NCBI GenBank assembly: GCA_030531205.1
Contig: JAUNOC010000005.1
Span: forward strand, 1-64,000
Source: Phascolarctobacterium sp.
Lineage (GTDB): Bacteria; Bacillota; Negativicutes; Acidaminococcales; Acidaminococcaceae
Reading direction: 5' to 3'
Length of the DNA stretch: 64,000 nucleotides
The position numbers were made by a program, and so were the translations under genes. How positions within the stretch are numbered: position 1 is the first letter of the stretch; each line of letters opens with the position of its first letter. Positions 1-64,000 of the stretch are shown one piece after another. A model generated the notes under the pieces. The model searched no databases, had not been told where the DNA came from, and saw nothing but the letters and a program-made list of their open reading frames with translations.

Positions 1-78
1 CCGAAATGGGCTTTTAATGCTTTTATTTGTGTCTACTTTTGCTTGACAAGTTCAGCTTTGCCGTGCTTTTTCTTGGTT

Positions 79-453
79 TTAGAGTTTTTTAACCCACAAT
101 CCATGTATGTTGCAATAACTATATGCCGCTGTAACTGCATCATCATCAGTTAACACAAAATGGGCTTGTGGCTTGACACCGGGTTTTAAGCATTTACGCT
201 GATCACCCTGTTTTGTCCTGATAAAAACCCACTCAATAAAATGCGCATCCAGCATGGGATGCTCCGTTTCGCCAACAGTAACAGTTACATTATTACCTTT
301 GATTTCAATAACGGGTACATGCTTTTCACGCGCTCCATCGGTGGTATTAGGGACAAGCTCCACCATTGTGTCATTACAACACATTGACGGTTGTTTGGAA
401 GCCGTTGCTAAAGAAACAATCGCTCCACAGTGCTTACATTGAAAAAATCTCAT
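79..453 (-). CDS. dfx: Desulfoferrodoxin (superoxide reductase)
   Basis: A 124-residue protein with both iron sites of a 2Fe superoxide reductase. C6, C9, C25 and C26 form the rubredoxin-like desulforedoxin centre I. H45, H65, H71, C114 and H117 match the His4Cys catalytic centre II. The family reduces superoxide to peroxide in the cytoplasm of anaerobes without making oxygen. The frame is open to a TTG at 474, but the ATG at 453 is preferred because an AAGAAGG ribosome site lies about 8 bases before it. Length is normal for the family. It stands alone; no terminator is obvious before the window edge. Confidence 0.95.
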   Translation of the reverse strand: MRFFQCKHCGAIVSLATASKQPSMCCNDTMVELVPNTTDGAREKHVPVIEIKGNNVTVTVGETEHPMLDAHFIEWVFIRTKQGDQRKCLKPGVKPQAHFVLTDDDAVTAAYSYCNIHGLWVKKL

Positions 454-601
454 CCTCATTACCTTCTTTCCCAAGGGAGTGCCCTTGTCTGGGGTAATTA
501 TACGGAAAAACCGCCAATTTGCAAGTAATTTTTTATTTCTTTAATTTTTCAGCAAAAAAAATGTAACAATGTGCCAAAAACAAATTATTTTTCAATCTAT
601 C

Positions 602-1963
602 CTATCCAAAAATCGCCTCTAATACCTGTGTCAAAGTACGTACTGGCACAATCTCCACATCAGTGAATTTCTGATTAAGTTTGCCATCAGGAACGATAAA
701 TCTCTTAAATCCTAAATTTACCCCGTCCGCAATTCTCCGCTCCGGATTAGACACCCTGCGAATTTCTCCCGTCAAGCCAATTTCCCCAAACAACATTGTG
801 TCTTTAGCCACCGCAATATTTTTATAGGCACTGACCAATGCCGCCGCCACCGCCAAATCCGGTGCCGGCTCGTTGACCTTCATACCGCCCACCACATTGG
901 CATAAGCATCATAAGTACCAAAATCAAGCCCCACCCTGCGTTCCAAAATTGCAATAAGCATATTCAACCTGTTCAGGTCATAACCGACCGAAGTACGGCG
1001 TGGCAAGCCATAAGGCGTGCGTGCCACCAGTGCCTGCATTTCCACCAAAATAGGTCTATTGCCTTCCATACAAGCAGAAATTACGCTGCCAGCCACACTT
1101 TCACGATGTTCATCCAAAAAGAGCCCTGCAGGGTTGTCAACCTGTACCAAGCCATTTGCCTCCATGCTAAAAATGCCACTTTCCCCCGTAGTACCAAAAC
1201 GATTTTTCAAGGCACGCAAAATACGAAAGGCATACGACCTGTCCCCTTCAAACTGCAACACCACATCAACCATGTGTTCCAAAAGACGAGGTCCGGCAAT
1301 ATTGCCATCCTTCGTAACATGACCAATAATCAAAACAGCCACCCCAGTTGTTTTCGCAAACTGCATCAGCTTAGCAGTACATTCACGAACCTGTGCCACA
1401 CTGCCGGCAGCAGAATCAATTTCTGAATTATACATGGTTTGGATAGAATCAATAACCAAAATTTTCGGTTGCATTTGTGCTGTTTGCATCAATATACCAT
1501 CTAAATCTGTAGCCGTCATCACAAAAAGTTTGTCACTGCTACCACCCAACCGTCTTGCCCTGAGTGCCGTCTGCTCTTCGCTTTCCTCACCACTAACATA
1601 AAGAGTTGTTATACCATTCTTGGCAAAGTGAATACCCGCGTCCAACAGAATGGTACTCTTACCGATGCCTGGTGTACCTCCCAAAAGAATCAAAGAACCC
1701 GGCACCACACCACCGCCAAGAACACGGTCAAACTCCCGAATACTTGTTGCTATTCGCTCTGCTTCCATTTCCACAATTTTATTAAGCGGCTTTGGAACTG
1801 CTTTGTTGGCATCATTGGGCAAATAGGTCTTTTGCAATTTTTCCGGCACAGGGATTTCTTCTACCAAAGAATCCCAAGTACTGCAGGCAGGGCATTTGCC
1901 CAGCCACTTGGACTCCACATGACCACAATTTTGACAAACAAATTTCGTTTTACTTTTTGCCAT
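602..1963 (-). CDS. radA: DNA repair protein RadA (Sms)
   Basis: A 453-residue RadA. It has an N-terminal zinc finger (C10, C13, C24, C27), a RecA-type ATPase core with Walker [11 protein letters not shown] at about residues 95-104, the RadA-specific KNRFG motif near residue 253, and a C-terminal Lon-protease-like fold. The family promotes branch migration of recombination intermediates. The start overlaps the end of clpC by 14 bp, so the two are translationally coupled, in the usual ctsR-clpC-radA order of Firmicutes. Confidence 0.97.
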
Positions 1964-4538
1964 TTTTTACACTGACTTTCTTTTGCTTTGGAGCAGGAAC
2001 TTCAATCTTAATCTCCACCGGTGCCACTCTTTTGAAATTCATAGTACCTTTCTTGACTGTGGCTACAATCGTGTCCCCTTCCTTGAATTTACCCTCCAGA
2101 CACAAATCACTTACCGGGTCTTCCACCAACTTACGCAAAGCCCGGCGCAAGGGTCTTGCACCATACTTAACATCCCTGCCTTCTTTCAGCAGCAACTCTC
2201 TTGCCCGTTTATCCATCTTAATGCTCAGTCCGCTGTGTGCCATACGCTTGTTCAAATCTTTTAACAGCAAGTCCACAATCTTCTGTAACTCTTTTTCGCC
2301 CAACGGGTCAAAGACCAGCACCTCATCCACCCGGTTCAAAAACTCCGGACGGAAAAGATGTTTAATCTCCGACAAAACCATATTCTTCTTGGCGGAAAGT
2401 TCCGACTCCGCAGAAGGTGTAAATCCCAAAGGATTATTGTTCATCAGTTTTTGCGCCCCCGCATTGGAAGTCATAATCAGCACCGCATTACGGAAATCCA
2501 CCGTTCTGCCCTGACCATCCGTAAGCCGTCCGTCTTCCATAATCTGCAAAAGCACATTAAACACATCAGGATGTGCCTTTTCAATTTCATCCAACAAAAC
2601 TACACAATAAGGTTTCCGCCGTACCGCATCCGTCAGCTGACCGCCCTCATCGTAGCCAACATAACCAGGAGGAGCACCAATCAAACGGGCAGTTGTATGT
2701 TTTTCCATATACTCACTCATATCAAAACGGAGCATAGCACGCTCATCGCCAAACAATTCTTCCGCCAATGTTTTCGCCAGTTCCGTTTTTCCCACACCCG
2801 TAGGCCCTAAAAAGAGGAAAGAACCCACAGGGCGTTTGGCATCCTTAAAGCCAGCCCTGCTACGGCGAATGGCTCGTGATAATGCCGTTACCGCCGCATC
2901 CTGACCAATGACCCGCTCATGCAATCTCTGTTCCAAATGCAAAAGCCGTTTGCTTTCTCCCTCACTTAATTTGCCAACAGGCACCCCTGTCCAACTGGAT
3001 ACCACTTCTGCCACAGCATTCACATCAACAACTGTACCCTTGCCAAACATGCGTACCCGTGAACATGCTTCATCCATCACATCTATTGCCTTGTCAGGTA
3101 AATTTCTGTCCGAAATATATCTGTCACCAAGTTCTACCGCTGCATGAATTGCTTCAGAAGTTATTTCTAAATTATGGAATTTTTCATAACGCCCCCGCAA
3201 CCCCAATAGCATTGCTTCCGCTTCCTGTGCCGTAGGAGTTTTAATCAGTACCGGTTGGAAACGGCGTTCCAAAGCCGCATCTTTTTCAATCCTTTTGCGA
3301 TATTCCTCCGTAGTGGTAGCACCAATGACTTGCAAATTGCCCCGTGCCAAGGCCGGTTTCAGCATATTGGCAGCATCCAAACTGCCCTCCACACTGCCTG
3401 CCCCAATAATGGTGTGTATCTCATCAATGAAGAGAATAATATTTTTCTTTCCCTCCACCGTATCAATCACCTGTGCCAGCCGCTCTTCAAACTCGCCACG
3501 ATACTTGGCACCCGCCAAAAGCATCCCCATTTCCAAACTGAAAATTATCTTATCCTTCAAAAAGTCCGGCACATCACCTTTAACAATCCGCTGTGCCAAA
3601 CCCTCCGCAATGGCGGTCTTACCAACACCTGCCTCACCAATAACCACAGGATTATTCTTCGTACGGCGGCACAAAATTTGAATCAGCCGTTCCACTTCCT
3701 TTTCCCTGCCAATTACCGGGTCGGAATTACCTTTTTTTACTGCCTCATTCAAGTTTCTGCCATATTGGGACAACAATGCTTCCGGATTTTCAATCTGCGT
3801 TCCGTCATCATCACAATTGGCATGTAAAAGCTCGTCAAAGAAATTACCATCTGACTTGATAGCCGCCAAATCTTCCCGCACCATAGAAAGCATTTCCAAA
3901 TATTCGTGAATCTTCTCATATTCTATGCCCATCTTTTTCAGCACATTGCAGGCAATACCGTCCCCTGCCTGCAAAATTCCTACCAGCATAAAAGCAGAAT
4001 TCATCAGTTTCAGACAATGCTCCTTGGCACTGTATGCCCCCTGACTCAAAGCCATAGTGGCACGTTGGGAAAGAGTGGGAACCTTCCCCTTGTTACCGCC
4101 AACATCTAACCAGGGCTCCAATTCTTTTTTCAACTGTTCAATATCGCAAAGTTCCTGCAAAATCCCGTAACCCTGACAATCCTTGATCTGCAAAATTGCC
4201 CACAGCAAATGCTCCGTGCCAATATTCTCTGCCCCCAAATCGCAGGCCTTCCCTGCCGCCACGGACATTACCTTAGCCATCTGCTTGGTCATGGGTACAT
4301 CCCCCTCCACCGGGTCATTATCATTTTCCTCAATGAAAATCGGCAAAGGTTTCATATTCCGCAAAAGTTTTTCCAAATAGGATTTCGCCGCATCAGGACT
4401 GATTAACCCCTGAGCAATAGTACGTGGCAAAAACTCTTTGGCACACTCATTGCACAACCACTTATCTATTTTCTTGCCCCCCGCCACCATAACCATATGG
4501 GCTACGGCCTGGCGTTTATGACATTGCTGACATAACAT
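1950..4538 (-). CDS. clpC: ClpC/ClpE-like AAA+ unfoldase with N-terminal zinc finger and no M-domain
   Basis: An 862-residue Hsp100 unfoldase. Residues 1-40 form a McsA/ClpE-like zinc finger (C3, C6, C29, C32). Residues about 83-230 are a Clp N-domain repeat pair. Two AAA+ modules follow, with Walker A motifs GEAGVGKT (301-308) and GPTGVGKT (578-585). An LGF loop in the second module (NNPLGFTPS) matches the ClpP-docking loop. The coiled-coil M/UVR domain that normally follows the first AAA+ module (near residue 495) is absent; the helix runs almost straight into the conserved SSWTGVPV segment. No mcsA or mcsB gene lies between ctsR and clpC, so the zinc finger may replace separate McsA. Five bases separate it from ctsR. 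The name clpC follows operon position; clpE is possible. Confidence 0.9.
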
Positions 4539-4543
4539 AATAA

Positions 4544-4930
4544 TTACCTTCCCTCCATTGCCTTCAAAGCATTTTCCAAAAAACGTTGTTTTTCAATTTC
4601 ACTGCCCGTCATATTTTGCAAAACATAATGCAAAAGCCGTGCTTCTCTGCCATTCACCCTGCCACGCAAATGTAACATACTGAGCAGTTCCAAACTGGTC
4701 GGTTCACTTCCCTGCTCATTACGGACAATTTTCACAAAACCACCACTGCCACGCCGGGACTCCACCACAAAACCACGCTCCGGTGTGAAACGAGTACTGA
4801 TAACATAACTAATCTGACTGGGGGCGCAATTCAAAGTTTCCGCCAACTCATTACGCTGTACCAGCGCCTCTGCCTCCTGCATCAGTTCATTCAATATAAA
4901 ACTTTCAATACTGTCTGCCAAATTTTTCAT
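4544..4930 (-). CDS. ctsR: Transcriptional repressor CtsR
   Basis: A 128-residue CtsR, the repressor of class III heat-shock (clp) genes. It has an N-terminal winged-helix DNA-binding domain ([17 protein letters not shown] and the wing glycines RRGSGGF) and a helical C-terminal dimerization part. The frame is open further upstream, but that extension translates repeat DNA. The ATG at 4930 is preferred because AAAGAGG precedes it by about 6 bases. It is first gene of ctsR-clpC-radA and probably represses its own operon. In Bacillus CtsR is inactivated through McsB; no mcsB is present here. Confidence 0.95.
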
Positions 4931-4969
4931 AATAACCTCTTTCGTGTCCATAGTGTTACAACCAATATA

Positions 4970-5067
4970 CCCTCTCCCCGAGGAGAGGGGCAGGGGTGTG
5001 GGGAAACTTCGTGGTTTTCCCCACATCCGTCTTGCTTCGCAAGCCACCTTCTCCCCAAGGAGAAGGT
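4970..5067. repeat. Intergenic hairpin cluster in the ctsR leader
   Basis: Four successive perfect or near-perfect hairpins: CCCTCTCC/GGAGAGGG, TGTGGGGAAA/TTTTCCCCACA, CTTGC/GCAAG and ACCTTCTCC/GGAGAAGGT. The same CCCTCTCC hairpin module occurs at about 15309 and 23053. It lies between the ctsR promoter and the ctsR start, so it should be transcribed as part of the mRNA leader. Confidence 0.85.
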
Positions 5068-5083
5068 AACATTGCTTTTTCAT

Positions 5084-5112
5084 ATTATATTTGACTTTTT
5101 GACTTTTTGCAA
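5084..5112 (-). promoter_or_regulatory. Promoter of ctsR-clpC-radA with CtsR-like half-sites
   Basis: Read on the minus strand: TTGCAA (5112-5107), a 17-bp spacer and TATAAT (5089-5084). The spacer is almost entirely two direct copies of AGTCAAA, the CtsR half-site heptad. Their period is 8 bp rather than the 10 bp of the canonical operator. Location between -35 and -10 fits autorepression. Confidence 0.7.
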
Positions 5113-5184
5113 GCAAAATTTTATTGAGTTGTTTTCCGTAATGTTGTAAAATATGTTTATTTATTTTATATGGAGATCTAAGCA

Positions 5185-6096
5185 ATGGGAAACAAACACA
5201 TTCTCGGCTTTTTGGAACTGTTCACTGCCGCCCTCATTTGGGGCACAAGTTTCATTGCCCAAGCCGGAGCAGCCAAAGTAATAGAAGCATTCACTTTTAA
5301 TGCAGTACGCAGTCCTATGGGCATAGTAATTTTAATTCCATTTATTATGTGGTTGGATAAACGGGCAGGTCGCCCTATCCGTTTGTTTGATACGGACAAT
5401 GCCCAAGACCACAAAAATTTGCTCATCGCCGGCTTTTGGAGCGGTTTTTTTATGACTGCTGCAGTATTTTTTCAAACCATAGGACTTCACACCACATCCA
5501 TTGCCAAAAGTGGTTTTATCACTGCTTTATATGTTATTTTGGTACCAATTTTAGGGGCAATTTTTTGCCACACCATTGTCCGTAAAGTGGAATGGCTGGC
5601 AGCACTAATCAGTTGCTTAGGAATGTATTTTATTTGTATCAACGAAACACTATCCATTGACATGGGGGATATTTATACCATTATTTGTGCCTTCTGCTTT
5701 GCAGGGCAAGTTTTGACCATCGGCGCTTATGCCGGCAAGGTTGATGGCATCCGTATGAGTGTTGTGCAGTTGGCTGTTTCCACCATTTTAAGTATTATAG
5801 GAATGTTAATTTGGGAAAATCCCTCTTGCACTGCCATAGGTTCTGTAATGTGGGAACTGGTATATGCCGGTGTACTTTCCAGTGGCGTTGCCTATACTTT
5901 ACAGATTATCGGTCAGGCGTATGTAAGTGCCCCGACTGCTTGTATTACCCTGTGTTTGGAAAGCGTTTTTGCCTTGCTCAGCGGTATTATTATTCTCAAC
6001 CAAATCCCCACTTTCAGGGAATCTACAGGATGTGCCTTAGTTTTTACCGCCGTCCTTTTAGCCCAAATCCCCGCTGTAATGAACAGCAGAAGATAA
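5185..6096 (+). CDS. EamA/DMT-family transporter (RhaT/YdcZ type)
   Basis: A 303-residue inner-membrane protein with about ten hydrophobic segments in two EamA halves. The opening LELFTAALIWGTSFIAQ is characteristic of drug/metabolite exporters, and the second half begins near residue 160. Substrate cannot be told from sequence. A GGAG ribosome site lies 9 bases before the ATG. It is transcribed divergently from ctsR and ends facing hsdM, with a two-way terminator between them. Confidence 0.88.
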   Translation: MGNKHILGFLELFTAALIWGTSFIAQAGAAKVIEAFTFNAVRSPMGIVILIPFIMWLDKRAGRPIRLFDTDNAQDHKNLLIAGFWSGFFMTAAVFFQTIGLHTTSIAKSGFITALYVILVPILGAIFCHTIVRKVEWLAALISCLGMYFICINETLSIDMGDIYTIICAFCFAGQVLTIGAYAGKVDGIRMSVVQLAVSTILSIIGMLIWENPSCTAIGSVMWELVYAGVLSSGVAYTLQIIGQAYVSAPTACITLCLESVFALLSGIIILNQIPTFRESTGCALVFTAVLLAQIPAVMNSRR

Positions 6097-6284
6097 AAGT
6101 CCTTTTGACACTGAAATTATTTTCATCAACGAAACCCCTCTTCAACAAAAAAACAATTAAAATCGTGAAAAGTGAATTTCAAAGTCACGTGACTTTAACA
6201 CAATATCACGTGACTTTGAAATTGAGATTTTGCTGTTTTGAATGAAAAAACTCCTGTGACTGTTTTCAATCACAGGAGTTTTTT
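6092..6284. repeat. Paired-palindrome intergenic repeat, CACGTG version
   Basis: A roughly 190-bp repeat alignable with 15548-15742: both contain ATAAAAGTCCT..TT, TCTTCAACAAAA, a long hairpin, GAGATTTTGCTGTTTTGAAT and a terminator. The hairpin (6175-6192 with 6206-6223) has an 18-bp perfect stem that contains the palindrome TCACGTGA in each arm. The left arm is itself part of the 16-bp palindrome AAAGTCACGTGACTTT. Confidence 0.85.
6245..6284. terminator. Bidirectional intrinsic terminator
   Basis: A 15-bp stem (6245-6259 with 6270-6284) rich in G/C at its centre, with A-tract and T-tract on the two sides, between the convergent DMT transporter and hsdM. Its core CTCCTGTGA..TCACAGGAG resembles the ends of the TIR repeat family. 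Confidence 0.85.
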
Positions 6285-6304
6285 ACTACGAATACTCTTC
6301 TCAA

Positions 6305-7786
6305 TCAATTCAGTTTTCTTTTTAATGTTTCAAAATTTGCCAATGCGGACTGCAAGTTTTCAATAATCTCGTCTGCCAGAACATCAGGGTCGGGCAGATT
6401 GTCCAAATCTGTCAAAGATTTATCCTTTATCCAAAAAATATCCATACTTGTCTGGTCACGCTGCAAAATCTCGTCCAAAGTAAATTTACGCCAACGCCCG
6501 TCAGGATTATTTTCGCTCCAAGTTTGTTGCCGTTCAAAACGGTTTTCGGGATTATAACATTTGATAAAATCTGCCAAATCCTCAAACTGCATGGGGTTTT
6601 TCTTCAAAGTAAAGTGCATATTGGTACGGAAATCATAATACCAAATCTCTTTGGTCTTGTAGCCCTCACCCGGTGGCTGTTTGTCAAAGAAAATTACATT
6701 GGCTTTTACTCCCGGTTTGTAAAATATACCTGTGGGCAAACGCAAGATAGTATGCAAATCGGCAATTTCCAAAAGTTTTTTGCGGACAGTTTCACCCGCC
6801 CCGCCTTCAAACAAAACATTGTCAGGCACAACCACCGCCGCTTTGCCGGTTATTTTCAAAAGTGTATTGATGTGCTGCACAAAATTCAGTTGCTTATTGG
6901 ATGTGGTCGTCCAAAAATCGGCACGGTTATATACCAAATCATCTTTTACATCTTCCCCTTCCTCATTGGTAAAAGTCATGGATGACTTTTTGCCAAAGGG
7001 CGGATTGGTCAGAACATAGTCCACGCTGTAAGGTGCCGGCTGCAACAGGGCATCCCCCTGCCGGATAGGAATATCACCAAAAATATCACCAATATTGTGC
7101 AAATACAAATTCATCAAAGCCATCTTATAAGTGGTGGCAACCAACTCGTTGCCGAAAAAGGTGCTTTCTTTCAAAAACTTGTTCTGCTCACGGGTCATGC
7201 CCTTGTAGGTGTCTGTAATAAATTGTTGTGCCGCCAAAAAGAAACCGCCCGTACCGCAACAAGGGTCAGCAATGGTCTTCATAGGTTCGGGGCGGACACA
7301 GGCAACCATGGCTTTAATCAAGGCACGGGGCGTAAAATATTGTCCCGCACCTGACTTGGTGTCCTCCGCATTTTTTGCCAAAATCCCCTCATAAATTGCA
7401 CCTTTGACATCGGGGGAAAGTTTGACCCACTGCTCCGCATCAATCATCTGCACCACACGGTAAAACTTGGTGGCATCGTTGATTTTATTGACCGCTTTGT
7501 TGAAAATTGCTCCCAAAATGCCTGACTGCTTGCCCAGTTCTTCAAGGGTGAGTTTGTACTGGGTTTCCAGTTCCGCACCCCGCTTGTCCCGCAGATGTTC
7601 CCAAGTGAATTTTTCGGGAATGCCCAAACTTTTCTTGTAAGGTGGTTGGGAATATTCATACGCCATTTTTAGGAACAACAAATAAGTCAGTTGCTCCAAA
7701 TAGTCGCTGTAACTGACCCCGTCATCCCGCAATACATAGCAGATTGACCACACTTTTTTTGTTATTACATCAATTTGTTCTGTCAT
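6305..7786 (-). CDS. hsdM: Type I restriction-modification DNA methyltransferase HsdM
   Basis: A 493-residue N6-adenine methyltransferase subunit. After a helical N-terminal HsdM_N domain it has SAM-binding motif I (DPCCGTGGFF) and catalytic motif IV NPPF (VDYVLTNPPFGKK). It methylates the site chosen by HsdS and, with HsdR, forms the restriction complex. The frame is open upstream, but the start MTEQID at 7786 is chosen because it lies one base after the stop of a small ORF that has a strong ribosome site, suggesting translational coupling. It is the last gene of the island, an unusual position. Confidence 0.95.
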   Translation of the reverse strand: MTEQIDVITKKVWSICYVLRDDGVSYSDYLEQLTYLLFLKMAYEYSQPPYKKSLGIPEKFTWEHLRDKRGAELETQYKLTLEELGKQSGILGAIFNKAVNKINDATKFYRVVQMIDAEQWVKLSPDVKGAIYEGILAKNAEDTKSGAGQYFTPRALIKAMVACVRPEPMKTIADPCCGTGGFFLAAQQFITDTYKGMTREQNKFLKESTFFGNELVATTYKMALMNLYLHNIGDIFGDIPIRQGDALLQPAPYSVDYVLTNPPFGKKSSMTFTNEEGEDVKDDLVYNRADFWTTTSNKQLNFVQHINTLLKITGKAAVVVPDNVLFEGGAGETVRKKLLEIADLHTILRLPTGIFYKPGVKANVIFFDKQPPGEGYKTKEIWYYDFRTNMHFTLKKNPMQFEDLADFIKCYNPENRFERQQTWSENNPDGRWRKFTLDEILQRDQTSMDIFWIKDKSLTDLDNLPDPDVLADEIIENLQSALANFETLKRKLN

Positions 7787-7787
7787 T

Positions 7788-7886
7788 TTATTTTTGACTA
7801 CCCTTTCCACCACTACGAATTTGTACATCAGCTTCATCAGTAGGCGGATTATCGTTCAAATAAATTTTAGAAATATTTTTCCCCAT
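7788..7886 (-). CDS. Small 32-residue ORF upstream of hsdM
   Basis: Reads MGKNISKIYLNDNPPTDEAD and continues to 32 residues before TAA. It has the strongest local ribosome site (GGAGG, 8 bases before ATG). Its first 20 bases overlap the end of the membrane-protein gene, and its stop is one base from the hsdM start. I do not recognise a family. It may be a real small protein of the restriction locus or a leader that couples hsdM translation to the upstream gene. Confidence 0.5.
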   Translation of the reverse strand: MGKNISKIYLNDNPPTDEADVQIRSGGKGSQK

Positions 7887-8424
7887 TACACAAACCTCCA
7901 ATATGTAAAATAAATGCTAAACAAAAGAATATCAAGCCACCAAAAAGACAAATAATTATCCAATCAAAATATTGTTGTTTTTTTGCTCTTACCTTCTCAA
8001 CATCAGCAATTCGTTTAAGCAAGACATCCACAAGCCATTGTTTTGCTTTTTTTTCATCAACAGTTTTGAACCAATTATCTCTAAATTTTTCAAGATTTAA
8101 TAATCCAACTTTCATACCCTTACAGATAAAAAGACATAGCACTATGGCAGAAAATAAACAGAAAAGACATTGGCATAACAATACCATAATGGAAGATTTA
8201 AAAGAACAAAAAACACCATCATGATATAAAAACCCACATAACCCAACAAATATAGCTGAAATTACGCCTAATGTAGCAAATGTCTTGTTGTACAAACTAA
8301 GATACCCCTCATATATCTTGTTATACTCATTATAAACTATATCACAGAAAACATCTGAAGGATACTTTGACATGTCATCTGTACTAGTTTGTTGTTCAAC
8401 TTTGTCTTTGTTTTTATCATCCAC
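7867..8424 (-). CDS. Multi-pass membrane protein embedded in the type I R-M locus
   Basis: A 185-residue protein of unknown family. A charged N-terminal 40 residues is followed by hydrophobic segments at about 48-67, 78-103 and 152-176, with a soluble helical stretch between the second and third. It starts with GTG, and its G is the last base of the hsdS stop codon, with GGAGG 9 bases upstream, so it is tightly coupled to hsdS. Size and layout resemble small membrane proteins found in defence islands, such as SLATT-like ones, but I see no decisive motif. A role as membrane effector or accessory to restriction is inference from position only. Confidence 0.75.
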   Translation of the reverse strand: MDDKNKDKVEQQTSTDDMSKYPSDVFCDIVYNEYNKIYEGYLSLYNKTFATLGVISAIFVGLCGFLYHDGVFCSFKSSIMVLLCQCLFCLFSAIVLCLFICKGMKVGLLNLEKFRDNWFKTVDEKKAKQWLVDVLLKRIADVEKVRAKKQQYFDWIIICLFGGLIFFCLAFILHIGGLCNGEKYF

Positions 8425-9557
8425 TATAATTCACCTCCAAATGCTTTTTTCAAAATTGACTGACGCAAAGCGTCACAACTAACTAAAACACTATCAAGAA
8501 TATTATCAATACTCTTACTTTTAGAAATTTTATCTGCTACACAATTAATAATTTGTTTTTGAACATCTATGGAAGGCACCTTAATTTTTTGTTCTGCTAA
8601 ATAATCTGATGGCATTCTTTTTTGTCCTACACTACCAGTCATATATGGGACTGCACGCCTTAAAAAATTTTCTCTTGAAACAAAATAATATAAAAACTTT
8701 GGTAACAAATTTTCACTACAACGTAATACATGGAATTCCGTTGAGCCAAAGCCACAATCTTTAATCAAATCATTAACTATACAAATTTTACCATTTTCCA
8801 TACATGGAGTAATTTTAGCAAATAAAACATCTCCGTTTCTAAATTTGGTATAACCCTTTTTTACTTTTCCATAAGTGGTTGTTTGAGGATAAAACTTGTT
8901 TGTTTTTGCTTCAACTGCTGCCATAGGTAAAAAACTAACAATGTCTTCATCTTCAAAATCGGGTAAATTAAAATTTTTATTTATTGAACATATCTTTTCA
9001 TCACCTAATTTATATTCTTCCCACGAACAATCACTTTGCTGAAAAATTTGCTCCATTAAACTTTCGTTGAATTGATTAATCTGCTCCTTAACCTTTTTCA
9101 GCATCGCCACACTGTTGTCCAGTTCGGCAAAAAGTTCCTCAATTTTGGCGACTATCCGCTGTTGTTCGGGGAACGGGGGGACGGGGACAATAAAATCATT
9201 AAAATTTTGCATTCTTACATATTTGACAGTTGAGCCAAATTGCTTACTTGTATTTTGAGAACGCCATTTGTACACAAAATAATAATACAAGTACTTTGCA
9301 CAAATTTTTATATTTGAAAGCACATAAGTTCGCTGATATGCTTCAAAATCGCCATCATAATAAAAAACTAAACCAATATCACCATTCCCCGGAACAATGA
9401 TACTTTCCCCACTAAACGAATAAGTATCACAAAGTGAATAATGGTTAGCACATGTATAAAAACGATATTTGCCATTTTCTTTGGCATGATTAGCATCTTT
9501 TTTACCAGTTTTAATATCACAAACTTCTGGTAATTTTTTCCATTCCAAATATATCAC
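8424..9557 (-). CDS. hsdS: Type I restriction-modification specificity subunit HsdS
   Basis: A 377-residue specificity subunit with two target-recognition domains. The first TRD spans about residues 1-130 and the second about 180-325. The conserved spacer PFPEQQRIVAKIEELFAELD with its long helix lies between them. A shorter relative (VQKQIINCVADKI) followed by the helix ending SILKKAFGGEL closes the protein. HsdS sets the bipartite target of the HsdM/HsdR complex. Both halves look intact and no second hsdS or recombinase is present nearby, so shuffling is not indicated. Confidence 0.93.
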   Translation of the reverse strand: MIYLEWKKLPEVCDIKTGKKDANHAKENGKYRFYTCANHYSLCDTYSFSGESIIVPGNGDIGLVFYYDGDFEAYQRTYVLSNIKICAKYLYYYFVYKWRSQNTSKQFGSTVKYVRMQNFNDFIVPVPPFPEQQRIVAKIEELFAELDNSVAMLKKVKEQINQFNESLMEQIFQQSDCSWEEYKLGDEKICSINKNFNLPDFEDEDIVSFLPMAAVEAKTNKFYPQTTTYGKVKKGYTKFRNGDVLFAKITPCMENGKICIVNDLIKDCGFGSTEFHVLRCSENLLPKFLYYFVSRENFLRRAVPYMTGSVGQKRMPSDYLAEQKIKVPSIDVQKQIINCVADKISKSKSIDNILDSVLVSCDALRQSILKKAFGGEL

Positions 9558-9568
9558 CTAACCTATAA

Positions 9569-10051
9569 CTACATATCTTTAAGTGGATCATATTTTGTAT
9601 TACAATTCATATTTTTGAAAACATCTACTTGATTATTAAATTCTTGCCTGTCGGAAATATGAACATCACAATTTACGCATATATAGTAATCAATATGCTT
9701 CCCAAATCCATACCTTGGTTGAATTTGATATGTTTTTCTCTCTTTCTCCCAACACTTTTGACAAAACTTCCTTTTTAACGGATCGTTTTTCAAAGTAACA
9801 AAGGCATCTTCATGATATTCAATATCTTCTTCAGTAATTTTTACCTTTTGCAATTCTTCTATCTTATTTCTTAATTCCTTATTTTCGTCCATCATCTCTT
9901 GCATTTTTCCCTGCAATTCTAATGCTTTACCCGACAAATCTAAAAGTGTACCATATAACTCCAATTTTGCCTCTGCCGTATCAACAGTTCTAACGATATT
10001 TGCAGCCCCCTTAATGCCATCATACAATAATTTTAATTCTGGTATTCCCAT
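9569..10051 (-). CDS. Coiled-coil protein with C-terminal zinc ribbon, R-M island
   Basis: A 160-residue protein of unknown function. Residues about 25-75 form a predicted coiled coil rich in E, K, L and Q. Residues about 95-135 contain two CxxC pairs (FCQKCWEKE and YYICVNCDV) that would bind zinc. GGAGG lies 5 bases before the ATG. It sits just upstream of hsdS in the same direction. It could be a nucleic-acid-binding accessory, but nothing shows this beyond the zinc ribbon and context. Confidence 0.75.
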   Translation of the reverse strand: MGIPELKLLYDGIKGAANIVRTVDTAEAKLELYGTLLDLSGKALELQGKMQEMMDENKELRNKIEELQKVKITEEDIEYHEDAFVTLKNDPLKRKFCQKCWEKERKTYQIQPRYGFGKHIDYYICVNCDVHISDRQEFNNQVDVFKNMNCNTKYDPLKDM

Positions 10052-10104
10052 TTTTCCTCCTTCATTTCACATTCCGCATTTCGCATTACTAATTGATAAA
10101 CCCC

Positions 10105-10224
10105 TCCGCCTCGCTTCGCTCGGCACCTCCCCTGACTGGGAGGAAATTAAGTTCGTATTCTGCTAACTTTTTGCCCCCAGTTAGGGGGGCTGTCGGCTCA
10201 GTTTTTAAGTAGCCGACTGGGGGG
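10105..10224. repeat. GC-rich hairpin repeat inside the R-M operon
   Basis: Hairpin modules of the window-wide repeat family: CCGCCTCGCTTCGCTCGG, CCTCCC..GGGAGG, GCCCCC..GGGGGGC and the block CGGCTCAG-TTTTTAAGTAGCCG. The last block is identical to one in the arms of the DUF559 elements at 51321 and 53723. It abuts the stop codon of the upstream RhuM gene. Confidence 0.8.
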
Positions 10225-11247
10225 TTATTCTTTCTTCACACTACGCTGTAATTGTTTTATCCCGTCCAAATAATCCTGTTCCACCGCAGACAATGTTTTT
10301 GCCTGATATTTTTGGTATTCCATTTTAACCTTGTCCATTGCCTCACTATGACTGATATTGCCACTGCCCTGCAACAATTCTTCACCATTAGCCGTCAGAA
10401 TTTTGTCAAGATGCTTTGCCCAGTCGTCCATAGTCATGGGGATTTCACGCTCTGCCTGACGCTCCGCAAAATCAAGATAACCGGAAACCAACTGGCCCAT
10501 GGCCTTCAGTTCCCTCTCATTCAAGTAATTCTTGGCAATTTTTGCCTCCGCCAATGTTGGCTGAAGTCCATTGAAAACAGTCAATCCCATAAAATCCTTT
10601 TGGGCATCCACTCTGTCAAAGATTATTTCTGCCGCCGTTTGTCCCGATACGGCATAATGTATTTTGTTTTGCACCTTTTTGAAAAAATTCAAAGAGACAT
10701 CCGCCCTTGGATCATAATCAATACTGGTGGCATAAATTTCCAAAACCTGACGGTAAAACACTTTTTCGCTGGCACGAATATCCCTGATTTTGACAATAAG
10801 TTCTTGAAAATATCCTGCTCCGCCTAAATTTTTTAATCTTTCACTATCAAGTACAAATCCTTTTTTTATGTATTCCTTTAATACCGATGTCGCCCAAATA
10901 CGAAACTTGGTTGCCTTTGCAGAATTAACCCTATAACCAACGGAAATTATAGCATCAAGATTATAAAATTCAACCTGTCTGCTTACATTACGTGTACCCT
11001 CTATTTGAACTTGTTCCATTTTGGAACAAGTTGCCTCTTTTACTAATTCGCCCTCTTCATATATGTTTTTCAAGTGTTTAGTTATAGCTTGTGTATTAAC
11101 ATCAAACAGCGTTGCCATGGCTTTTTGAGTAACCCAAAGGGTCTCATCTTTAAGCACTACACCAACTTTTTCATCACTGTCATGAGTATCATACAGTAAC
11201 ATTTGCATTTGTCTGTCCAAATTCACTTCATTATTCATTTGTCGCAT
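10225..11247 (-). CDS. RhuM-family protein
   Basis: A 340-residue member of the virulence RhuM family. Its N-terminal part has the typical ETLWVTQKAMATLFDV helix-turn-helix-like motif, YNLDAIISVGYRVNS and KFRIWATSVLKEYIKKGF. The C-terminal half is the RhuM-specific helical domain. The biochemical role is not established; such genes are often found next to type I R-M genes. The start at 11247 has GGAGGAG 8 bases upstream, and that ribosome site is supplied by the neighbouring repeat. The N-terminal 130 residues resemble those of the next gene upstream. Confidence 0.85.
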   Translation of the reverse strand: MRQMNNEVNLDRQMQMLLYDTHDSDEKVGVVLKDETLWVTQKAMATLFDVNTQAITKHLKNIYEEGELVKEATCSKMEQVQIEGTRNVSRQVEFYNLDAIISVGYRVNSAKATKFRIWATSVLKEYIKKGFVLDSERLKNLGGAGYFQELIVKIRDIRASEKVFYRQVLEIYATSIDYDPRADVSLNFFKKVQNKIHYAVSGQTAAEIIFDRVDAQKDFMGLTVFNGLQPTLAEAKIAKNYLNERELKAMGQLVSGYLDFAERQAEREIPMTMDDWAKHLDKILTANGEELLQGSGNISHSEAMDKVKMEYQKYQAKTLSAVEQDYLDGIKQLQRSVKKE

Positions 11248-11261
11248 TTGTTGACTCCTCC

Positions 11262-11426
11262 GGCACGCCGTGCCACCTCCCCTAACAAAATAAACCCCTT
11301 CGCCGTTCCACGTTCCTATATCGGCTCTCTTCCCCTGAAAGGGGACGCAGGAAAGTTTGCATTGCCTCTAACCCTTGTGCCCCACATCAAGGGGCTGGCA
11401 GTTGCGTAGCAACTGACTGGGGGAGG
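11262..11426. repeat. GC-rich hairpin repeat inside the R-M operon, second copy
   Basis: Another mosaic of the repeat family: GGCACGCCGTGCC, TCCCCTGAAAGGGGA and CAGTTGCGTAGCAACTG hairpins, with pyrimidine-rich ACCTCCCCTAAC and its complement-like GGGGGAGGTTAT at the two ends. It provides the ribosome site of the RhuM gene at 11247 and directly follows the stop codon of the Fic-like gene. Confidence 0.75.
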
Positions 11427-12374
11427 TTATTTCCACTGCAAAAAATTCATTATAACCTTAACGATAATATCCTTTTCCTCCGCCCTTGATTCTGCCACCA
11501 TTAGTGTTATCGCCACCAACGCACTTTTGCTAAGTAGTTTGTTGCCATTACTTTCTATAAGCATACTGTTTTTACTGAGAAAAAACAGAAACAACGCTGC
11601 GGCAATTCTCTTACATCCATCATTAAACGGATGGTCTTTGACAATAAAATACAGCAAATTAGCCGCTTTTTCTTCAACAGAAGGATACACATCCTTGCCA
11701 AAAGCACTTTGATAAATAGCCGAAATTATTCCTTCTAACTTGCCAACCTCTTTTTCAGTACCAAAAATCGCTGATTCTTTGCTAAATTCCATCTTTGAAA
11801 TAAGCTCTTTACATTCTTGGTATTGCAAACGGTATGTTGCCAAATTACCTTTTGGTTTTGTCACACATTGATGGTCATAATCGTCCAACAACATAAAAGC
11901 CGCTTCATATTCATTCACCACACGCAAAACATCTCCGGCATCAAGATTTGCCATACCGGCAATAATGCGTGATTCTATTTCAACAGTTTTTTGTAATGCC
12001 TGTAAGCGTTTTTCATTAACTGCATATCCTTTTTGAAGGTACTCTTTTAATACCGAAGTCGCCCATTTGCGAAAAACAACTCCCCTTTGGGATTTAACAC
12101 GATAGCCCACCGAAATTATCACATCCAAATTATAAAATTTAGGCGGACGTGAATTAATACTTCTGTCGAAAATTTCGACAGAAGTATTTTTATCCAGTTC
12201 CTTTTCCGCAAATATCTTTCCTATATGATACGCAATAGAAGAACGTGCCGTATCAAATAGTTCGCTCATTTGTGCCTGTGTCAGCCACACGGTTTCTTTT
12301 TCAGGCGTAACCGTTACCGCCAATTCCAAGCCGTTATCTGTAAATGTTATCAATTCCTTGCCCATATTTTCCAT
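11427..12374 (-). CDS. RhuM-like N-domain fused to Fic/DOC domain
   Basis: A 315-residue protein. Residues about 1-135 are a RhuM-like domain (ETVWLTQAQMSELFDTARSS, YNLDVIISVGYRV). Residues about 190-300 are a Fic/DOC fold with the catalytic-loop motif HPFNDGCKRIAAALF. Fic enzymes transfer AMP or phosphate to target proteins; the usual Asn of the DGNKR/GNGR loop is Cys here. I see no clear S/TxxxE(G/N) inhibitory motif. It begins 2 bases after the hsdR stop codon, which places it in the restriction operon. Confidence 0.88.
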   Translation of the reverse strand: MENMGKELITFTDNGLELAVTVTPEKETVWLTQAQMSELFDTARSSIAYHIGKIFAEKELDKNTSVEIFDRSINSRPPKFYNLDVIISVGYRVKSQRGVVFRKWATSVLKEYLQKGYAVNEKRLQALQKTVEIESRIIAGMANLDAGDVLRVVNEYEAAFMLLDDYDHQCVTKPKGNLATYRLQYQECKELISKMEFSKESAIFGTEKEVGKLEGIISAIYQSAFGKDVYPSVEEKAANLLYFIVKDHPFNDGCKRIAAALFLFFLSKNSMLIESNGNKLLSKSALVAITLMVAESRAEEKDIIVKVIMNFLQWK

Positions 12375-12376
12375 TC

Positions 12377-15124
12377 TTACGCCACCAACTTTTCATTCAA
12401 CTCATTTAAGATTTCTTCATATTCCCCGCCAAAGAGTTCATAGAATTTCCCCAAGCCGCCTTTTTGACTAAACGGGTTCATATCCAAATCTTCCCTGTCA
12501 ATGCTCAAAGAAACCACTATATAATCCCTAATCATACGTAACCATTCCTGTTGTTCTTCTGTAACCGTGGCAGGGGCATGTTTGGCATTAAAATCCAATG
12601 ACCATTTCATAAAATTGTAATTCACCCTGTCCGCAAATGGTTCCAAGTTATCGGCATAACCCAATTCAAACCGCACCATAGACACCAAGTCCGCCAACCT
12701 TGCCACCGTCCCGCTACGCTTTACCTTTTCCGGCTGCAATGTGGCATAGCAATCCCACAAACGGGCAACGGTAATACCTTGTTTTTTCAGACCTTCATAA
12801 AGTTCTTCCAGTTTCTTAATCGTCATCCGCCTGTTTTTATAATTTTGGTCATAAATAATATTCAGAGCAATAAGTTCATCCTTATGCTCATTGATATAGG
12901 TACGGAAACTTGCCAGCATTTCCTCCGCTTTATCCGCTTTTTGCACATCAAAGCCGGCAAAGGTTACTGTGTCCAAGTTGACACTGTCAATGATTTGGTC
13001 ATGGACTGTTTTCAAATGTTCAATATGTTTTCTGATTTCCGGATTGCAAAAGGGCGCGGCGGCTTTTTCCGCCAGTTCCTGTTGTTTGGCATTAAATTTT
13101 ACAAATTCATCATCCGTAAAATCCCTGTCCTTTTCCCTAAAAATACCCGCTTTTTCACAGATATAATCTTCATCAAAAGCATTTAACAAATTTTCTGTAA
13201 GTATATTGGGGCTGCTGCCTGCCACCTTGACAAATTCCTTTTGCTCATCCTTATCCAGTTTGGCATTCAGGCGGATTAGGCGGTTGGCAAGTGATGTCAG
13301 CGTGTCGTCATCCCTTGTACCCATTGCCACCGACATCATCAAATCTTTTAATGACACACTGGGTTTGCGTTCCAAAGTCCGTGTTTCCACCTTTTTTGAC
13401 TTGGTAACACCCACAGCATCAATAATAACAAAATGGTCTTTATTCTCTTTGGCGGAAGGTGAAACTTTTTGCAATTCTGCCAGTTTCAAAGTTCTGGTAC
13501 CCCTGCCCTTCATTTGTTCAAAATAAATTTTGCTGTGAATATCCCGCAAAAATACCAAACATTCAATGGGTTTCACGTCCGTACCGGTGGCAATCATATT
13601 CACGGTTACTGCCACACGGGGATAAAAATCGTTACGAAAACTTTTCAGCGATACATTGGCATCACTGGCATTATAGGTTATCTTTTTACAAAACTCCCTG
13701 CCCTTGCCAAATTCCTCCCTGACAATATTGACAATATCCTCCGCATGGCTGTCGTCTTTGGCAAATATAAGTGTTTTCGGCAATTCCTGCCGTTCCGGAA
13801 AAAGCGTGTTTTCCACCGCTTCCTTAAATTTGCGGATAATGGCGCGGATGGTGCTTTTGTTGACAACCGACTTATCCAAATCCTTACCGATATAGTCCAC
13901 ATCTTCCGGCAATTCTTCGTAGCGTTGTTCCCGCGTCAGACGGTTACGCCGCTCTATCAACTGCTTGGCGGCAATATGTGCCCCGTTTTGGGTAATGTCC
14001 GTTTCAATAAGATAAATATCTTCCCCAACATTAACCCCGTCAATCGTGGCTTGTTCCCGTGTATATTCACTTACCAAATTTTGATTGAAAAAGGCAATAG
14101 TTTTAGCACTGGGTGTTGCCGTCAAACCAATAATAAAAGCATCAAAATATTTCAAAACCTGTGACCACACATCATAAATGGAGCGGTGGCACTCGTCCAC
14201 AATAATACAGTCAAAATATTCCGGCGGATATTTGGGGTTATAAACAACTTCCCTGTTTCCCTTGATACTCCCACAAGATTCCTCGTCCACACTATCATCC
14301 GGGTCTTCACCACGCAACATGGAATACATCCGCTGAATAGTACTGATATACACTTGGCAATCTTTCGGCATACTGGAATGTTTAAGACGATGGACACCAT
14401 AAATTTGGGTGAACGGACGGCGGTCATCATTGGGCATATATGCATTAAACTCGTTTTCCGCCTGTTCCGCCAATGACTTGGTATCCACCAAAAACAAAAC
14501 TCGGTTAAACTTGCCAAATTTCAACATTCTGTAAACAGCGGTTATTGCCGTAAAAGTTTTGCCGGCCCCGGTAGCCATTTGTATCAATGCATAGGGGCGG
14601 TTATGTGCCAAAGATTTATCCAAATTTTCCACCGCATTTATCTGACATTTACGGAAACCCGATTTATCAAAATCGGGCATTTTTTTCAAATTATTGCGTA
14701 TCGTATCCTCTTTTTGCAAAAGTGCTTGCAATGTTTCCGGTCTAAAAAAATTAAACACTTCACGGGGACGGTAATCAATATCTTGATAATCAGTAAAATG
14801 AATAATCTTGTCCGTTGCCTCATACACAAAACGAATATCCGGCTCGCTCTTGATATATTTAAACTTACTGTTAGCATAACCATCCACTTGGTCTTCATGG
14901 ACACTTAAACGATGCCCTTCTTCCGAACGCTTGGCTTCAATAATTCCACAGGGAACACCATTAACAAAAAGGGCATAATCCACTTCCCCTGTATCGGTTG
15001 GATACTCACGGACAGCCACACCAAGACCTGCCCGGAGATTAATTTCCTCCATATCCTGAACTTGCCATCCTGCCTGTATTAACTTTTTGTCAATGCCTAA
15101 TCTTGCTTTTTCTTCTGGCGCCAT
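12377..15124 (-). CDS. hsdR: Type I restriction enzyme endonuclease/translocase HsdR
   Basis: A 915-residue motor subunit. The N-terminal nuclease domain has a PD-(D/E)xK-type motif (EVDYALFVNG..GIIEAKR). The superfamily 2 helicase follows with Walker A MATGAGKTFTA, Walker B DECHRS and SAT-like LTATPSA, then RecA domain 2 and a helical C-terminal domain that contacts HsdM. The ATG at 15124 is preferred over upstream frame because AAGGA lies about 7 bases before it. It is the first gene of the operon. Confidence 0.95.
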   Translation of the reverse strand: MAPEEKARLGIDKKLIQAGWQVQDMEEINLRAGLGVAVREYPTDTGEVDYALFVNGVPCGIIEAKRSEEGHRLSVHEDQVDGYANSKFKYIKSEPDIRFVYEATDKIIHFTDYQDIDYRPREVFNFFRPETLQALLQKEDTIRNNLKKMPDFDKSGFRKCQINAVENLDKSLAHNRPYALIQMATGAGKTFTAITAVYRMLKFGKFNRVLFLVDTKSLAEQAENEFNAYMPNDDRRPFTQIYGVHRLKHSSMPKDCQVYISTIQRMYSMLRGEDPDDSVDEESCGSIKGNREVVYNPKYPPEYFDCIIVDECHRSIYDVWSQVLKYFDAFIIGLTATPSAKTIAFFNQNLVSEYTREQATIDGVNVGEDIYLIETDITQNGAHIAAKQLIERRNRLTREQRYEELPEDVDYIGKDLDKSVVNKSTIRAIIRKFKEAVENTLFPERQELPKTLIFAKDDSHAEDIVNIVREEFGKGREFCKKITYNASDANVSLKSFRNDFYPRVAVTVNMIATGTDVKPIECLVFLRDIHSKIYFEQMKGRGTRTLKLAELQKVSPSAKENKDHFVIIDAVGVTKSKKVETRTLERKPSVSLKDLMMSVAMGTRDDDTLTSLANRLIRLNAKLDKDEQKEFVKVAGSSPNILTENLLNAFDEDYICEKAGIFREKDRDFTDDEFVKFNAKQQELAEKAAAPFCNPEIRKHIEHLKTVHDQIIDSVNLDTVTFAGFDVQKADKAEEMLASFRTYINEHKDELIALNIIYDQNYKNRRMTIKKLEELYEGLKKQGITVARLWDCYATLQPEKVKRSGTVARLADLVSMVRFELGYADNLEPFADRVNYNFMKWSLDFNAKHAPATVTEEQQEWLRMIRDYIVVSLSIDREDLDMNPFSQKGGLGKFYELFGGEYEEILNELNEKLVA

Positions 15125-15179
15125 AAGTTTTTCCTTACTTAAAAAATGTATTATCACTAACAAATAAGAATTTTATAAT

Positions 15180-15185
15180 ATTATA
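15180..15185 (-). promoter_or_regulatory. Probable extended -10 promoter of the hsd operon
   Basis: On the minus strand, TGA-TATAAT gives an extended -10 about 55 bases before the hsdR start. The -35 region (TTTATT at 17 bp) is weak. Confidence 0.45.
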
Positions 15186-15229
15186 TCATAAAAATCACAC
15201 CAAATAAAACAAAAAGCATATTTTAATCA

Positions 15230-15400
15230 ACGGAACATTTTACCATATTTGTTCTTTGATTATTTTGTCTTTATTCTTGTCGTACTTTTCCCCACACCCT
15301 TTAATTCCCTCTCCCCAAGGAGAGGGTTACTTTCGCTTTCATCCAACTTCCCTATTTCTAATCACAGGAACCTTTCACCTTCATTGTGCATCGTGAATTA
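15230..15400. repeat. Degenerate repeat modules between ksgA and hsdR
   Basis: Contains a GAACATTTTACCATA end, a TTCTTTGATTATTTTGTCTTTATTC block also seen at about 42420, a CCCTCTCC..GGAGAGGG hairpin (about 15309-15328), the CTTTCATCCAACTTCCC block also at 34993, and a TAATCACAGGAACC end near 15367. It is a partial member of the TIR repeat family. No gene is visible in 15186-15876. Confidence 0.65.
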
Positions 15401-15479
15401 TGAATTGTGAATTTCATTTATCATTTTCATTTCAAAAAAATTCCCTCATTCAAAACTGAAAAAATCGTGAAACAATGTT

Positions 15480-15522
15480 TTTTTAATCACGTGATTTTTT
15501 ATAAAAATCACGTGATTAAAAA
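15480..15522. repeat. Paired-palindrome hairpin, CACGTG version 2
   Basis: A 20-bp perfect stem (15480-15499 with 15503-15522) around a 3-base loop. Each arm contains the 10-bp palindrome AATCACGTGATT core. It belongs to the same scaffold as the elements at 6175, 15633, 42029 and 49159. Confidence 0.85.
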
Positions 15523-15547
15523 TTTTTACTTTTACAATTTTGAACGA

Positions 15548-15742
15548 AAATAAAAGTCCTCTTCACACTGAAAGCATTTTCATAACTAAAATCACTCTTC
15601 AACAAAACACAATTAAAAGCAGGGAAAGTTAATTTCAATCTCGCGAGAGTTTATATCAAACTCGCGAGAGATTGAAAATGAGATTTTGCTGTTTTGAATG
15701 AAAAAAAATCCTGTGACTGTTTCTAATCACAGGATTTTTTTT
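15548..15742. repeat. Paired-palindrome intergenic repeat, CTCGCGAG version
   Basis: Aligns along most of its length with 6092-6284, but the hairpin at 15633-15677 carries CTCGCGAG palindromes in both arms instead of CACGTG. The arms TTTCAAT and ATTGAAA flank them, with a 2-base AG bulge. It ends in the same kind of terminator hairpin. Confidence 0.85.
15701..15742. terminator. Bidirectional intrinsic terminator downstream of ksgA
   Basis: A 16-bp stem (15701-15716 with 15727-15742), core ATCCTGTGA..TCACAGGAT, with an A-tract and T-tract. It would end the ksgA transcript on the minus strand. Confidence 0.8.
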
Positions 15743-15765
15743 GTAAATTATCAACTTTGAAACCC

Positions 15766-15870
15766 CTCCGTCTTGCCCACCTAAAAACTGTCGGCAAGAC
15801 ACCTCCCCTAATTGGGAGGAAATTGGCTTTCGCACTATGCTGACTTTCCTGACACCTGTAACCTAAAACC
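15766..15870. repeat. Hairpin module and ACCTGAA-like short repeats after ksgA
   Basis: CCTCCGTCTTGCC..GGCAAGAC and CCTCCC..GGGAGG hairpins are followed by TTCGCACTATGCTGAC and a run of ACACCTGTAACCTAAAACCTG-type heptamers, all shared with other intergenic repeats in the window. Confidence 0.7.
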
Positions 15871-15876
15871 TGACAC

Positions 15877-16719
15877 CTACTCCACTGCATTTGCCAACCT
15901 TGCAAATTCTTCCAAACTCAATGTTTCTGCCCTGCGATTGCCGTCAATGTCTGCCCGTTCCAACCATGCTTCCACTTGGCTATCGTTAAATTTTTCATAG
16001 TTTTTTAACGAATTATGAAGCATTTTACGTCTTACAGAGAATGCTGCTTCCACTACTTTGAAAAATATTTCAAGTGATTTTAATTCTACCGGACTTTTTT
16101 CCCTTTTCTTACATACCAAAACTGCACTTTCCACATTAGGGGCAGGTATAAAGGATGAAGGCGGCACCGTGAAGGCAATCTGTGGTTCTGTATAATACTG
16201 CATAGTTACGCTCAACGCTCCATAATCTTTTCCGCCGGGTTCTGTCACAATCCGTTCCGCCACCTCTTTTTGTACCATAAAAACCAACCGCTCCCATGCT
16301 AAATTCTGCTCCAACAGAGCAAAAATAATGGGGGTGGTAATGTAATAGGGCAAATTGGCACAACATTTGAAAGGCCCGGAAATTAGTTTGGGGATGTCCA
16401 TTTCCAAAATATCCCCCTGCATAACCTTTACATTAGGATAATCTGCCAAGGTATTTCCCAAAACCGGAATGAGTCGTTGGTCCAATTCCACAGCAACAAC
16501 CTCAGCACCACTTTCTGCCAACCCCTGTGTCAAAGTGCCAATGCCGGGACCTATTTCCAAGACCCTGTCATTAGGTGTCAGTTCTGCTGCCGCCGCAATT
16601 TTCTCCACCACACTGGGATCAATCAAAAAATTCTGCCCTAATTTTTTTTTGGCTATAAGCTTATATTTAGTTAAAATGTGCCGCGTCACAGAAGGAGACG
16701 CAATAATCGAAGTTTTCAT
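15877..16719 (-). CDS. rsmA: 16S rRNA dimethyladenosine transferase (KsgA/RsmA)
   Basis: A 280-residue rRNA adenine N6,N6-dimethyltransferase. Visible motifs are the N-terminal KKKLGQNFLID, SAM-binding VLEIGPGIGTLT and catalytic NLPYYITTPI. It dimethylates two adjacent adenines near the 3' end of 16S rRNA during 30S assembly. It follows rnmV and a 3D-domain gene, the same order as in Bacillus (yabE-rnmV-ksgA), although a repeat of about 110 bp separates it from rnmV. Confidence 0.96.
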   Translation of the reverse strand: MKTSIIASPSVTRHILTKYKLIAKKKLGQNFLIDPSVVEKIAAAAELTPNDRVLEIGPGIGTLTQGLAESGAEVVAVELDQRLIPVLGNTLADYPNVKVMQGDILEMDIPKLISGPFKCCANLPYYITTPIIFALLEQNLAWERLVFMVQKEVAERIVTEPGGKDYGALSVTMQYYTEPQIAFTVPPSSFIPAPNVESAVLVCKKREKSPVELKSLEIFFKVVEAAFSVRRKMLHNSLKNYEKFNDSQVEAWLERADIDGNRRAETLSLEEFARLANAVE

Positions 16720-16742
16720 CTGCTTGGTTAAGTTGCGTTTTC

Positions 16743-16833
16743 TCTAATTAATAATTAATAATGAATAATTATGGTGATATGTTCCTAAAAAATATAATTG
16801 GTAATTTTCGGCAAAGCCGAAAATTGTCCTTAA
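16743..16833. repeat. AT-rich repeat with left TIR end and hairpin
   Basis: Arms made of TTAATAATGAATAATTA-like words in opposite orientation enclose a left end ATGGTGATATGTTCCT and a perfect hairpin AATTTTCGGC-AAA-GCCGAAAATT (16803-16825). The arm continues into the last codons of rnmV. Confidence 0.75.
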
Positions 16834-17379
16834 TTATTCATTATTCATTATTAATTTCTTAACTTCTTCCTCAAATTCCTCTCTACTGACATTGTAATTA
16901 TTCATCCTTTGCAGAAACTTTTTCCCGTTGGCATAGCCAATTCCTAAAACTGCCCCTAATTTTGCACGGTTTTCTGCCGCTTCAGGACAGCCGTTCAAGT
17001 TATAGCGGAACAGATCTGCCATAGTAAATTCCTTACCTGGTTCCATTGTACTATGGCGGACTTTGGCAAGTGCCAAACGGATGGCTTCCACGCTCGCCTG
17101 CTCAATTCCCACATCATTATTGGCTGTAGCATCCACTTTCGGCACAAATGCCTGTCCGGCATTGGGAAAGCGTTCTGTTAAAAAACGACGGATACGCTCT
17201 CCCGCCCCGTCCGGGTCTGTCAGAATAATGATACCCCGTTTGGTATATGCCGCTTGAATATCATTAAGAGTTCGTGAATTGAGAGTGAATCCGCCTGTTT
17301 CTATAGTGTCTGCCAGCACTGCCCTTTGCACTGCCAGCGTATCCATTTTTCCTTCAACTACAATGACTTCTTTAATCAT
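16834..17379 (-). CDS. rnmV: Ribonuclease M5
   Basis: A 181-residue Toprim nuclease that matures 5S rRNA in Firmicutes. Toprim motifs are the Glu of IVVEGKMDT near the N-terminus and the acidic LTDPDGAGE near residue 55-63. Length is normal. The first bases overlap the end of the 3D-domain gene by 4 bp. The last six residues (LIMNNE) are encoded by the ATTAATAATGAATAATGAATAA arm of a repeat, so the native C-terminus may have been replaced when the repeat arrived. Confidence 0.94.
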   Translation of the reverse strand: MIKEVIVVEGKMDTLAVQRAVLADTIETGGFTLNSRTLNDIQAAYTKRGIIILTDPDGAGERIRRFLTERFPNAGQAFVPKVDATANNDVGIEQASVEAIRLALAKVRHSTMEPGKEFTMADLFRYNLNGCPEAAENRAKLGAVLGIGYANGKKFLQRMNNYNVSREEFEEEVKKLIMNNE

Positions 17380-18185
17380 TTATCGTCTAACAAATATACT
17401 TCTATATGGCGTCTGCCCCATTCCCACGCCCTGTCCCTGTCATACATAAATAAGTCAATACAATTATCAATAATGGCACCGCCGGTATCCCCCGCTATTG
17501 CTAGTCCGTAGCCGGGAATAAAAAGTTTTGATTTGTATGGGATAAAAGTCGGGTCAACCGCCACCACCCCTTCATAAGGCACCATGCCGATACTGGTAAC
17601 TCCATCACCGTTACCGTCCTCAATGGTATAGGCACTGACATTGGCAATAAATTTTTTCTTGTAATGTTTCAATCCCTCTTCCGTCATAATGCAGTCCTTC
17701 GTACCACGCTGTACCAAAGTACGGGAAGGTTCTATTTTATGAATACGCCCTAACTCCTTTTTATTACCATTTATATCAATTTTATATATTACCTTATCTA
17801 ATCCCGGTACACCTTTTTCCACCACATTAAAATTACCATATTCTAAAGTTGGCTCGTCCACATATTCTATAGGTGAATCGGCAATTGACAATTCCTCAAA
17901 CTCAAATTTTTCCCCTCTTGCCAAAAGGAAAATTTTTGTACCGTCAATCAAAGTGGCACTTGCCTTGGGAAACATTTGCTTTTTGTTATAAATAACTCCA
18001 TTTTCATCCAGAGCAGCCCCCACCTTGTCCAAAGTGGAACTAAAGCGTGCCATACGACCATTCACATAGACAGTAAAATTCTTTGCCTTAGGTTGCGGTT
18101 CGGCATCTGCAGGATTTTCATGGGCAACAAACAGTACCGATGAAAACAATATTAAAGTTGCAATTAATTTATAAACCTTGTTCAT
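17376..18185 (-). CDS. YabE-like 3D-domain cell-wall protein
   Basis: A 269-residue exported protein. A signal peptide (MNKVYKLIATLILFSSVLFVAH) is followed by DUF348-like (about 38-80) and G5-like (about 95-165) segments. The C-terminal 3D domain has its conserved aspartates (AVDPTFIPYKSKLFIPGYG, AGDTGGAI and DLFMYDRD). Such proteins are lytic transglycosylases acting on peptidoglycan. It lies directly upstream of rnmV with a 4-bp overlap, as in Bacillus. Confidence 0.88.
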   Translation of the reverse strand: MNKVYKLIATLILFSSVLFVAHENPADAEPQPKAKNFTVYVNGRMARFSSTLDKVGAALDENGVIYNKKQMFPKASATLIDGTKIFLLARGEKFEFEELSIADSPIEYVDEPTLEYGNFNVVEKGVPGLDKVIYKIDINGNKKELGRIHKIEPSRTLVQRGTKDCIMTEEGLKHYKKKFIANVSAYTIEDGNGDGVTSIGMVPYEGVVAVDPTFIPYKSKLFIPGYGLAIAGDTGGAIIDNCIDLFMYDRDRAWEWGRRHIEVYLLDDK

Positions 18186-18278
18186 AATAAAAACTCGCTT
18201 TCGTATTATATTTGTTTATGGTTACTTTGTCAACAAAAACCTAATTTCTTTAATCCTCATAAATTTATCCGTCAAATA

Positions 18279-18307
18279 TATACAATAAATTGTATTTATG
18301 TTATAAT
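18279..18307 (+). promoter_or_regulatory. Promoter of the TPR gene, possibly giving a leaderless mRNA
   Basis: TATACA (18279-18284), 17-bp spacer, TATAAT (18302-18307). Only six bases separate the -10 box from the ATG at 18314, and no ribosome site is seen, so transcription would begin at or next to the start codon. Confidence 0.55.
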
Positions 18308-18313
18308 TTAAAT

Positions 18314-18913
18314 ATGGAAAAAATAACTCAGGCCGAATGGTCGGCCATTGTAGAAAAACTGAAGAAATCCCCCCTGCCCATACCACCAAGTTTTGTGGCT
18401 AATTTGGATGACTGGAAATGCCGTTCCAATGCCGGGCGTGCCCTTTACTCCTTAGGTGACTACGACAATGCCATCATTGTTTTAGTATCCGTGCTGGATG
18501 TAGAACCCAATTTGGATGATAACCCGGAAGAAGGTTTTAGCGAAGCAGAACACAAGGTTCTCTGCCTCATGTGTATGGTGGATTTGATTTGGGGTATGAC
18601 GAAAAACGGGGATGCGGCTCTTATGTACTTGAACCAAGCCCTTGCCATTTGCGAAAAATTCACTGGAACCTTCCGTTCCCAAGACCCGCTGCAAGTTTGG
18701 CAGAAACGTTTGGACATTTTGAGGAAAATGGGAAAAGCGGAACAGGCACAGGCGAAGGAACAAAAGGGATGGCATCCCGCTTGTCATAAGGCGCAGGATG
18801 AGGTTCTGGATATTGCCGAAGTCCGCCGCCGTCAAAGTCAGGCACAGGACAAATCGGGATTTCAGGCCGAAGATTTATTGAAAGGGATCCAAAATAATTT
18901 AGGCCAAAAATAA
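18314..18913 (+). CDS. TPR-like protein of unknown function
   Basis: A 199-residue soluble protein with helical repeats resembling tetratricopeptide repeats (GRALYSLGDYDNAIIVLVSVL at about 44-64 and ALMYLNQALAICEKFTG at about 98-114). The C-terminal 60 residues are charged and Gln-rich. No catalytic motif is visible and I do not recognise a named family. The ATG at 18314 is chosen over an upstream TTG because a -10 box overlaps the upstream codons. It lies alone before the porin genes. Confidence 0.7.
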   Translation: MEKITQAEWSAIVEKLKKSPLPIPPSFVANLDDWKCRSNAGRALYSLGDYDNAIIVLVSVLDVEPNLDDNPEEGFSEAEHKVLCLMCMVDLIWGMTKNGDAALMYLNQALAICEKFTGTFRSQDPLQVWQKRLDILRKMGKAEQAQAKEQKGWHPACHKAQDEVLDIAEVRRRQSQAQDKSGFQAEDLLKGIQNNLGQK

Positions 18914-18958
18914 TTTTCCCACGTCAAAATTAAATAAACAGTTAATTTATAATAATGC

Positions 18959-18986
18959 TTGCAAAATCTACTTTTTAAATTATAAT
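18959..18986 (+). promoter_or_regulatory. Promoter of the first OmpP1-like gene
   Basis: TTGCAA (18959-18964), 16-bp spacer, TATAAT (18981-18986). About 50 bases of leader follow, with AGAGAGG before the ATG. Confidence 0.65.
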
Positions 18987-19041
18987 TTAACTATGCAATT
19001 GCAAAACAAGTTAAATTTATTAAAAAGAGAGGTAATTTTGC

Positions 19042-20268
19042 ATGAAAAAATCTTTATGCTCCGCTTTGCTGTTGGGAGCAATGCTATCACCCTCTGTATC
19101 TTTTGCAGAGGGTTTTGGTTTAATTGAATTCACTACTGAAGGGGTAGCCATGGGCGGTGCCGCTATGTTCATTGAAAATGATGCCGGAAATATGGCCTAC
19201 AATCCCGTCGGTATCACTCTGTGTGAAGGACAACAACTTAAATTCAGTGCCACTTATATCAGTCCCAGAGCAGAATATAATGCTTTTGATACTGGCGGTA
19301 ATTTTATCGGTTCTGACAGAAGCCGAATTCATCCCGCCTGGGCACCCGGCACATATTATGTAAAGAAAATTGATGACCAACAGTGGTGGGGGCTTGGCTG
19401 TTTCAGCCGGTTTGGCAATATGAGCGAGTTTGAGGCAGGCACCATCGCTGCCACCAACAACCGCTTTGCCAAGGTGCAGGGGTTAAGTATTACTCCCACC
19501 TATGCCAGAAAAGCCGGCAATAAACTCTTTTGGGCAGTTGGCGCTGATATTAACTATGCCAAAATGGAATTGCAGAAGGATTACACCGTTTCCCCTTCTC
19601 CCTATACCGGCACAAATAAAACCGAAGGCAAAAGTTGGGCCTTGGGCTGGAATATGGGATTAAGATATGCCCCAACTGACAAGGATAATTTTGGGCTTGC
19701 TTACCGCAGCAAGATTAGTCATACTTTGGATGCAGATTTTGACTGGTATAATTCTCCCTATGGAACCATTCACACTACTGCCCATACCAAAGTTACCCTG
19801 CCGGATTCCTACCATTTTGGTTACAGTCACAAATTTGATAAGAAACATCGGGTGGAATTGAGTGCTATTCGTACTCAATGGCATAATTTCAAATCCTTAG
19901 CCCTGAGTTTTGATAATGCCCTGCCCGCCAGCGAATCCTATCATAACTGGAAAGACGGCTGGCGCTATGCTATAGGATATGAATATAATTTTAGTAATAA
20001 ATATACAGGCATGCTGGGATTCGCCTTTGATGATGGTGCTATTCCCTATGACGGCGGGGATTTTATGATTCCTATGGGTTGCCGCAGAACCTACAGCATT
20101 GGTTGCAAATATCACGATAAAAAGCAAACCATTGCTCTCACCTTTGCCTATATGACTTTAGGCGACCTTTCTTTCAAAGGTAATGGTTCAAGCGATGCCT
20201 ACGCTTCGGCCCACAGTCACAATAACAGTACCAAGATTATCAGCGTGGGCTATACATTGCATTTCTAA
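19042..20268 (+). CDS. OmpP1/FadL-family outer-membrane protein, copy 1
   Basis: A 408-residue outer-membrane beta-barrel of the OmpP1/FadL/TodX type. It has a signal peptide (MKKSLCSALLLGAMLSPSVSFA) and the N-terminal hatch-like sequence EGVAMGGAAMFIENDAGNMA then YNPVGITL. Many alternating amphipathic strands follow, with a C-terminal aromatic residue (GYTLHF). Relatives take up hydrophobic compounds such as fatty acids. The substrate here is unknown. It has a close tandem paralogue immediately downstream, with its own promoter. Confidence 0.9.
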   Translation: MKKSLCSALLLGAMLSPSVSFAEGFGLIEFTTEGVAMGGAAMFIENDAGNMAYNPVGITLCEGQQLKFSATYISPRAEYNAFDTGGNFIGSDRSRIHPAWAPGTYYVKKIDDQQWWGLGCFSRFGNMSEFEAGTIAATNNRFAKVQGLSITPTYARKAGNKLFWAVGADINYAKMELQKDYTVSPSPYTGTNKTEGKSWALGWNMGLRYAPTDKDNFGLAYRSKISHTLDADFDWYNSPYGTIHTTAHTKVTLPDSYHFGYSHKFDKKHRVELSAIRTQWHNFKSLALSFDNALPASESYHNWKDGWRYAIGYEYNFSNKYTGMLGFAFDDGAIPYDGGDFMIPMGCRRTYSIGCKYHDKKQTIALTFAYMTLGDLSFKGNGSSDAYASAHSHNNSTKIISVGYTLHF

Positions 20269-20300
20269 AACAAAATTAAAATTCTGATTAACGAAATTGC

Positions 20301-20329
20301 GTGACAAAGTTACCCTGCCAAGGTATAAT
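20301..20329 (+). promoter_or_regulatory. Promoter of the second OmpP1-like gene
   Basis: GTGACA (20301-20306), 17-bp spacer, TATAAT (20324-20329), between the two porin genes, so copy 2 can be expressed separately. Confidence 0.65.
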
Positions 20330-20401
20330 AAAGCATAAATTAAATGATTAAGCAACTTTTTTTATACCATATTTAGTGCTTCAAAGAAAGGAATTTTGAT
20401 T

Positions 20402-21688
20402 ATGAAAAAATCTTTATTGGCTTCCGTAACTTTGGCCGCTTTGCTGGCACCTACCGCAGTTTTTGCTGAGGGATACGGAATTATTGAACATCACGCAGAA
20501 GGTGTTGCTATGGGCGGCGCTGCCATGTTCATTGAGAACGATGCTGGCAATATGGCTTACAACCCCGCCGGTATTACTCTGTGTGAAGGACAACAGATTA
20601 AAGTTAGCGCCACCTACATCAGTCCACATGGCTACGAGAAATCAGAACCTCTTGCTCCATTAGCATTAGCCGGAGGAAAACCTGAAAATAATCGTAATCG
20701 GGTTCATCCTGCCTGGGCTCCTGGTACTTACTATGTGAAAAAGATGGACGATAAACAATGGTGGGGCATCGGCTGTTTCAGCCGCTTCGGCAATATGTCC
20801 GAATTTGAAGGAGGGACATTAGCCGCTACCAACAATCGCCTTGCTAAAATGCAGGGTCTGAGCATTACCCCAACTTATGCCCGTCAATCTGGCAGAAAAT
20901 TTTACTGGGCAGTAGGTGCCGATATCAACTATGTAAAATTAGAAATGCAAAAAGATTTTGCTTATTACGATAAACTTGGATTAACTCCTGGAACGGTACC
21001 TACAGGACTTAACCAAATTGAAGGAAAAACTTGGTCTTTAGGATGGAACGCCGGCTTGCGCTATGCTGCTACCAAAAAAGATGAATTTGGCTTTGCTTAT
21101 CGTAGCAAAATAAAACATAGTATGGATGCCGATATGAATTGTTATGGTGCAGCGTTTGGTCCCAGTTCTCCTTTTGGACCTGTCCACAACTCCGCTTATG
21201 GCAAAGTAACATTACCTGATTCCTATCATTTTGGCTACAGCCATCGCTTTGATGACAGGCACAGAGTAGAATTAAGTGCTATCCGTACCCAATGGCATAA
21301 CTTCAAAAATTTGTATATGTCCTTTGGGCAACCATATTTGGGAAAAACTGGCACAAACAGTATTCATAACTGGAAAGATACCTGGCGTTATGCTATCGGT
21401 TATGAATACAAGTTCAGCAAGAAATATACCGGTATGTTGGGATTTGCCTTTGACGATGACGGTATTCCTGCTGATGGCGGTCAGTTCATGGTTCCTGTCG
21501 GCATTCGTCGTACTTATAGTGCAGGGCTCAAATACCATGACAAACGCCATACCATTGCCTTGGCTATTGCTTGGCAAAAAGAAGGAAATCAAAGCTTTTT
21601 GGGACAAGGTACCGATGCTTACAAGTCCGCTCATTGTTACGACAGCATTGCTAAGATTTTCTCCTTGGGTTACACCTACCACTTCTAA
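20402..21688 (+). CDS. OmpP1/FadL-family outer-membrane protein, copy 2
   Basis: A 428-residue paralogue of the preceding gene, with the same signal peptide pattern (MKKSLLASVTLAALLAPTAVFA), the EGVAMGGAAMFIENDAGNMA block, and the same final YTYHF-type barrel end. It differs mainly by insertions in surface-loop positions (about residues 82-95 and 190-205 and 255-265), as expected when only loops diverge. The ATG at 20402 is preferred to an earlier TTG because AAGGA lies 9 bases upstream. A terminator follows. Confidence 0.9.
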   Translation: MKKSLLASVTLAALLAPTAVFAEGYGIIEHHAEGVAMGGAAMFIENDAGNMAYNPAGITLCEGQQIKVSATYISPHGYEKSEPLAPLALAGGKPENNRNRVHPAWAPGTYYVKKMDDKQWWGIGCFSRFGNMSEFEGGTLAATNNRLAKMQGLSITPTYARQSGRKFYWAVGADINYVKLEMQKDFAYYDKLGLTPGTVPTGLNQIEGKTWSLGWNAGLRYAATKKDEFGFAYRSKIKHSMDADMNCYGAAFGPSSPFGPVHNSAYGKVTLPDSYHFGYSHRFDDRHRVELSAIRTQWHNFKNLYMSFGQPYLGKTGTNSIHNWKDTWRYAIGYEYKFSKKYTGMLGFAFDDDGIPADGGQFMVPVGIRRTYSAGLKYHDKRHTIALAIAWQKEGNQSFLGQGTDAYKSAHCYDSIAKIFSLGYTYHF

Positions 21689-21705
21689 AAAATATCATAC
21701 AAAAC

Positions 21706-21735
21706 TCCCCGTCAGCATTGGCGGGGATTTTGTTT
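21706..21735 (+). terminator. Intrinsic terminator after the porin pair
   Basis: TCCCCGTC..GGCGGGGA stem, one G-U pair, followed by TTTTGTTTT. Confidence 0.75.
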
Positions 21736-21738
21736 TAT

Positions 21739-21767
21739 TTGAAATATATACTCTGCTGTGCTATAAT
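21739..21767 (+). promoter_or_regulatory. Promoter of the dicarboxylate/amino-acid carrier gene
   Basis: TTGAAA (21739-21744), 17-bp spacer, TATAAT (21762-21767) with an extended -10 TGC. The same TGTGCTATAAT element is seen before pckG and wecB. Confidence 0.65.
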
Positions 21768-21794
21768 ATTGACACTTTTACGAGGTGAAAGAAA

Positions 21795-22976
21795 ATGAAA
21801 AATAAATTGACTGTTGCCACATTTGTTGGCTTAATCCTTGGCATTGCCTTAGGTCTGTGGTTTCCCCAATCAGTTGACAAAATTGATTTCATCGGCAAAT
21901 TCTACATTACATTTTTGAAATACATGGTAGTTCCCGTGGTCTTCACCACCATTGCGGTGTCCATTTATGAATCCCGGGACTTCAAAGGCAGTTTGGTTTC
22001 CAGCACCGTTGCTTTATTTATAGTTATGTTCGTGCTGACTTTCTTATTGTCCAGCATACTCATTGTGCTGATTAACCCCGGTTCCGGTTTCACTATGGAA
22101 TTATCCCACTGGACCGGCCACACCACCCAAATCGGTATTGGCGGTGTGCTATGGAATTTAATTCCCCAAAATCTGCAAAAGTTTCTTACCGGCGGTTATC
22201 TGTTCTTCGTCATTATTTTGGCGGCCCTCGTTGGCTATATCTTCGCCCTGTCCAATAGCTGCAGTGCGGCTATGGAAGTAATTAAAAAAATCAAAAATTT
22301 TCTTTTCAAAGTGTTGGAATATTTTATGTATATTACTCCCTTTGCAGTATGTTCCCTTTTGAGCAACACTGTAGCAAAATACGGTGCCATTTATCTCGGA
22401 CTTGGTGCTAAATATATTGCTACTGCATATATTTGCTCTCTTGTTGCGACTGTAGTGGTTATGATTTTACCAGTACTGTATTTTGCTAAAATAAGTTTTA
22501 CCACCTTTTTGGCAAAGGTACACAAAATTTGGATTATCACTGTCAGTACTTGCTCCAGTGCCGCCACCCTTCCCTACACCATTAAAATTTGCCGGGAAGA
22601 ATTTGGTATTCCAGAGAAAATTACGGATGTGGTTGTCCCCTTGGGGTGCACCATTCACATGTGCGGCGGTGCAGTTTCTTTCTCCCTTTTAGGTTTATTC
22701 TGTGCCCAGATTTTTGGAGTGGAAATTACCTTCGGCAAATACCTTTTAATGTTGGTTTCCGCCCTCTTAATCAATATGGCGGCACCGGGCATTCCTAATG
22801 GTGGTATTGTTATCGGCGCCACCTATTTGGAAATTTTAGGCGTACCTCTTGATTTCATCGGGTTTTATAGCGGCATTTACAAATTGCTGGATATGGTCTA
22901 TACAACCTTGAATGTTACCGGCGATGTAACCGCCAATGTGATTATTGCGAAACAGAATTCAGGTGGGATAATATAA
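21795..22976 (+). CDS. Dicarboxylate/amino acid:cation symporter (DAACS)
   Basis: A 393-residue inner-membrane carrier of the SDF (glutamate/dicarboxylate) family. The serine-rich hairpin STCSSAATLPYTIKI and the C-terminal substrate/cation region (PLGCTIHMCGGAVSF, AAPGIPNGGI) are present, with about eight membrane helices. It imports C4-dicarboxylates or acidic/neutral amino acids with Na+ or H+. GGTGAAAG precedes the ATG. A second, larger member lies at 49669-51237. Confidence 0.9.
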   Translation: MKNKLTVATFVGLILGIALGLWFPQSVDKIDFIGKFYITFLKYMVVPVVFTTIAVSIYESRDFKGSLVSSTVALFIVMFVLTFLLSSILIVLINPGSGFTMELSHWTGHTTQIGIGGVLWNLIPQNLQKFLTGGYLFFVIILAALVGYIFALSNSCSAAMEVIKKIKNFLFKVLEYFMYITPFAVCSLLSNTVAKYGAIYLGLGAKYIATAYICSLVATVVVMILPVLYFAKISFTTFLAKVHKIWIITVSTCSSAATLPYTIKICREEFGIPEKITDVVVPLGCTIHMCGGAVSFSLLGLFCAQIFGVEITFGKYLLMLVSALLINMAAPGIPNGGIVIGATYLEILGVPLDFIGFYSGIYKLLDMVYTTLNVTGDVTANVIIAKQNSGGII

Positions 22977-23000
22977 TGCGTAATTCGCAATGTGTAATTA

Positions 23001-23277
23001 TGGTAAAATGTTCCTGTGATTATAGCAAGAAAGTCCGCATAATGCGAAAGTAACCCTCTCCCTGGGGAGAGGGGGCAGGGGTGTGGGGAAACTTTGCACA
23101 TTTCACATCTTCAACAGAAAGTATCAACCTAATTGCTCACCCCACCACCGACCTTAAAAACTGTGTCGGTTCCCCGCCCCTTTAGGGGCGGACGAGTGTC
23201 AGCATAACCCCTAACTTTCCATAAATCCTGTATCCTTATTCCTTTATCTTAATTCAAATCGCAGGAACATCCTACCT
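23001..23277. repeat. TIR-type intergenic repeat element
   Basis: Left end TGGTAAAATGTTCCTGTGAT at 23001; the right end at 23257-23276 is its imperfect inverse. Inside are a GTCCGCATAATGCG module, the CCCTCTCCCTGGGGAGAGGG hairpin, the CCCCACCACCGACC..GTCGG module and a CCGCCCCTTTAGGGGCGG hairpin. It carries no gene. Confidence 0.8.
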
Positions 23278-23304
23278 TTAATTTACCACTTATAACTTTT
23301 AACT

Positions 23305-23342
23305 AACAAAAAAAACACGGCTTACGCCGTGTTTTTTTTGTT
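23305..23342 (-). terminator. Terminator of the Na/Pi carrier gene
   Basis: A 17-bp perfect stem (23305-23321 with 23326-23342) with core ACACGGC/GCCGTGT and long A/T tracts. It overlaps the stop codon of the carrier gene. Confidence 0.85.
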
Positions 23343-24957
23343 ACGCTCCCTCAAATACCCCCCGTACAAGTTGGGCGATATTCTTGCTATGGTCGCTGAC
23401 ACGCTTCATATTAATTAGCAGTTCCATCAACATTGCTCCATTACCAGGATTGCATACCTTATCACTCAAACGGCTGATGTGGTTCTCACGAATAACCTTT
23501 TGGAATTCCTTAACATCCTGTGCCTTCTGCACTGCCTGTGTTGCCAATTTGGCATCACTGTTGGCAAGGGCACGCAAAGCCGTACTATTCACATCCACCA
23601 CCATTTTTGCCAATGTCCGCAGTTCCTTTTTGGCTTCCTCACTAAAAATAACCGGTTCATCCACAATCTGCACACTGCGTTTGGCAAGGGTCTTGGCATG
23701 ATCACCAATCCGTTCCAAATCATTTACCGCATGAAGCAAATCCGTATGTTTCTCCGCCAAATCCTCGCTCAATTCCGTATAGGCAATTTTGGTTATGTAT
23801 TGAGTGATATCCATTTCCAATTTATCAATAATTGGTTCATGAGCCAAGACATATTTAACTTTTTTCTTATTAAAATGGTTAAGAGAATCTAAAGCAAAAA
23901 CTACATTTTTGCGACAAATATACCCCATCCGCAAGACCTCTTTGCCAGCCAACCCCATTGCCACGCCAGGAGTATGCAGCATATTCTCGTCCAAATACAC
24001 TGGCTTCATCGGAACTAATTCCCCTTGTTCCGGTAAAATCTTCTCTACCAAATTAAGAAATGGCTTTGTCAAAGGCATAAAGCAAATTGTATTGACAATA
24101 TTGAAAATAGTATGTCCATTGGCTATTTCCCGGGCAATATTGCCATCTGGGGAAATCCAAGTAATAAGTTTGACAAACTGGGGCAAGAAAAACATGGCAA
24201 CAATTACACCAATCACTTTATAAAGCACATTTGCCAAAGAAAGCCGTTGTGATGTTGTCGTGCCGCTTAAAGAAGCCAACACTGCCGGGCTGGCAGAGCC
24301 AATATTTGCTCCAAGCATAATCGGCAGTGCCGTTTCCAAAGAAATCAACCCATTCATACCTAAAGCAATTAAGATACCAATAGATGCAGAACTGGACTGC
24401 ATCAAGATGGTTGCAATCATGCCAAAAATCAGTCCCCAGAAAGGATGTTTGCTCACCTCGGTAACAAAGGTAATAAACCACGCTTCCTGCGCCATCGGCC
24501 GCATAGCCATCCCCATCAGTTCCATGCCCGTCATTAAAATACCAAACCCCAAGATTACCATACCCAAAAAACGGGTACTGCTACGCTTTGCCAAAATCTC
24601 CATCATATAACCGATAAAGACAAAGCCCATAATGTAGTCCGTCAGTTTGAACGCCACCAACTGACCCGTCATGGTGGTACCGATACAAGCGCCCATAGTT
24701 ACACCGAAGGCCTGTTGCAGGTTCAACATTCCCGCATTCACAAGACCTATGGCCATAACAATGGTAGCGCCGGATGCCTGAAGCACCGCTGTCACCACCG
24801 TGCCAAGGGCTACGCCCACGGCAAGAACTCCCGTGAGTTTCTCCAGAATCTTTTGCAACTTCGCTCCTGCGACACGCTGAAGGTTTTCACCCATCAGCTG
24901 CATGCCGTACATAAAGAGTGCCACACCGCCCAAAAGACCCAACGCACGAATAAGCAT
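23341..24957 (-). CDS. Na/Pi cotransporter family protein with PhoU-like domain
   Basis: A 538-residue member of the Na+/phosphate cotransporter II family. The N-terminal 310 residues contain two homologous membrane repeats with the signature pairs LQASGATIVMA and LMQSSSASIGI. The C-terminal part (about 345-535) is a helical PhoU-like domain (NDLERIGDHAKTLAKR, KRVSDHSKNIAQL). It probably imports or exports phosphate with Na+. GGAGGAG precedes the ATG. It follows the AEC gene in the same direction with a 26-bp gap, so they may be cotranscribed. Confidence 0.92.
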   Translation of the reverse strand: MLIRALGLLGGVALFMYGMQLMGENLQRVAGAKLQKILEKLTGVLAVGVALGTVVTAVLQASGATIVMAIGLVNAGMLNLQQAFGVTMGACIGTTMTGQLVAFKLTDYIMGFVFIGYMMEILAKRSSTRFLGMVILGFGILMTGMELMGMAMRPMAQEAWFITFVTEVSKHPFWGLIFGMIATILMQSSSASIGILIALGMNGLISLETALPIMLGANIGSASPAVLASLSGTTTSQRLSLANVLYKVIGVIVAMFFLPQFVKLITWISPDGNIAREIANGHTIFNIVNTICFMPLTKPFLNLVEKILPEQGELVPMKPVYLDENMLHTPGVAMGLAGKEVLRMGYICRKNVVFALDSLNHFNKKKVKYVLAHEPIIDKLEMDITQYITKIAYTELSEDLAEKHTDLLHAVNDLERIGDHAKTLAKRSVQIVDEPVIFSEEAKKELRTLAKMVVDVNSTALRALANSDAKLATQAVQKAQDVKEFQKVIRENHISRLSDKVCNPGNGAMLMELLINMKRVSDHSKNIAQLVRGVFEGA

Positions 24958-24983
24958 TTTCTCCTCCTTTTTTTATTAAATTG

Positions 24984-25931
24984 TCAAAACGCTCCTATGG
25001 TTTTCCACAAAAAAATCCAACAAAAGAGCGTGAAGCAGCTCAACGCTGTGGAATAGACAACACTGTTGCCCGCCAGCACATCATCCCCGTCCATCATTTG
25101 GGCCATAGCGTAAGAGATGACCGCCGTAGGCGCACCGAACATCACCAGCATGGAGGCAAACTCAATCCCCCGGAAACCGAACCAATAGGACACAGGCAAC
25201 ATAACGGCCGGAATCACCACAAGCCGACCCAGCACGGAAATAATCACCTGCAACCAGTTAGGTTTCCCCATACCGCTGAAGGATGCGCCCAGTACAATCA
25301 AGGCCAAAGGAGAGGTCATAAGCCCCAACTGCACTACCAATTTATCCAAAAAAACAGGCAGCACAATGCCCACAAGACGCACTGCCGCTGCCGATAAAAA
25401 TCCTAAAACCATGGGGTTCAAAACCACTTCCTTAAGCAAGGATTTGATGTTCAGATTGCCCCCACGGAAATATTCAAAAGTAATTACCGCCAAAATATTA
25501 TACAAAGGCACAATGACCGCCACCAGCATGGCAGTCACACCTGCATTTTCAAAACCGAACATATTGACTACTACGGGATAACCCATAATGACAAAGTTGG
25601 AACGGTACAGGTTTTGGATCATAGCGCCCCGCTCACGGGGGTTCTTCGTAACCCCGCAACTGAAACACCCTGTCACTACCCACAGAATCAAAACTGAGGT
25701 TATGGCATACACCAAAAGACGCGGTCTGTAGTCGTTAATCGTGGCATGATAGGTGGAATTAAACAGCATAAAGAAAAAGAAAACCTTAAAAATCACACCG
25801 TTCAAACGCTTAAGTTCTGCCTGGTTCAGCCAGTTACGCTGCTTAATCAGCATACCTATGAGCATCAGCACACCCATTGGCAGCACCGCATTGACTGAAA
25901 TTATGAAATTGGAATACATCACTCCATCCAT
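24984..25931 (-). CDS. AEC-family permease (auxin efflux carrier/malate permease type)
   Basis: A 315-residue membrane protein with about ten hydrophobic segments and the two-half layout of the AEC family (NAVLPMGVLMLIGMLIKQR at the N-terminus, SRSNFVIMGYPV-like motif RSNFVIMGYPVV near 130). Bacterial relatives carry malate, malonate or related acids. The start at 25931 gives the longest frame. ATG at 25919 is an alternative with a closer ribosome site and a better distance from the -10 at 25943-25948. Confidence 0.88.
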   Translation of the reverse strand: MDGVMYSNFIISVNAVLPMGVLMLIGMLIKQRNWLNQAELKRLNGVIFKVFFFFMLFNSTYHATINDYRPRLLVYAITSVLILWVVTGCFSCGVTKNPRERGAMIQNLYRSNFVIMGYPVVVNMFGFENAGVTAMLVAVIVPLYNILAVITFEYFRGGNLNIKSLLKEVVLNPMVLGFLSAAAVRLVGIVLPVFLDKLVVQLGLMTSPLALIVLGASFSGMGKPNWLQVIISVLGRLVVIPAVMLPVSYWFGFRGIEFASMLVMFGAPTAVISYAMAQMMDGDDVLAGNSVVYSTALSCFTLFCWIFLWKTIGAF

Positions 25932-25942
25932 AGTTATTACAA

Positions 25943-25948
25943 ATTATA
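25943..25948 (-). promoter_or_regulatory. Extended -10 promoter of the AEC gene
   Basis: TGG-TATAAT on the minus strand, 11 bases before the first possible start codon; -35 is weak. Confidence 0.45.
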
Positions 25949-25975
25949 CCACAAATTATATTTTTAATAAATAAA

Positions 25976-26012
25976 AAAAATACCATTCTAATCTAAACCG
26001 AATGGTATTTTT
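25976..26012 (-). terminator. Terminator of pckG
   Basis: AAAAATACCATTC (25976-25988) pairs with GAATGGTATTTTT (26000-26012), just after the pckG stop codon. Confidence 0.85.
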
Positions 26013-26020
26013 CCTTATTA

Positions 26021-27973
26021 TTACTTTACCTTTCCCAAATCCGCTTTTAATTCTGCTAAAAGTTTACGCAAAGCGGCAGGCACCCGTTTAGCATCAGCAT
26101 TCACAATTTTAGAATCTTTAGATGCTTTCATATCGTATTCGTCATAAGATGCCTCAACCGTGTCAATTTCTTTTTTCCACCCTTTTACGTCCACTTTCAA
26201 AATTTCTTTTAAGAACTTAGGATTAACAATTCCCTTACCCGTATTGTTCTCCAAAGAAATATCAGCAATTTTAGGCAAGTTACCAATAGCTGTGGCATTG
26301 GCTTTTACCTTACCATCTATACGGTCACAAATCCATTTCAAAACTCTGCTATTGTCACCAAAGCCAGGCCACATAAATTCATCTTTCTCATTCTTACGGA
26401 ACCAATTAACAAAATAAATTTTAGGCAATTTTTTCGGATTAACAGAAGTTCGTTCCATTTCCAGCCAATGTTGGAAATAATCAGCCACATTATAACCGAA
26501 GAAGGGCAACATAGCCATTGGGTCACGACGCACCTGACCGATTTTATCAGAAATTACCGCTGCTGTAATTTCTGAACCGGCCGCAGAACCCATAAATACT
26601 CCATGTGTCCAGCTCTTTGCCTCATTTACCAAAGGAATTGTAGAAGGTCTGCGACCGCCAAAGATAATCGCATCAACCGGCACCCCTGTCGGCTTGCCTT
26701 TGTAAAGTCCTTCAAACCCATCCTTATCCAGCACCGGACAATTAACTGCCGGAGCAGTAAAGCGACTGTTCTTGTGAGCGGCAACATAACCTGATTTTTT
26801 GATTTCCGCTTTTGTCATACCGGGCTTTGGTCCCATATAATGTTTGTTGTCAACACAGCAATAGCAAACATTCCCCTGCCAATCAATACCTGTTTCCGGG
26901 GCATCCTTGCCCATTCCTTCCCACCAGACATCTCCATCTGGGGTAAGCACAACATTAGTAAAAATTGTATTTTTCCTGCAGGCCAGCAATGCATTAGGAT
27001 TAGTCCCCATTGACGTTCCCGGCGCCACACCGAAGAAACCATTTTCAGGATTAATGGCATAAAGACGGCCATCTTCACCCGGTTTCAACCAAGCAATATC
27101 ATCACCTATGGTTTGCAATTTCCACCCCGGCAATTTCGGCAACATCATTGCCAAATTGGTCTTCCCGCAGGCGGAAGGAAACGCCGCCGTAATATGATAC
27201 TGCTTTTTCGCAGGACTGGTAAAGGTAAGAACAAGCATATGTTCCGCCATCCACCCATTATCCCTTCCAAGTTTAGAAGCAATCCGCAAGGCAAAACATT
27301 TTTTGCCAAGCAACGCATTACCGCCATAGCCGGAACCGAATGACCAAATTTCCCTATCCTCAGGAAACTGAACAATATATTTGTCATTAATGGATTTTGC
27401 GCAGGGCCAGGCCACATCTTTTTGCCCTTTTTTCAACGGCGCACCCACAGAATGAATACAGGGCACAAAATCAATGCCTGTGTCCAAATGCTTCATTACT
27501 GCCGTACCCGTACGGGTCATAATATTCATATTCACAACTACATAAGCAGAGTCCGTAATTTCAATCCCGTACTGCGTTATATGGTTGCCGATGGGTCCCA
27601 TAGCAAAGGGAATAACGTACATAGTACGCCCCTTCATACAGCCCTTAAACTTTTTCAGCAATTCTTTTTTCATGGCGGAGGGTTCACGCCAATAATTAGT
27701 TGGACCGGCATCAATCTCTTTTTCGGAACAAATAAAAGTCCTGTTCTCCACCCTTGCTACATCTGAAGCATGGGAACGGGCAAGATAGCAGCCCGGTCTT
27801 AATTTTTGGTTAAGTTTTATGAACTGCCCTGTTTTTACCATTTGCCCGCACAATAAATTATGCTCCTGCTTCGTGCCTTTGATTACAACAACTGCATCAG
27901 GATTGCAAATCTTCACCCATTTGTCAACCCACTCCTGAACCTTAACATTTTTAAACTGCGGTATTTTGACCAT
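26021..27973 (-). CDS. pckG: Phosphoenolpyruvate carboxykinase (GTP)
   Basis: A 650-residue GTP-dependent PEPCK, interconverting oxaloacetate and PEP. The P-loop-like kinase motif FPSACGKTNLAMM, the PEPCK-specific GDDIAW and FGGRRPSTIPLV motifs, and the guanine-binding NWFRKNEKDEFMWPGFGDN region are all present. The length is typical of the GTP class and longer than ATP-type enzymes. In anaerobes it commonly works towards oxaloacetate in succinate/propionate fermentation. It is a single-gene unit with its own promoter and terminator. Confidence 0.97.
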   Translation of the reverse strand: MVKIPQFKNVKVQEWVDKWVKICNPDAVVVIKGTKQEHNLLCGQMVKTGQFIKLNQKLRPGCYLARSHASDVARVENRTFICSEKEIDAGPTNYWREPSAMKKELLKKFKGCMKGRTMYVIPFAMGPIGNHITQYGIEITDSAYVVVNMNIMTRTGTAVMKHLDTGIDFVPCIHSVGAPLKKGQKDVAWPCAKSINDKYIVQFPEDREIWSFGSGYGGNALLGKKCFALRIASKLGRDNGWMAEHMLVLTFTSPAKKQYHITAAFPSACGKTNLAMMLPKLPGWKLQTIGDDIAWLKPGEDGRLYAINPENGFFGVAPGTSMGTNPNALLACRKNTIFTNVVLTPDGDVWWEGMGKDAPETGIDWQGNVCYCCVDNKHYMGPKPGMTKAEIKKSGYVAAHKNSRFTAPAVNCPVLDKDGFEGLYKGKPTGVPVDAIIFGGRRPSTIPLVNEAKSWTHGVFMGSAAGSEITAAVISDKIGQVRRDPMAMLPFFGYNVADYFQHWLEMERTSVNPKKLPKIYFVNWFRKNEKDEFMWPGFGDNSRVLKWICDRIDGKVKANATAIGNLPKIADISLENNTGKGIVNPKFLKEILKVDVKGWKKEIDTVEASYDEYDMKASKDSKIVNADAKRVPAALRKLLAELKADLGKVK

Positions 27974-28019
27974 CTCTTTTATCTTCTGCCTCCACTTTTA
28001 TTTTAAATTATAACTTTAT

Positions 28020-28025
28020 ATTATA
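28020..28025 (-). promoter_or_regulatory. Extended -10 promoter of pckG
   Basis: TGTGC-TATAAT on the minus strand, 46 bases before the pckG start; no good -35 hexamer. Confidence 0.55.
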
Positions 28026-28050
28026 GCACAACTGAAGCAAAAAAGCATAG

Positions 28051-28082
28051 AAAAATTCCACCTTTTTACAGGTGGAATTTTT
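28051..28082. terminator. Terminator of the ATP synthase operon
   Basis: AAAAATTCCACC (28051-28062) pairs with GGTGGAATTTTT (28071-28082), 30 bases after the atpC stop. Confidence 0.85.
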
Positions 28083-28112
28083 CCTGTTGTTTTTGAACTT
28101 GTCCAACACTTT

Positions 28113-28526
28113 TTAACCGGAAACCTTTGCCTTGGTCTTCAACCTGGTCAATGCCTTTTGCAAAGCGATGGTCGCCCTGTTCATATCAATTTCCGCGCTC
28201 TTAGAAGCCAGGCGTTCCTCCGCCCGTTTCTTTGCCGCTTCGGCCCTTGCCGCATCAATGTCCTTGCCGTCCTCTGCCACAGTTGCAAGCACTGTGCATT
28301 TGGTGCCGTTCATTTCCAAAAAGCCGCCTGCCACAGAAAAATATTTTACAGTGCCGTCTTCCAGATTAATCTTCACCGGCGCAATACTGAGGGATGCCGT
28401 AATGGGCAAATGTTTTGCCTCAATCCCCATACTGCCGCTGGGGGCAGTGAATCCCACATAAGTTGCCTTGTCCGTGCTAAAAAGCATTTTATCCGGCGTA
28501 ACAATTTCAAAAGTAAAGGTAGTCAT
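28113..28526 (-). CDS. atpC: ATP synthase F1 subunit epsilon
   Basis: A 137-residue epsilon subunit. It has the N-terminal beta-sandwich (FEIVTPDKMLFSTD, FTAPSGSMGIEAKHLP, FSVAGGFLEM) and a C-terminal two-helix hairpin rich in Ala, Lys and Glu. It sits on gamma at the central stalk and can inhibit ATP hydrolysis. Its ribosome site lies over the atpD stop codon. It is the last gene of the operon. Confidence 0.96.
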   Translation of the reverse strand: MTTFTFEIVTPDKMLFSTDKATYVGFTAPSGSMGIEAKHLPITASLSIAPVKINLEDGTVKYFSVAGGFLEMNGTKCTVLATVAEDGKDIDAARAEAAKKRAEERLASKSAEIDMNRATIALQKALTRLKTKAKVSG

Positions 28527-28527
28527 A

Positions 28528-30854
<2,327 letters not shown>

Positions 30855-30861
30855 TAATCAA

Positions 30862-32616
30862 TCACCTCGCCCCTACAAAACTTCCCTTAAACTCAGCGAT
30901 TGCCTGCTTCAAAACTGCCTCGTTGTTGTCCGAAAGCTTTTTGGTAGCCACAATATCCGCACCAACTTCGGGATGGTTGGTATCCATAAACTCCAAAAAC
31001 TCTTTTTCACAACGAGTAACATCTTTAACAGCCACATCATCCAAATAACCTCTGGTGCCCAGATAGATAGCCATAACCTGCTTTTCAACAGGCAACGGAG
31101 CATACTGGCCCTGCTTCAAAAGTTCGGTCAGACGCTGGCCACGGTCAAGTTGTGCCTTGGTGGCCTTATCCAGGTCAGAAGCGAATTGGGCGAATGCCGC
31201 CAATTCACGGAATTGAGCCAAATCCAGACGGAGGGTGCCGGCAACCTGTTTCATTGCCTTGATTTGAGCCGCACCGCCTACACGGGATACGGACAAACCG
31301 GAGTTGATGGCAGGACGGATACCTGCATAGAACAACTCACTCTCCAGGAAAATCTGGCCGTCAGTGATGGAAATTACGTTTGTGGGAATAAATCCGCCCA
31401 CGTCACCCGCCAAGGTTTCAATGATGGGCAGGGCAGTTACAGAACCGCCATGCAGACCGTTCAAAGCATTCAACTTGGCAGCCCGTTCCAACAGACGGGA
31501 ATGTAAATAGAATACGTCACCGGGATATGCCTCCCGTCCGGGGGGACGGCGGAGCAACAAACTCATTGCACGGTATGCCACAGCGTGTTTGGACAAATCG
31601 TCATAAACGCAAAGCACATCCTTGCCCTGATCCATGAAGTATTCTGCCATGGTCACACCTGCATAGGGAGCCAAATATTGCAAAGGTGCAGAATCTGCAG
31701 CGGTTGCGGCTACGATAATGGTGTATTCCATTGCACCGTGCTGTTCCAAAGTACGCACAATGCGGGCAATATTAGAGGCCTTCTGACCGATTGCAACATA
31801 AATGCAAATCATGTTCTGGCCCTTTTGATTGATAATGGTATCGATCGCAACTGCGGTCTTACCAGTACCACGGTCTCCGATAATCAATTCACGCTGGCCA
31901 CGTCCGATGGGTACCAGTGCGTCAATACACTTGATACCGGTCTGCACCGGAGTGTCAACGGGCTGACGGTCTGCAATACCATGTGCCGGGCTTTCAACCG
32001 GGCGGTATTCCGCAGCCGCGATTTCGCCTTTACCGTCAATGGGGTCACCTATTGCGCTGACTACACGGCCCAGCAGTGCCTCACCCACGGGAACTTCCAT
32101 GATGCGGCCGGTACGACGAACTTGATCACCCTCTTTAATCAGGGTGTCGCCGCCCATAAGTACAATACCCACGCTGTCAGCGTTCAGGTTCTGTACCATG
32201 CCGGACACGCCGTGGGGCAACTGGACAAGCTCGCCCGCCATGGCGTTTTGCAACCCCACAACAGTGGCGATACCGTCACCCACTTTGTTAACGAAACCGA
32301 CTTCAGCAACATTAATGTCCGCCTTAAATTTGCCAATGCTATCGGCCAAGCTCTCGGCACTCTCCGCCATAGCATTTTGCATTTTCTGCAGTTGGGCGGC
32401 AACAGTGTTATCATAAACCTTGTCGCCGACTTGAATCATGACGCCGCCCAAAACCGTTGCATCCACATCGGTTACGACATCAAGTTTCTTGCCAACCTTT
32501 TTGGACAAATCATCAACGATTGCCTTAAGTTCAGCAGCAGTCAATTCCTTAGCCGTGGTAATTTTGACTTTTAACAATTCTTGCGCAGCGGCAATATTGT
32601 CAGTTTTCTTCGCCAT
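30862..32616 (-). CDS. atpA: ATP synthase subunit alpha fused to the C-terminal domain of subunit delta
   Basis: A 584-residue alpha subunit, about 80 longer than usual. Residues about 9-83 match the C-terminal domain of delta/[41 protein letters not shown] and [16 protein letters not shown] follow the family pattern (K..vdp.liGG..i.iGd.v.D.Sv...L..l). A normal alpha subunit begins at about residue 85, with its N-terminal helix [14 protein letters not shown] and Walker A GDRGTGKT at 247-254. The start has GGAGG 8 bases upstream; only 18 bp separate it from atpF. No atpH gene or delta N-terminal domain is found in the operon. Alpha carries non-catalytic nucleotide sites; the delta part would cap the peripheral stalk. 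Confidence 0.95.
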
Positions 32617-32634
32617 TACTAACACCTCCGGCTA

Positions 32635-33114
32635 TTATTTGAGAACGGAATCAACAATCTCAGCAGCCATCTTCTTGTCAGCGGCAGTGCTGAGTTTCTT
32701 TTCAATAATCTTACCAGCAGCAACCATACTGAGTTCGATAACCTGCGCACGGACTTCTTCCAGCGCTTTCTTCTTCTCAGCCGCTGCTTCTTCACGGCCC
32801 TGTGCCAGCAACGCATCTTTGGCCGCATTGGCATCAGCCATAATCTTTTCAGCAGCGGTTTGGGCATTCACACGGGCTGCCTCAACGATTGCTGCCGCTT
32901 CCTGTCTTGCCTGGTTCAGGGCTGCAACTGCCTCCTGCTTTGCCTGTTCAGCTTCAGCACGGGCGGTTTCTGCCCCGCTCAAATCGTTGGCAATTTTGGT
33001 CTTGCGGTCCTCCATCATTTTCATGAGGGGCTTGTACGCAAACTTTGCCAAAACCCAAACTAAGAACAAGAAGTTAACGATCTGTGCGACAAATGTCATA
33101 TTAAAATCTACCAT
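32635..33114 (-). CDS. atpF: ATP synthase Fo subunit b
   Basis: A 159-residue stator subunit with one N-terminal membrane helix (VAQIVNFLFLVWVLAKFAY), the conserved KPLMKMMEDRKTKIANDL and a long Ala/Glu/Lys-rich helix to the C-terminus. It links the membrane sector to the top of F1. Length is normal and there is no delta fusion here, unlike mycobacterial b-delta. Confidence 0.95.
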   Translation of the reverse strand: MVDFNMTFVAQIVNFLFLVWVLAKFAYKPLMKMMEDRKTKIANDLSGAETARAEAEQAKQEAVAALNQARQEAAAIVEAARVNAQTAAEKIMADANAAKDALLAQGREEAAAEKKKALEEVRAQVIELSMVAAGKIIEKKLSTAADKKMAAEIVDSVLK

Positions 33115-33149
33115 TTAGTCCACTCCTTCTTTCACGATTTGGGTTACGA

Positions 33150-33401
33150 TTATTTTACCCAAGGATTTGCGAATACGAATACTACTGCGATAACGTAGCA
33201 GAGAATAGGCATGGATTCTACCAGACCTACGGATACCAACATATTGGTAAAAAGCTTGTCAGCCATTTCAGGTTGACGGGCCATGGAAGCAAGAGCATTA
33301 CCGGTCAAAAAGCCGTTGCCCAATGCTGCGCCAAGTGCTGCACCTGCACAAATGATGCCGGCAGCCAAAGCACAAGATTGCAAAACTAAAGTTTGATCCA
33401 T
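33150..33401 (-). CDS. atpE: ATP synthase Fo subunit c
   Basis: An 83-residue proteolipid with two membrane helices joined by the ARQPE loop (41-45). The ion-carrying Glu is E62, followed by S63 (VESMPIL). N29 lies at the position of Gln32 in Na+-type c-rings. The E-S pair resembles Na+ binding sites, but the Thr and Gln of the full Na+ signature are replaced (M64, N29), so coupling ion is uncertain. Confidence 0.95.
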   Translation of the reverse strand: MDQTLVLQSCALAAGIICAGAALGAALGNGFLTGNALASMARQPEMADKLFTNMLVSVGLVESMPILCYVIAVVFVFANPWVK

Positions 33402-33440
33402 AATTTTAATCCTCTTTTCAAAAACTAAATTGCACCGTCA

Positions 33441-34136
33441 TCAGTGATGAGCAAAAACGGTGGCGTAGCTGGTCAATGTCAGCATTGTGAAAATAAAGGC
33501 CTGCAAGAAGCCGATGAACAAACTGAACATTACCCAGAACTCAGGAATAATCCAAGGGCTCAGTTGATACAACACGCCCAACAGGATTTCGCCTGCCAAA
33601 ATGTTACCGAAGAGACGAAGTGCCATAGTAAGCGGTTTCGTAACCTCATCCAACAAATGTAAAGGCAGGAATGCAGGACTCGGACTGATAAAATGTTTGA
33701 AGTGGCCAATACCCTTTCTTGCCACGCCCACAACATACACACCCAAAGCAACTGTAATGGACAGTGCAAAACAGGTATTGATATCGTTGGTGGGGGAAGT
33801 CCACTCAAAGTGGATGGGCATAAACACTTGGGGAGACAAACCGAGTTCGTTGGCAATGAAGATGAACATGAACAAGGTGATAACGAAGGGGGCCATTTTC
33901 TTGGCACCGTCCTCACCCAACTGGTCTTTCATCAAGTTGCGCAAAAAGTCGATAAAGAACTCCATAACATTCTGAATGCCGGATGGAACCATCTTGACAT
34001 TCTTAGCAGCCAGCATAAAAATCACAAATACAATAGCCATGCTGAGCCAGGTCATATACATGGTCTGCATATTGATGACAATGCCGTCAGCCACTTGTGT
34101 CGCCGCATAGTGAATAATTTCACCGGAGTGTCCCAT
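33441..34136 (-). CDS. atpB: ATP synthase Fo subunit a
   Basis: A 231-residue membrane subunit. The essential Arg is in TMALRLFGNILAGE in the fourth conserved helix, and the C-terminal FIFTMLTLTSYA motif follows. It forms the ion half-channels against the c-ring. AAAGGAGAG precedes the ATG; it begins a base after the atpI-like gene. Confidence 0.96.
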   Translation of the reverse strand: MGHSGEIIHYAATQVADGIVINMQTMYMTWLSMAIVFVIFMLAAKNVKMVPSGIQNVMEFFIDFLRNLMKDQLGEDGAKKMAPFVITLFMFIFIANELGLSPQVFMPIHFEWTSPTNDINTCFALSITVALGVYVVGVARKGIGHFKHFISPSPAFLPLHLLDEVTKPLTMALRLFGNILAGEILLGVLYQLSPWIIPEFWVMFSLFIGFLQAFIFTMLTLTSYATVFAHH

Positions 34137-34137
34137 T

Positions 34138-34551
34138 TTACTCTCCTTTCTTCACTCCATCATTACGACGGGTGAGCATTATTAAAACCATTATAAAAAT
34201 TATATGTATAAGCAAAAAGCCCATGATCAGACCGCCTGTCAGGTCTTTCTGTCTTATCACCAAAAATATAAAACCAGTTGCACTTATCAGCCGCAAAAGG
34301 GTGAACAGTTTGAACCGGAGCAGTCCCTTCCTGGGACTTACATAATAGGGCTGGGATGCACGGATGCCGGTCAGCATAATCCACTGGTCAAGCAGACCAG
34401 CCGTAATGCCGACCAACAGGCCCTCCGCCCAAACCTGGCTGCCAAAAATCTTCATCAGAACGGGAAAGGGCAATGCCCCCATTGCCACCCTGCCGAGAAG
34501 TTTGCCCCGCTGCCTGGCCATTACCTCCATCACAGCGGATTTATTTTGCAT
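34138..34551 (-). CDS. atpI: AtpI-like ATP synthase assembly protein
   Basis: A 137-residue protein with about four membrane helices, in the standard atpI position before atpB. AtpI proteins assist c-ring assembly or Mg2+/ion supply. Sequence conservation in the family is low, so the call rests on topology and position. It overlaps the preceding gene by 11 bp. Confidence 0.8.
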   Translation of the reverse strand: MQNKSAVMEVMARQRGKLLGRVAMGALPFPVLMKIFGSQVWAEGLLVGITAGLLDQWIMLTGIRASQPYYVSPRKGLLRFKLFTLLRLISATGFIFLVIRQKDLTGGLIMGFLLIHIIFIMVLIMLTRRNDGVKKGE

Positions 34552-34783
34552 TTTTCCCTCCCCCGAAACGGGTCAGACGGAGAAAAGTCAACAAAGTCAC
34601 CACAAAAGCAAGCACCAGACAAAGATTGCGGTACAGATTGCCGCCGCTGGAAAAATACAAATCCAGCCACTGCCCCGCCTTAAAAGCAATAACAAAATCC
34701 ATGACAATGACTATGGGCAAACCATAAACCATCATCAGGGCCATCTGTCTTTTGGATTTCTGCTCTGCGTCATCTTGTCTCAT
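34541..34783 (-). CDS. AtpZ/AtpQ-like small membrane protein
   Basis: An 80-residue protein with two membrane helices (about 16-36 and 54-70), resembling the gene-1/AtpZ family at the head of many Firmicute atp operons, which cooperates with AtpI. There is no ribosome site before the ATG, and the -10 box ends only seven bases upstream, so the message may be leaderless. Confidence 0.75.
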   Translation of the reverse strand: MRQDDAEQKSKRQMALMMVYGLPIVIVMDFVIAFKAGQWLDLYFSSGGNLYRNLCLVLAFVVTLLTFLRLTRFGGGKNAK

Positions 34784-34790
34784 TTGTAAT

Positions 34791-34819
34791 ATTTTAACCT
34801 ATTTTCAAAATTATGTCCA
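34791..34819 (-). promoter_or_regulatory. Promoter of the ATP synthase operon
   Basis: TGGACA (34819-34814), 17-bp spacer, TAAAAT (34796-34791) on the minus strand. The expected start of transcription coincides with the first codon at 34783. Confidence 0.6.
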
Positions 34820-34901
34820 GCAATATTATAATTAAATTAAGTTTCAGGTTTCAGGGGGGGGATAAGATAATTGGTAATGAGTAATTAGTAATGAGTAATT
34901 G

Positions 34902-35036
34902 TGGTAGAAAGTTCCTGTGATTAAAATTGGGGTTTCAGGTATGCGGGGTTTTGCGAACCCTCGTCCGCCCCTAAAGGGGCGGAAAAAGTTCGCTTTCATC
35001 CAACTTCCCTGCTCTAATCACAGGAACATTTTACCA
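34902..35036. repeat. Compact TIR repeat element (135 bp)
   Basis: The clearest member of the TIR family. The 22-bp ends (34902-34923 and 35015-35036) are inverse copies with two mismatches. Inside are a heptamer-like GGGGTTTCAGGTATG, a CGTCCGCCCCTAAAGGGGCGG hairpin and CTTTCATCCAACTTCCC. AT-rich words (TAATGAGTAATT, ATTACGCATTGCGAATT) flank it. Together with a G8 run at 34854 it fills most of the 300 bp between atp and wecB. Confidence 0.85.
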
Positions 35037-35086
35037 TCATTCTTAATTCTGCATTCATAATTCTTAATTAGATTACGCATTGCGAA

Positions 35087-36196
35087 TTACGCATTCCGCC
35101 TTATCCGCTCCACAATCCTCTCAGACGCCAGCCCGTCCCCATAAGGATTGACCGCCTCCGCCATCTTCTGATATGCGGACTTGTCGTCAAGCAAATTATT
35201 CATTTCAGTCAAAACTTTATCAAAATCAGTGCCAACCAATTTTACCGTCCCTGCCGCCACCGCTTCCGGCCGCTCTGTCGTGTCCCGCACCACCAAGACC
35301 GGTTTGCCCAAACTGGGTGCCTCCTCCTGAATCCCGCCGCTGTCTGTCAAGATTAGGTAGGCATGACTCATCAAATTAGCAAAGGGTTCATAGTCAAGCG
35401 GCTCTGTCAAAAGCACCCTGTCCATCCCCGCCAGTTCTGCCTCCACCACCTTGCGGACTGCAGGATTTTTATGTACCGGGAAAACCACCTGAACATCCTC
35501 GTGGGAACGCAAAACCTCTTTCAAAGCACGATAAACCTGCCGCAACGGCTCACCCAAATTTTCCCGTCTGTGGGTAGTCATCAAAAGCAACCGCTTACCG
35601 CTCTGCAAAACCTTTTGCAAATCCTTGTCTTGAAAAGCAAACTCCTTTTGTACCGTCATCTGCAAAGCATCTATAACCGTGTTCCCCGTTACCAAAATAC
35701 TTTCAGGATTAACATTTTCTTTCAGCAAATTTTCCCGTGCCAACGCCGTAGGGGCAAAATGCCAGTCGCAAAGCGAACCCGTAAGCCGCCTGTTCATCTC
35801 TTCCGGATAAGGGCTGTACTTGTTGTTGGTACGCAGCCCCGCCTCCACATGACCGACAGGAATCTGCATATAATAAGCCGCCAAAGCCGCTGCAAAAGTG
35901 GTGGTAGTGTCCCCATGCACCAGCACCAAATCGGGCTTTGCCTCTTGCAATACCGTCTGCAAACCGGTCAGCACCCTTGCCGTAATATCATAAAGGGTCT
36001 GCCCCGCTTTCATAATATTCAAATCATAATCCGGCACCACTTGGAAAAGTTTTAGCACTTGGTCAAGCATTTCCCGATGCTGTGCGGTAACACAAACAAG
36101 AGGTTGCAAATCCTTATGCTTGGCAATTTCCTTAACCACAGGACACATCTTAATTGCCTCCGGTCGGGTGCCAAAAATTAACATAACTTTTTTCAT
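35087..36196 (-). CDS. wecB: UDP-N-acetylglucosamine 2-epimerase (non-hydrolysing)
   Basis: A 369-residue GT-B-fold epimerase converting UDP-GlcNAc to UDP-ManNAc for surface polysaccharide. MLIFGTRPEAIKMCPVV, HGDTTTTFAAALAA, VGHVEAGLRT and SGGIQEEAPSLGKPVLVVRDTTERPE are diagnostic. The start at 36196 has GGTGGTG upstream; extra upstream frame is not needed. It is a single gene here; wecA lies at 51874. Confidence 0.96.
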   Translation of the reverse strand: MKKVMLIFGTRPEAIKMCPVVKEIAKHKDLQPLVCVTAQHREMLDQVLKLFQVVPDYDLNIMKAGQTLYDITARVLTGLQTVLQEAKPDLVLVHGDTTTTFAAALAAYYMQIPVGHVEAGLRTNNKYSPYPEEMNRRLTGSLCDWHFAPTALARENLLKENVNPESILVTGNTVIDALQMTVQKEFAFQDKDLQKVLQSGKRLLLMTTHRRENLGEPLRQVYRALKEVLRSHEDVQVVFPVHKNPAVRKVVEAELAGMDRVLLTEPLDYEPFANLMSHAYLILTDSGGIQEEAPSLGKPVLVVRDTTERPEAVAAGTVKLVGTDFDKVLTEMNNLLDDKSAYQKMAEAVNPYGDGLASERIVERIRRNA

Positions 36197-36236
36197 TTTC
36201 ACCACCAAAATAACATTAAGTTTTCTCTGCAAGATT

Positions 36237-36242
36237 ATTATA
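36237..36242 (-). promoter_or_regulatory. Extended -10 promoter of wecB
   Basis: TGTGC-TATAAT on the minus strand, 40 bases before the wecB start. The -35 region lies in the AT-rich arm of the adjacent TIR repeat. Confidence 0.5.
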
Positions 36243-36286
36243 GCACAAATCTAATGAATAATTAATAAAGAATAATGAATAATTTA

Positions 36287-36557
36287 TGGTGTTATGTTCC
36301 TGTGATTAGAAATAAAAAAGTCCGCTTAATGCGAACTGATTTTCCCTCTTTCTAAAGAGGGTGGCTGCCCACAGGAACACAGGGGCAGACGGGTGTTTTT
36401 GCATTATGCGAAGCATTCAAAAACTTCTAACTTACAACTTCCTCCGTAGGGGCGGGTTTCAAACCCGCCCGTCCTTTCATATTTTATCGTCCTTTCTTCG
36501 GGCAGGTTACAAACCTGCCCCTACGAATAATATTATAATCACAGGAACTTTATACCA
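36287..36557. repeat. TIR-type intergenic repeat element (271 bp)
   Basis: Left end TGGTGTTATGTTCCTGTGAT at 36287; right inverse end at 36536-36557. Inside: GTCCGCTTAATGCGAAC, CCCTCTTT..AAAGAGGG, a CTGCCC..GGGCAG hairpin, GCATTATGCGAAGCATTC, and GTAGGGGCGGGTTTCAAACC/GGCAGGTTACAAACCTGCCCCTAC inverted blocks. A closely similar but truncated copy is at 49392-49668. Confidence 0.85.
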
Positions 36558-36599
36558 CAACTTTAAGTTTTAAGTTTTTATCTTTTCATTAGCGACAGC

Positions 36600-36791
36600 G
36601 TAATTGCTCACCCCACCACCGTCTTTCTTTGTTCCTATAGACGGTCCCCCGCCCCTTTATGGGCGGACGAGAGTTCGCATAACCCCGCACACCTGAAACC
36701 TAAATATAATCACAGGAACATCTTACCATAATTACGCATTACGAATTCCGCATTCCGCATTATATTTAATCCCCGGAACATCTTACCACAA
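36600..36791. repeat. Further repeat modules downstream of autotransporter 1
   Basis: CCCCACCACCGTC..GACGGTCCCCC and CCGCCCCTTTATGGGCGG modules, ACACCTGAAACCTAAA heptamers and two successive right ends (36709-36730 TAATCACAGGAACATCTTAC; 36770-36791), each followed by ATTACGCATTACGAATTCCG words. No gene is visible between 36233 and 36891. Confidence 0.75.
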
Positions 36792-36850
36792 TTACGCATT
36801 GCGAATTCCGCATTCCGCATTATATTCTTCCCCCTTAGCCCTTAACCCTA

Positions 36851-36900
36851 AATTTCTAAAAAAAATCCCGTGCATCGCACGGGATTTTTTTTTAGAAATT
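36851..36900 (-). terminator. Terminator of autotransporter 1
   Basis: An almost perfect hairpin of about 23 bp: AATTTCTA, an A-tract and TCCCGTGC around a 3-base loop, with matching GCACGGGA, T-tract and TAGAAATT. The outer stem includes the stop codon region. Confidence 0.9.
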
Positions 36901-39900
36901 ATAGAAAATCCTCGCCATTCCATCCCAACCTTTTCTCTTGCCTATATAGGCATTGGCTCCAAGTCCCAATGTCCATTTCTTGCTTACTTTCCAGTCGCAA
37001 CCTACTTCCATTATGCCTGTGTTGCCTTTCATACTTGGTGCGGGTGCTTCACCTACACCACTAATGCTTGCTCTCGCCTCGCCTTTGAATTCATGCTCCC
37101 AAGCAAGTCCGATATATGGTTTGGCATTACTTTTTTCTTGAACAAAATTATATTTCGCTCCGACTCTCACTCTGTGGCTCTTCACGCTGTCAAAGTGATA
37201 TTTGCTGTCTTTGAGTGTTGCGTCACACGCTCCTACATGTCCGTAAGTATATCTGCCATACACATCTATTTCATTCTTGCCTACGGGATAGATGTGTCCC
37301 ATGCCTACCATAATGCCATAATATCTGCTGTCCATGTCATAACCGCCAAGTTCGCTTTGACTCCACTCTGTTTCCTGCTTGCCGTAGCGGATATTGCCTT
37401 CGTAATAGGTGTTGTTGGTGAGTTTATGTCTTGCCATAATACCCACGCCTTTGTTTTCGGAATTGCCATCACCGTGTACGTTGCCGTTGTAGGTGTCAAA
37501 GTCCCCTTTGCCATATTCAAAGAACAAGCCGTAGGTGGTAGCAGAGCCGTCTTTCCAGTCCCTTGTCTTGCCTGCACCTACAAGTACTCCCCAGCCGTCC
37601 ACATCCACATGGCTTCCTGTTTTGTATTTGCTGCTGCCCGCACTCATTGCACCGAAGGTGTTGGTTGCACCGCCGGCAGTTTCTGCAATCAAACTCTTCA
37701 TGCCGTCACCGCTTGCCAAATCCGCACTCATATTCACGGTCTGCACCGCCGCCGCCATGCCCTCAACGGGTGCTTTCTGTTGGTCTTCATTGCCTGCGGA
37801 CTTCTTTTGTTCAAAGTCACGTAATAACTTTATAACTAAATCTTTATTATCACTATCTCCATTAGCATCAGCATCTGTCTGCTCAACACACAACTCTGCT
37901 GCACCGCCAAGAATACTACCAGCAGTATAAGTTCCCGCAGTTTCTTCAAAAACATCTACTAATGTAATAACATCATCTTTTTTCAGTTTAACCCCATTTG
38001 CAGCATAAACATTGATAGTTGCCTCGCCTCCAGTTGGAATATCAACTCTCAATATTTTTGTTTTTATCATTGTGTCCCCATTAGCAATATCACTCGGTAA
38101 AGTAAAATTCATGGTCTGAAAATAACCAACAATCCTTGCCTTACCGCTCATTTTTATTTTTAAATTCAAAATATTATCACTGCTTGTGCCACTTGAATAA
38201 CCGCCATAAAAACTGCAATCATCCGCAAATGTTCCGCCCAGAATATTCATTATATTACCATCAGCACGTTGAGAAGCACCACTACCACCTGCCTGTCCAC
38301 CATAAACACCACTACTTTCTCCAAAATTACCGCCATATATATTCACTATATTTCCAACAGCATTACCATTTACACTATGTCCGCCACAAATAGATCCCTT
38401 TATATTTCCACTACAAACGTTCACAATATTCCCTTTAACCTCTGAACCTGTACCAAAACTTCTTCCGCCATAAAGTCCACTTGTATTGATGAGATTAATT
38501 TCTCCACCAATAATATTTATAACATTATTCTCTGCAATACCATTCTTATTATAACCGCCATAAATATAAATAAAATTCTCACTATTAGTTTTAAAACTGA
38601 CATTGCTTAAAGTAACTTCATTTCCCTTCGTTTCCCCATTGCCCATATAATAACTATCACTCTCATCATACCCGCCGGCAATCTTAATATCTCCATAAGT
38701 TATTGAACTTATATCAAAACATACATTATTAATATTTACTTTATTGCCATTGATTTTGTTTTTACCACTATCAGAGAATTTATACGCACCAAAAATTTTA
38801 GTAACTCCCTTAAAACTGCCACCCGTAATGTTCACTTCATTACCAGTGACATTATGATCAGACCCACCCCTCAAATAACCACCACAAATGGCACCATTAC
38901 CTTGATCTGTAAAAGAACCGCCTGCTATCTTTACCTTATTTCCTTTAACATTCCCACTTCCACTATATCCGCCATAAATATCGGTATATCCATCACTTGC
39001 ACCAAAAGTACCGCCATTAATGATTGTTTCATTATTTATTGCATCATCGCTTGACCTGCCTGCAATAATATCTTTATTTTTGCTAAAATTTCCACCATTG
39101 ATAACAATCGTGTTATGTGTAGCATTCCCGCCATACTCAACATATGCAGAATAGATGTGATTATTTGAATCAACAAAAGTGCCATCGTTAATTACGAGGA
39201 TATTATCATATAAATTACCATATTTAGCATAAGCAACATATATAGCAGCATCAAATTTTACACCTGCATTAATAGTGATACTATTATTCTTTAGTATTCC
39301 CGGTGAGTTTTCCGTTCCTTCATACTTTACCCCAAAAATATCATAGTTAAATGTTCCGTCATGAATAGTCAAATGATTGTTGCTGATATTTGCTCCTGCC
39401 ACATCAGATGCCACCAACCTAATTACAGGAGTAAAATCACCATTGTAAGTACCACCCCGTACTACCATGTTCCATCCGTTCAAATCAGAAGAAGATATTT
39501 TTTGATTACCAATAATTTCATTATAATCTGCTGCAGCAGAAGGTTCAAAAGAAACACCACCATGAGTAATTGTATAATCCGCTTTTGCTGTTGGCGTTGT
39601 TCCACCAGTGTAATAAATCAAATCACCATTTAGTACAGTAATATTTCCTGTAGCGACAGTTCCCCCGTAACTTCCGTTCACATTCTGCATCAAAGTAATA
39701 TAATCCCCATCGCCCAAAGTAATACCATTAGTATTAACAGTAATATTAGCCACATTCCATGCAGATAAATCCAACGCACTTCCCTGCATCCTCAACACAA
39801 TATCATCCGAAGTCGTACCCTTCGGCAAAGTAAAATTAATCGTACCAAAACTTTTAATACCGCCAACTTTTACATTGGTACGGTTGACATTCAATACTCT

Positions 39901-41796
39901 ATCAGTTTCAGAAACATTTTCATACCCCATCAGCGTAGCGCCAGAAAGATCAAGAGGATTTGTGCCTTGAATGGTAACAGTACTTGCACTACCAGAAGGC
40001 ATTCCATTTCCATCTACCGCAATAATCGATGTTGTCCCCGTGAAAATACCCCCTTCAAGAATAATCTGCTGATTAGCATTTGCCATAGAGGTTGGTGCAT
40101 TGGAACCATAAATTTTATTACCTGACCCTTGGAAAGTTCCTCCTTTAATAGTTACATTATTATCATACAAAAAACCACTATACCCACCATAAATTTCAAA
40201 ATTCTTAAAAGAACCGTTGTTAATGATGACCTCATTGTAGTACGCATTACTCGTTCCTGTTGTTTCACCACCCTTTATCACTATTTTACCACTTCCCGAC
40301 CCTTCAAAAGTACCACCATTAATAATAACTTTGTTGTTTAATGCCTGACCGTCTCCGTTATTCTTACCGCCAACAATTTCTACACTAAAATTACCCGTAC
40401 CCTTAAATGTGCCATTGTTAATAACAACTTTGTTGTTTGATGCCTGACCGTTTCCCTTATTCTCACCGCCAACAATTTCCACTCCAAAATCACCTGTACT
40501 CTCAAAAGTACCATTATTAATTGTCACACTATTATAATCTGCTTTGCTGGCACTGCCATCCGCATAACCGCCATAAATCTTATTACCCGTGCCGGAATTG
40601 AAAGTAACATTTTCAATAACCACCTTATTTCCCTTATCCGCACTGTCCCCGCCGGCAACACCATTAAGATTATAGCCACCATAAATTTCACTGCTATTGC
40701 TAAAAGTCCCTCCATAAATATTTACTGCATTGCAACTGATAGTACGAGGATCACTAAGCATTACTTTTTCATGATAACCGCCGTAAACTGTGACGGCAGC
40801 CGTACTGCCAAAACTGCCACCATAAATATTCACTGTATTATTGTCCGCATCTCCGGTTTTACTATATCCGCCACAAATCTTTGCTCTTTTTATATTAGCA
40901 CCATTATAAATGTTAACTACATTTTGGGAAACAATACCTGTAACGCTAAAGGTATAAATATTTTTTCCACCAAAAATTCCATCAAAATATTCATCTACGG
41001 AATATCCAAAAGTAAATGTACCGCCTGTAATATTCACTATGTTACCAATGACATTACTATTTACATCTGCACCTAAACCGCCAAAAAATCCTCTGTCACC
41101 AGAACCAACGTCAAAGCTAAAATCTCCTCCGGTTATATTTAATTTATTCCCCCTTGCATCACCACCGGAACCGCCCTCAAGATGTGCATATCCTGCATAA
41201 AACCCATTAGCTGGGCCTGAGATAAATGTTCCACCAGAAATAGTTAAAGTATTATCAAAAGCATTAAGACCATAACCGCCATAAATTCTGCCCACTAAAT
41301 CACCACTGTTGCACGCAAAAGTTAACTCATTTCCCACCGCATTCCCCCAAGCACTTCTGCCTCCATAAATTTCAAAACCTTGGAATGTGGGGGAACCGTC
41401 TATATTAACTTTATTGTTACTGACATTGCCATTAAAACTGCAACCGCCATGAATTTGCACACCACCGGCAAAAGTGCCACCTGAAACAGTCAGTATATTA
41501 TTTGTAACATTCCCCTCCCTGCTATGACCTGCAAAAAAGTATTTTGCATCACCAAATGCAATTCCGCCGACATCACTTTCCGACCCTGTCAAAGTCAAAT
41601 TAGCACCAGTTGCACAAGCGCCGGAAATTTCATTCCAATGAGCATATGAATCTGTACCAATATTTATACCTGCCCATACAGTGGCATTATTTCCATCACC
41701 ATACCATGTATCACCATCAGCAGCAAAAGCATTGTGAGCAAACATATTTGCCCCAATCACCGCCAAAGCAATCAAAATCTTTTTTGACTTAATCAT
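36892..41796 (-). CDS. Autotransporter (type Va secreted) with repeat passenger, AT1
   Basis: A 1634-residue protein. A signal peptide (about 1-25, ending AHNAFA-A) is followed by a long passenger built from degenerate repeats of about 25-40 residues, pattern N-x-V-x-I-x-GG-x-F then IYGGY, as expected for a right-handed beta-helix. A linker with DFEQKKSAGNEDQQKAPVEG precedes the C-terminal autotransporter barrel (about 1380-1634), which ends YNF. The barrel is inserted in the outer membrane and the passenger displayed outside, probably for adhesion. Promoter, leader and terminator are visible. The last ~920 bp are very similar to AT2. Confidence 0.92.
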   Translation of the reverse strand: MIKSKKILIALAVIGANMFAHNAFAADGDTWYGDGNNATVWAGINIGTDSYAHWNEISGACATGANLTLTGSESDVGGIAFGDAKYFFAGHSREGNVTNNILTVSGGTFAGGVQIHGGCSFNGNVSNNKVNIDGSPTFQGFEIYGGRSAWGNAVGNELTFACNSGDLVGRIYGGYGLNAFDNTLTISGGTFISGPANGFYAGYAHLEGGSGGDARGNKLNITGGDFSFDVGSGDRGFFGGLGADVNSNVIGNIVNITGGTFTFGYSVDEYFDGIFGGKNIYTFSVTGIVSQNVVNIYNGANIKRAKICGGYSKTGDADNNTVNIYGGSFGSTAAVTVYGGYHEKVMLSDPRTISCNAVNIYGGTFSNSSEIYGGYNLNGVAGGDSADKGNKVVIENVTFNSGTGNKIYGGYADGSASKADYNSVTINNGTFESTGDFGVEIVGGENKGNGQASNNKVVINNGTFKGTGNFSVEIVGGKNNGDGQALNNKVIINGGTFEGSGSGKIVIKGGETTGTSNAYYNEVIINNGSFKNFEIYGGYSGFLYDNNVTIKGGTFQGSGNKIYGSNAPTSMANANQQIILEGGIFTGTTSIIAVDGNGMPSGSASTVTIQGTNPLDLSGATLMGYENVSETDRVLNVNRTNVKVGGIKSFGTINFTLPKGTTSDDIVLRMQGSALDLSAWNVANITVNTNGITLGDGDYITLMQNVNGSYGGTVATGNITVLNGDLIYYTGGTTPTAKADYTITHGGVSFEPSAAADYNEIIGNQKISSSDLNGWNMVVRGGTYNGDFTPVIRLVASDVAGANISNNHLTIHDGTFNYDIFGVKYEGTENSPGILKNNSITINAGVKFDAAIYVAYAKYGNLYDNILVINDGTFVDSNNHIYSAYVEYGGNATHNTIVINGGNFSKNKDIIAGRSSDDAINNETIINGGTFGASDGYTDIYGGYSGSGNVKGNKVKIAGGSFTDQGNGAICGGYLRGGSDHNVTGNEVNITGGSFKGVTKIFGAYKFSDSGKNKINGNKVNINNVCFDISSITYGDIKIAGGYDESDSYYMGNGETKGNEVTLSNVSFKTNSENFIYIYGGYNKNGIAENNVINIIGGEINLINTSGLYGGRSFGTGSEVKGNIVNVCSGNIKGSICGGHSVNGNAVGNIVNIYGGNFGESSGVYGGQAGGSGASQRADGNIMNILGGTFADDCSFYGGYSSGTSSDNILNLKIKMSGKARIVGYFQTMNFTLPSDIANGDTMIKTKILRVDIPTGGEATINVYAANGVKLKKDDVITLVDVFEETAGTYTAGSILGGAAELCVEQTDADANGDSDNKDLVIKLLRDFEQKKSAGNEDQQKAPVEGMAAAVQTVNMSADLASGDGMKSLIAETAGGATNTFGAMSAGSSKYKTGSHVDVDGWGVLVGAGKTRDWKDGSATTYGLFFEYGKGDFDTYNGNVHGDGNSENKGVGIMARHKLTNNTYYEGNIRYGKQETEWSQSELGGYDMDSRYYGIMVGMGHIYPVGKNEIDVYGRYTYGHVGACDATLKDSKYHFDSVKSHRVRVGAKYNFVQEKSNAKPYIGLAWEHEFKGEARASISGVGEAPAPSMKGNTGIMEVGCDWKVSKKWTLGLGANAYIGKRKGWDGMARIFYNF

Positions 41797-41859
41797 AACT
41801 CCACCTGCTTTCCATAAAAGTATGAATTGATAAATAATTTAAATAAAAACTTAAAATAC

Positions 41860-41888
41860 ATTATATCTGAATACTATCAATATGACAA
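41860..41888 (-). promoter_or_regulatory. Promoter of autotransporter 1
   Basis: TTGTCA (41888-41883), 17-bp spacer, TATAAT (41865-41860); about 55 bases of leader with AGGTGGAG just before the ATG. Confidence 0.7.
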
Positions 41889-42028
41889 GTTATTTTGACC
41901 ATTCCAAAATACTTTATAAAAACCGCTACAATTTTTCCACAAAGATTAAATAAAACCATTCCAACAATCGCCACGCAATAAAAAAATCAAAAACATTCCC
42001 AAAACAATGAGCAATGTTAAAAAAGGGA

Positions 42029-42064
42029 TTTTTAACGTTAAATCTTCACTTTTAACGTTAAAAA
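42029..42064. repeat. Paired-palindrome hairpin, AACGTT version 1
   Basis: TTTTTAACGTTAAA (42029-42042) and its inverse TTTAACGTTAAAAA (42051-42064), preceded by AAAACAATGAGCAATGTTAA, exactly as at 49270-49305. Confidence 0.85.
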
Positions 42065-42148
42065 CTCCCTTTTCTTTAGAGGATAACTCTTCGGATAAAT
42101 AAAATAATATAGAGAAATTAAAAGTTAAAAGCTTAAAGCTTAAAACTA

Positions 42149-42384
42149 TGGTAATTTGTTCCTTTGATTGAAATAAAAAGTTCGCATAATGCTGACTGTT
42201 TTTTCCCGCCCAGGCGTGGGTAGACAGTCCAGTGGACTGTCGCCGAGAAATTCGGGTTTGTTCGGCGAGGCAAAAAAGCTATAGGAACATAGAAGTGCAA
42301 GACGGGGTGGGTCGCTCTCCCCGACTGAAGAACCAAACTTAACATAGTACTAACCATTACTATAATCACCGGAACACCCTACCA
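42149..42384. repeat. TIR repeat holding one arm of the DUF559 element without the gene
   Basis: Left end TGGTAATTTGTTCCTTTGAT at 42149 and right inverse end at 42363-42384. Inside, GTTCGCATAATGCTGACT is followed by CCCGCCCAGGCGTGGG and, at about 42283-42323, GGAACATAGAAG and GACGGGGTGGGTCGCTC. These match the 5' arm of the DUF559 elements, but no coding sequence is present. Confidence 0.8.
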
Positions 42385-42474
42385 TCATTTCTAATTTCAC
42401 ATTTCTAATTTAATTTTCTGGAGCTATTTACCATATTTGGTCTTTGCTCTTTGATTATTTGCTCTTTATTCTTA

Positions 42475-42596
42475 TCGTAGTGGGCGACCCCACCACCGAC
42501 CTTAAAAACTGTGTCGGTCCCCCGCCCCACGCCTGTGGCGGAAAAAGACCGCACTCTGCCAACTTCCTAAAATCTAATCACAGGAACATTCTACCA
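42475..42596. repeat. Repeat holding the other arm of the DUF559 element without the gene
   Basis: CCCCACCACCGACCTTAAAA, CTGTGTCGGTCCCCCGCC and CCACGCCTGTGGCGG are the reverse complement of the 3' arm of the DUF559 elements. They are followed by a TIR right end TAATCACAGGAACATTCTAC at 42575. The 870 bp between the autotransporter genes hold only repeats and the AT1 promoter. Confidence 0.75.
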
Positions 42597-42630
42597 CAAC
42601 TTTAAGCTTTAAGCTTTTATCTTATCTCTT

Positions 42631-42680
42631 ATAATTTCTAAAAAAAAGGTGGCTTTCGCCACCTTTTTTTTAGAAATTAT
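42631..42680 (-). terminator. Terminator of autotransporter 2
   Basis: A perfect 23-bp stem (42631-42653 with 42658-42680), core AAGGTGGC/GCCACCTT, overlapping the stop codon. Confidence 0.9.
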
Positions 42681-45600
42681 AGAACACCCTCGCCATTCCA
42701 TCCCAACCTTTTCTCTTACCAATATAGGCATTCGCTCCAAGTCCGACTGTCCACTTCTTACTTACTTTCCAGTCACAACCTACTTCCATTATGCCTGTAT
42801 GTCCTTTCATACTTGGTGCGGGTGCTTCACCTACACCACTAATGCTTGCTCTCGCCTCGCCTTTGAATTCATGCTCCCAAGCAAGTCCTACATAGGGTTT
42901 GGCATTGCTGTCCTTTAATTTGAAGTTATATTTTCCGCCAATTCTTACACGATGACTTTTCACACTTTCAAAGTTATAGTGGCTGTCGCCTACTGTGGCA
43001 TCACAAGCACCTACATGTCCGAAGGTATATCTGCCATAGACATCTATTTCATTCTTGCCTGCGGGGAAGATATGTCCCATGCCGACCATTATGCCGTAAT
43101 ATTTGCTGTCAGTGTCATAACTGCCTAATTCACTTTCGCTCCATTCGGTTGTCTGTTTGCCGTAACGGATATTGCCTTCGTAATAGGTGTTGTTCAGCAT
43201 TTTGTGCCGCATCATAATACCTATGCCTTGGTTCTTGCTGTTGCCGTCCCCGTGTACATTGCCGTTGTAGGTGTCAAAATCCCCTTTGCCATATTCAAAG
43301 AATACGCCCAAAGTTGTGGCTTCGCCGTTGCCCCATTCTTTTGTTTTGCCCACACCGACTAACAGTCCCCAGCCGTCAACATCCACATGGCTGCCGGTTT
43401 TATATTTGCTGCTGCCTGCACTCATGGCACCAAAGGTGTCTGTTGTACCGCCTGCGGTATTGGCAAGCAAACTGCTCATACCTTGACCGCTTGCCAAGTC
43501 CGCACTCATGTTCACGGTCTGCATGGCTGCGGCAATGCCCTCAACCGGGGCTTTCTGTTGGTCTTCATTACCTGCGGTCTTCTTTTGTTCAAAATCTTGT
43601 AATAAGGTTAAAATCAAATCATTACCATCTAATTTAACTATTGCCGCACCATTAAGAACGCTCTCCTCGTCATTAGCGATAGTAGTACTATTTATATTAT
43701 CCGCTTTTACCAAATAAATAACATCATCTTTATTGAGTTTTACACCATTGGCAGCAGTAACGCCTATGGTTGTATTGTCATAGATAACACTTGCAGTTTC
43801 CAACATAATATCGCCATTTGTAATATTACTTGGCAATGTGAAATTCATGTTTTGGAAATGCGAAACTTCGCTTGCCTTGCCACCCATTTTTATTTTCAAG
43901 TTCAAAGTATTGTTAGTGCTTGTGCCAGTTGTATATCCGCCATACAAACCAAAATTATTGCCGAAAGTACCGCCTGCGATTTCCACTATATTGTCTTTCG
44001 CCTCACCACTACTACCGTACGCTCCCCAAAAACTGATATTATCGCCAAAAGTACCGCCGTTAATATATATTTTATTTTCATTAGTACTACCACTACCAGT
44101 AACAACATATCCACTCCAAATACCACTACCACTACTGTAACCTTCAAAATTTCCGTCATTGACTATTACCGTATTTCCATTAGAATTACCATCGTCTGTA
44201 TTACCTGCACCAATATTACTATTATTAAAAGTGCCGGTGTTAATTGTTATTTTATTGTAATTGGCATTACCACTACTATAGACATAGCCACCATAAATTG
44301 CACTACCAGTCCCAAAACTACCGCCATCAATTATCACCTTATTGCCCTTATCCTCAGTATCACCACCTGCATTACCATTATTAGTATAAGCACCATAAAT
44401 TTCAGTTCCATCTCCAAATGTACTGCTCTTAAGTGTTACAAAGTTCCCCTCCGCATCCTTACTTCCTGTATAACCGCCATAAATCACAATCGAGTCACTC
44501 AAAGTAGCATTCTCAATAATAACACCATTTTCCTTAACCAATGTGTCTGTTGCATTACCGCCATAGATTGTACTCTCGTTTGCAACACTGATATTTTTGA
44601 TAGTTACTTTGTTGTTTTCCACTAATTTGGCAGTTCCCGAACTTGCATGACCACCATAAATACTTATTTTGTAGTCAAAAGTACCACCAGTAATATTGAC
44701 CTCATTTCCACTTATCTCAGCATCTAAATTATCTTGCCATAAAATAGCACCTTTAATGGTAACATATTTGCCAAAAGTACCACCAGTGATATTCACCTTA
44801 TTGCCTGTGGCACTACCATTCTTAACCTCTGCACCATAAATATTGACAGCATTATCACTACCAATAATACCGCCATTAATGGTTATAATGTTGCCTGTTG
44901 CATCACCGTCACCATGTATATACCCAGCATCAATTTCTTTACTGTCACCGACATCACCCCCGTTTATAATTATTTTATTTCCTACAACATTGCCGTTTGC
45001 TCCAACATATCCTGCATAAATGTCATAACCTCCGGCAAAAGTACCACTTTCAATAGTGAGTTCATTATAATTTGCATTACCATTATTTATTATCCAGCCG
45101 CCAGCAACCCGATGAAATTTACCATCATGCAGTTCCACAGAATTATGTTCAACATTACCACTTCCAACACTTGCACCATAAACATTAACTTCATCATTTG
45201 CATCATCTAAGTTGAATTGTGCATTGGCAATGATAACACTGTTATTGTTTGCTGCAGTAACTGACCCATTCCTATATATACCATAAATATTAATCTTGCC
45301 GTCCGTTACATAAGTCAAATCAAAACTCCCGCCACTAATATTAACTTTGTTACCGCTATATGTGTTAGCACCGGCATAATTGCCAACAGATACACCGGCA
45401 ATGTCCATTGAACCAACAAAAGAACCAGCGTTAACATTAACTTCATTGCCGCTAATTGTATTACCAGCACCACTATATAAATACACACCACAAATATAAA
45501 GCCATGGACTAGCGTCATTAGACCCAATCGTACCACCATTAATGGTAATAGTATTACCATTAGCTGTTCCTCCTGCATATACGGCTACAATATGCTTATT

Positions 45601-48147
45601 AGTGTTGATATTTCCTCCATTAATAACAATGCTATTATTCGTAGAACTACCACTTATATTCATTCCATAAACAGCATAAATTGAAGCAGAATCGCCATTC
45701 TTAAAATCGCCAGCATTAATTGTAATCACATTTCCTGTAAAATTTCCTGTCCCGCGCGTATGTACAGCCCATAACCCGCCATAATAAAGTCCAGAAGCAC
45801 TATGAAATGTACCACCATGAACAGTTATTGAATTGTTATTCATATCTTTTCCATCAGTGCCAGTATAATATACACCATAAATATCATTTTCGTATGTTCC
45901 CCTGCGGATAATAACTTCATTACCACTGTAACTGGTATCAACAAGCCCCTCTGGCGACTTGTTCACATTACCCTTAATATCTGTAGTAAAACTATAAGTG
46001 CCGTTTATTGTTGTTTCATGCCACACCTTAGTTCCATTATCTTGCTTAATGGTGTAATCGCCTTTTTGAGTTGCCGGTTGTGTGCCGGTGTAGTAAATCA
46101 AATCATTACCTAATTTCATAATACCAGTACTTGATCCGCCATAATCACCAGTAACATTCTGCATCAAAACAATATAATCATTACCAGTTAGAGAACTGTT
46201 GGTAATATTAATGTTGACACTATTAAGAGTTGACACATCAAAAGAACCATCCATTTTCAACACAATGGCATCGGAACTTGCACCATCCAAGTTAAAGTTA
46301 ATCGTGCCAAAGTTTTGAATGTCTTTTACCGCAACATTGGTTCTCGCTACATTCAAAGTACGGTCCTCAGTCCCGTAGGTGAAGGTGTTTTCGTACCCCA
46401 TCAAGGTAGCGCCGGACAAATCGAGAGCATTACTGCCTGCTATGGTAATTTTGTTACCGCTTGCAGGATATGATGCTGAACCATCTGCCGCAATAATTGT
46501 TGCCTTGCTGAAAATACCGCCATTAAGAACTACTTCATTATTCGATATTCCAATACCAGATATTAGGTAAGCACCATAAATTTTATTATCATTGGTTCCA
46601 TTAAAAGTACCACCATCAATAATAACTTTATTACCGGTCACATTTTCTGCTCTGCCGCCAATTATTTTCGCACCTTGAAAAACACCGTTTTTAATGGTTA
46701 CTGAATTATTATTTGCATCACCGACTGCATCACCACCTATAATGGTAATTTCTCCAGCACCGGCAGCAATGAATGTACCATTATTAATATTAACACTGTT
46801 ATTACTTGCAGTACCGTCATGATCCGCTTTACCACCTGCAATCTTTAAACTAAAATCAGCAGCACCAGTAAAGGTTCCGTTGTTAATAGTTACTTTATTG
46901 TTATATGCCTTTCCTGCAGTCCCTGAAGTACTCGCACCATAGATTTTGTTATCTATACCATAGTTAAAAGTGGCGTTATTGATTGTAACCCAGTTACCGT
47001 CATTTGGGTCGCCTGTTGCCGAATCACTGCCTGCTATGCCATTTTCAGCACGATTGATTGCACCATAAACCTGTGCATTTTTAAAAGTGCCGCCATTCAA
47101 AATAACATAATTCTTTTTTGCAAAAGATCCATTAGGACTGCCATCGTCAACTTCACCACCGAAAATACTAATTGTGTCATTCGGATTAGTTCTGGCAAAA
47201 GTGCCACCATTAACTATTACATAGTTACCCGTTGCCGATGCTTTTACACACGCACCTTTCACAGCATCATTTATCGTTCCATTATTGATAATTACATAGT
47301 TTTCAACTGCTTCCGAAGTCGTTTCAACACCATATATATATCTTGAAAATGTACCGCCATTAATTTCTACAGAATTATCGATGGCAGGCAAAGGATTCGT
47401 AACAGTACCACGGCTTATGCCACCATATACCCACGCACTTATCTGACTATTACCGTTAATTATCAATTTGTTATGTTGCACATTGCCACCAAACGCTGGA
47501 GACAAAGGTTCTTCCATTGCAGCAGCACCGACAAGAAATTGAGAAATTGTACAGTCAGTAACTGTCAATACATTGTTATATGCCTTTCCTCCGTCAGATG
47601 CAGTATAACCAGCACCAGCAACACCACAAGTAACACCAGTTATAAACGCTTTGTTATTGATTACATCACCATCCATAGAATATCCTGCCGCAATGCCAAT
47701 TATTCCTGAACCAATTAGATCGTTATTGGTAAAAAATATCCCGCCATTTACAGTCAATTTATTATCACGGACAATGCCCTTCTGTGCTACAGCGGCACAA
47801 GCATTTTGAACCACATATACACCTGCTTCAACATTCATTGTAACATCATGCCCACTTAATGTTACAAAATCACCCGTCATATCCAAAGCCCCTGTCAAAG
47901 GAAAGGTGGGAACTACAACAGGATCTGCTGAATGATCACCATACTCTTCTTGTATATTAAATACTATTGTGTTGCCTGTTTTGTTAAAAGCAGTCGGGTC
48001 ATAACCGCTTGTTGCATCAAACTCCACCGGGCTGCCACCGTTCAAAACATAAGTATTTGCCGCCAAGGCATTAGCGGAACACAACAAATTCCCCGCCAAG
48101 AGTGCCAACATCACTTTCTTTTTCAAATCAATTTTTTCAATTTTCAT
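42670..48147 (-). CDS. Autotransporter (type Va secreted) with repeat passenger, AT2
   Basis: An 1825-residue paralogue of AT1. The signal peptide has a charged extension (MKIEKIDLKKKVMLALLAGN) and ends near SANALA-A. The passenger holds dozens of N-x-V-x-I-x-GG-x-F..IYGG repeats and shares with AT1 a mid-passenger block (LDLSGATLMGYEN, then NRTNV-like ARTNVAV, then DLIYYTG). The C-terminal barrel, from DFEQKKTAGNEDQQKAPVEG to YNF, is nearly the same as that of AT1. GGGAGGG lies 6 bases before the ATG. Likely a surface adhesin; the ligand is unknown. Confidence 0.92.
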   Translation of the reverse strand: MKIEKIDLKKKVMLALLAGNLLCSANALAANTYVLNGGSPVEFDATSGYDPTAFNKTGNTIVFNIQEEYGDHSADPVVVPTFPLTGALDMTGDFVTLSGHDVTMNVEAGVYVVQNACAAVAQKGIVRDNKLTVNGGIFFTNNDLIGSGIIGIAAGYSMDGDVINNKAFITGVTCGVAGAGYTASDGGKAYNNVLTVTDCTISQFLVGAAAMEEPLSPAFGGNVQHNKLIINGNSQISAWVYGGISRGTVTNPLPAIDNSVEINGGTFSRYIYGVETTSEAVENYVIINNGTINDAVKGACVKASATGNYVIVNGGTFARTNPNDTISIFGGEVDDGSPNGSFAKKNYVILNGGTFKNAQVYGAINRAENGIAGSDSATGDPNDGNWVTINNATFNYGIDNKIYGASTSGTAGKAYNNKVTINNGTFTGAADFSLKIAGGKADHDGTASNNSVNINNGTFIAAGAGEITIIGGDAVGDANNNSVTIKNGVFQGAKIIGGRAENVTGNKVIIDGGTFNGTNDNKIYGAYLISGIGISNNEVVLNGGIFSKATIIAADGSASYPASGNKITIAGSNALDLSGATLMGYENTFTYGTEDRTLNVARTNVAVKDIQNFGTINFNLDGASSDAIVLKMDGSFDVSTLNSVNINITNSSLTGNDYIVLMQNVTGDYGGSSTGIMKLGNDLIYYTGTQPATQKGDYTIKQDNGTKVWHETTINGTYSFTTDIKGNVNKSPEGLVDTSYSGNEVIIRRGTYENDIYGVYYTGTDGKDMNNNSITVHGGTFHSASGLYYGGLWAVHTRGTGNFTGNVITINAGDFKNGDSASIYAVYGMNISGSSTNNSIVINGGNINTNKHIVAVYAGGTANGNTITINGGTIGSNDASPWLYICGVYLYSGAGNTISGNEVNVNAGSFVGSMDIAGVSVGNYAGANTYSGNKVNISGGSFDLTYVTDGKINIYGIYRNGSVTAANNNSVIIANAQFNLDDANDEVNVYGASVGSGNVEHNSVELHDGKFHRVAGGWIINNGNANYNELTIESGTFAGGYDIYAGYVGANGNVVGNKIIINGGDVGDSKEIDAGYIHGDGDATGNIITINGGIIGSDNAVNIYGAEVKNGSATGNKVNITGGTFGKYVTIKGAILWQDNLDAEISGNEVNITGGTFDYKISIYGGHASSGTAKLVENNKVTIKNISVANESTIYGGNATDTLVKENGVIIENATLSDSIVIYGGYTGSKDAEGNFVTLKSSTFGDGTEIYGAYTNNGNAGGDTEDKGNKVIIDGGSFGTGSAIYGGYVYSSGNANYNKITINTGTFNNSNIGAGNTDDGNSNGNTVIVNDGNFEGYSSGSGIWSGYVVTGSGSTNENKIYINGGTFGDNISFWGAYGSSGEAKDNIVEIAGGTFGNNFGLYGGYTTGTSTNNTLNLKIKMGGKASEVSHFQNMNFTLPSNITNGDIMLETASVIYDNTTIGVTAANGVKLNKDDVIYLVKADNINSTTIANDEESVLNGAAIVKLDGNDLILTLLQDFEQKKTAGNEDQQKAPVEGIAAAMQTVNMSADLASGQGMSSLLANTAGGTTDTFGAMSAGSSKYKTGSHVDVDGWGLLVGVGKTKEWGNGEATTLGVFFEYGKGDFDTYNGNVHGDGNSKNQGIGIMMRHKMLNNTYYEGNIRYGKQTTEWSESELGSYDTDSKYYGIMVGMGHIFPAGKNEIDVYGRYTFGHVGACDATVGDSHYNFESVKSHRVRIGGKYNFKLKDSNAKPYVGLAWEHEFKGEARASISGVGEAPAPSMKGHTGIMEVGCDWKVSKKWTVGLGANAYIGKRKGWDGMARVFYNF

Positions 48148-48204
48148 TTTTTCCCTCCCAAAAAAATAATCTAATTTAGCAATTTAGCAAAGCCCCAAGA
48201 GCAA

Positions 48205-48330
48205 TTTAATTAAGAATTCTGAATGCAGAATTAAGAATGAAGGTAAGAGTCCGCACTCTGCCACCATTCCTGAAACTTGACACCTCACACCTGATCCCTA
48301 ACTATATAATCACAGGAACTTTCTACCTTA
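48205..48330. repeat. Partial TIR repeat upstream of autotransporter 2
   Basis: AATTAAGAATTCTGAATGCAG arm words, GTCCGCACTCTGCCACC, ACACCTCACACCTGATCCC heptamers and a right end TAATCACAGGAACTTTCTAC (about 48307). A C9 run lies at 48474-48482. Nothing else is visible in 48331-48537. Confidence 0.65.
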
Positions 48331-48537
48331 ATTTTTAACTTTTAACTTTTAATTTTTAACTTCATTTGCCCGCAGGGCAAATGAAAAACCGTCACAAAAC
48401 ATCTGTTCTGTAAACAACTAAAAGAAAACCCCATTCCAACGAATGTTGTTACACTTGTTTGAGAATCTAAATACCCCCCCCCAATTAAATTGTTAAGTAT
48501 AAACCTCCACACAACCATAAATTAAAATTACCCTTTC

Positions 48538-48813
48538 TTAAAACAGTTCACTATGAGAACCTAACCTCATTAAAGATAACACCATAACATCATTATATAA
48601 CGCATAAACCAAAAGCCAATCACTCTCAATATGACATTCCCTACTGCCCTCAAATTCACCTGTCAATGCATGGTCTTTGTATGAAGCATCAAGTGCCTGT
48701 CCACTTGCCAACATATCAATTACTTCGTACATTTTCTCTAAATTTTTACCTTGTTTGGTAGCAACCTTTATATCTTTTTTAAACCTCGAAGTAAATTTTA
48801 CCTGATATTTCAT
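48538..48813 (-). CDS. YafQ/RelE-family toxin
   Basis: A 91-residue type II mRNA-interferase toxin. Typical features are the N-terminal KFTSRFKKDIKVATKQGKN, LTGEFEGSRECHIESDWLLVY, and the C-terminal LSLMRLGSHSELF, which matches the catalytic His/C-terminal Phe pattern of YafQ. It cleaves mRNA on the ribosome when free. Its ATG overlaps the antitoxin stop by 4 bases (ATGA). Confidence 0.9.
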   Translation of the reverse strand: MKYQVKFTSRFKKDIKVATKQGKNLEKMYEVIDMLASGQALDASYKDHALTGEFEGSRECHIESDWLLVYALYNDVMVLSLMRLGSHSELF

Positions 48814-48986
48814 TTTTCCAATGCGGCACGTAAATCTTTAATACTGGAATAGCCCTTGACTTTATCATTATATGCTATTTCTTTACCTTCTGCTACAGCA
48901 AGCCGTGTTTCCTCTATGCTCATAGGATAAAGTTTATTTTTTTTAACACCACAAGGCATAACTCTATTTCCTGTTGTTATTTCCAC
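48810..48986 (-). CDS. Putative antitoxin of the YafQ/RelE toxin
   Basis: A 58-residue frame starting with GTG, with GGGGGAT upstream, and stopping inside the toxin start. The C-terminal half (YPMSIEETRLAVAEGKEI, YSSIKDLRAALEK) looks like the toxin-wrapping tail of RelB/DinJ-type antitoxins. The usual N-terminal ribbon-helix-helix is short or missing; residues 1-20 are basic. Overlap and gene order support an antitoxin; DNA binding is uncertain. Confidence 0.7.
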   Translation of the reverse strand: MEITTGNRVMPCGVKKNKLYPMSIEETRLAVAEGKEIAYNDKVKGYSSIKDLRAALEK

Positions 48987-49018
48987 AGATTTATCCCCCT
49001 TGACAAACTTTTTTTATA

Positions 49019-49047
49019 AGTATATACATTTAAAGTATTTTTTGCAA
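49019..49047 (-). promoter_or_regulatory. Promoter of the toxin-antitoxin pair
   Basis: TTGCAA (49047-49042), 17-bp spacer, TATACT (49024-49019) on the minus strand, about 30 bases before the GTG start. Confidence 0.6.
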
Positions 49048-49158
49048 CAAATATTTTTCAATTTTAAAATAGCATTTAGTCCAAAACATCCACCCCTTCA
49101 ACAACGAAATTAAATAATGAACCTTACTGAAAATCGCCACGCAATAAAAAAAAACTAT

Positions 49159-49195
49159 AAAGTGATATCACTTTTACTGAAAGTGATATCACTTT
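49159..49195. repeat. Paired palindrome, GATATC version
   Basis: Two exact copies of the 16-bp palindrome AAAGTGATATCACTTT (49159-49174 and 49180-49195) separated by TACTG. Confidence 0.9.
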
Positions 49196-49269
49196 AGGTG
49201 TAAAAACAAATCCACTGAAAAAAAAAATCAAAAACATTTCCAAAACAATGAGCAATGTTAAAAAAGGAA

Positions 49270-49305
49270 TTTTTAACGTTAAATCTTCACTTTTAACGTT
49301 AAAAA
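49270..49305. repeat. Paired-palindrome hairpin, AACGTT version 2
   Basis: TTTTTAACGTTAAA (49270-49283) and its inverse (49292-49305), almost identical in context to 42029-42064. Confidence 0.85.
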
Positions 49306-49391
49306 CTCTCTTATTTTTAGAAAACAACTGTTAAAATAAATAAAATGATATAGAAAGAAGTTAAAAATTATAAGTTAAAAATGAAAAATTA

Positions 49392-49668
49392 TGGTTTTAT
49401 GTTCCTGTGATTGAAATAAAAAAAGTCCGCTTAATGCGAACTTTTTTCCCTCTTTCTTAAAGAGGGTGGCTGCCCACAGGAACACAGGGGCAGCCGGGTG
49501 TTTTTGCATTATGCGAAGCATTCATAAACTTTAAGCTTTGAGTTTTTATCTCTTCATTAGCGTCAACCTAATTGCTCACCCCACCACCGTCCTTCTATGT
49601 TCCTTTAGACGGTCCCCCGCCCCTTTATGGGACGGACGAGGGTTCGCATAACCCCGCACACCTGAGAC
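49392..49668. repeat. Truncated TIR repeat copy next to the carrier gene
   Basis: Left end TGGTTTTATGTTCCTGTGAT at 49392, then the same modules as 36287 onward, including CCCTCTTT..AAAGAGGG, CTGCCC hairpin, CCCCACCACCGTCC and GCACACCTGAGACCTA. The right end is missing; the element runs directly into the stop codon of the next gene. Confidence 0.8.
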
Positions 49669-51237
49669 CTAATTCATCTTTCCCGCTTTTTTCGCACAGG
49701 CAAAAACATTATTAATCGCAGATGTTTTGGCACAACAGGTTTCCATCATATCCATAAAAAGGTCAATGGTGATATAGGTTGCCACTGCTTCCTTAGGCAA
49801 TCCTGCTTGCAAAATTAAAAGGGTCATAACAGAAATACCACTGCCTGCCACTGGTGGCAGGGTCAGAGACAGGAGTAAATAGCTCAGCATATTCACGATA
49901 AGCGCTGATACGGATATACTTTGGTCATAAACGGACAACAATCCTAAAACCGCAATGGGAAAGCCAATCACCGTACCCATAACCGCTATGGTTTGCGAAA
50001 AGGGCAAGGCAAAATCACGGTAATTGTCCTCTACACCTTCCTCTGACAAGGTCTTGGTCATCAAAGGCAGACAGGCAGAAGTGCTGGCTGTGGTCAATGC
50101 CAACAGGGTAACCGGCATTACTCTGTTAAAATGTTGTTTGATATTGAACTTACTTTCCCAAGCAGTCCAAAGTGTTTCGCCAAAGATTGCTACCACACCA
50201 ACGCCATAAGTTACCGCCATAATTTTCCACAAATCAATGACCGAATCAAAGCCACCGTTTAAGAGAATACTTGTAAAACTGAGATAAATCATTATTGGCA
50301 CAAAATAGCAGAAATAGTTTATGGCAGTCATAAGGAACAGGTTAATTTGATGAATAACATTGATAAAATCATTAATCTGCTGGCCTAAAATCAACAACAG
50401 TATTCCGGAACAGGCCGCCAAAAACAACACTTGTAAAGTGTTCCCCGTAACGAAGGGGCCTAAAATACTTTCCGGCACTATGCCCAAGACCATTTTATAA
50501 ATATCGCCCAATGTATTCAGTGTTAAGCCGCCGGAAAAATCCACCACTCCGAAGAAAACTGCAGCCACACCCGTACCGGCAACAAGCCATACTACATTAT
50601 GTAATTGGGCACGCTTCATCAACACGCTGCCCAATTCAGACAGGGTTGTCAAACTGCCCATACCACAAATGGCACTGCAAACATTAAAGAAAATCAAAAA
50701 GGTGGCCACTGCTGCAATCAAGCTCAAAAGCATACTGAAAGTGGGGTCAATCACATTGGTATTGATTGCCATAACCACATCTCTTGGAAAGAAAAATGAA
50801 ATTTGCCAGGTAAGCAAAGAAGCAATAATTGCCAGCAATATCTTCACATTGTTGCCTACAGATAACATGGGTAATTTCACGCTATAAACATTGTTACCAT
50901 AATTGTATTCGTAACCGGTGGTCAAGCCCAGGTTACCCTGCAGCATGGACATATATTCTGCCAGTTCTTCGTTATCATTTTGCATGGGATTACAACTTTC
51001 ACCGGCCAAAATCAACCTAATATTTATCCTGCCAAAACTTTTGACAAATCGTACGCTGAACTCTTTGTTCTCAAAACCATGTTCCAGCCAATACAGCATA
51101 ACCGTTTCAATGTTCAAACGGGTTTTAATTATGTCTTCTTTTTTCTGTTTTTTCTGAGTGAGGTAAAGGGCGATATCCTCTGAAACCCTGTCCACCTCGG
51201 CACTGGTGAGTGTGTAATTCTTTTGCAACATTTTCAA
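49669..51237 (-). CDS. Dicarboxylate/amino acid:cation symporter with extra N-terminal cytosolic domain
   Basis: A 522-residue SDF-family carrier. Residues about 1-125 are a hydrophilic domain not found in typical members, with RLNIETVMLYWLEHGF and RFVKSFGRINIRLILAG. The carrier portion follows, with about eight membrane helices and the serine hairpin TTASTSACLPLMTKTL and LPPVAGSGISVMTLL. It should import dicarboxylates or amino acids with a cation. The N-domain resembles a worn GHKL ATPase N-box only loosely; a regulatory role is inference. Confidence 0.88.
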   Translation of the reverse strand: MKMLQKNYTLTSAEVDRVSEDIALYLTQKKQKKEDIIKTRLNIETVMLYWLEHGFENKEFSVRFVKSFGRINIRLILAGESCNPMQNDNEELAEYMSMLQGNLGLTTGYEYNYGNNVYSVKLPMLSVGNNVKILLAIIASLLTWQISFFFPRDVVMAINTNVIDPTFSMLLSLIAAVATFLIFFNVCSAICGMGSLTTLSELGSVLMKRAQLHNVVWLVAGTGVAAVFFGVVDFSGGLTLNTLGDIYKMVLGIVPESILGPFVTGNTLQVLFLAACSGILLLILGQQINDFINVIHQINLFLMTAINYFCYFVPIMIYLSFTSILLNGGFDSVIDLWKIMAVTYGVGVVAIFGETLWTAWESKFNIKQHFNRVMPVTLLALTTASTSACLPLMTKTLSEEGVEDNYRDFALPFSQTIAVMGTVIGFPIAVLGLLSVYDQSISVSALIVNMLSYLLLSLTLPPVAGSGISVMTLLILQAGLPKEAVATYITIDLFMDMMETCCAKTSAINNVFACAKKAGKMN

Positions 51238-51320
51238 CCACCTCGTAGTAAATAAAAAATATAAAAATCTATTTCTTTATCCTTTAATTATATCTATAAA
51301 AGTTCGTATTAATCTGACCC

Positions 51321-51866
51321 TTTCCGCCCCAGGCGTGGGGCGGGGGACCGGCTCAGTTTTTAAGTAGCCGGTGGTGGGGTCGCTCTCTGCGACTGCACCA
51401 CGAACATCCTACTCTATTCTTGCCTTAACTTCCCTATCTATAAATTCACATACACTTCTAAAATTTTTATCTACATCACTATTCAAAATTCTAATTACCT
51501 TATACCCATTTTGTTCCAAGAATCTTATTCTTTCCTTATCATATTTTTGACTGTCAGGATTATAATGTCCTCCTCCATCAAGTTCAACAATGAGTTTAAC
51601 TGCATTACAAGAAAAATCTGCAATGTATTTACCAATGATTACCTGTCTTTTGAATTTAATTGGATATTTTTTTAGAAACATAAACCATAACTTGCCTTCC
51701 CATGGTGTCATTTGCTTCCGCATTTCTTTGGCATATTGATTTAGTTTTTCTTTAGTTTCAACTTGTTTCATTGTGTTATTTTTCTTATCGTAGCGAGCGA
51801 CCCACCCCGTCTTGCCTTTTTATGTTCCTTTAGGCAATCCACCCCGCCCACGCCTGGGCGGGAAAA
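51321..51866. mobile_element. DUF559 cassette, copy 1 (546 bp)
   Basis: An exact 546-bp duplicate of 53723-54268. The ends are imperfect inverse copies, each itself a hairpin: CCGCCCCAGGCGTGGGGCGG at the left and CCCGCCCAGGCGTGGGCGGG at the right. One gene for a DUF559 protein fills the middle. Flanking GTTCGTATT..CTGAC and TTC words match other members of the repeat family. No transposase and no clear target duplication are seen, so mobility is inferred from exact duplication and from gene-less arms at 42211-42540. Confidence 0.7.
51409..51771 (-). CDS. DUF559 endonuclease-like protein, copy 1
   Basis: A 120-residue protein of the DUF559 family, related to Vsr-type PD-(D/E)xK endonucleases. 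The opening MRKQMTPWEGKLWF, the acidic site YIADF (D52) with VELDGGGH (E63, D65, H69), and RIRFLEQNGYKVIRILNSDV are typical. Its target is unknown. It has only a weak ribosome site (ATAACACA before ATG). It is identical to the gene at 53811 and is the only coding region in the cassette. Confidence 0.85.
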   Translation of the reverse strand: MKQVETKEKLNQYAKEMRKQMTPWEGKLWFMFLKKYPIKFKRQVIIGKYIADFSCNAVKLIVELDGGGHYNPDSQKYDKERIRFLEQNGYKVIRILNSDVDKNFRSVCEFIDREVKARIE

Positions 51867-51873
51867 TTCAACT

Positions 51874-52911
51874 TTATTCTTGCTTCTCCCTATCCTTATA
51901 GCTGAACATTCCCATTTTTCTCGCCCCCACTGCCACCGCTGTGGCAATGACCGCAATCAGGAGAGCCGCCCAAATCCCTTTCAACTCTGCATAAAGCACG
52001 GCCGCAACCGCCAATGCACCTGTAATGGCGTACATAAACAACACCGCCTGTTTTTGGTTCATACCCTGCTCCATTAAGCGGTGATGAATATGCCCCTTGT
52101 CCGGTTGGAAAATTGGTCGTCCGCTGCGGTAGCGCCGGACAATGGCACAGGCAGTATCTGCAATGGGTAGTCCCATAACAATGGCTGGCACAAAAAGAGA
52201 AATACTGGCTGCTGTTTTCACCGCACCGTCCACGCTAAAAGCCGCCAAAATAAAACCGATAAACATAGACCCTGTATCACCCATAAAAATTGTGGCAGGA
52301 TTAAAATTGTAACGGACAAATCCTATACAAGAACCGAAAAGTGCCGCACTGAGCATGGCAGGTTCCATATATCCTGCCTGTGCCGCCAGACATGCCGTAG
52401 TAAAGGAAGCGATTGCCCCCACTCCGGCTGCCAGTCCGTCCAGCCCGTCAATCAGATTTGTTATATTAGTAAAAGCCACCACCCAAAAAATTGTAAAAGG
52501 TATGCTTAAATATTCAAAGTAAATATATTCGCCATCACCAAAGGGATTGGTCATCCACTCCACTTTAATGTCAAAGGCAATCAACACAAAGGCACTTAAG
52601 ATTTGTCCCAAAAGTTTAACTTTGGCTGGCAGTTGATAAATGTCATCCAAGATACCTACCACTACAATAAAAGTACCCCCCAAGAGAATTCCTAATAAAT
52701 CCTTTGAAAAGGGTACTGATACCAACACGGCAATGGTGAATGCAAAATAGATTGCCAAACCTCCCAAGCGTGGCATGGGGATTTTATGTACCTTCCGTTC
52801 ACCGGGAAGGTCAACAGCCCCTACTTTGAATGCTATTTTTTTCACAAACGGGGTAATGCAATAGGCGATGAGTGCCGCCAACAGCACGGGAAACCCCAAC
52901 ATACTAATCAT
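51874..52911 (-). CDS. wecA: Undecaprenyl-phosphate N-acetylglucosaminyl 1-phosphate transferase (WecA/TagO type)
   Basis: A 345-residue membrane enzyme of the MraY/WecA family with about ten membrane helices. Motifs are HKIPMPRLGGLA, GILDDIYQLPAKVKL, TNLIDGLDGLAAG, FNPATIFMGDTGSMF and the HIHHRL loop. It attaches GlcNAc-1-phosphate to undecaprenyl phosphate to start surface polysaccharide synthesis, which fits wecB at 35087. Its ATG overlaps the fchA-like stop (ATGA). The 3' end lies 7 bp from the DUF559 cassette. Confidence 0.94.
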   Translation of the reverse strand: MISMLGFPVLLAALIAYCITPFVKKIAFKVGAVDLPGERKVHKIPMPRLGGLAIYFAFTIAVLVSVPFSKDLLGILLGGTFIVVVGILDDIYQLPAKVKLLGQILSAFVLIAFDIKVEWMTNPFGDGEYIYFEYLSIPFTIFWVVAFTNITNLIDGLDGLAAGVGAIASFTTACLAAQAGYMEPAMLSAALFGSCIGFVRYNFNPATIFMGDTGSMFIGFILAAFSVDGAVKTAASISLFVPAIVMGLPIADTACAIVRRYRSGRPIFQPDKGHIHHRLMEQGMNQKQAVLFMYAITGALAVAAVLYAELKGIWAALLIAVIATAVAVGARKMGMFSYKDREKQE

Positions 52912-53531
52912 TTTTTATTAATCAGTTTCAAAACTGTTTCTTTGCAACTTTGCACTTTGGCTTTGCAGAGAGCCAGCTGTTTTTGACAGTCAGCTACAAA
53001 TGCCTCGTTATGTGTCAGTGGCAAATTAACAAGCACATTCAGTTCTGCACTTTCCAAAGCCGCTCCTGCTATAATTACACCGCAACCGGCATCCGTCAAA
53101 AGTCCGGGATTGCCGATTTTGGCAATGCGTTCCGTAAGTTCTGCCACTTTGGCACAGTGCTGGCAAATTCTCAACGGTACCAAAGCCGCTCCTTGTGCTG
53201 CTTTTGCCAAATATTCCTCACGCAACATTTTTTCCTGTTCCGTATTTTTCGGCATGGCATAGCCATCCATTATCATTTGATAGGCGTTGGCATCCTCATC
53301 AATGAGTTTCAAAAGTTCTGCCCGGGCAACAGCCAATTTCCCTTCCAAGAGTTTCATTTCCTGTTCCACCGACGCAAATTTTTCCTTACCCAAAGTAAGG
53401 TTTGCCATCATACTTGCAAGCGCTGCCGCCAAAGCACCAGCCAATGCCGCCGCCCCACCTCCACCGGGAGTGGGTGACTTGGAAGCGAGTTTCTCTATGA
53501 AGTTAGTAATGCTTGTATCACTTAACAACAT
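52908..53531 (-). CDS. Formiminotetrahydrofolate cyclodeaminase (FchA/FTCD-C family)
   Basis: A 207-residue helical protein of the FTCD_C family. The start SITNFIEKLASKSPTPGGGG with the following Ala-rich helix and the later LTDAGCGVIIAGAALESAE region are diagnostic. The family turns 5-formimino-THF into 5,10-methenyl-THF plus ammonia. No other folate or histidine gene is near; coupling is with wecA only by overlap. Confidence 0.88.
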   Translation of the reverse strand: MLLSDTSITNFIEKLASKSPTPGGGGAAALAGALAAALASMMANLTLGKEKFASVEQEMKLLEGKLAVARAELLKLIDEDANAYQMIMDGYAMPKNTEQEKMLREEYLAKAAQGAALVPLRICQHCAKVAELTERIAKIGNPGLLTDAGCGVIIAGAALESAELNVLVNLPLTHNEAFVADCQKQLALCKAKVQSCKETVLKLINKK

Positions 53532-53603
53532 AATTACAGGAACTAATTACCTTAATTTTTAACTTTTAACTTTTAACTCGCCAAATTTTTGCAAGTTAAA
53601 ATT

Positions 53604-53691
53604 TGGCGGAAGGGGTGGGATTCGAACCCACGGAGGGTTGCCCCTCGCTGGTTTTCAAGACCAGAGCCTTAAACCACTCGACCACCCTTCC
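53604..53691 (-). tRNA. tRNA-Ser (anticodon UGA)
   Basis: Acceptor stem GGAAGGG/CCCTTCC, anticodon loop CTTGAAA with TGA, a long variable arm typical of serine tRNA, T-loop GGTTCGAATCC and an encoded CCA (53604-53606). It lies between fchA and the second DUF559 cassette, whose edge is 32 bp upstream of the tRNA 5' end. Confidence 0.95.
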
Positions 53692-53722
53692 GCAATATAC
53701 AATAAAAAAACTATGCTGACTT

Positions 53723-54268
53723 TTTCCGCCCCAGGCGTGGGGCGGGGGACCGGCTCAGTTTTTAAGTAGCCGGTGGTGGGGTCGCTCTCTGCGACTGCAC
53801 CACGAACATCCTACTCTATTCTTGCCTTAACTTCCCTATCTATAAATTCACATACACTTCTAAAATTTTTATCTACATCACTATTCAAAATTCTAATTAC
53901 CTTATACCCATTTTGTTCCAAGAATCTTATTCTTTCCTTATCATATTTTTGACTGTCAGGATTATAATGTCCTCCTCCATCAAGTTCAACAATGAGTTTA
54001 ACTGCATTACAAGAAAAATCTGCAATGTATTTACCAATGATTACCTGTCTTTTGAATTTAATTGGATATTTTTTTAGAAACATAAACCATAACTTGCCTT
54101 CCCATGGTGTCATTTGCTTCCGCATTTCTTTGGCATATTGATTTAGTTTTTCTTTAGTTTCAACTTGTTTCATTGTGTTATTTTTCTTATCGTAGCGAGC
54201 GACCCACCCCGTCTTGCCTTTTTATGTTCCTTTAGGCAATCCACCCCGCCCACGCCTGGGCGGGAAAA
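53723..54268. mobile_element. DUF559 cassette, copy 2 (546 bp)
   Basis: Base-for-base the same as 51321-51866, in the same orientation, 2402 bp away. The two copies bracket wecA, the fchA-like gene and tRNA-Ser. To its right are TTCGTATAACCCCTAAC and heptamer modules of the general repeat family. Confidence 0.7.
53811..54173 (-). CDS. DUF559 endonuclease-like protein, copy 2
   Basis: A 120-residue protein, the same residue for residue as that encoded at 51409-51771, with putative active site D52, E63, D65 and H69. See that entry for motifs. Being lodged upstream of the tRNA-Ser gene in the same direction, transcription of the cassette could run into the tRNA. Confidence 0.85.
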   Translation of the reverse strand: MKQVETKEKLNQYAKEMRKQMTPWEGKLWFMFLKKYPIKFKRQVIIGKYIADFSCNAVKLIVELDGGGHYNPDSQKYDKERIRFLEQNGYKVIRILNSDVDKNFRSVCEFIDREVKARIE

Positions 54269-54289
54269 ATTCGTATAACCCCTAACTTC

Positions 54290-54420
54290 CCTAATTCCTG
54301 ACACCTCAAACCTGATACCTGAAATATAATCACTGGAACATTTTACCTTCCCTAATCCCTAACCTCTAACTCCTAATGCCTAATTATAATCACAATAACA
54401 TTTTACCACAATTTTTAATT
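54290..54420. repeat. Heptamer runs with two TIR right ends before ftsY end
   Basis: ACACCTCAAACCTGATACC and AATCCCTAACCTCTAACTCC runs alternate with TAATCACTGGAACATTTTAC (about 54327) and TAATCACAATAACATTTTAC (about 54386). Confidence 0.65.
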
Positions 54421-54432
54421 TATAATTTCTAA

Positions 54433-55341
54433 TTATTCAAAAAGTGCTTCCACAAATTTATCTGCTTCAAAGGGTTTGAAATCCATCATCCCTTCCCCAC
54501 AACCAATCCATTTGACAGGCAGTCCTAATTCTTCCTTAACTGCCACAGCCATACCGCCTTTGGCGGTACCATCCAACTTGGTAAGGATAACTCCTGTAAC
54601 TTTGGCACTTTCCATAAACACCTTTGCCTGTGCAATGGCGTTCTGCCCCATAGTGGCATCCAACACCAAAAAGGTTTCCTGCGGTCCTTCGGGAATTTCT
54701 TTTTTTATGACACGATGAATTTTTTCCAGTTCATTCATCAAATTAACTTTGTTATGCAATCTGCCAGCCGTATCTATAAAGAGGATATCCACCCCCCGTG
54801 CCTTTGCTGCTTGTACGGCATCAAAGACCACTGCCGCAGGGTCTGCCCCTTCTCCGTGAGCGATAACATCCACACCACCACGCTCGCCCCAAATTTTCAA
54901 CTGCTCGGCCGCAGCCGCCCGAAAGGTGTCTGCCGCTGCCAAAAGCACTTTATATTTGAAAAGTGTAAAGTAATTGGCCAATTTGCCGATGGTCGTGGTT
55001 TTTCCCACGCCATTAACCCCCACCACCAAAATCACAGTGGGTTTGCCGGCAATTTTCGTACGCTGTCCTTCATAAGTCAGCATTTGCGTTAAATAGTTTT
55101 TCAGGAAAGGCATTACTTCATCAGGTGTCTTAATTTCCCCTTTTTTGGCACCTTCCCGTACTGCCTGCAAAAGTTTTTCGGTGGTCTTTGTTCCCACATC
55201 AGCACTGATTAAAATCATTTCTAATTCTTCATAGAAATCATCATCAAGGTGGGTACTGCCCGTAACCAAGTCAACTATTCTGTTGGTAAAATTGGAACGG
55301 GTTTTGGCAAGTCCCGCTTTCAAAGTTTCTAAAAAACTCAT
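54433..55341 (-). CDS. ftsY: Signal recognition particle receptor FtsY
   Basis: A 302-residue SRP receptor GTPase with the NG domain only; the long acidic A domain is absent, as in many Firmicutes. GTPase motifs are GVNGVGKTTTIGKLA, DTFRAAAAEQL, DTAGRL and TKLDGTAKGG. It docks SRP-ribosome complexes at the membrane. Its start overlaps the smc stop by one base, in the common smc-ftsY order. SRP RNA is at 60061. Confidence 0.96.
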   Translation of the reverse strand: MSFLETLKAGLAKTRSNFTNRIVDLVTGSTHLDDDFYEELEMILISADVGTKTTEKLLQAVREGAKKGEIKTPDEVMPFLKNYLTQMLTYEGQRTKIAGKPTVILVVGVNGVGKTTTIGKLANYFTLFKYKVLLAAADTFRAAAAEQLKIWGERGGVDVIAHGEGADPAAVVFDAVQAAKARGVDILFIDTAGRLHNKVNLMNELEKIHRVIKKEIPEGPQETFLVLDATMGQNAIAQAKVFMESAKVTGVILTKLDGTAKGGMAVAVKEELGLPVKWIGCGEGMMDFKPFEADKFVEALFE

Positions 55342-58300
55342 CAGGCATCCATACCTTCTTGACTTGCCGCATCACTTATCTTAACGGAGAGCAGTTTGGA
55401 TACGCCGCTTTCCTCCATAGTTACACCATACATAATGTCTGCACTTTCCATTGTTCCTTTGCGATGGGTAATCACAATGAACTGGGTCTTTTGAGCATAG
55501 TTGTGCAGGAAACTACTAAAACGCCCGATATTGGCATCATCCAAAGGTGCATCAATTTCGTCCAAAATACAAAATGGGCTGGGCTGATAACGCAAGAGTG
55601 CAAAGAGCAAAGCAATAACCGTCAGAGCACGCTCACCGCCACTGAGCAGGAACAGACCTTTGGTCTTCTTTCCCGGCGGCTGTGCTTCAATATCAATACC
55701 GCTTTCCAAAGTGTCATTGGGGTCAATCAGTTTCAAAGATGCGGTACCTCCGCCAAACAATTCCTGATAACATTCTACAAAATAGGTGTTGATTTGCTGG
55801 AATGCCTCATTAAAACGGCTGATCATCCCTTCGTTGATTTCCGCAATAACAGTTTCCAAGTTTTCTTTGGCAGTAACTAAATCTGCATATTGCTTTTGAT
55901 AGAGTTCTGCTCTTTCTTTGACTGCATCATATTCTTCCACCGCTGCAGGATTCACAGGTCCCAAATCAATAATCTGGTTAGTTAAATCCCTTTCCTTGCG
56001 GCTCAGTTCCCTGTCACTGTCTTCCAATAAATCGGTCTTGTGGGCATCTTCAATGGTCATGTGGTATTCCATATCCAACTGTTCCAAAGCATGCTCATAG
56101 TCCGCATTGGCACGAGTCAAATCCACATCTATTTGATGCACTTTGGTTTCTGCACTTGCCACCGTCCTGCGGAAATCCAAAGCAATTTGGTCTGCTTCTT
56201 CATATTTGGCTTGTGCCTCTGCCCGCTGTTCCAAAAATTTTTCTTTACCGCCAGAACTTTCTGCCAAATCCTCCATCATAGCATCCTGTTTGGTTGCCAT
56301 TTCCTGACGTTGGTTGTTACATTCCACCACCAAAGCGGCAAGCCGTTCCCGTTCATCATCATTTTTGGAAATTTCTTCTTGTAATGCCGCTTGGGAATTG
56401 TCCAAATCACGCATACGGTCTTCTTTATATTTCATATCATTTTCGTTCTTACCAAGTTCAACTTTTATCTCTGCCAAAACATTGTCAAGGGCATTGAGAT
56501 TAGTTTGCTCATGCTTAATTCTCTCGCTTAATTCGTCCAATTTTTCTTTAGCACCTTGATCCATATTTTCCCGTTCTGTCAATGTATTGCGTAATTCTTT
56601 AACCCTGTCACGTTGTGCCATATATGTATTGGCGGCTTCCGTACGATCACCCAAAGCAGCTGCTAATTTGGCATCTGCCTCATTCTTTTCCCTCTGTAAA
56701 TTTGCCGCTTCCAACTGTAACTCTTTGACACGCAGGGTACCATTTTCAACTTTTTTCGAGAGTTCCTGTTCTGTTTTGGCTGTGGTGCTTGCTACACTTT
56801 GTGCTTCTTCCAATTTTTCCTGCCAAGCCAAAACTTCACTTTCTTCTTTCGTTACTTGTACTTTTAATTCTTCAATAGCTTTTTCACGGCTCAAATATCC
56901 TTCCCGTTGCCGTCTTGCACCACCGGTCATGGAACCGCCAGCATTCACCACATCCCCGTCAAGGGTAACAACTTTCAAATGGAATCTTCCCTCTTTAGCC
57001 GCATTAAGAGCAACATCCAAATTTTCTGCCACTAAAATACGTCCCAGCAAAAATTTTAATGCTTTTTCTGCAACGGGTTCACATTCAATCAAATCAAAGG
57101 CAAAACCTAAAACACCGGGCAAATTTGCCAATGCCGTTTCATCATCCCGCAATGCTCTTGGTTCAACTGTATCTAACGGCAGGAAAGTTGCCCTGCCCGC
57201 ATTCTGCTCTTTCAAAAATTTGATGGCGGTTTTGGCAGTTTCTGCATCTTCCGTAACAATGTTTTGCGCTCCATCTCCCAAAGCGGTCTCAATGGCAGTT
57301 ACTAATTTGGGGTCAACTTTAATGAGTTCCGCTGCCACGCCAATAATTTTGTTACGCCAACCGGCTTGTGCTTTCAGCACTGTGCGAATCCCGTTGCCAA
57401 ACCCGTCATAACTTTCCTGCATTTGTTCCAATGTATTCAAACGGGTTTCCGCCATAGCAAGACGGCGTTCTGCCTCTGCCTTGCCATTGGCCTGGTTAGC
57501 AACATTCTCATTTTGTGCCCCCAAAGTGTTTTTCAACTCTGCCAATTCAGCATTAAAACGATCTCTATCACGTTCTATTCTGGCTAATTCATCGGTAATA
57601 CTCTTACCCCGTGTTTCCACATCTTCCGCTTGAGCTTCCAAAGTTTCAATAACTTCTTTCAATCCTTCCCTTTGCTTGACCCGTTCTTCCTGTTCCTTTT
57701 CCAAAGTTTCCAATTCTGAACGGAGTGCCAATAGTTCTTCCATACCTTTAAAATAACTGCTTTGAGAATCATTCTGTTCATTGTAAGCGGCATCATAGCG
57801 TGTCTGTGCCGCATTTCGTTCTTCTTGTTTGGCGCTTAATTTTTGTTCCAAAGCATTATGTGCCATTTCTAAATTGTCAAACTCTTGGGCTGTGTTATCC
57901 AATATTTCCTGATTGGTCTTTATCTGTTCTGCCAATGTTTTATTCTTTTCATCCAAACGGATGCTGTTTTTTGTGCTTTGTTCTGCACGTTCTTCCAGCA
58001 CCTTCATTTCCCCACGTAAATGTTCAAGGGCGGTTTGCTTTTCAGCAATCACTCCCTGCAAATTGGCAAAATCCTCATTCAATTTATCCCAAGCATGTTT
58101 CAATTCTAAAGCAAGGGCTTCTTTCTGCCCCAGTTCCGTCTGCTTAACCGTCAATTCATTTTGTAAATTTTCCTGCTTATCCAATAGCTTTTGACGGGTG
58201 GTTTCCACATTATCAATCTTCCGCATAAATTCAGTCAGGCGAACCTGTTTCAGCAAGCTGTCCAACTCATTGAATTTCAATGTCTTTTCTGCTGCTTCTT

Positions 58301-58916
58301 TCATGGGTGCAACCTGATTTTCTATTTCCGTCTTAATATCGTTAATACGGATTAAATTTGTACCAGTTTCTTCCAGTTTCCGCATAGCTTCCTTTTTACG
58401 CATACGGTATTTGGAAATGCCTGCCGCCTCTTCAAAAATTGTGCGTCTTTCTTCCGGTCGGGAATTCAAAATTTCATCAATCTTGTTTTGCCCGATAATG
58501 CTCATAGATCCCTTGCCAAGTCCGGTGTCCGCCATTAAATCTATAATGTCTTTCAACCGTACATTTTTCTTGTTAATTTGATATTCGCTGTCGCCGCTAC
58601 GGTACAGACGGCGGGTTAAACATACTTCATCAAAATCCAACGGTAACTGATGATCGGTATTGTCAAACACCAAATTAACTTCAGCCAAACCTAATTGACG
58701 GCGTTTAGCCGTACCGCTGAAAATTACATCTTCCATTTTACCGCCACGCAGATTCTTGGAGCTTTGCTCACCAAGCACCCAACGGATGGCATCAGAAATA
58801 TTGGACTTACCGCTGCCGTTCGGTCCAACTATAGCGGTAATCCCCTTTTCAAAGCTTAATTCAGTTTTATCCGCAAATGACTTAAAACCAAAGGTCTCAA
58901 AATTTTTTAGTCTCAT
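55341..58916 (-). CDS. smc: Chromosome partition protein SMC
   Basis: A 1191-residue SMC ATPase. Walker [17 protein letters not shown] lies near the N-terminus, two long coiled coils flank a hinge (about 520-640), and the C-terminal head has the signature LLSGGERAL and Walker [16 protein letters not shown]. It compacts and segregates DNA with ScpA/ScpB. AAAGGAAAG precedes the ATG. Length is typical. Confidence 0.97.
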
Positions 58917-58946
58917 AATCTTTCCTTTTCTAAATATAATGTAGTA

Positions 58947-58975
58947 ATTTTAACATAAATAAGAAAATTTTACAA
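58947..58975 (-). promoter_or_regulatory. Promoter of smc-ftsY
   Basis: TTGTAA (58975-58970), 17-bp spacer, TAAAAT (58952-58947) on the minus strand. Confidence 0.6.
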
Positions 58976-58992
58976 ATATTAAAAGTATGTGT

Positions 58993-58998
58993 TATAAT
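58993..58998 (+). promoter_or_regulatory. Extended -10 promoter of the universal stress gene
   Basis: TGT-TATAAT on the plus strand, 41 bases before the ATG; GAAAGGAG ribosome site follows. Confidence 0.5.
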
Positions 58999-59039
58999 AT
59001 AGTTGTTAAAGGTGTTTCTTCTTTTGAAAGGAGCAATGT

Positions 59040-59867
59040 ATGAATAGTTTTTCACGGGTTCTGATTGCAACAGACCTGTCCCGTCAGTCCACCAATATGA
59101 CTGACGGTCTAACCAGTTTATGTCCCAATGGGGACACTCAAGTTATTTTGGCACACGTCTTTGAAGATGAAGACGATGCCGAACCCCGAAGTAGAAGTTT
59201 CAATGAAGTAATTAAGAAATTAGAAAAATTTCGGGATAATTTAGAAAAGGAAGGTTATACAGATTTAAAGATTCTTACTGCCACCGGAGACCCGGCAGAG
59301 CAAATCCATCGTTTGACAGAAGAAAATGATGCAGATTTAATCTTTGTTGCCAGTCACGGAAAAGGGTTTATCCGCAGTGCCATTATGGGTGACAGCACCA
59401 CTTACGATTTGGCAAGATCTGCCTTACAACCTATCTTTATTGATAAAGATGACGAGGATGCACAGGATAACCTGTTAAGCAATGTTCTTATTGCCACCGA
59501 CTTTTCCAAAAAATCTTTGCAAGCATTAGATATTGTTAAAGAATTACGTAATAAGGTCGGGCATGTCATTTTAATCCATGTTATTGAAGATGAAGACGAC
59601 ACCAATTTTGACGATGCTTCCACTTTTCTGCAAGAATTGGTTGACGAATTAAAAATGTTCAACATTGATGCAGAATATGTTATCGAAGAAGGTATTGCCA
59701 GTAAAGAAATTATCAGAACAGCAGAAGACAGGCACTGTCAAATCATTACTTTGGCAAAAACCGGTGCCGGCGCCAGTGATTTAGACCCTTTGGGAAGTAC
59801 TGCCAAAGCACTGCTTCTTAATGCAGAATGTGCCCTGCTCTTAATGCCAGATGTGGAAGACGATTAA
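59040..59867 (+). CDS. Tandem universal stress protein (UspA)
   Basis: A 275-residue protein made of two Usp domains. Domain 1 (about 1-138) has VLIATDLSRQS and SHGKGFIRSAIMGDST. Domain 2 (about 146-275) has VLIATDFSKKS and AKTGAGASDLDPLGSTA. The G-rich nucleotide loop of domain 1 is close to the ATP-binding GxxGxxxGS(ST) pattern, while domain 2 is more divergent. Cytoplasmic; role in stress survival is assumed from the family. It is divergent from smc. Confidence 0.9.
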   Translation: MNSFSRVLIATDLSRQSTNMTDGLTSLCPNGDTQVILAHVFEDEDDAEPRSRSFNEVIKKLEKFRDNLEKEGYTDLKILTATGDPAEQIHRLTEENDADLIFVASHGKGFIRSAIMGDSTTYDLARSALQPIFIDKDDEDAQDNLLSNVLIATDFSKKSLQALDIVKELRNKVGHVILIHVIEDEDDTNFDDASTFLQELVDELKMFNIDAEYVIEEGIASKEIIRTAEDRHCQIITLAKTGAGASDLDPLGSTAKALLLNAECALLLMPDVEDD

Positions 59868-59881
59868 AATTTAGATTTATC

Positions 59882-59910
59882 TTGACATAGAAAATAAAAA
59901 AAAGTATAAT
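59882..59910 (+). promoter_or_regulatory. Consensus promoter of tRNA-Ser and SRP RNA
   Basis: TTGACA (59882-59887), exactly 17 bp, TATAAT (59905-59910): full consensus sigmaA promoter. Confidence 0.85.
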
Positions 59911-59927
59911 GCTATTCGCTACTGCAC

Positions 59928-60018
59928 GGAGAGATGACCGAGTGGTTGAAGGTGCACGCCTGGAAAGCGTGTGTACGGCAAAACCGTACCAAGGGTTCGA
60001 ATCCCTTTCTCTCCGCCA
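59928..60018 (+). tRNA. tRNA-Ser (anticodon GGA)
   Basis: Acceptor GGAGAGA/TCTCTCC, anticodon loop CTGGAAA with GGA, long variable arm (GTACGGCAAAACCGTAC), GGTTCGAATCC T-loop and encoded CCA. Confidence 0.95.
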
Positions 60019-60060
60019 TTTGAAAATCACCGCCTAACAAGCGGTTTTTCTTTTCTCTTT

Positions 60061-60175
60061 AGCACTGCGTCCATCGGGTCCACGCAATAGGATACTGTGA
60101 ACCGGGTCAGGTCCGGAAGGAAGCAGCCCTAAGCGGAGGAATATGTGCCGTGGGCAGCCCGGTGGCCGCAGTGCT
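60061..60175 (+). ncRNA. ffs: Signal recognition particle RNA (small bacterial type)
   Basis: The conserved SRP domain IV core GGTCAGGTCCGGAAGGAAGC is followed by AGCCCTAAG. The termini AGCACTGCG and CGCAGTGCT pair to close a rod of about 115 nt. It binds Ffh and works with FtsY. It probably shares the promoter at 59882 with the tRNA. Confidence 0.95.
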
Positions 60176-60189
60176 GAGGAGAAGAGCAT

Positions 60190-60226
60190 AAAAAATACCT
60201 GACGCAAAGCGTCAGGTATTTTTTTA
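60190..60226. terminator. Bidirectional terminator between ffs and pduL
   Basis: ATACCTGACGC-AAA-GCGTCAGGTAT stem with A- and T-tracts on the two sides; it serves ffs on the plus strand and pduL on the minus strand. Confidence 0.9.
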
Positions 60227-60230
60227 TGCT

Positions 60231-60800
60231 TTACCAAACCACTTCCATCATATCACCGTTTTTAACATTACAAGCATTCCCCTCATCTGTATCAATATGA
60301 ATTTCATCCGCATGAGTTTCGCCTGTACGCACCACAACATTATCAAATCGCAAAGCCCTATCTCCTTTAACAACCAGCGAAACAATATCGTGATTTTTCA
60401 AACCATACTTGGTAGCAGTTGCCGGGCATAAATGAATATGCCGGCCGGCAACAATAACACCCTTGGGCAAATCTATTTCTCCTTTTGGCCCCACCAAATG
60501 CATAGCAGGTGTGTTATCCAAATCTCCTGATTGACGCATAACCGGTTTTACGCCCATTTTTCTTGCTTCAGACATGCTTAATTCAATCTGGTCATAAGGA
60601 CGCAATGGTCCTAAAATTCTAAACACCATTTCCCCTTTTTCAGTTACCAGTTTTATTTGTTCTTCAGAAGCAAACTGTCCCGGCTGACTGATTGGTTTTT
60701 TCTTATGTAATTCACTGCCTTTGCCAAAAAGCACATCCATAGTTTCCCTGGTCAAATGACAATGTCTGGCGCTAACGCCTACCGTTAAATCAAACTTCAT
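60231..60800 (-). CDS. pduL: Phosphate propanoyl/acetyltransferase PduL
   Basis: A 189-residue PduL-type phosphotransacylase. Its metal-binding histidine motifs SARHCHLT near the N-terminus and AGRHIHLCP near residue 117 are present, as is GPKGEIDLPKGVI. It interconverts acyl-CoA and acyl-phosphate, supplying AckA. It lacks the N-terminal encapsulation peptide of microcompartment versions, so it is probably cytosolic. It follows ackA by 10 bp; no pta is seen. Confidence 0.93.
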   Translation of the reverse strand: MKFDLTVGVSARHCHLTRETMDVLFGKGSELHKKKPISQPGQFASEEQIKLVTEKGEMVFRILGPLRPYDQIELSMSEARKMGVKPVMRQSGDLDNTPAMHLVGPKGEIDLPKGVIVAGRHIHLCPATATKYGLKNHDIVSLVVKGDRALRFDNVVVRTGETHADEIHIDTDEGNACNVKNGDMMEVVW

Positions 60801-60810
60801 TTTGCTCTCC

Positions 60811-62004
60811 TCACTTGCCTAATAATCGTTTACATTCTCTGGCAATCATCAATTCCTCATTGGTAGGAACAATATAGATTGCAACTTTAGAATCATCCGT
60901 ACTAATTTTGCGTGGTTTATCCCCGTGCTCATTACGTTCCTTGTCCAACTTTGTACCCCAATGGCTTAAATTAGCACAAACCTTATTCCGCACATAGGGA
61001 GAATTTTCACCAACACCTGCTGTGAACACCAAGGCATCAATGCCGTCCATAATCATAACATAACTGCCAATGAATTTTTCCACTTGGTAAGCAAAGGCAT
61101 CAATTGCCATTTCCGCTCGTTCATCACCTTTAATGGCTTCATCTTCTACATCCCTAAAATCGCTGGAAATTCCTGACAAGCCCAACACACCGGACTGGCC
61201 GTTCAAATAACGCATAACTTGTTTAACGGTCATATCTTCGTGTTCCATAATGAAGCCGACCAACGCCGGGTCAATTTCTCCACAACGGGTACCCATAATT
61301 AAACCATCCAATGGTGTAAAACCCATACTAGTATCAACGGAATGTCCGTTCTTAACAGCGGTAACACTGGCACCATTGCCAAGATGGCAAATAACCAGTT
61401 TTAAATCTTCTGCTTTTTTACCCATCAGTTCTGCTGTTCTTTCTGTAACATAGCGATGGGAAGTGCCATGAAAGCCATATCTACGGATACCATATTTTTT
61501 GTATAAATCATAAGGCAAGCCGTACATAAATGCCTTTTGGGGCATCTGTTGATGAAATGCCGTATCAAAAACAGCAATCTGCGGTGTTTTCGGTATTAAC
61601 TTCATACAGGTTTCGATACCTGCCAAATTTGCCGGATTATGCAAAGGTGCAATGGATATACATTTTTTAATGCCTTCAATAACTTCAGCATCCACCTTCA
61701 CTGTTTCCTTGAAAAGTTCCCCACCATGAGTTACCCTGTGGCCTACCACATCAATTTCATTCAAACTTTTAATAACTTTGTGAGGGCCTTTGCAAAGAAT
61801 ATCCAACACTAAAGCAATGCCTGCACTATGACCAGCAATGTCCTGTTCCACCACATATTGTGCATCACCAACCTGATATTTCAACCGACTGCCGTTTAAG
61901 CCAATCCGTTCCACCAATCCTTTGGTGACAACACTTTCGTTCTCCATATCCAAAAGTTGATACTTTATAGAAGAACTGCCACAATTCAATACTAATGCTT
62001 TCAT
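60811..62004 (-). CDS. ackA: Acetate kinase
   Basis: A 397-residue ASKHA-fold kinase: VLNCGSSSIKYQL, VGHRVTHGG, FDTAFHQQMP, HGTSHRYV, CHLGNGASV and FTAGVGENSP are all present. It makes ATP from acetyl-phosphate (or propionyl-phosphate). The ATG at 62004 is chosen with GAAGGGAG upstream; the longer frame would translate a terminator. With pduL it forms a two-gene substrate-level phosphorylation unit. Confidence 0.96.
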   Translation of the reverse strand: MKALVLNCGSSSIKYQLLDMENESVVTKGLVERIGLNGSRLKYQVGDAQYVVEQDIAGHSAGIALVLDILCKGPHKVIKSLNEIDVVGHRVTHGGELFKETVKVDAEVIEGIKKCISIAPLHNPANLAGIETCMKLIPKTPQIAVFDTAFHQQMPQKAFMYGLPYDLYKKYGIRRYGFHGTSHRYVTERTAELMGKKAEDLKLVICHLGNGASVTAVKNGHSVDTSMGFTPLDGLIMGTRCGEIDPALVGFIMEHEDMTVKQVMRYLNGQSGVLGLSGISSDFRDVEDEAIKGDERAEMAIDAFAYQVEKFIGSYVMIMDGIDALVFTAGVGENSPYVRNKVCANLSHWGTKLDKERNEHGDKPRKISTDDSKVAIYIVPTNEELMIARECKRLLGK

Positions 62005-62027
62005 TTTTACTCCCTTCCACATCTGCA

Positions 62028-62055
62028 AAAATCCGCCGCTGTTGCGACGGATTTT
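62028..62055 (-). terminator. Terminator of rplM-rpsI
   Basis: AAAATCCGCCGC pairs with GCGACGGATTTT (one mismatch) after rpsI. Confidence 0.75.
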
Positions 62056-62062
62056 GAATTTG

Positions 62063-62458
62063 TTAACGCTTGCTGTATTGACTTGCCTTACGCGCTTTCT
62101 TGAGGCCATATTTACGGCGCTCTTTTACACGAGGATCACGAGTAAGAAGTCCTGCTTTTTTCAAAGAAGCACGGAAATCCATATCAATTTTCAACAATGC
62201 ACGGGCAATGCCATGACGCACAGCACCTGCTTGTCCGCTGAAGCCACCCCCAAATACATTGGCAATGACATCATACTTACCTTTGGTATCGGTAACATCC
62301 AAAGGTTGATTAACAATCAGTTCCAAAGTTTTCAAACCAAAGTATTCAGTCAATGGTTTATCATTAATTGTGATTTTACCATCACCCGGGAACATACGCA
62401 CACGGGCAACGGAAGCTTTACGACGGCCTGTAGCCATATAAACTGCTTTATCTGCCAT
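62063..62458 (-). CDS. rpsI: 30S ribosomal protein S9
   Basis: A 131-residue S9 (uS9) with [31 protein letters not shown] and the C-terminal [12 protein letters not shown] tail that contacts P-site tRNA. It follows rplM by 17 bp, as in most bacteria. GGGAGGG lies upstream of the ATG. Confidence 0.98.
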
Positions 62459-62475
62459 TTCAATACCCTCCCGGA

Positions 62476-62913
62476 TTAACGAACATCAATTTCCATAACT
62501 TCAGGTTTTTGTGCTGCATGAGGATGCTCTGCACCGGCATACACGTGAAGTTTGGTATAAATTTTGCTGCCAAGCGTATTGTGGGGAAGCATACCTTTTA
62601 CTGCCATTTCCACTACGCGACATGGGAACTTTTGTAACATGTCCCCAGCTTTAACATATTTATCACCACCCAGATAACCGCTGTGGGAAAAATATTCTTT
62701 GTCTGTCAACTTTTTGCCAGTCAATACAACTTTTGCTGCATTGATGACAATTACATGGTCGCCACAATCCATATGCGGGGTAAAGGTAGGTTTATGTTTC
62801 CCACGCAGGACTTTAGCTACTTCAGCAGCCAAACGACCCAATGTTTTATCAGCTGCGTCCACCACAAACCATTTGTGTTCAATGTTGGACGGATTAGCCA
62901 AGAATGTCTTCAT
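62476..62913 (-). CDS. rplM: 50S ribosomal protein L13
   Basis: A 145-residue L13 (uL13): [44 protein letters not shown]. The start at 62913 has GGAGGAAAG upstream; the upstream frame is the mRNA leader. It is the first gene of rplM-rpsI. Confidence 0.98.
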
Positions 62914-63003
62914 TCTTCTTTCCTCCATTAAAATTTTCTTTACAAACCTTGTCCCCACACCGTCATTCGGGGCTAATGAAATCAGACATGGACTGACAAG
63001 CGA
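62914..63003 (-). promoter_or_regulatory. Structured leader of rplM
   Basis: About 90 bases between the promoter and the rplM start, with a CCCC..GGGG stem (GCCCCGAATGACGGTGTGGGG). It may be an L13 autoregulatory leader; this is inference from position and structure only. Confidence 0.4.
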
Positions 63004-63008
63004 CATAT

Positions 63009-63037
63009 ATTATATAAATAAGTAGGTTTTTTGTCAA
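63009..63037 (-). promoter_or_regulatory. Consensus promoter of rplM-rpsI
   Basis: TTGACA (63037-63032), exactly 17 bp, TATAAT (63014-63009) on the minus strand. Confidence 0.85.
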
Positions 63038-63050
63038 GTTAATTGTTTAA

Positions 63051-63788
63051 TTATTCGTAGTTGACTTGTCTAAGGTATAGTCCTCCTGCCGGAGCCGGGG
63101 ATGACAGGAAAGCATTTCTGGGACTGTTTAATTCTTTTTGAAACTCTGCTACAGTCCGCTTTCCCAATCCTACCTGCACCAAACTCCAAACCAAGTTTCG
63201 TACCATATGATATAAAAAGCCATTGGCAAGAATGTCAAAAATCACCATATCCCCGTCCTGGCTGAACTCTGCCTTATACACCCTACGTATAGTAGAAATA
63301 CTGTCAGAGCCCGTGCTGCAAAAGGCTACAAAATCTTTTTCACCTATGAGTAATTTTGCTGCCTCGTTCATCTTTGCCAAATTCAGTTTTTCCCCCAATA
63401 ACCAACAACGGTCATATAAAAACGGGTTTGGGCCTGACAATGTGTTAATCTTATAAGTATATTCTTTACTCTTGGCACTGAAACGGGCATGAAATTCTTC
63501 CGGCATTTCTTTCGCACTTAAAACAGCAATATCTGCCGGCAAAAGTGATTCTGCTACCCTCAAAATATTCGGGCAAGGAATATTACCATTTGTCTTGAAA
63601 GATATAACTTGACCAAGGGCATGCACCCCTGCATCCGTACGGCCGCTGGCAGATATTCTAACTTTCTCGCCACAAACTTGTGTAAGAAACTCTTCCAATA
63701 CATCTTGTATAGTACTACCACATGGCTGGCTCTGCATCCCACGATAATTTGTGCCAAGATAGGCAATTTCCAACTTAATGTTCCTCAT
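63051..63788 (-). CDS. truA: tRNA pseudouridine synthase A
   Basis: A 245-residue TruA that makes pseudouridine at positions 38-40 of tRNA. The catalytic Asp lies in [27 protein letters not shown] and [17 protein letters not shown] are also present. Its start overlaps the end of trmD by 14 bp. Confidence 0.96.
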
Positions 63789-64000
63789 TTAATTCCGAAC
63801 GTACCTCTTCCCAAAACCGTCTTTGAGTTTTACTCATTTTAGGATGCAACCTGCCTTCCAACATATCAAGCTGCTCTGCGGTCAATAAATCTTTTCGCAA
63901 ATGATAAGTTGCAATCAAAGATTTTTTCAAACGCCACGCCGCAATTTTGGCATGGTCACCGTTACGCAACACTTCCGGCACCTGTAACCCTTCAAAAATT
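63775..64000 (-). CDS. trmD: tRNA (guanine-N1)-methyltransferase TrmD, C-terminal part
   Basis: The C-terminal piece of TrmD, cut by the window edge; the frame stays open to base 64000. [21 protein letters not shown] matches the conserved helix of the C-terminal tRNA-binding domain, followed by [16 protein letters not shown]. TrmD methylates G37 of tRNA. The neighbour order trmD-truA groups two tRNA modification genes. Confidence 0.85.

Follow-up and report, generated by a model that had tools for sequence, protein, structure and literature searches.

The window, the whole 64,000-nucleotide stretch of Phascolarctobacterium sp. DNA analysed here, holds two copies of a cassette in which a single DUF559 gene lies between hairpin-forming ends. 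The question raised by this locus was whether the cassette is a mobile element and, if so, which enzyme moves it. Its features were as follows.

51321-51866, minus strand: DUF559 element copy 1, 546 bp, the same at every base as copy 2
53723-54268, minus strand: DUF559 element copy 2, adjoining the tRNA-Ser gene at 53604-53691
51409-51771, minus strand: predicted DUF559 (Vsr-like PD-(D/E)xK) nuclease gene, copy 1, 120 aa
53811-54173, minus strand: predicted DUF559 nuclease gene, copy 2, protein identical to copy 1
51802-51862, minus strand: terminal module 5' of gene copy 1, with an outer hairpin CCCGCCC/GGGCGGG, an inner hairpin and a mirror-repeat third strand GGGGTGGG towards the gene
51324-51379, plus strand: inverted terminal module 3' of gene copy 1, with a hairpin CCGCCCC/GGGGCGG, an inner hairpin and a third strand GGTGGTGGGG towards the gene
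54204-54264, minus strand: terminal module 5' of gene copy 2 (copy 1 position + 2402)
53726-53781, plus strand: terminal module 3' of gene copy 2 (copy 1 position + 2402)

The maximal identical block between the two regions was 546 bp, with flanks that diverged immediately on both sides, and each copy contained one ORF of 120 amino acids on the minus strand. The computed hairpin folding of the cassette ends gave z = -3.4 and -5.6, better than 200 of 200 shuffles. The exact block, the ORF, its Pfam match (below) and the folding bore out what an earlier note on this DNA had described, namely two copies identical at every base, each with a single DUF559 gene between inverted hairpin-forming ends. 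The DNA comes from a draft assembly in 15 contigs, and the second exact copy might be an assembly artefact; each copy had its own unique flanks, however, and both lay in one 102-kb contig, which makes this reading very improbable for the window pair. An artefact is also unlikely as a general explanation, because other subfamilies of DUF559 genes in the same genome had 2-3 diverged gene-bearing copies and related genomes had several copies of the element each. The general conclusion is independent of the exact window pair.

The window protein matched Pfam DUF559 (PF04480) with an E-value of 2.6e-29 and 101.7 bits against a curated cut-off of 20.6, and a profile search of the window gene gave no match to Y1_Tnp. 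Its AlphaFold model (pLDDT 90.9) matched 3hrl (Z 16.5 over 91 residues), the homing endonuclease I-Bth0305I (3r3p; Z 13.7 over 94 residues), which was the nearest fold outside DUF559, and Vsr (1cw0; Z 11.0 over 100 residues). The model indicated that the protein has a Vsr-like PD-(D/E)xK nuclease fold, with predicted nuclease activity. Six residues (E25, D52, E63, D65, H69, and D78) were invariant in 14 sequences, and dN/dS values of 0.14-0.29 indicated that the DUF559 gene is under purifying selection. The defence models of PADLOC gave only weak partial matches (DpdF, 1.7e-4; mREase_II, 2.4e-4).

Relatives of the terminal modules occurred elsewhere in the window without the gene.

42211-42330, plus strand: 5' module relative without the gene, broken up by other sequence (matched part 42279-42317)
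42475-42544, plus strand: 3' module relative without the gene, 88% identical, forming a gene-less pair with 42211-42330
23139-23180, plus strand: gene-less single module relative, 86%
10173-10227, plus strand: module of the same layout, found by inspection, with a CCCCCAGTTAGGGGG hairpin, the inner hairpin common to the element and a GGGGGG third strand
49443-49526, minus strand: gene-less 3' end of a subfamily-A element, 93%
36340-36419, minus strand: gene-less 3' end of a subfamily-A element, 93%

The arms had been said to match gene-less modules at 42211-42330 and 42475-42540, and both matches were recovered (42279-42317 and 42475-42544); the partial match claimed at 10193-10224 was real, with the common inner hairpin lying within a module of the same layout. 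Besides those at 42279-42317, 42475-42544, and 23139-23180, the 1.33-Mb genome contained about 45 more gene-less relatives of the ends, and gene-less units far outnumbered gene-bearing ones; by this count, which had been proposed earlier, gene-less copies are genome-wide. The genome contained eight DUF559 genes in four subfamilies, each with its own end type. Subfamily A comprised three gene-bearing and seven gene-less copies; all seven of the latter shared one internal-deletion junction and retained the first ~36 and the last ~28 nt of the gene. As judged from this junction, the gene-less copies of subfamily A are MITE-like derivatives of the gene-bearing ones and not the reverse.

In 70 genomes of one Clostridia genus, a ~450-bp element occurred in about 20 copies, 77-88% identical to the query. 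Nearly all of these matches ended at query positions 709-715 and 1161-1172, the flanks were mostly unrelated, and homology ended at the hairpin tips; gene-less doublets in this genus consisted of two modules and nothing more. Related layouts were found in Proteobacteria, Cyanobacteria, and Deinococcus, and in Sphingomonas the DUF559 gene lay inside the suf operon. Separately, some cyanobacterial DUF559 genes were observed amid other genes in defence-like neighbourhoods. When empty and filled sites were compared between strains, the cassette was absent at both window sites, one of them the tRNA-Ser site, in relatives of the same genus, but synteny was broken at both and therefore gave no base-level footprint; the Clostridia example likewise had broken synteny and yielded no such footprint. 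No target-site duplication was evident by eye in the element copies read, and no consensus target was found for the element. The earlier note had held that copies in relatives confined to one site and never duplicated would refute its reading; many unrelated sites and multiple copies were found instead. The fixed ends, the many sites and the multiplied deletion derivatives indicated clearly that the unit has moved, and on these comparisons it is almost certainly a mobile element.

The manner of its movement had been pictured as copying or homing between palindromes. In the homing reading, DUF559 would cut existing gene-less modules and recombination between the arms would copy the gene in, by conversion rather than by insertion at a new site. 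The arms were indeed common to gene-bearing and gene-less copies, and the closest fold outside DUF559 was that of a homing endonuclease, I-Bth0305I. However, most of the data disagreed with homing: fixed ends at many unrelated flanks indicated insertion at new sites in most cases, homology between copies stopped at the module tips, the gene-less copies of subfamily A came from gene-bearing ones, and the gene was also found within operons such as suf in Sphingomonas. We consider homing improbable as the main route, and conversion of pre-existing gene-less copies may be an additional one.

To relate the modules to the gene, an end motif within 250 bp of a DUF559 gene and in the expected orientation was scored, and it was present at 72 of 76 Clostridia loci versus 7% of 3052 control ORFs; it stood on both sides at 46 of the 76 versus 0.3% of control ORFs (Fisher p about 1e-72), and at 3 of 23 Y1_Tnp loci. 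Inverted-repeat scores exceeded the 99th control percentile at 58 of 78 DUF559 loci. When the arms in the flanks were searched by BLAST, additional copies turned up at only 13 of 58 loci; because the inner hairpin was too variable for this search, patterns were used instead. Among 297 genomes, uncorrected for phylogeny, the mean number of modules was 16.1 in those with DUF559 versus 2.7 (odds ratio 12.6, p 1e-15), and Y1_Tnp showed no such relation to module number (odds ratio 1.4, p 0.24). The strictness of the link was weakened by two groups: 17 of 74 DUF559-positive genomes had fewer than three modules as counted with the pattern, which covers one stem type only, and 14 genomes without a strong DUF559 match had at least eight modules above control; in G001, an 80%-complete draft, gene-less modules were present and a DUF559 match was absent. 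Gene loss is a possible explanation for the module-rich genomes without DUF559.

Such genomes, together with the excess of gene-less over gene-bearing units, would also be expected if DUF559 were a passenger, that is, cargo with another job such as mismatch repair or defence, on ends that some general process of the host or an HUH transposase like RAYT would move; DUF559 is Vsr-like, and Caulobacter VsrA is tied to cytosine methylation and DNA damage. Against this, no gene other than DUF559 was present in the units that were read, the number of modules followed DUF559 and not Y1_Tnp in the 297 genomes, most Y1_Tnp loci lacked modules, and four DUF559 subfamilies in one genome each had their own end type. 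RAYT/Y1_Tnp was accordingly rejected as the mobiliser, since neither module number nor the Y1_Tnp loci showed an association, and the passenger reading as a whole appears unlikely. The earlier note's term nuclease-driven agreed with the association, the conservation and the purifying selection, from which we infer that DUF559 is quite probably the enzyme mobilising the unit.

The Y-R-R layout was detected at both window element ends as well as near the 72 Clostridia genes, and the dispersed intergenic module copies, some in inverted doublets, resembled the BoxC repeats of E. coli. E. coli K-12 carries both BoxC repeats and ycjD, whose product matched Pfam DUF559 at 1e-48, and a BoxC motif stood at the end of ycjD, clear on one side only and missed by the strict detector. 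Of 5313 genomes with the site between sapF and fabI, about 3320 have the gene there, in its single location. This single location would suit a static feature, a housekeeping repair or defence nuclease flanked by chance with terminator-like hairpins, with copies that go back to old segmental duplications; that is made the least probable reading of all by the exact or near-exact copies at unrelated sites, the deletion derivatives with a common junction, the absence at corresponding places in relatives and the control ORFs without such flanks. Three E. coli comparisons were discarded. At gldA-yijF a BoxC doublet was present in 621 genomes and REP/BIME in MG1655 and most others, which indicated an exchange of repeat types and not an empty site; the difference at mtlD-mtlA was a neighbouring BIME; and the presence or absence of ycjD could not be separated from that of the eefRABCD operon, which occupies the same position.

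We favour, as likely, an autonomous mobile element of 450-550 bp with one DUF559 gene between two inverted triplex-type modules, moved by its nuclease. In each module a G/C-rich hairpin precedes a third strand, a mirror repeat that points at the gene; gene-less doublets and single modules would be non-autonomous derivatives multiplied in trans. A PD-(D/E)xK nuclease hydrolyses DNA, and strand transfer of the DDE or HUH type is not expected of it. More tentatively, and with slightly less than even confidence in this route, a terminal module would become single-stranded, probably on the lagging strand, and fold; the DUF559 nuclease would recognise the folded end and nick or cut beside it; and host repair or replication would copy the unit to a new intergenic site with no obvious target duplication. 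With such an element, a function would be provided for much of the large, poorly characterised DUF559 family, the intergenic palindromes that are common in gut Clostridia and Negativicutes would have an explanation, and a nuclease without strand-transfer chemistry would join the ways in which short elements spread.

Among known systems, the modules are closest to the BoxC/PIT/intrastrand-triplex motif (TM) repeats, intergenic G/C-rich Y-R-R motifs with a hairpin and then a mirror-repeat third strand, which occur as singles and inverted doublets in many genomes and phyla including E. coli and Neisseria (PMC4666352), as the present modules do. By sequence and computed hairpin folding, the terminal modules have this BoxC/PIT layout and are predicted intrastrand-triplex motifs. 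Recognised in E. coli in the 1990s, these repeats are now on record from more than 260 genomes, with their origin left open, and Holder et al. (2015) stated that no mobility-providing activities had ever been found near E. coli BoxC sites (PMC4666352). Unlike the repeats as described, which have no associated gene, the present modules flank a DUF559 gene, and gene-bearing units gave rise to the gene-less ones in one DUF559 subfamily. The repeat system was thus not wholly undescribed, as had been proposed: the repeat class was already known, and the link to an enzyme is the new part. As with REP/BIME and RAYT (TnpA-REP), or REPtrons (PMC8266576, PMC3733652), one enzyme gene lies between inverted palindromes, and gene-less doublets are intergenic in the same genome with no obvious target duplication; the REP-plus-enzyme pattern that had been suggested was thus upheld, with a PD-(D/E)xK-like nuclease, genome-wide gene-less copies and a unit that has clearly moved. 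The enzyme differs from an HUH tyrosine transposase (Y1_Tnp), however, the end modules are of triplex type, a GTAG tag was not noticed on reading the ends by eye, and units with the gene often occur in several copies. The fold is common to EDxHD homing endonucleases (I-Bth0305I) and Vsr, but the DUF559 gene lies outside introns and inteins and has its own terminal repeats and MITE-like derivatives. The internal-deletion derivatives at several sites resemble MITEs of insertion sequences, except that there is neither a DDE transposase nor a clear target-site duplication. Caulobacter VsrA (CCNA_02930; PMC12907096) and E. coli YcjD are likewise DUF559 proteins; in study or annotation they count as a repair nuclease or as unknown. 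The text consulted on them does not connect them with terminal repeats, and no description of a DUF559-repeat link was found in the DUF559 literature covered by a search that left out preprints and most subscription papers. DUF559 is the best candidate for the missing enzyme spreading BoxC-class repeats, and supplies, with a unit of defined ends, a proposal testable in E. coli K-12. There is about an even chance, in our view, that these elements form a distinct class, with a Vsr-like PD-(D/E)xK protein as sole protein and intrastrand-triplex ends, that would have given rise to BoxC/PIT repeats in several phyla, among them the orphan BoxC of E. coli K-12, where ycjD would encode the enzyme, and would use neither DDE nor HUH, tyrosine or serine recombination to move.

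The two copies of the DUF559 cassette were identical over exactly 546 bp, confirming the earlier note that they matched at every base, and the sequence differed at once beyond both borders.

51321-51866, cassette copy 1, DUF559 ORF on the minus strand
53723-54268, cassette copy 2, DUF559 ORF on the minus strand

Each cassette contained one 120-aa minus-strand ORF that matched DUF559 in a profile search (E = 2.6e-29). The two ends were mutually inverted. In each, a G/C hairpin lay outermost, accompanied by a small inner hairpin, and a run rich in G, directed towards the gene, mirrored the purine arm of the outer hairpin with approximately one mismatch. The folding of both ends surpassed 200 of 200 shuffles, and the description of one DUF559 gene between inverted hairpin ends also held. 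These ends and the BoxC/PIT/TM repeats (PMC4666352) have a common layout, in which a mirror-repeat third strand accompanies a hairpin.

The AlphaFold model of the DUF559 protein (mean pLDDT 90.9) was closest to the solved fold of NGO0050, a Neisseria DUF559 protein (Z 16.5), followed by the homing endonuclease I-Bth0305I and Vsr (Z 13.7 and 11.0, respectively); the cassette protein belongs to DUF559 and to the Vsr-like fold. Acidic and histidine residues were invariant across 14 diverse DUF559 sequences, and general knowledge of Vsr-like nucleases suggested that these are probably catalytic. Between-copy dN/dS was 0.14–0.29, apart from one near-identical pair with too few changes to judge, and the gene is maintained as a functional protein.

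The genome of the window (G000, 1.33 Mb) had eight DUF559 genes falling into four subfamilies, and the end type was particular to each subfamily. A similar layout surrounded DUF559 in the relatives G027, G028, G030, G035, and G050, and ends of this kind were not found at a diverged DUF559 copy in G014. Approximately 50 further places in G000, counted as the earlier note had proposed, resembled one cassette end or the other, none with the gene, and several were pairs, including the following on contigs C6, C9, and C12.

C6:21644-21889, gene-less module pair
C9:11298-11551, gene-less module pair
C12:923-1077, gene-less module pair

The arm modules noted without the gene at 42.2-42.5 kb in the window proved to be such a pair, and the partial match at 10.2 kb was indeed a module of the same layout, with the inner hairpin in common with the cassette. 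Subfamily C had two gene-bearing copies and more than 10 gene-less places. Subfamily A had three gene-bearing and seven gene-less copies, the latter spread over six contigs. All seven had a single junction in common, with approximately 36 nt of the gene start and 28 nt of the gene end kept and approximately 337 bp between them missing; one carried an extra deletion and one was broken off by a contig end. Two lay 1.1 kb apart on C9 and may be partly of common history. This set is a MITE pattern, one deletion derivative later multiplied by machinery for which the ends suffice. Nested or repeated terminal modules surrounded some Clostridia DUF559 genes (loci L083, L088, and L153), with 16 further arm matches within 14 kb at L088.

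An element of approximately 450 bp occurred approximately 20 times, at 77–88% identity, across 70 genomes from a single Oscillospiraceae/Ruminococcaceae genus. Nearly all matches started at query 709-715 and stopped at 1161-1172, the tips of the terminal hairpins. The flanks, read directly, were mostly unrelated, except for a site common to L234 and L235 and a repeated flank common to a few copies, and no target rule for insertion was found in the copies compared. Gene-less doublets in this genus consisted of two modules and a short joining spacer. When filled and empty sites were compared, as earlier suggested, two same-genus relatives of G000 lacked the cassette at both window places, though synteny there was not intact; one of them had many gene-less modules. 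Taken together, these comparisons showed that a unit with fixed ends occupies many sites and that gene-less units multiply. The DUF559 nuclease would recognise the folded end and nick or cut alongside it, by either a nick in a single-stranded hairpin or a double-strand cut, and host repair or replication would finish the copying. Such cutting and repair is preferred over pure homing as the means by which the gene spreads, because most flanks were unrelated and the gene-less copies of subfamily A derive from gene-bearing ones, and over classical transposition of the unit, because PD-(D/E)xK nucleases hydrolyse DNA.

Among DUF559 loci gathered solely by protein sequence, 58 of 78 Clostridia loci had upstream and downstream flanks whose inverted-repeat score against each other exceeded the 99th control percentile (controls, 1640 ORFs on the same contigs). 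A triplex motif was detected within 250 bp and in the expected orientation at 72/76 Clostridia DUF559 loci versus 7% of 3052 control ORFs, and on both sides at 46/76 versus 0.3%; at loci of Y1_Tnp, the REP transposase family, it was detected at 3/23. Across 297 genomes of one order, the mean number of modules was 16.1 with a strong DUF559 hit and 2.7 without, the former taking in both ends of every gene-bearing unit, a contribution small relative to the means. By statistics that ignore kinship, the odds ratio between at least eight modules and DUF559 was 12.6 (p = 1e-15), and that between module number and Y1_Tnp was 1.4 (p = 0.24). By comparison, the DUF559 enzyme is conserved and under selection, and it tracks the repeats.

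A second dispersed repeat, TATAATCACAGGAACATTTTACC, occurred at 15 places in the window and lay beside many modules; the pattern AATCACAGGAAC gave 15 matches versus 0.19 expected. A short palindrome like AGTTCGCATAATGCGAACT lay directly outside many G000 elements from different subfamilies; it may belong to the ends as their outermost portion, serve as a preferred target, or represent a separate repeat family.

15360-15371, TATAATCACAGGAACATTTTACC repeat
23010-23021, TATAATCACAGGAACATTTTACC repeat
35016-35027, TATAATCACAGGAACATTTTACC repeat
48308-48319, TATAATCACAGGAACATTTTACC repeat
42180-42199, AGTTCGCATAATGCGAACT-like palindrome (others at loci L221, L223, and L224)

Many diverged repeats of approximately 50–60 bp, spaced near 75–100 bp, lay at 37000-47700 in the window, and a block was duplicated (36886-37444 and 42664-43222); these may represent a pair of large repetitive genes.

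BoxC/PIT/TM repeats occur in more than 260 prokaryotes, their cause left unexplained, with 23 copies (five inverted doublets) in E. coli MG1655, where no mobility genes were found near the sites (Holder et al. 2015, PMC4666352). We found that E. coli ycjD matched DUF559 (1e-48) and had a BoxC motif at its end, with more modules immediately downstream. G/C-rich palindromes of the BoxC kind also adjoined DUF559 in Azospirillum, Sinorhizobium, Neisseria, and cyanobacteria, within the suf operon in Sphingomonas, and antisense in an hpa operon in Deinococcus; a strict detector placed the motif in the expected orientation at 6/10 such loci. In layout and dispersal, the cassette ends match BoxC/TM repeats. 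The E. coli gldA-yijF intergenic region (L210 and L214) held a BoxC doublet in 621 genomes and REP/BIME in MG1655 and most others, which suggests that one kind of site serves two unrelated classes of repeat. On cyanobacterial plasmids (L162, L165, and L166), some DUF559 genes had PglX, DUF1156, or DUF499 as neighbours, a defence-like setting unlike that of the lone DUF559 element.

A literature search, with preprints and most subscription papers outside its range, found no link between DUF559 and these repeats. A Legionella experimental evolution report describes segments carrying a transposase together with a DUF559 gene as recombination hotspots (PMC12308824), which would fit either an active role in DNA breakage or plain homology. 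CGTC-tagged REPs, a large superfamily mainly of Alphaproteobacteria, were reported without a dedicated transposase (PMC3733652); DUF559 or another nuclease is a possible enzyme for them. The element has MITE-like derivatives, but inspection of the copies by eye showed no clear target duplication. Its way of working resembles that of a REPtron, but without an HUH transposase it does not count as a REPtron. We rate it a new addition to the palindromic repeats that have an enzyme of their own, and consider the chances roughly even that it merits the name of a separate class.
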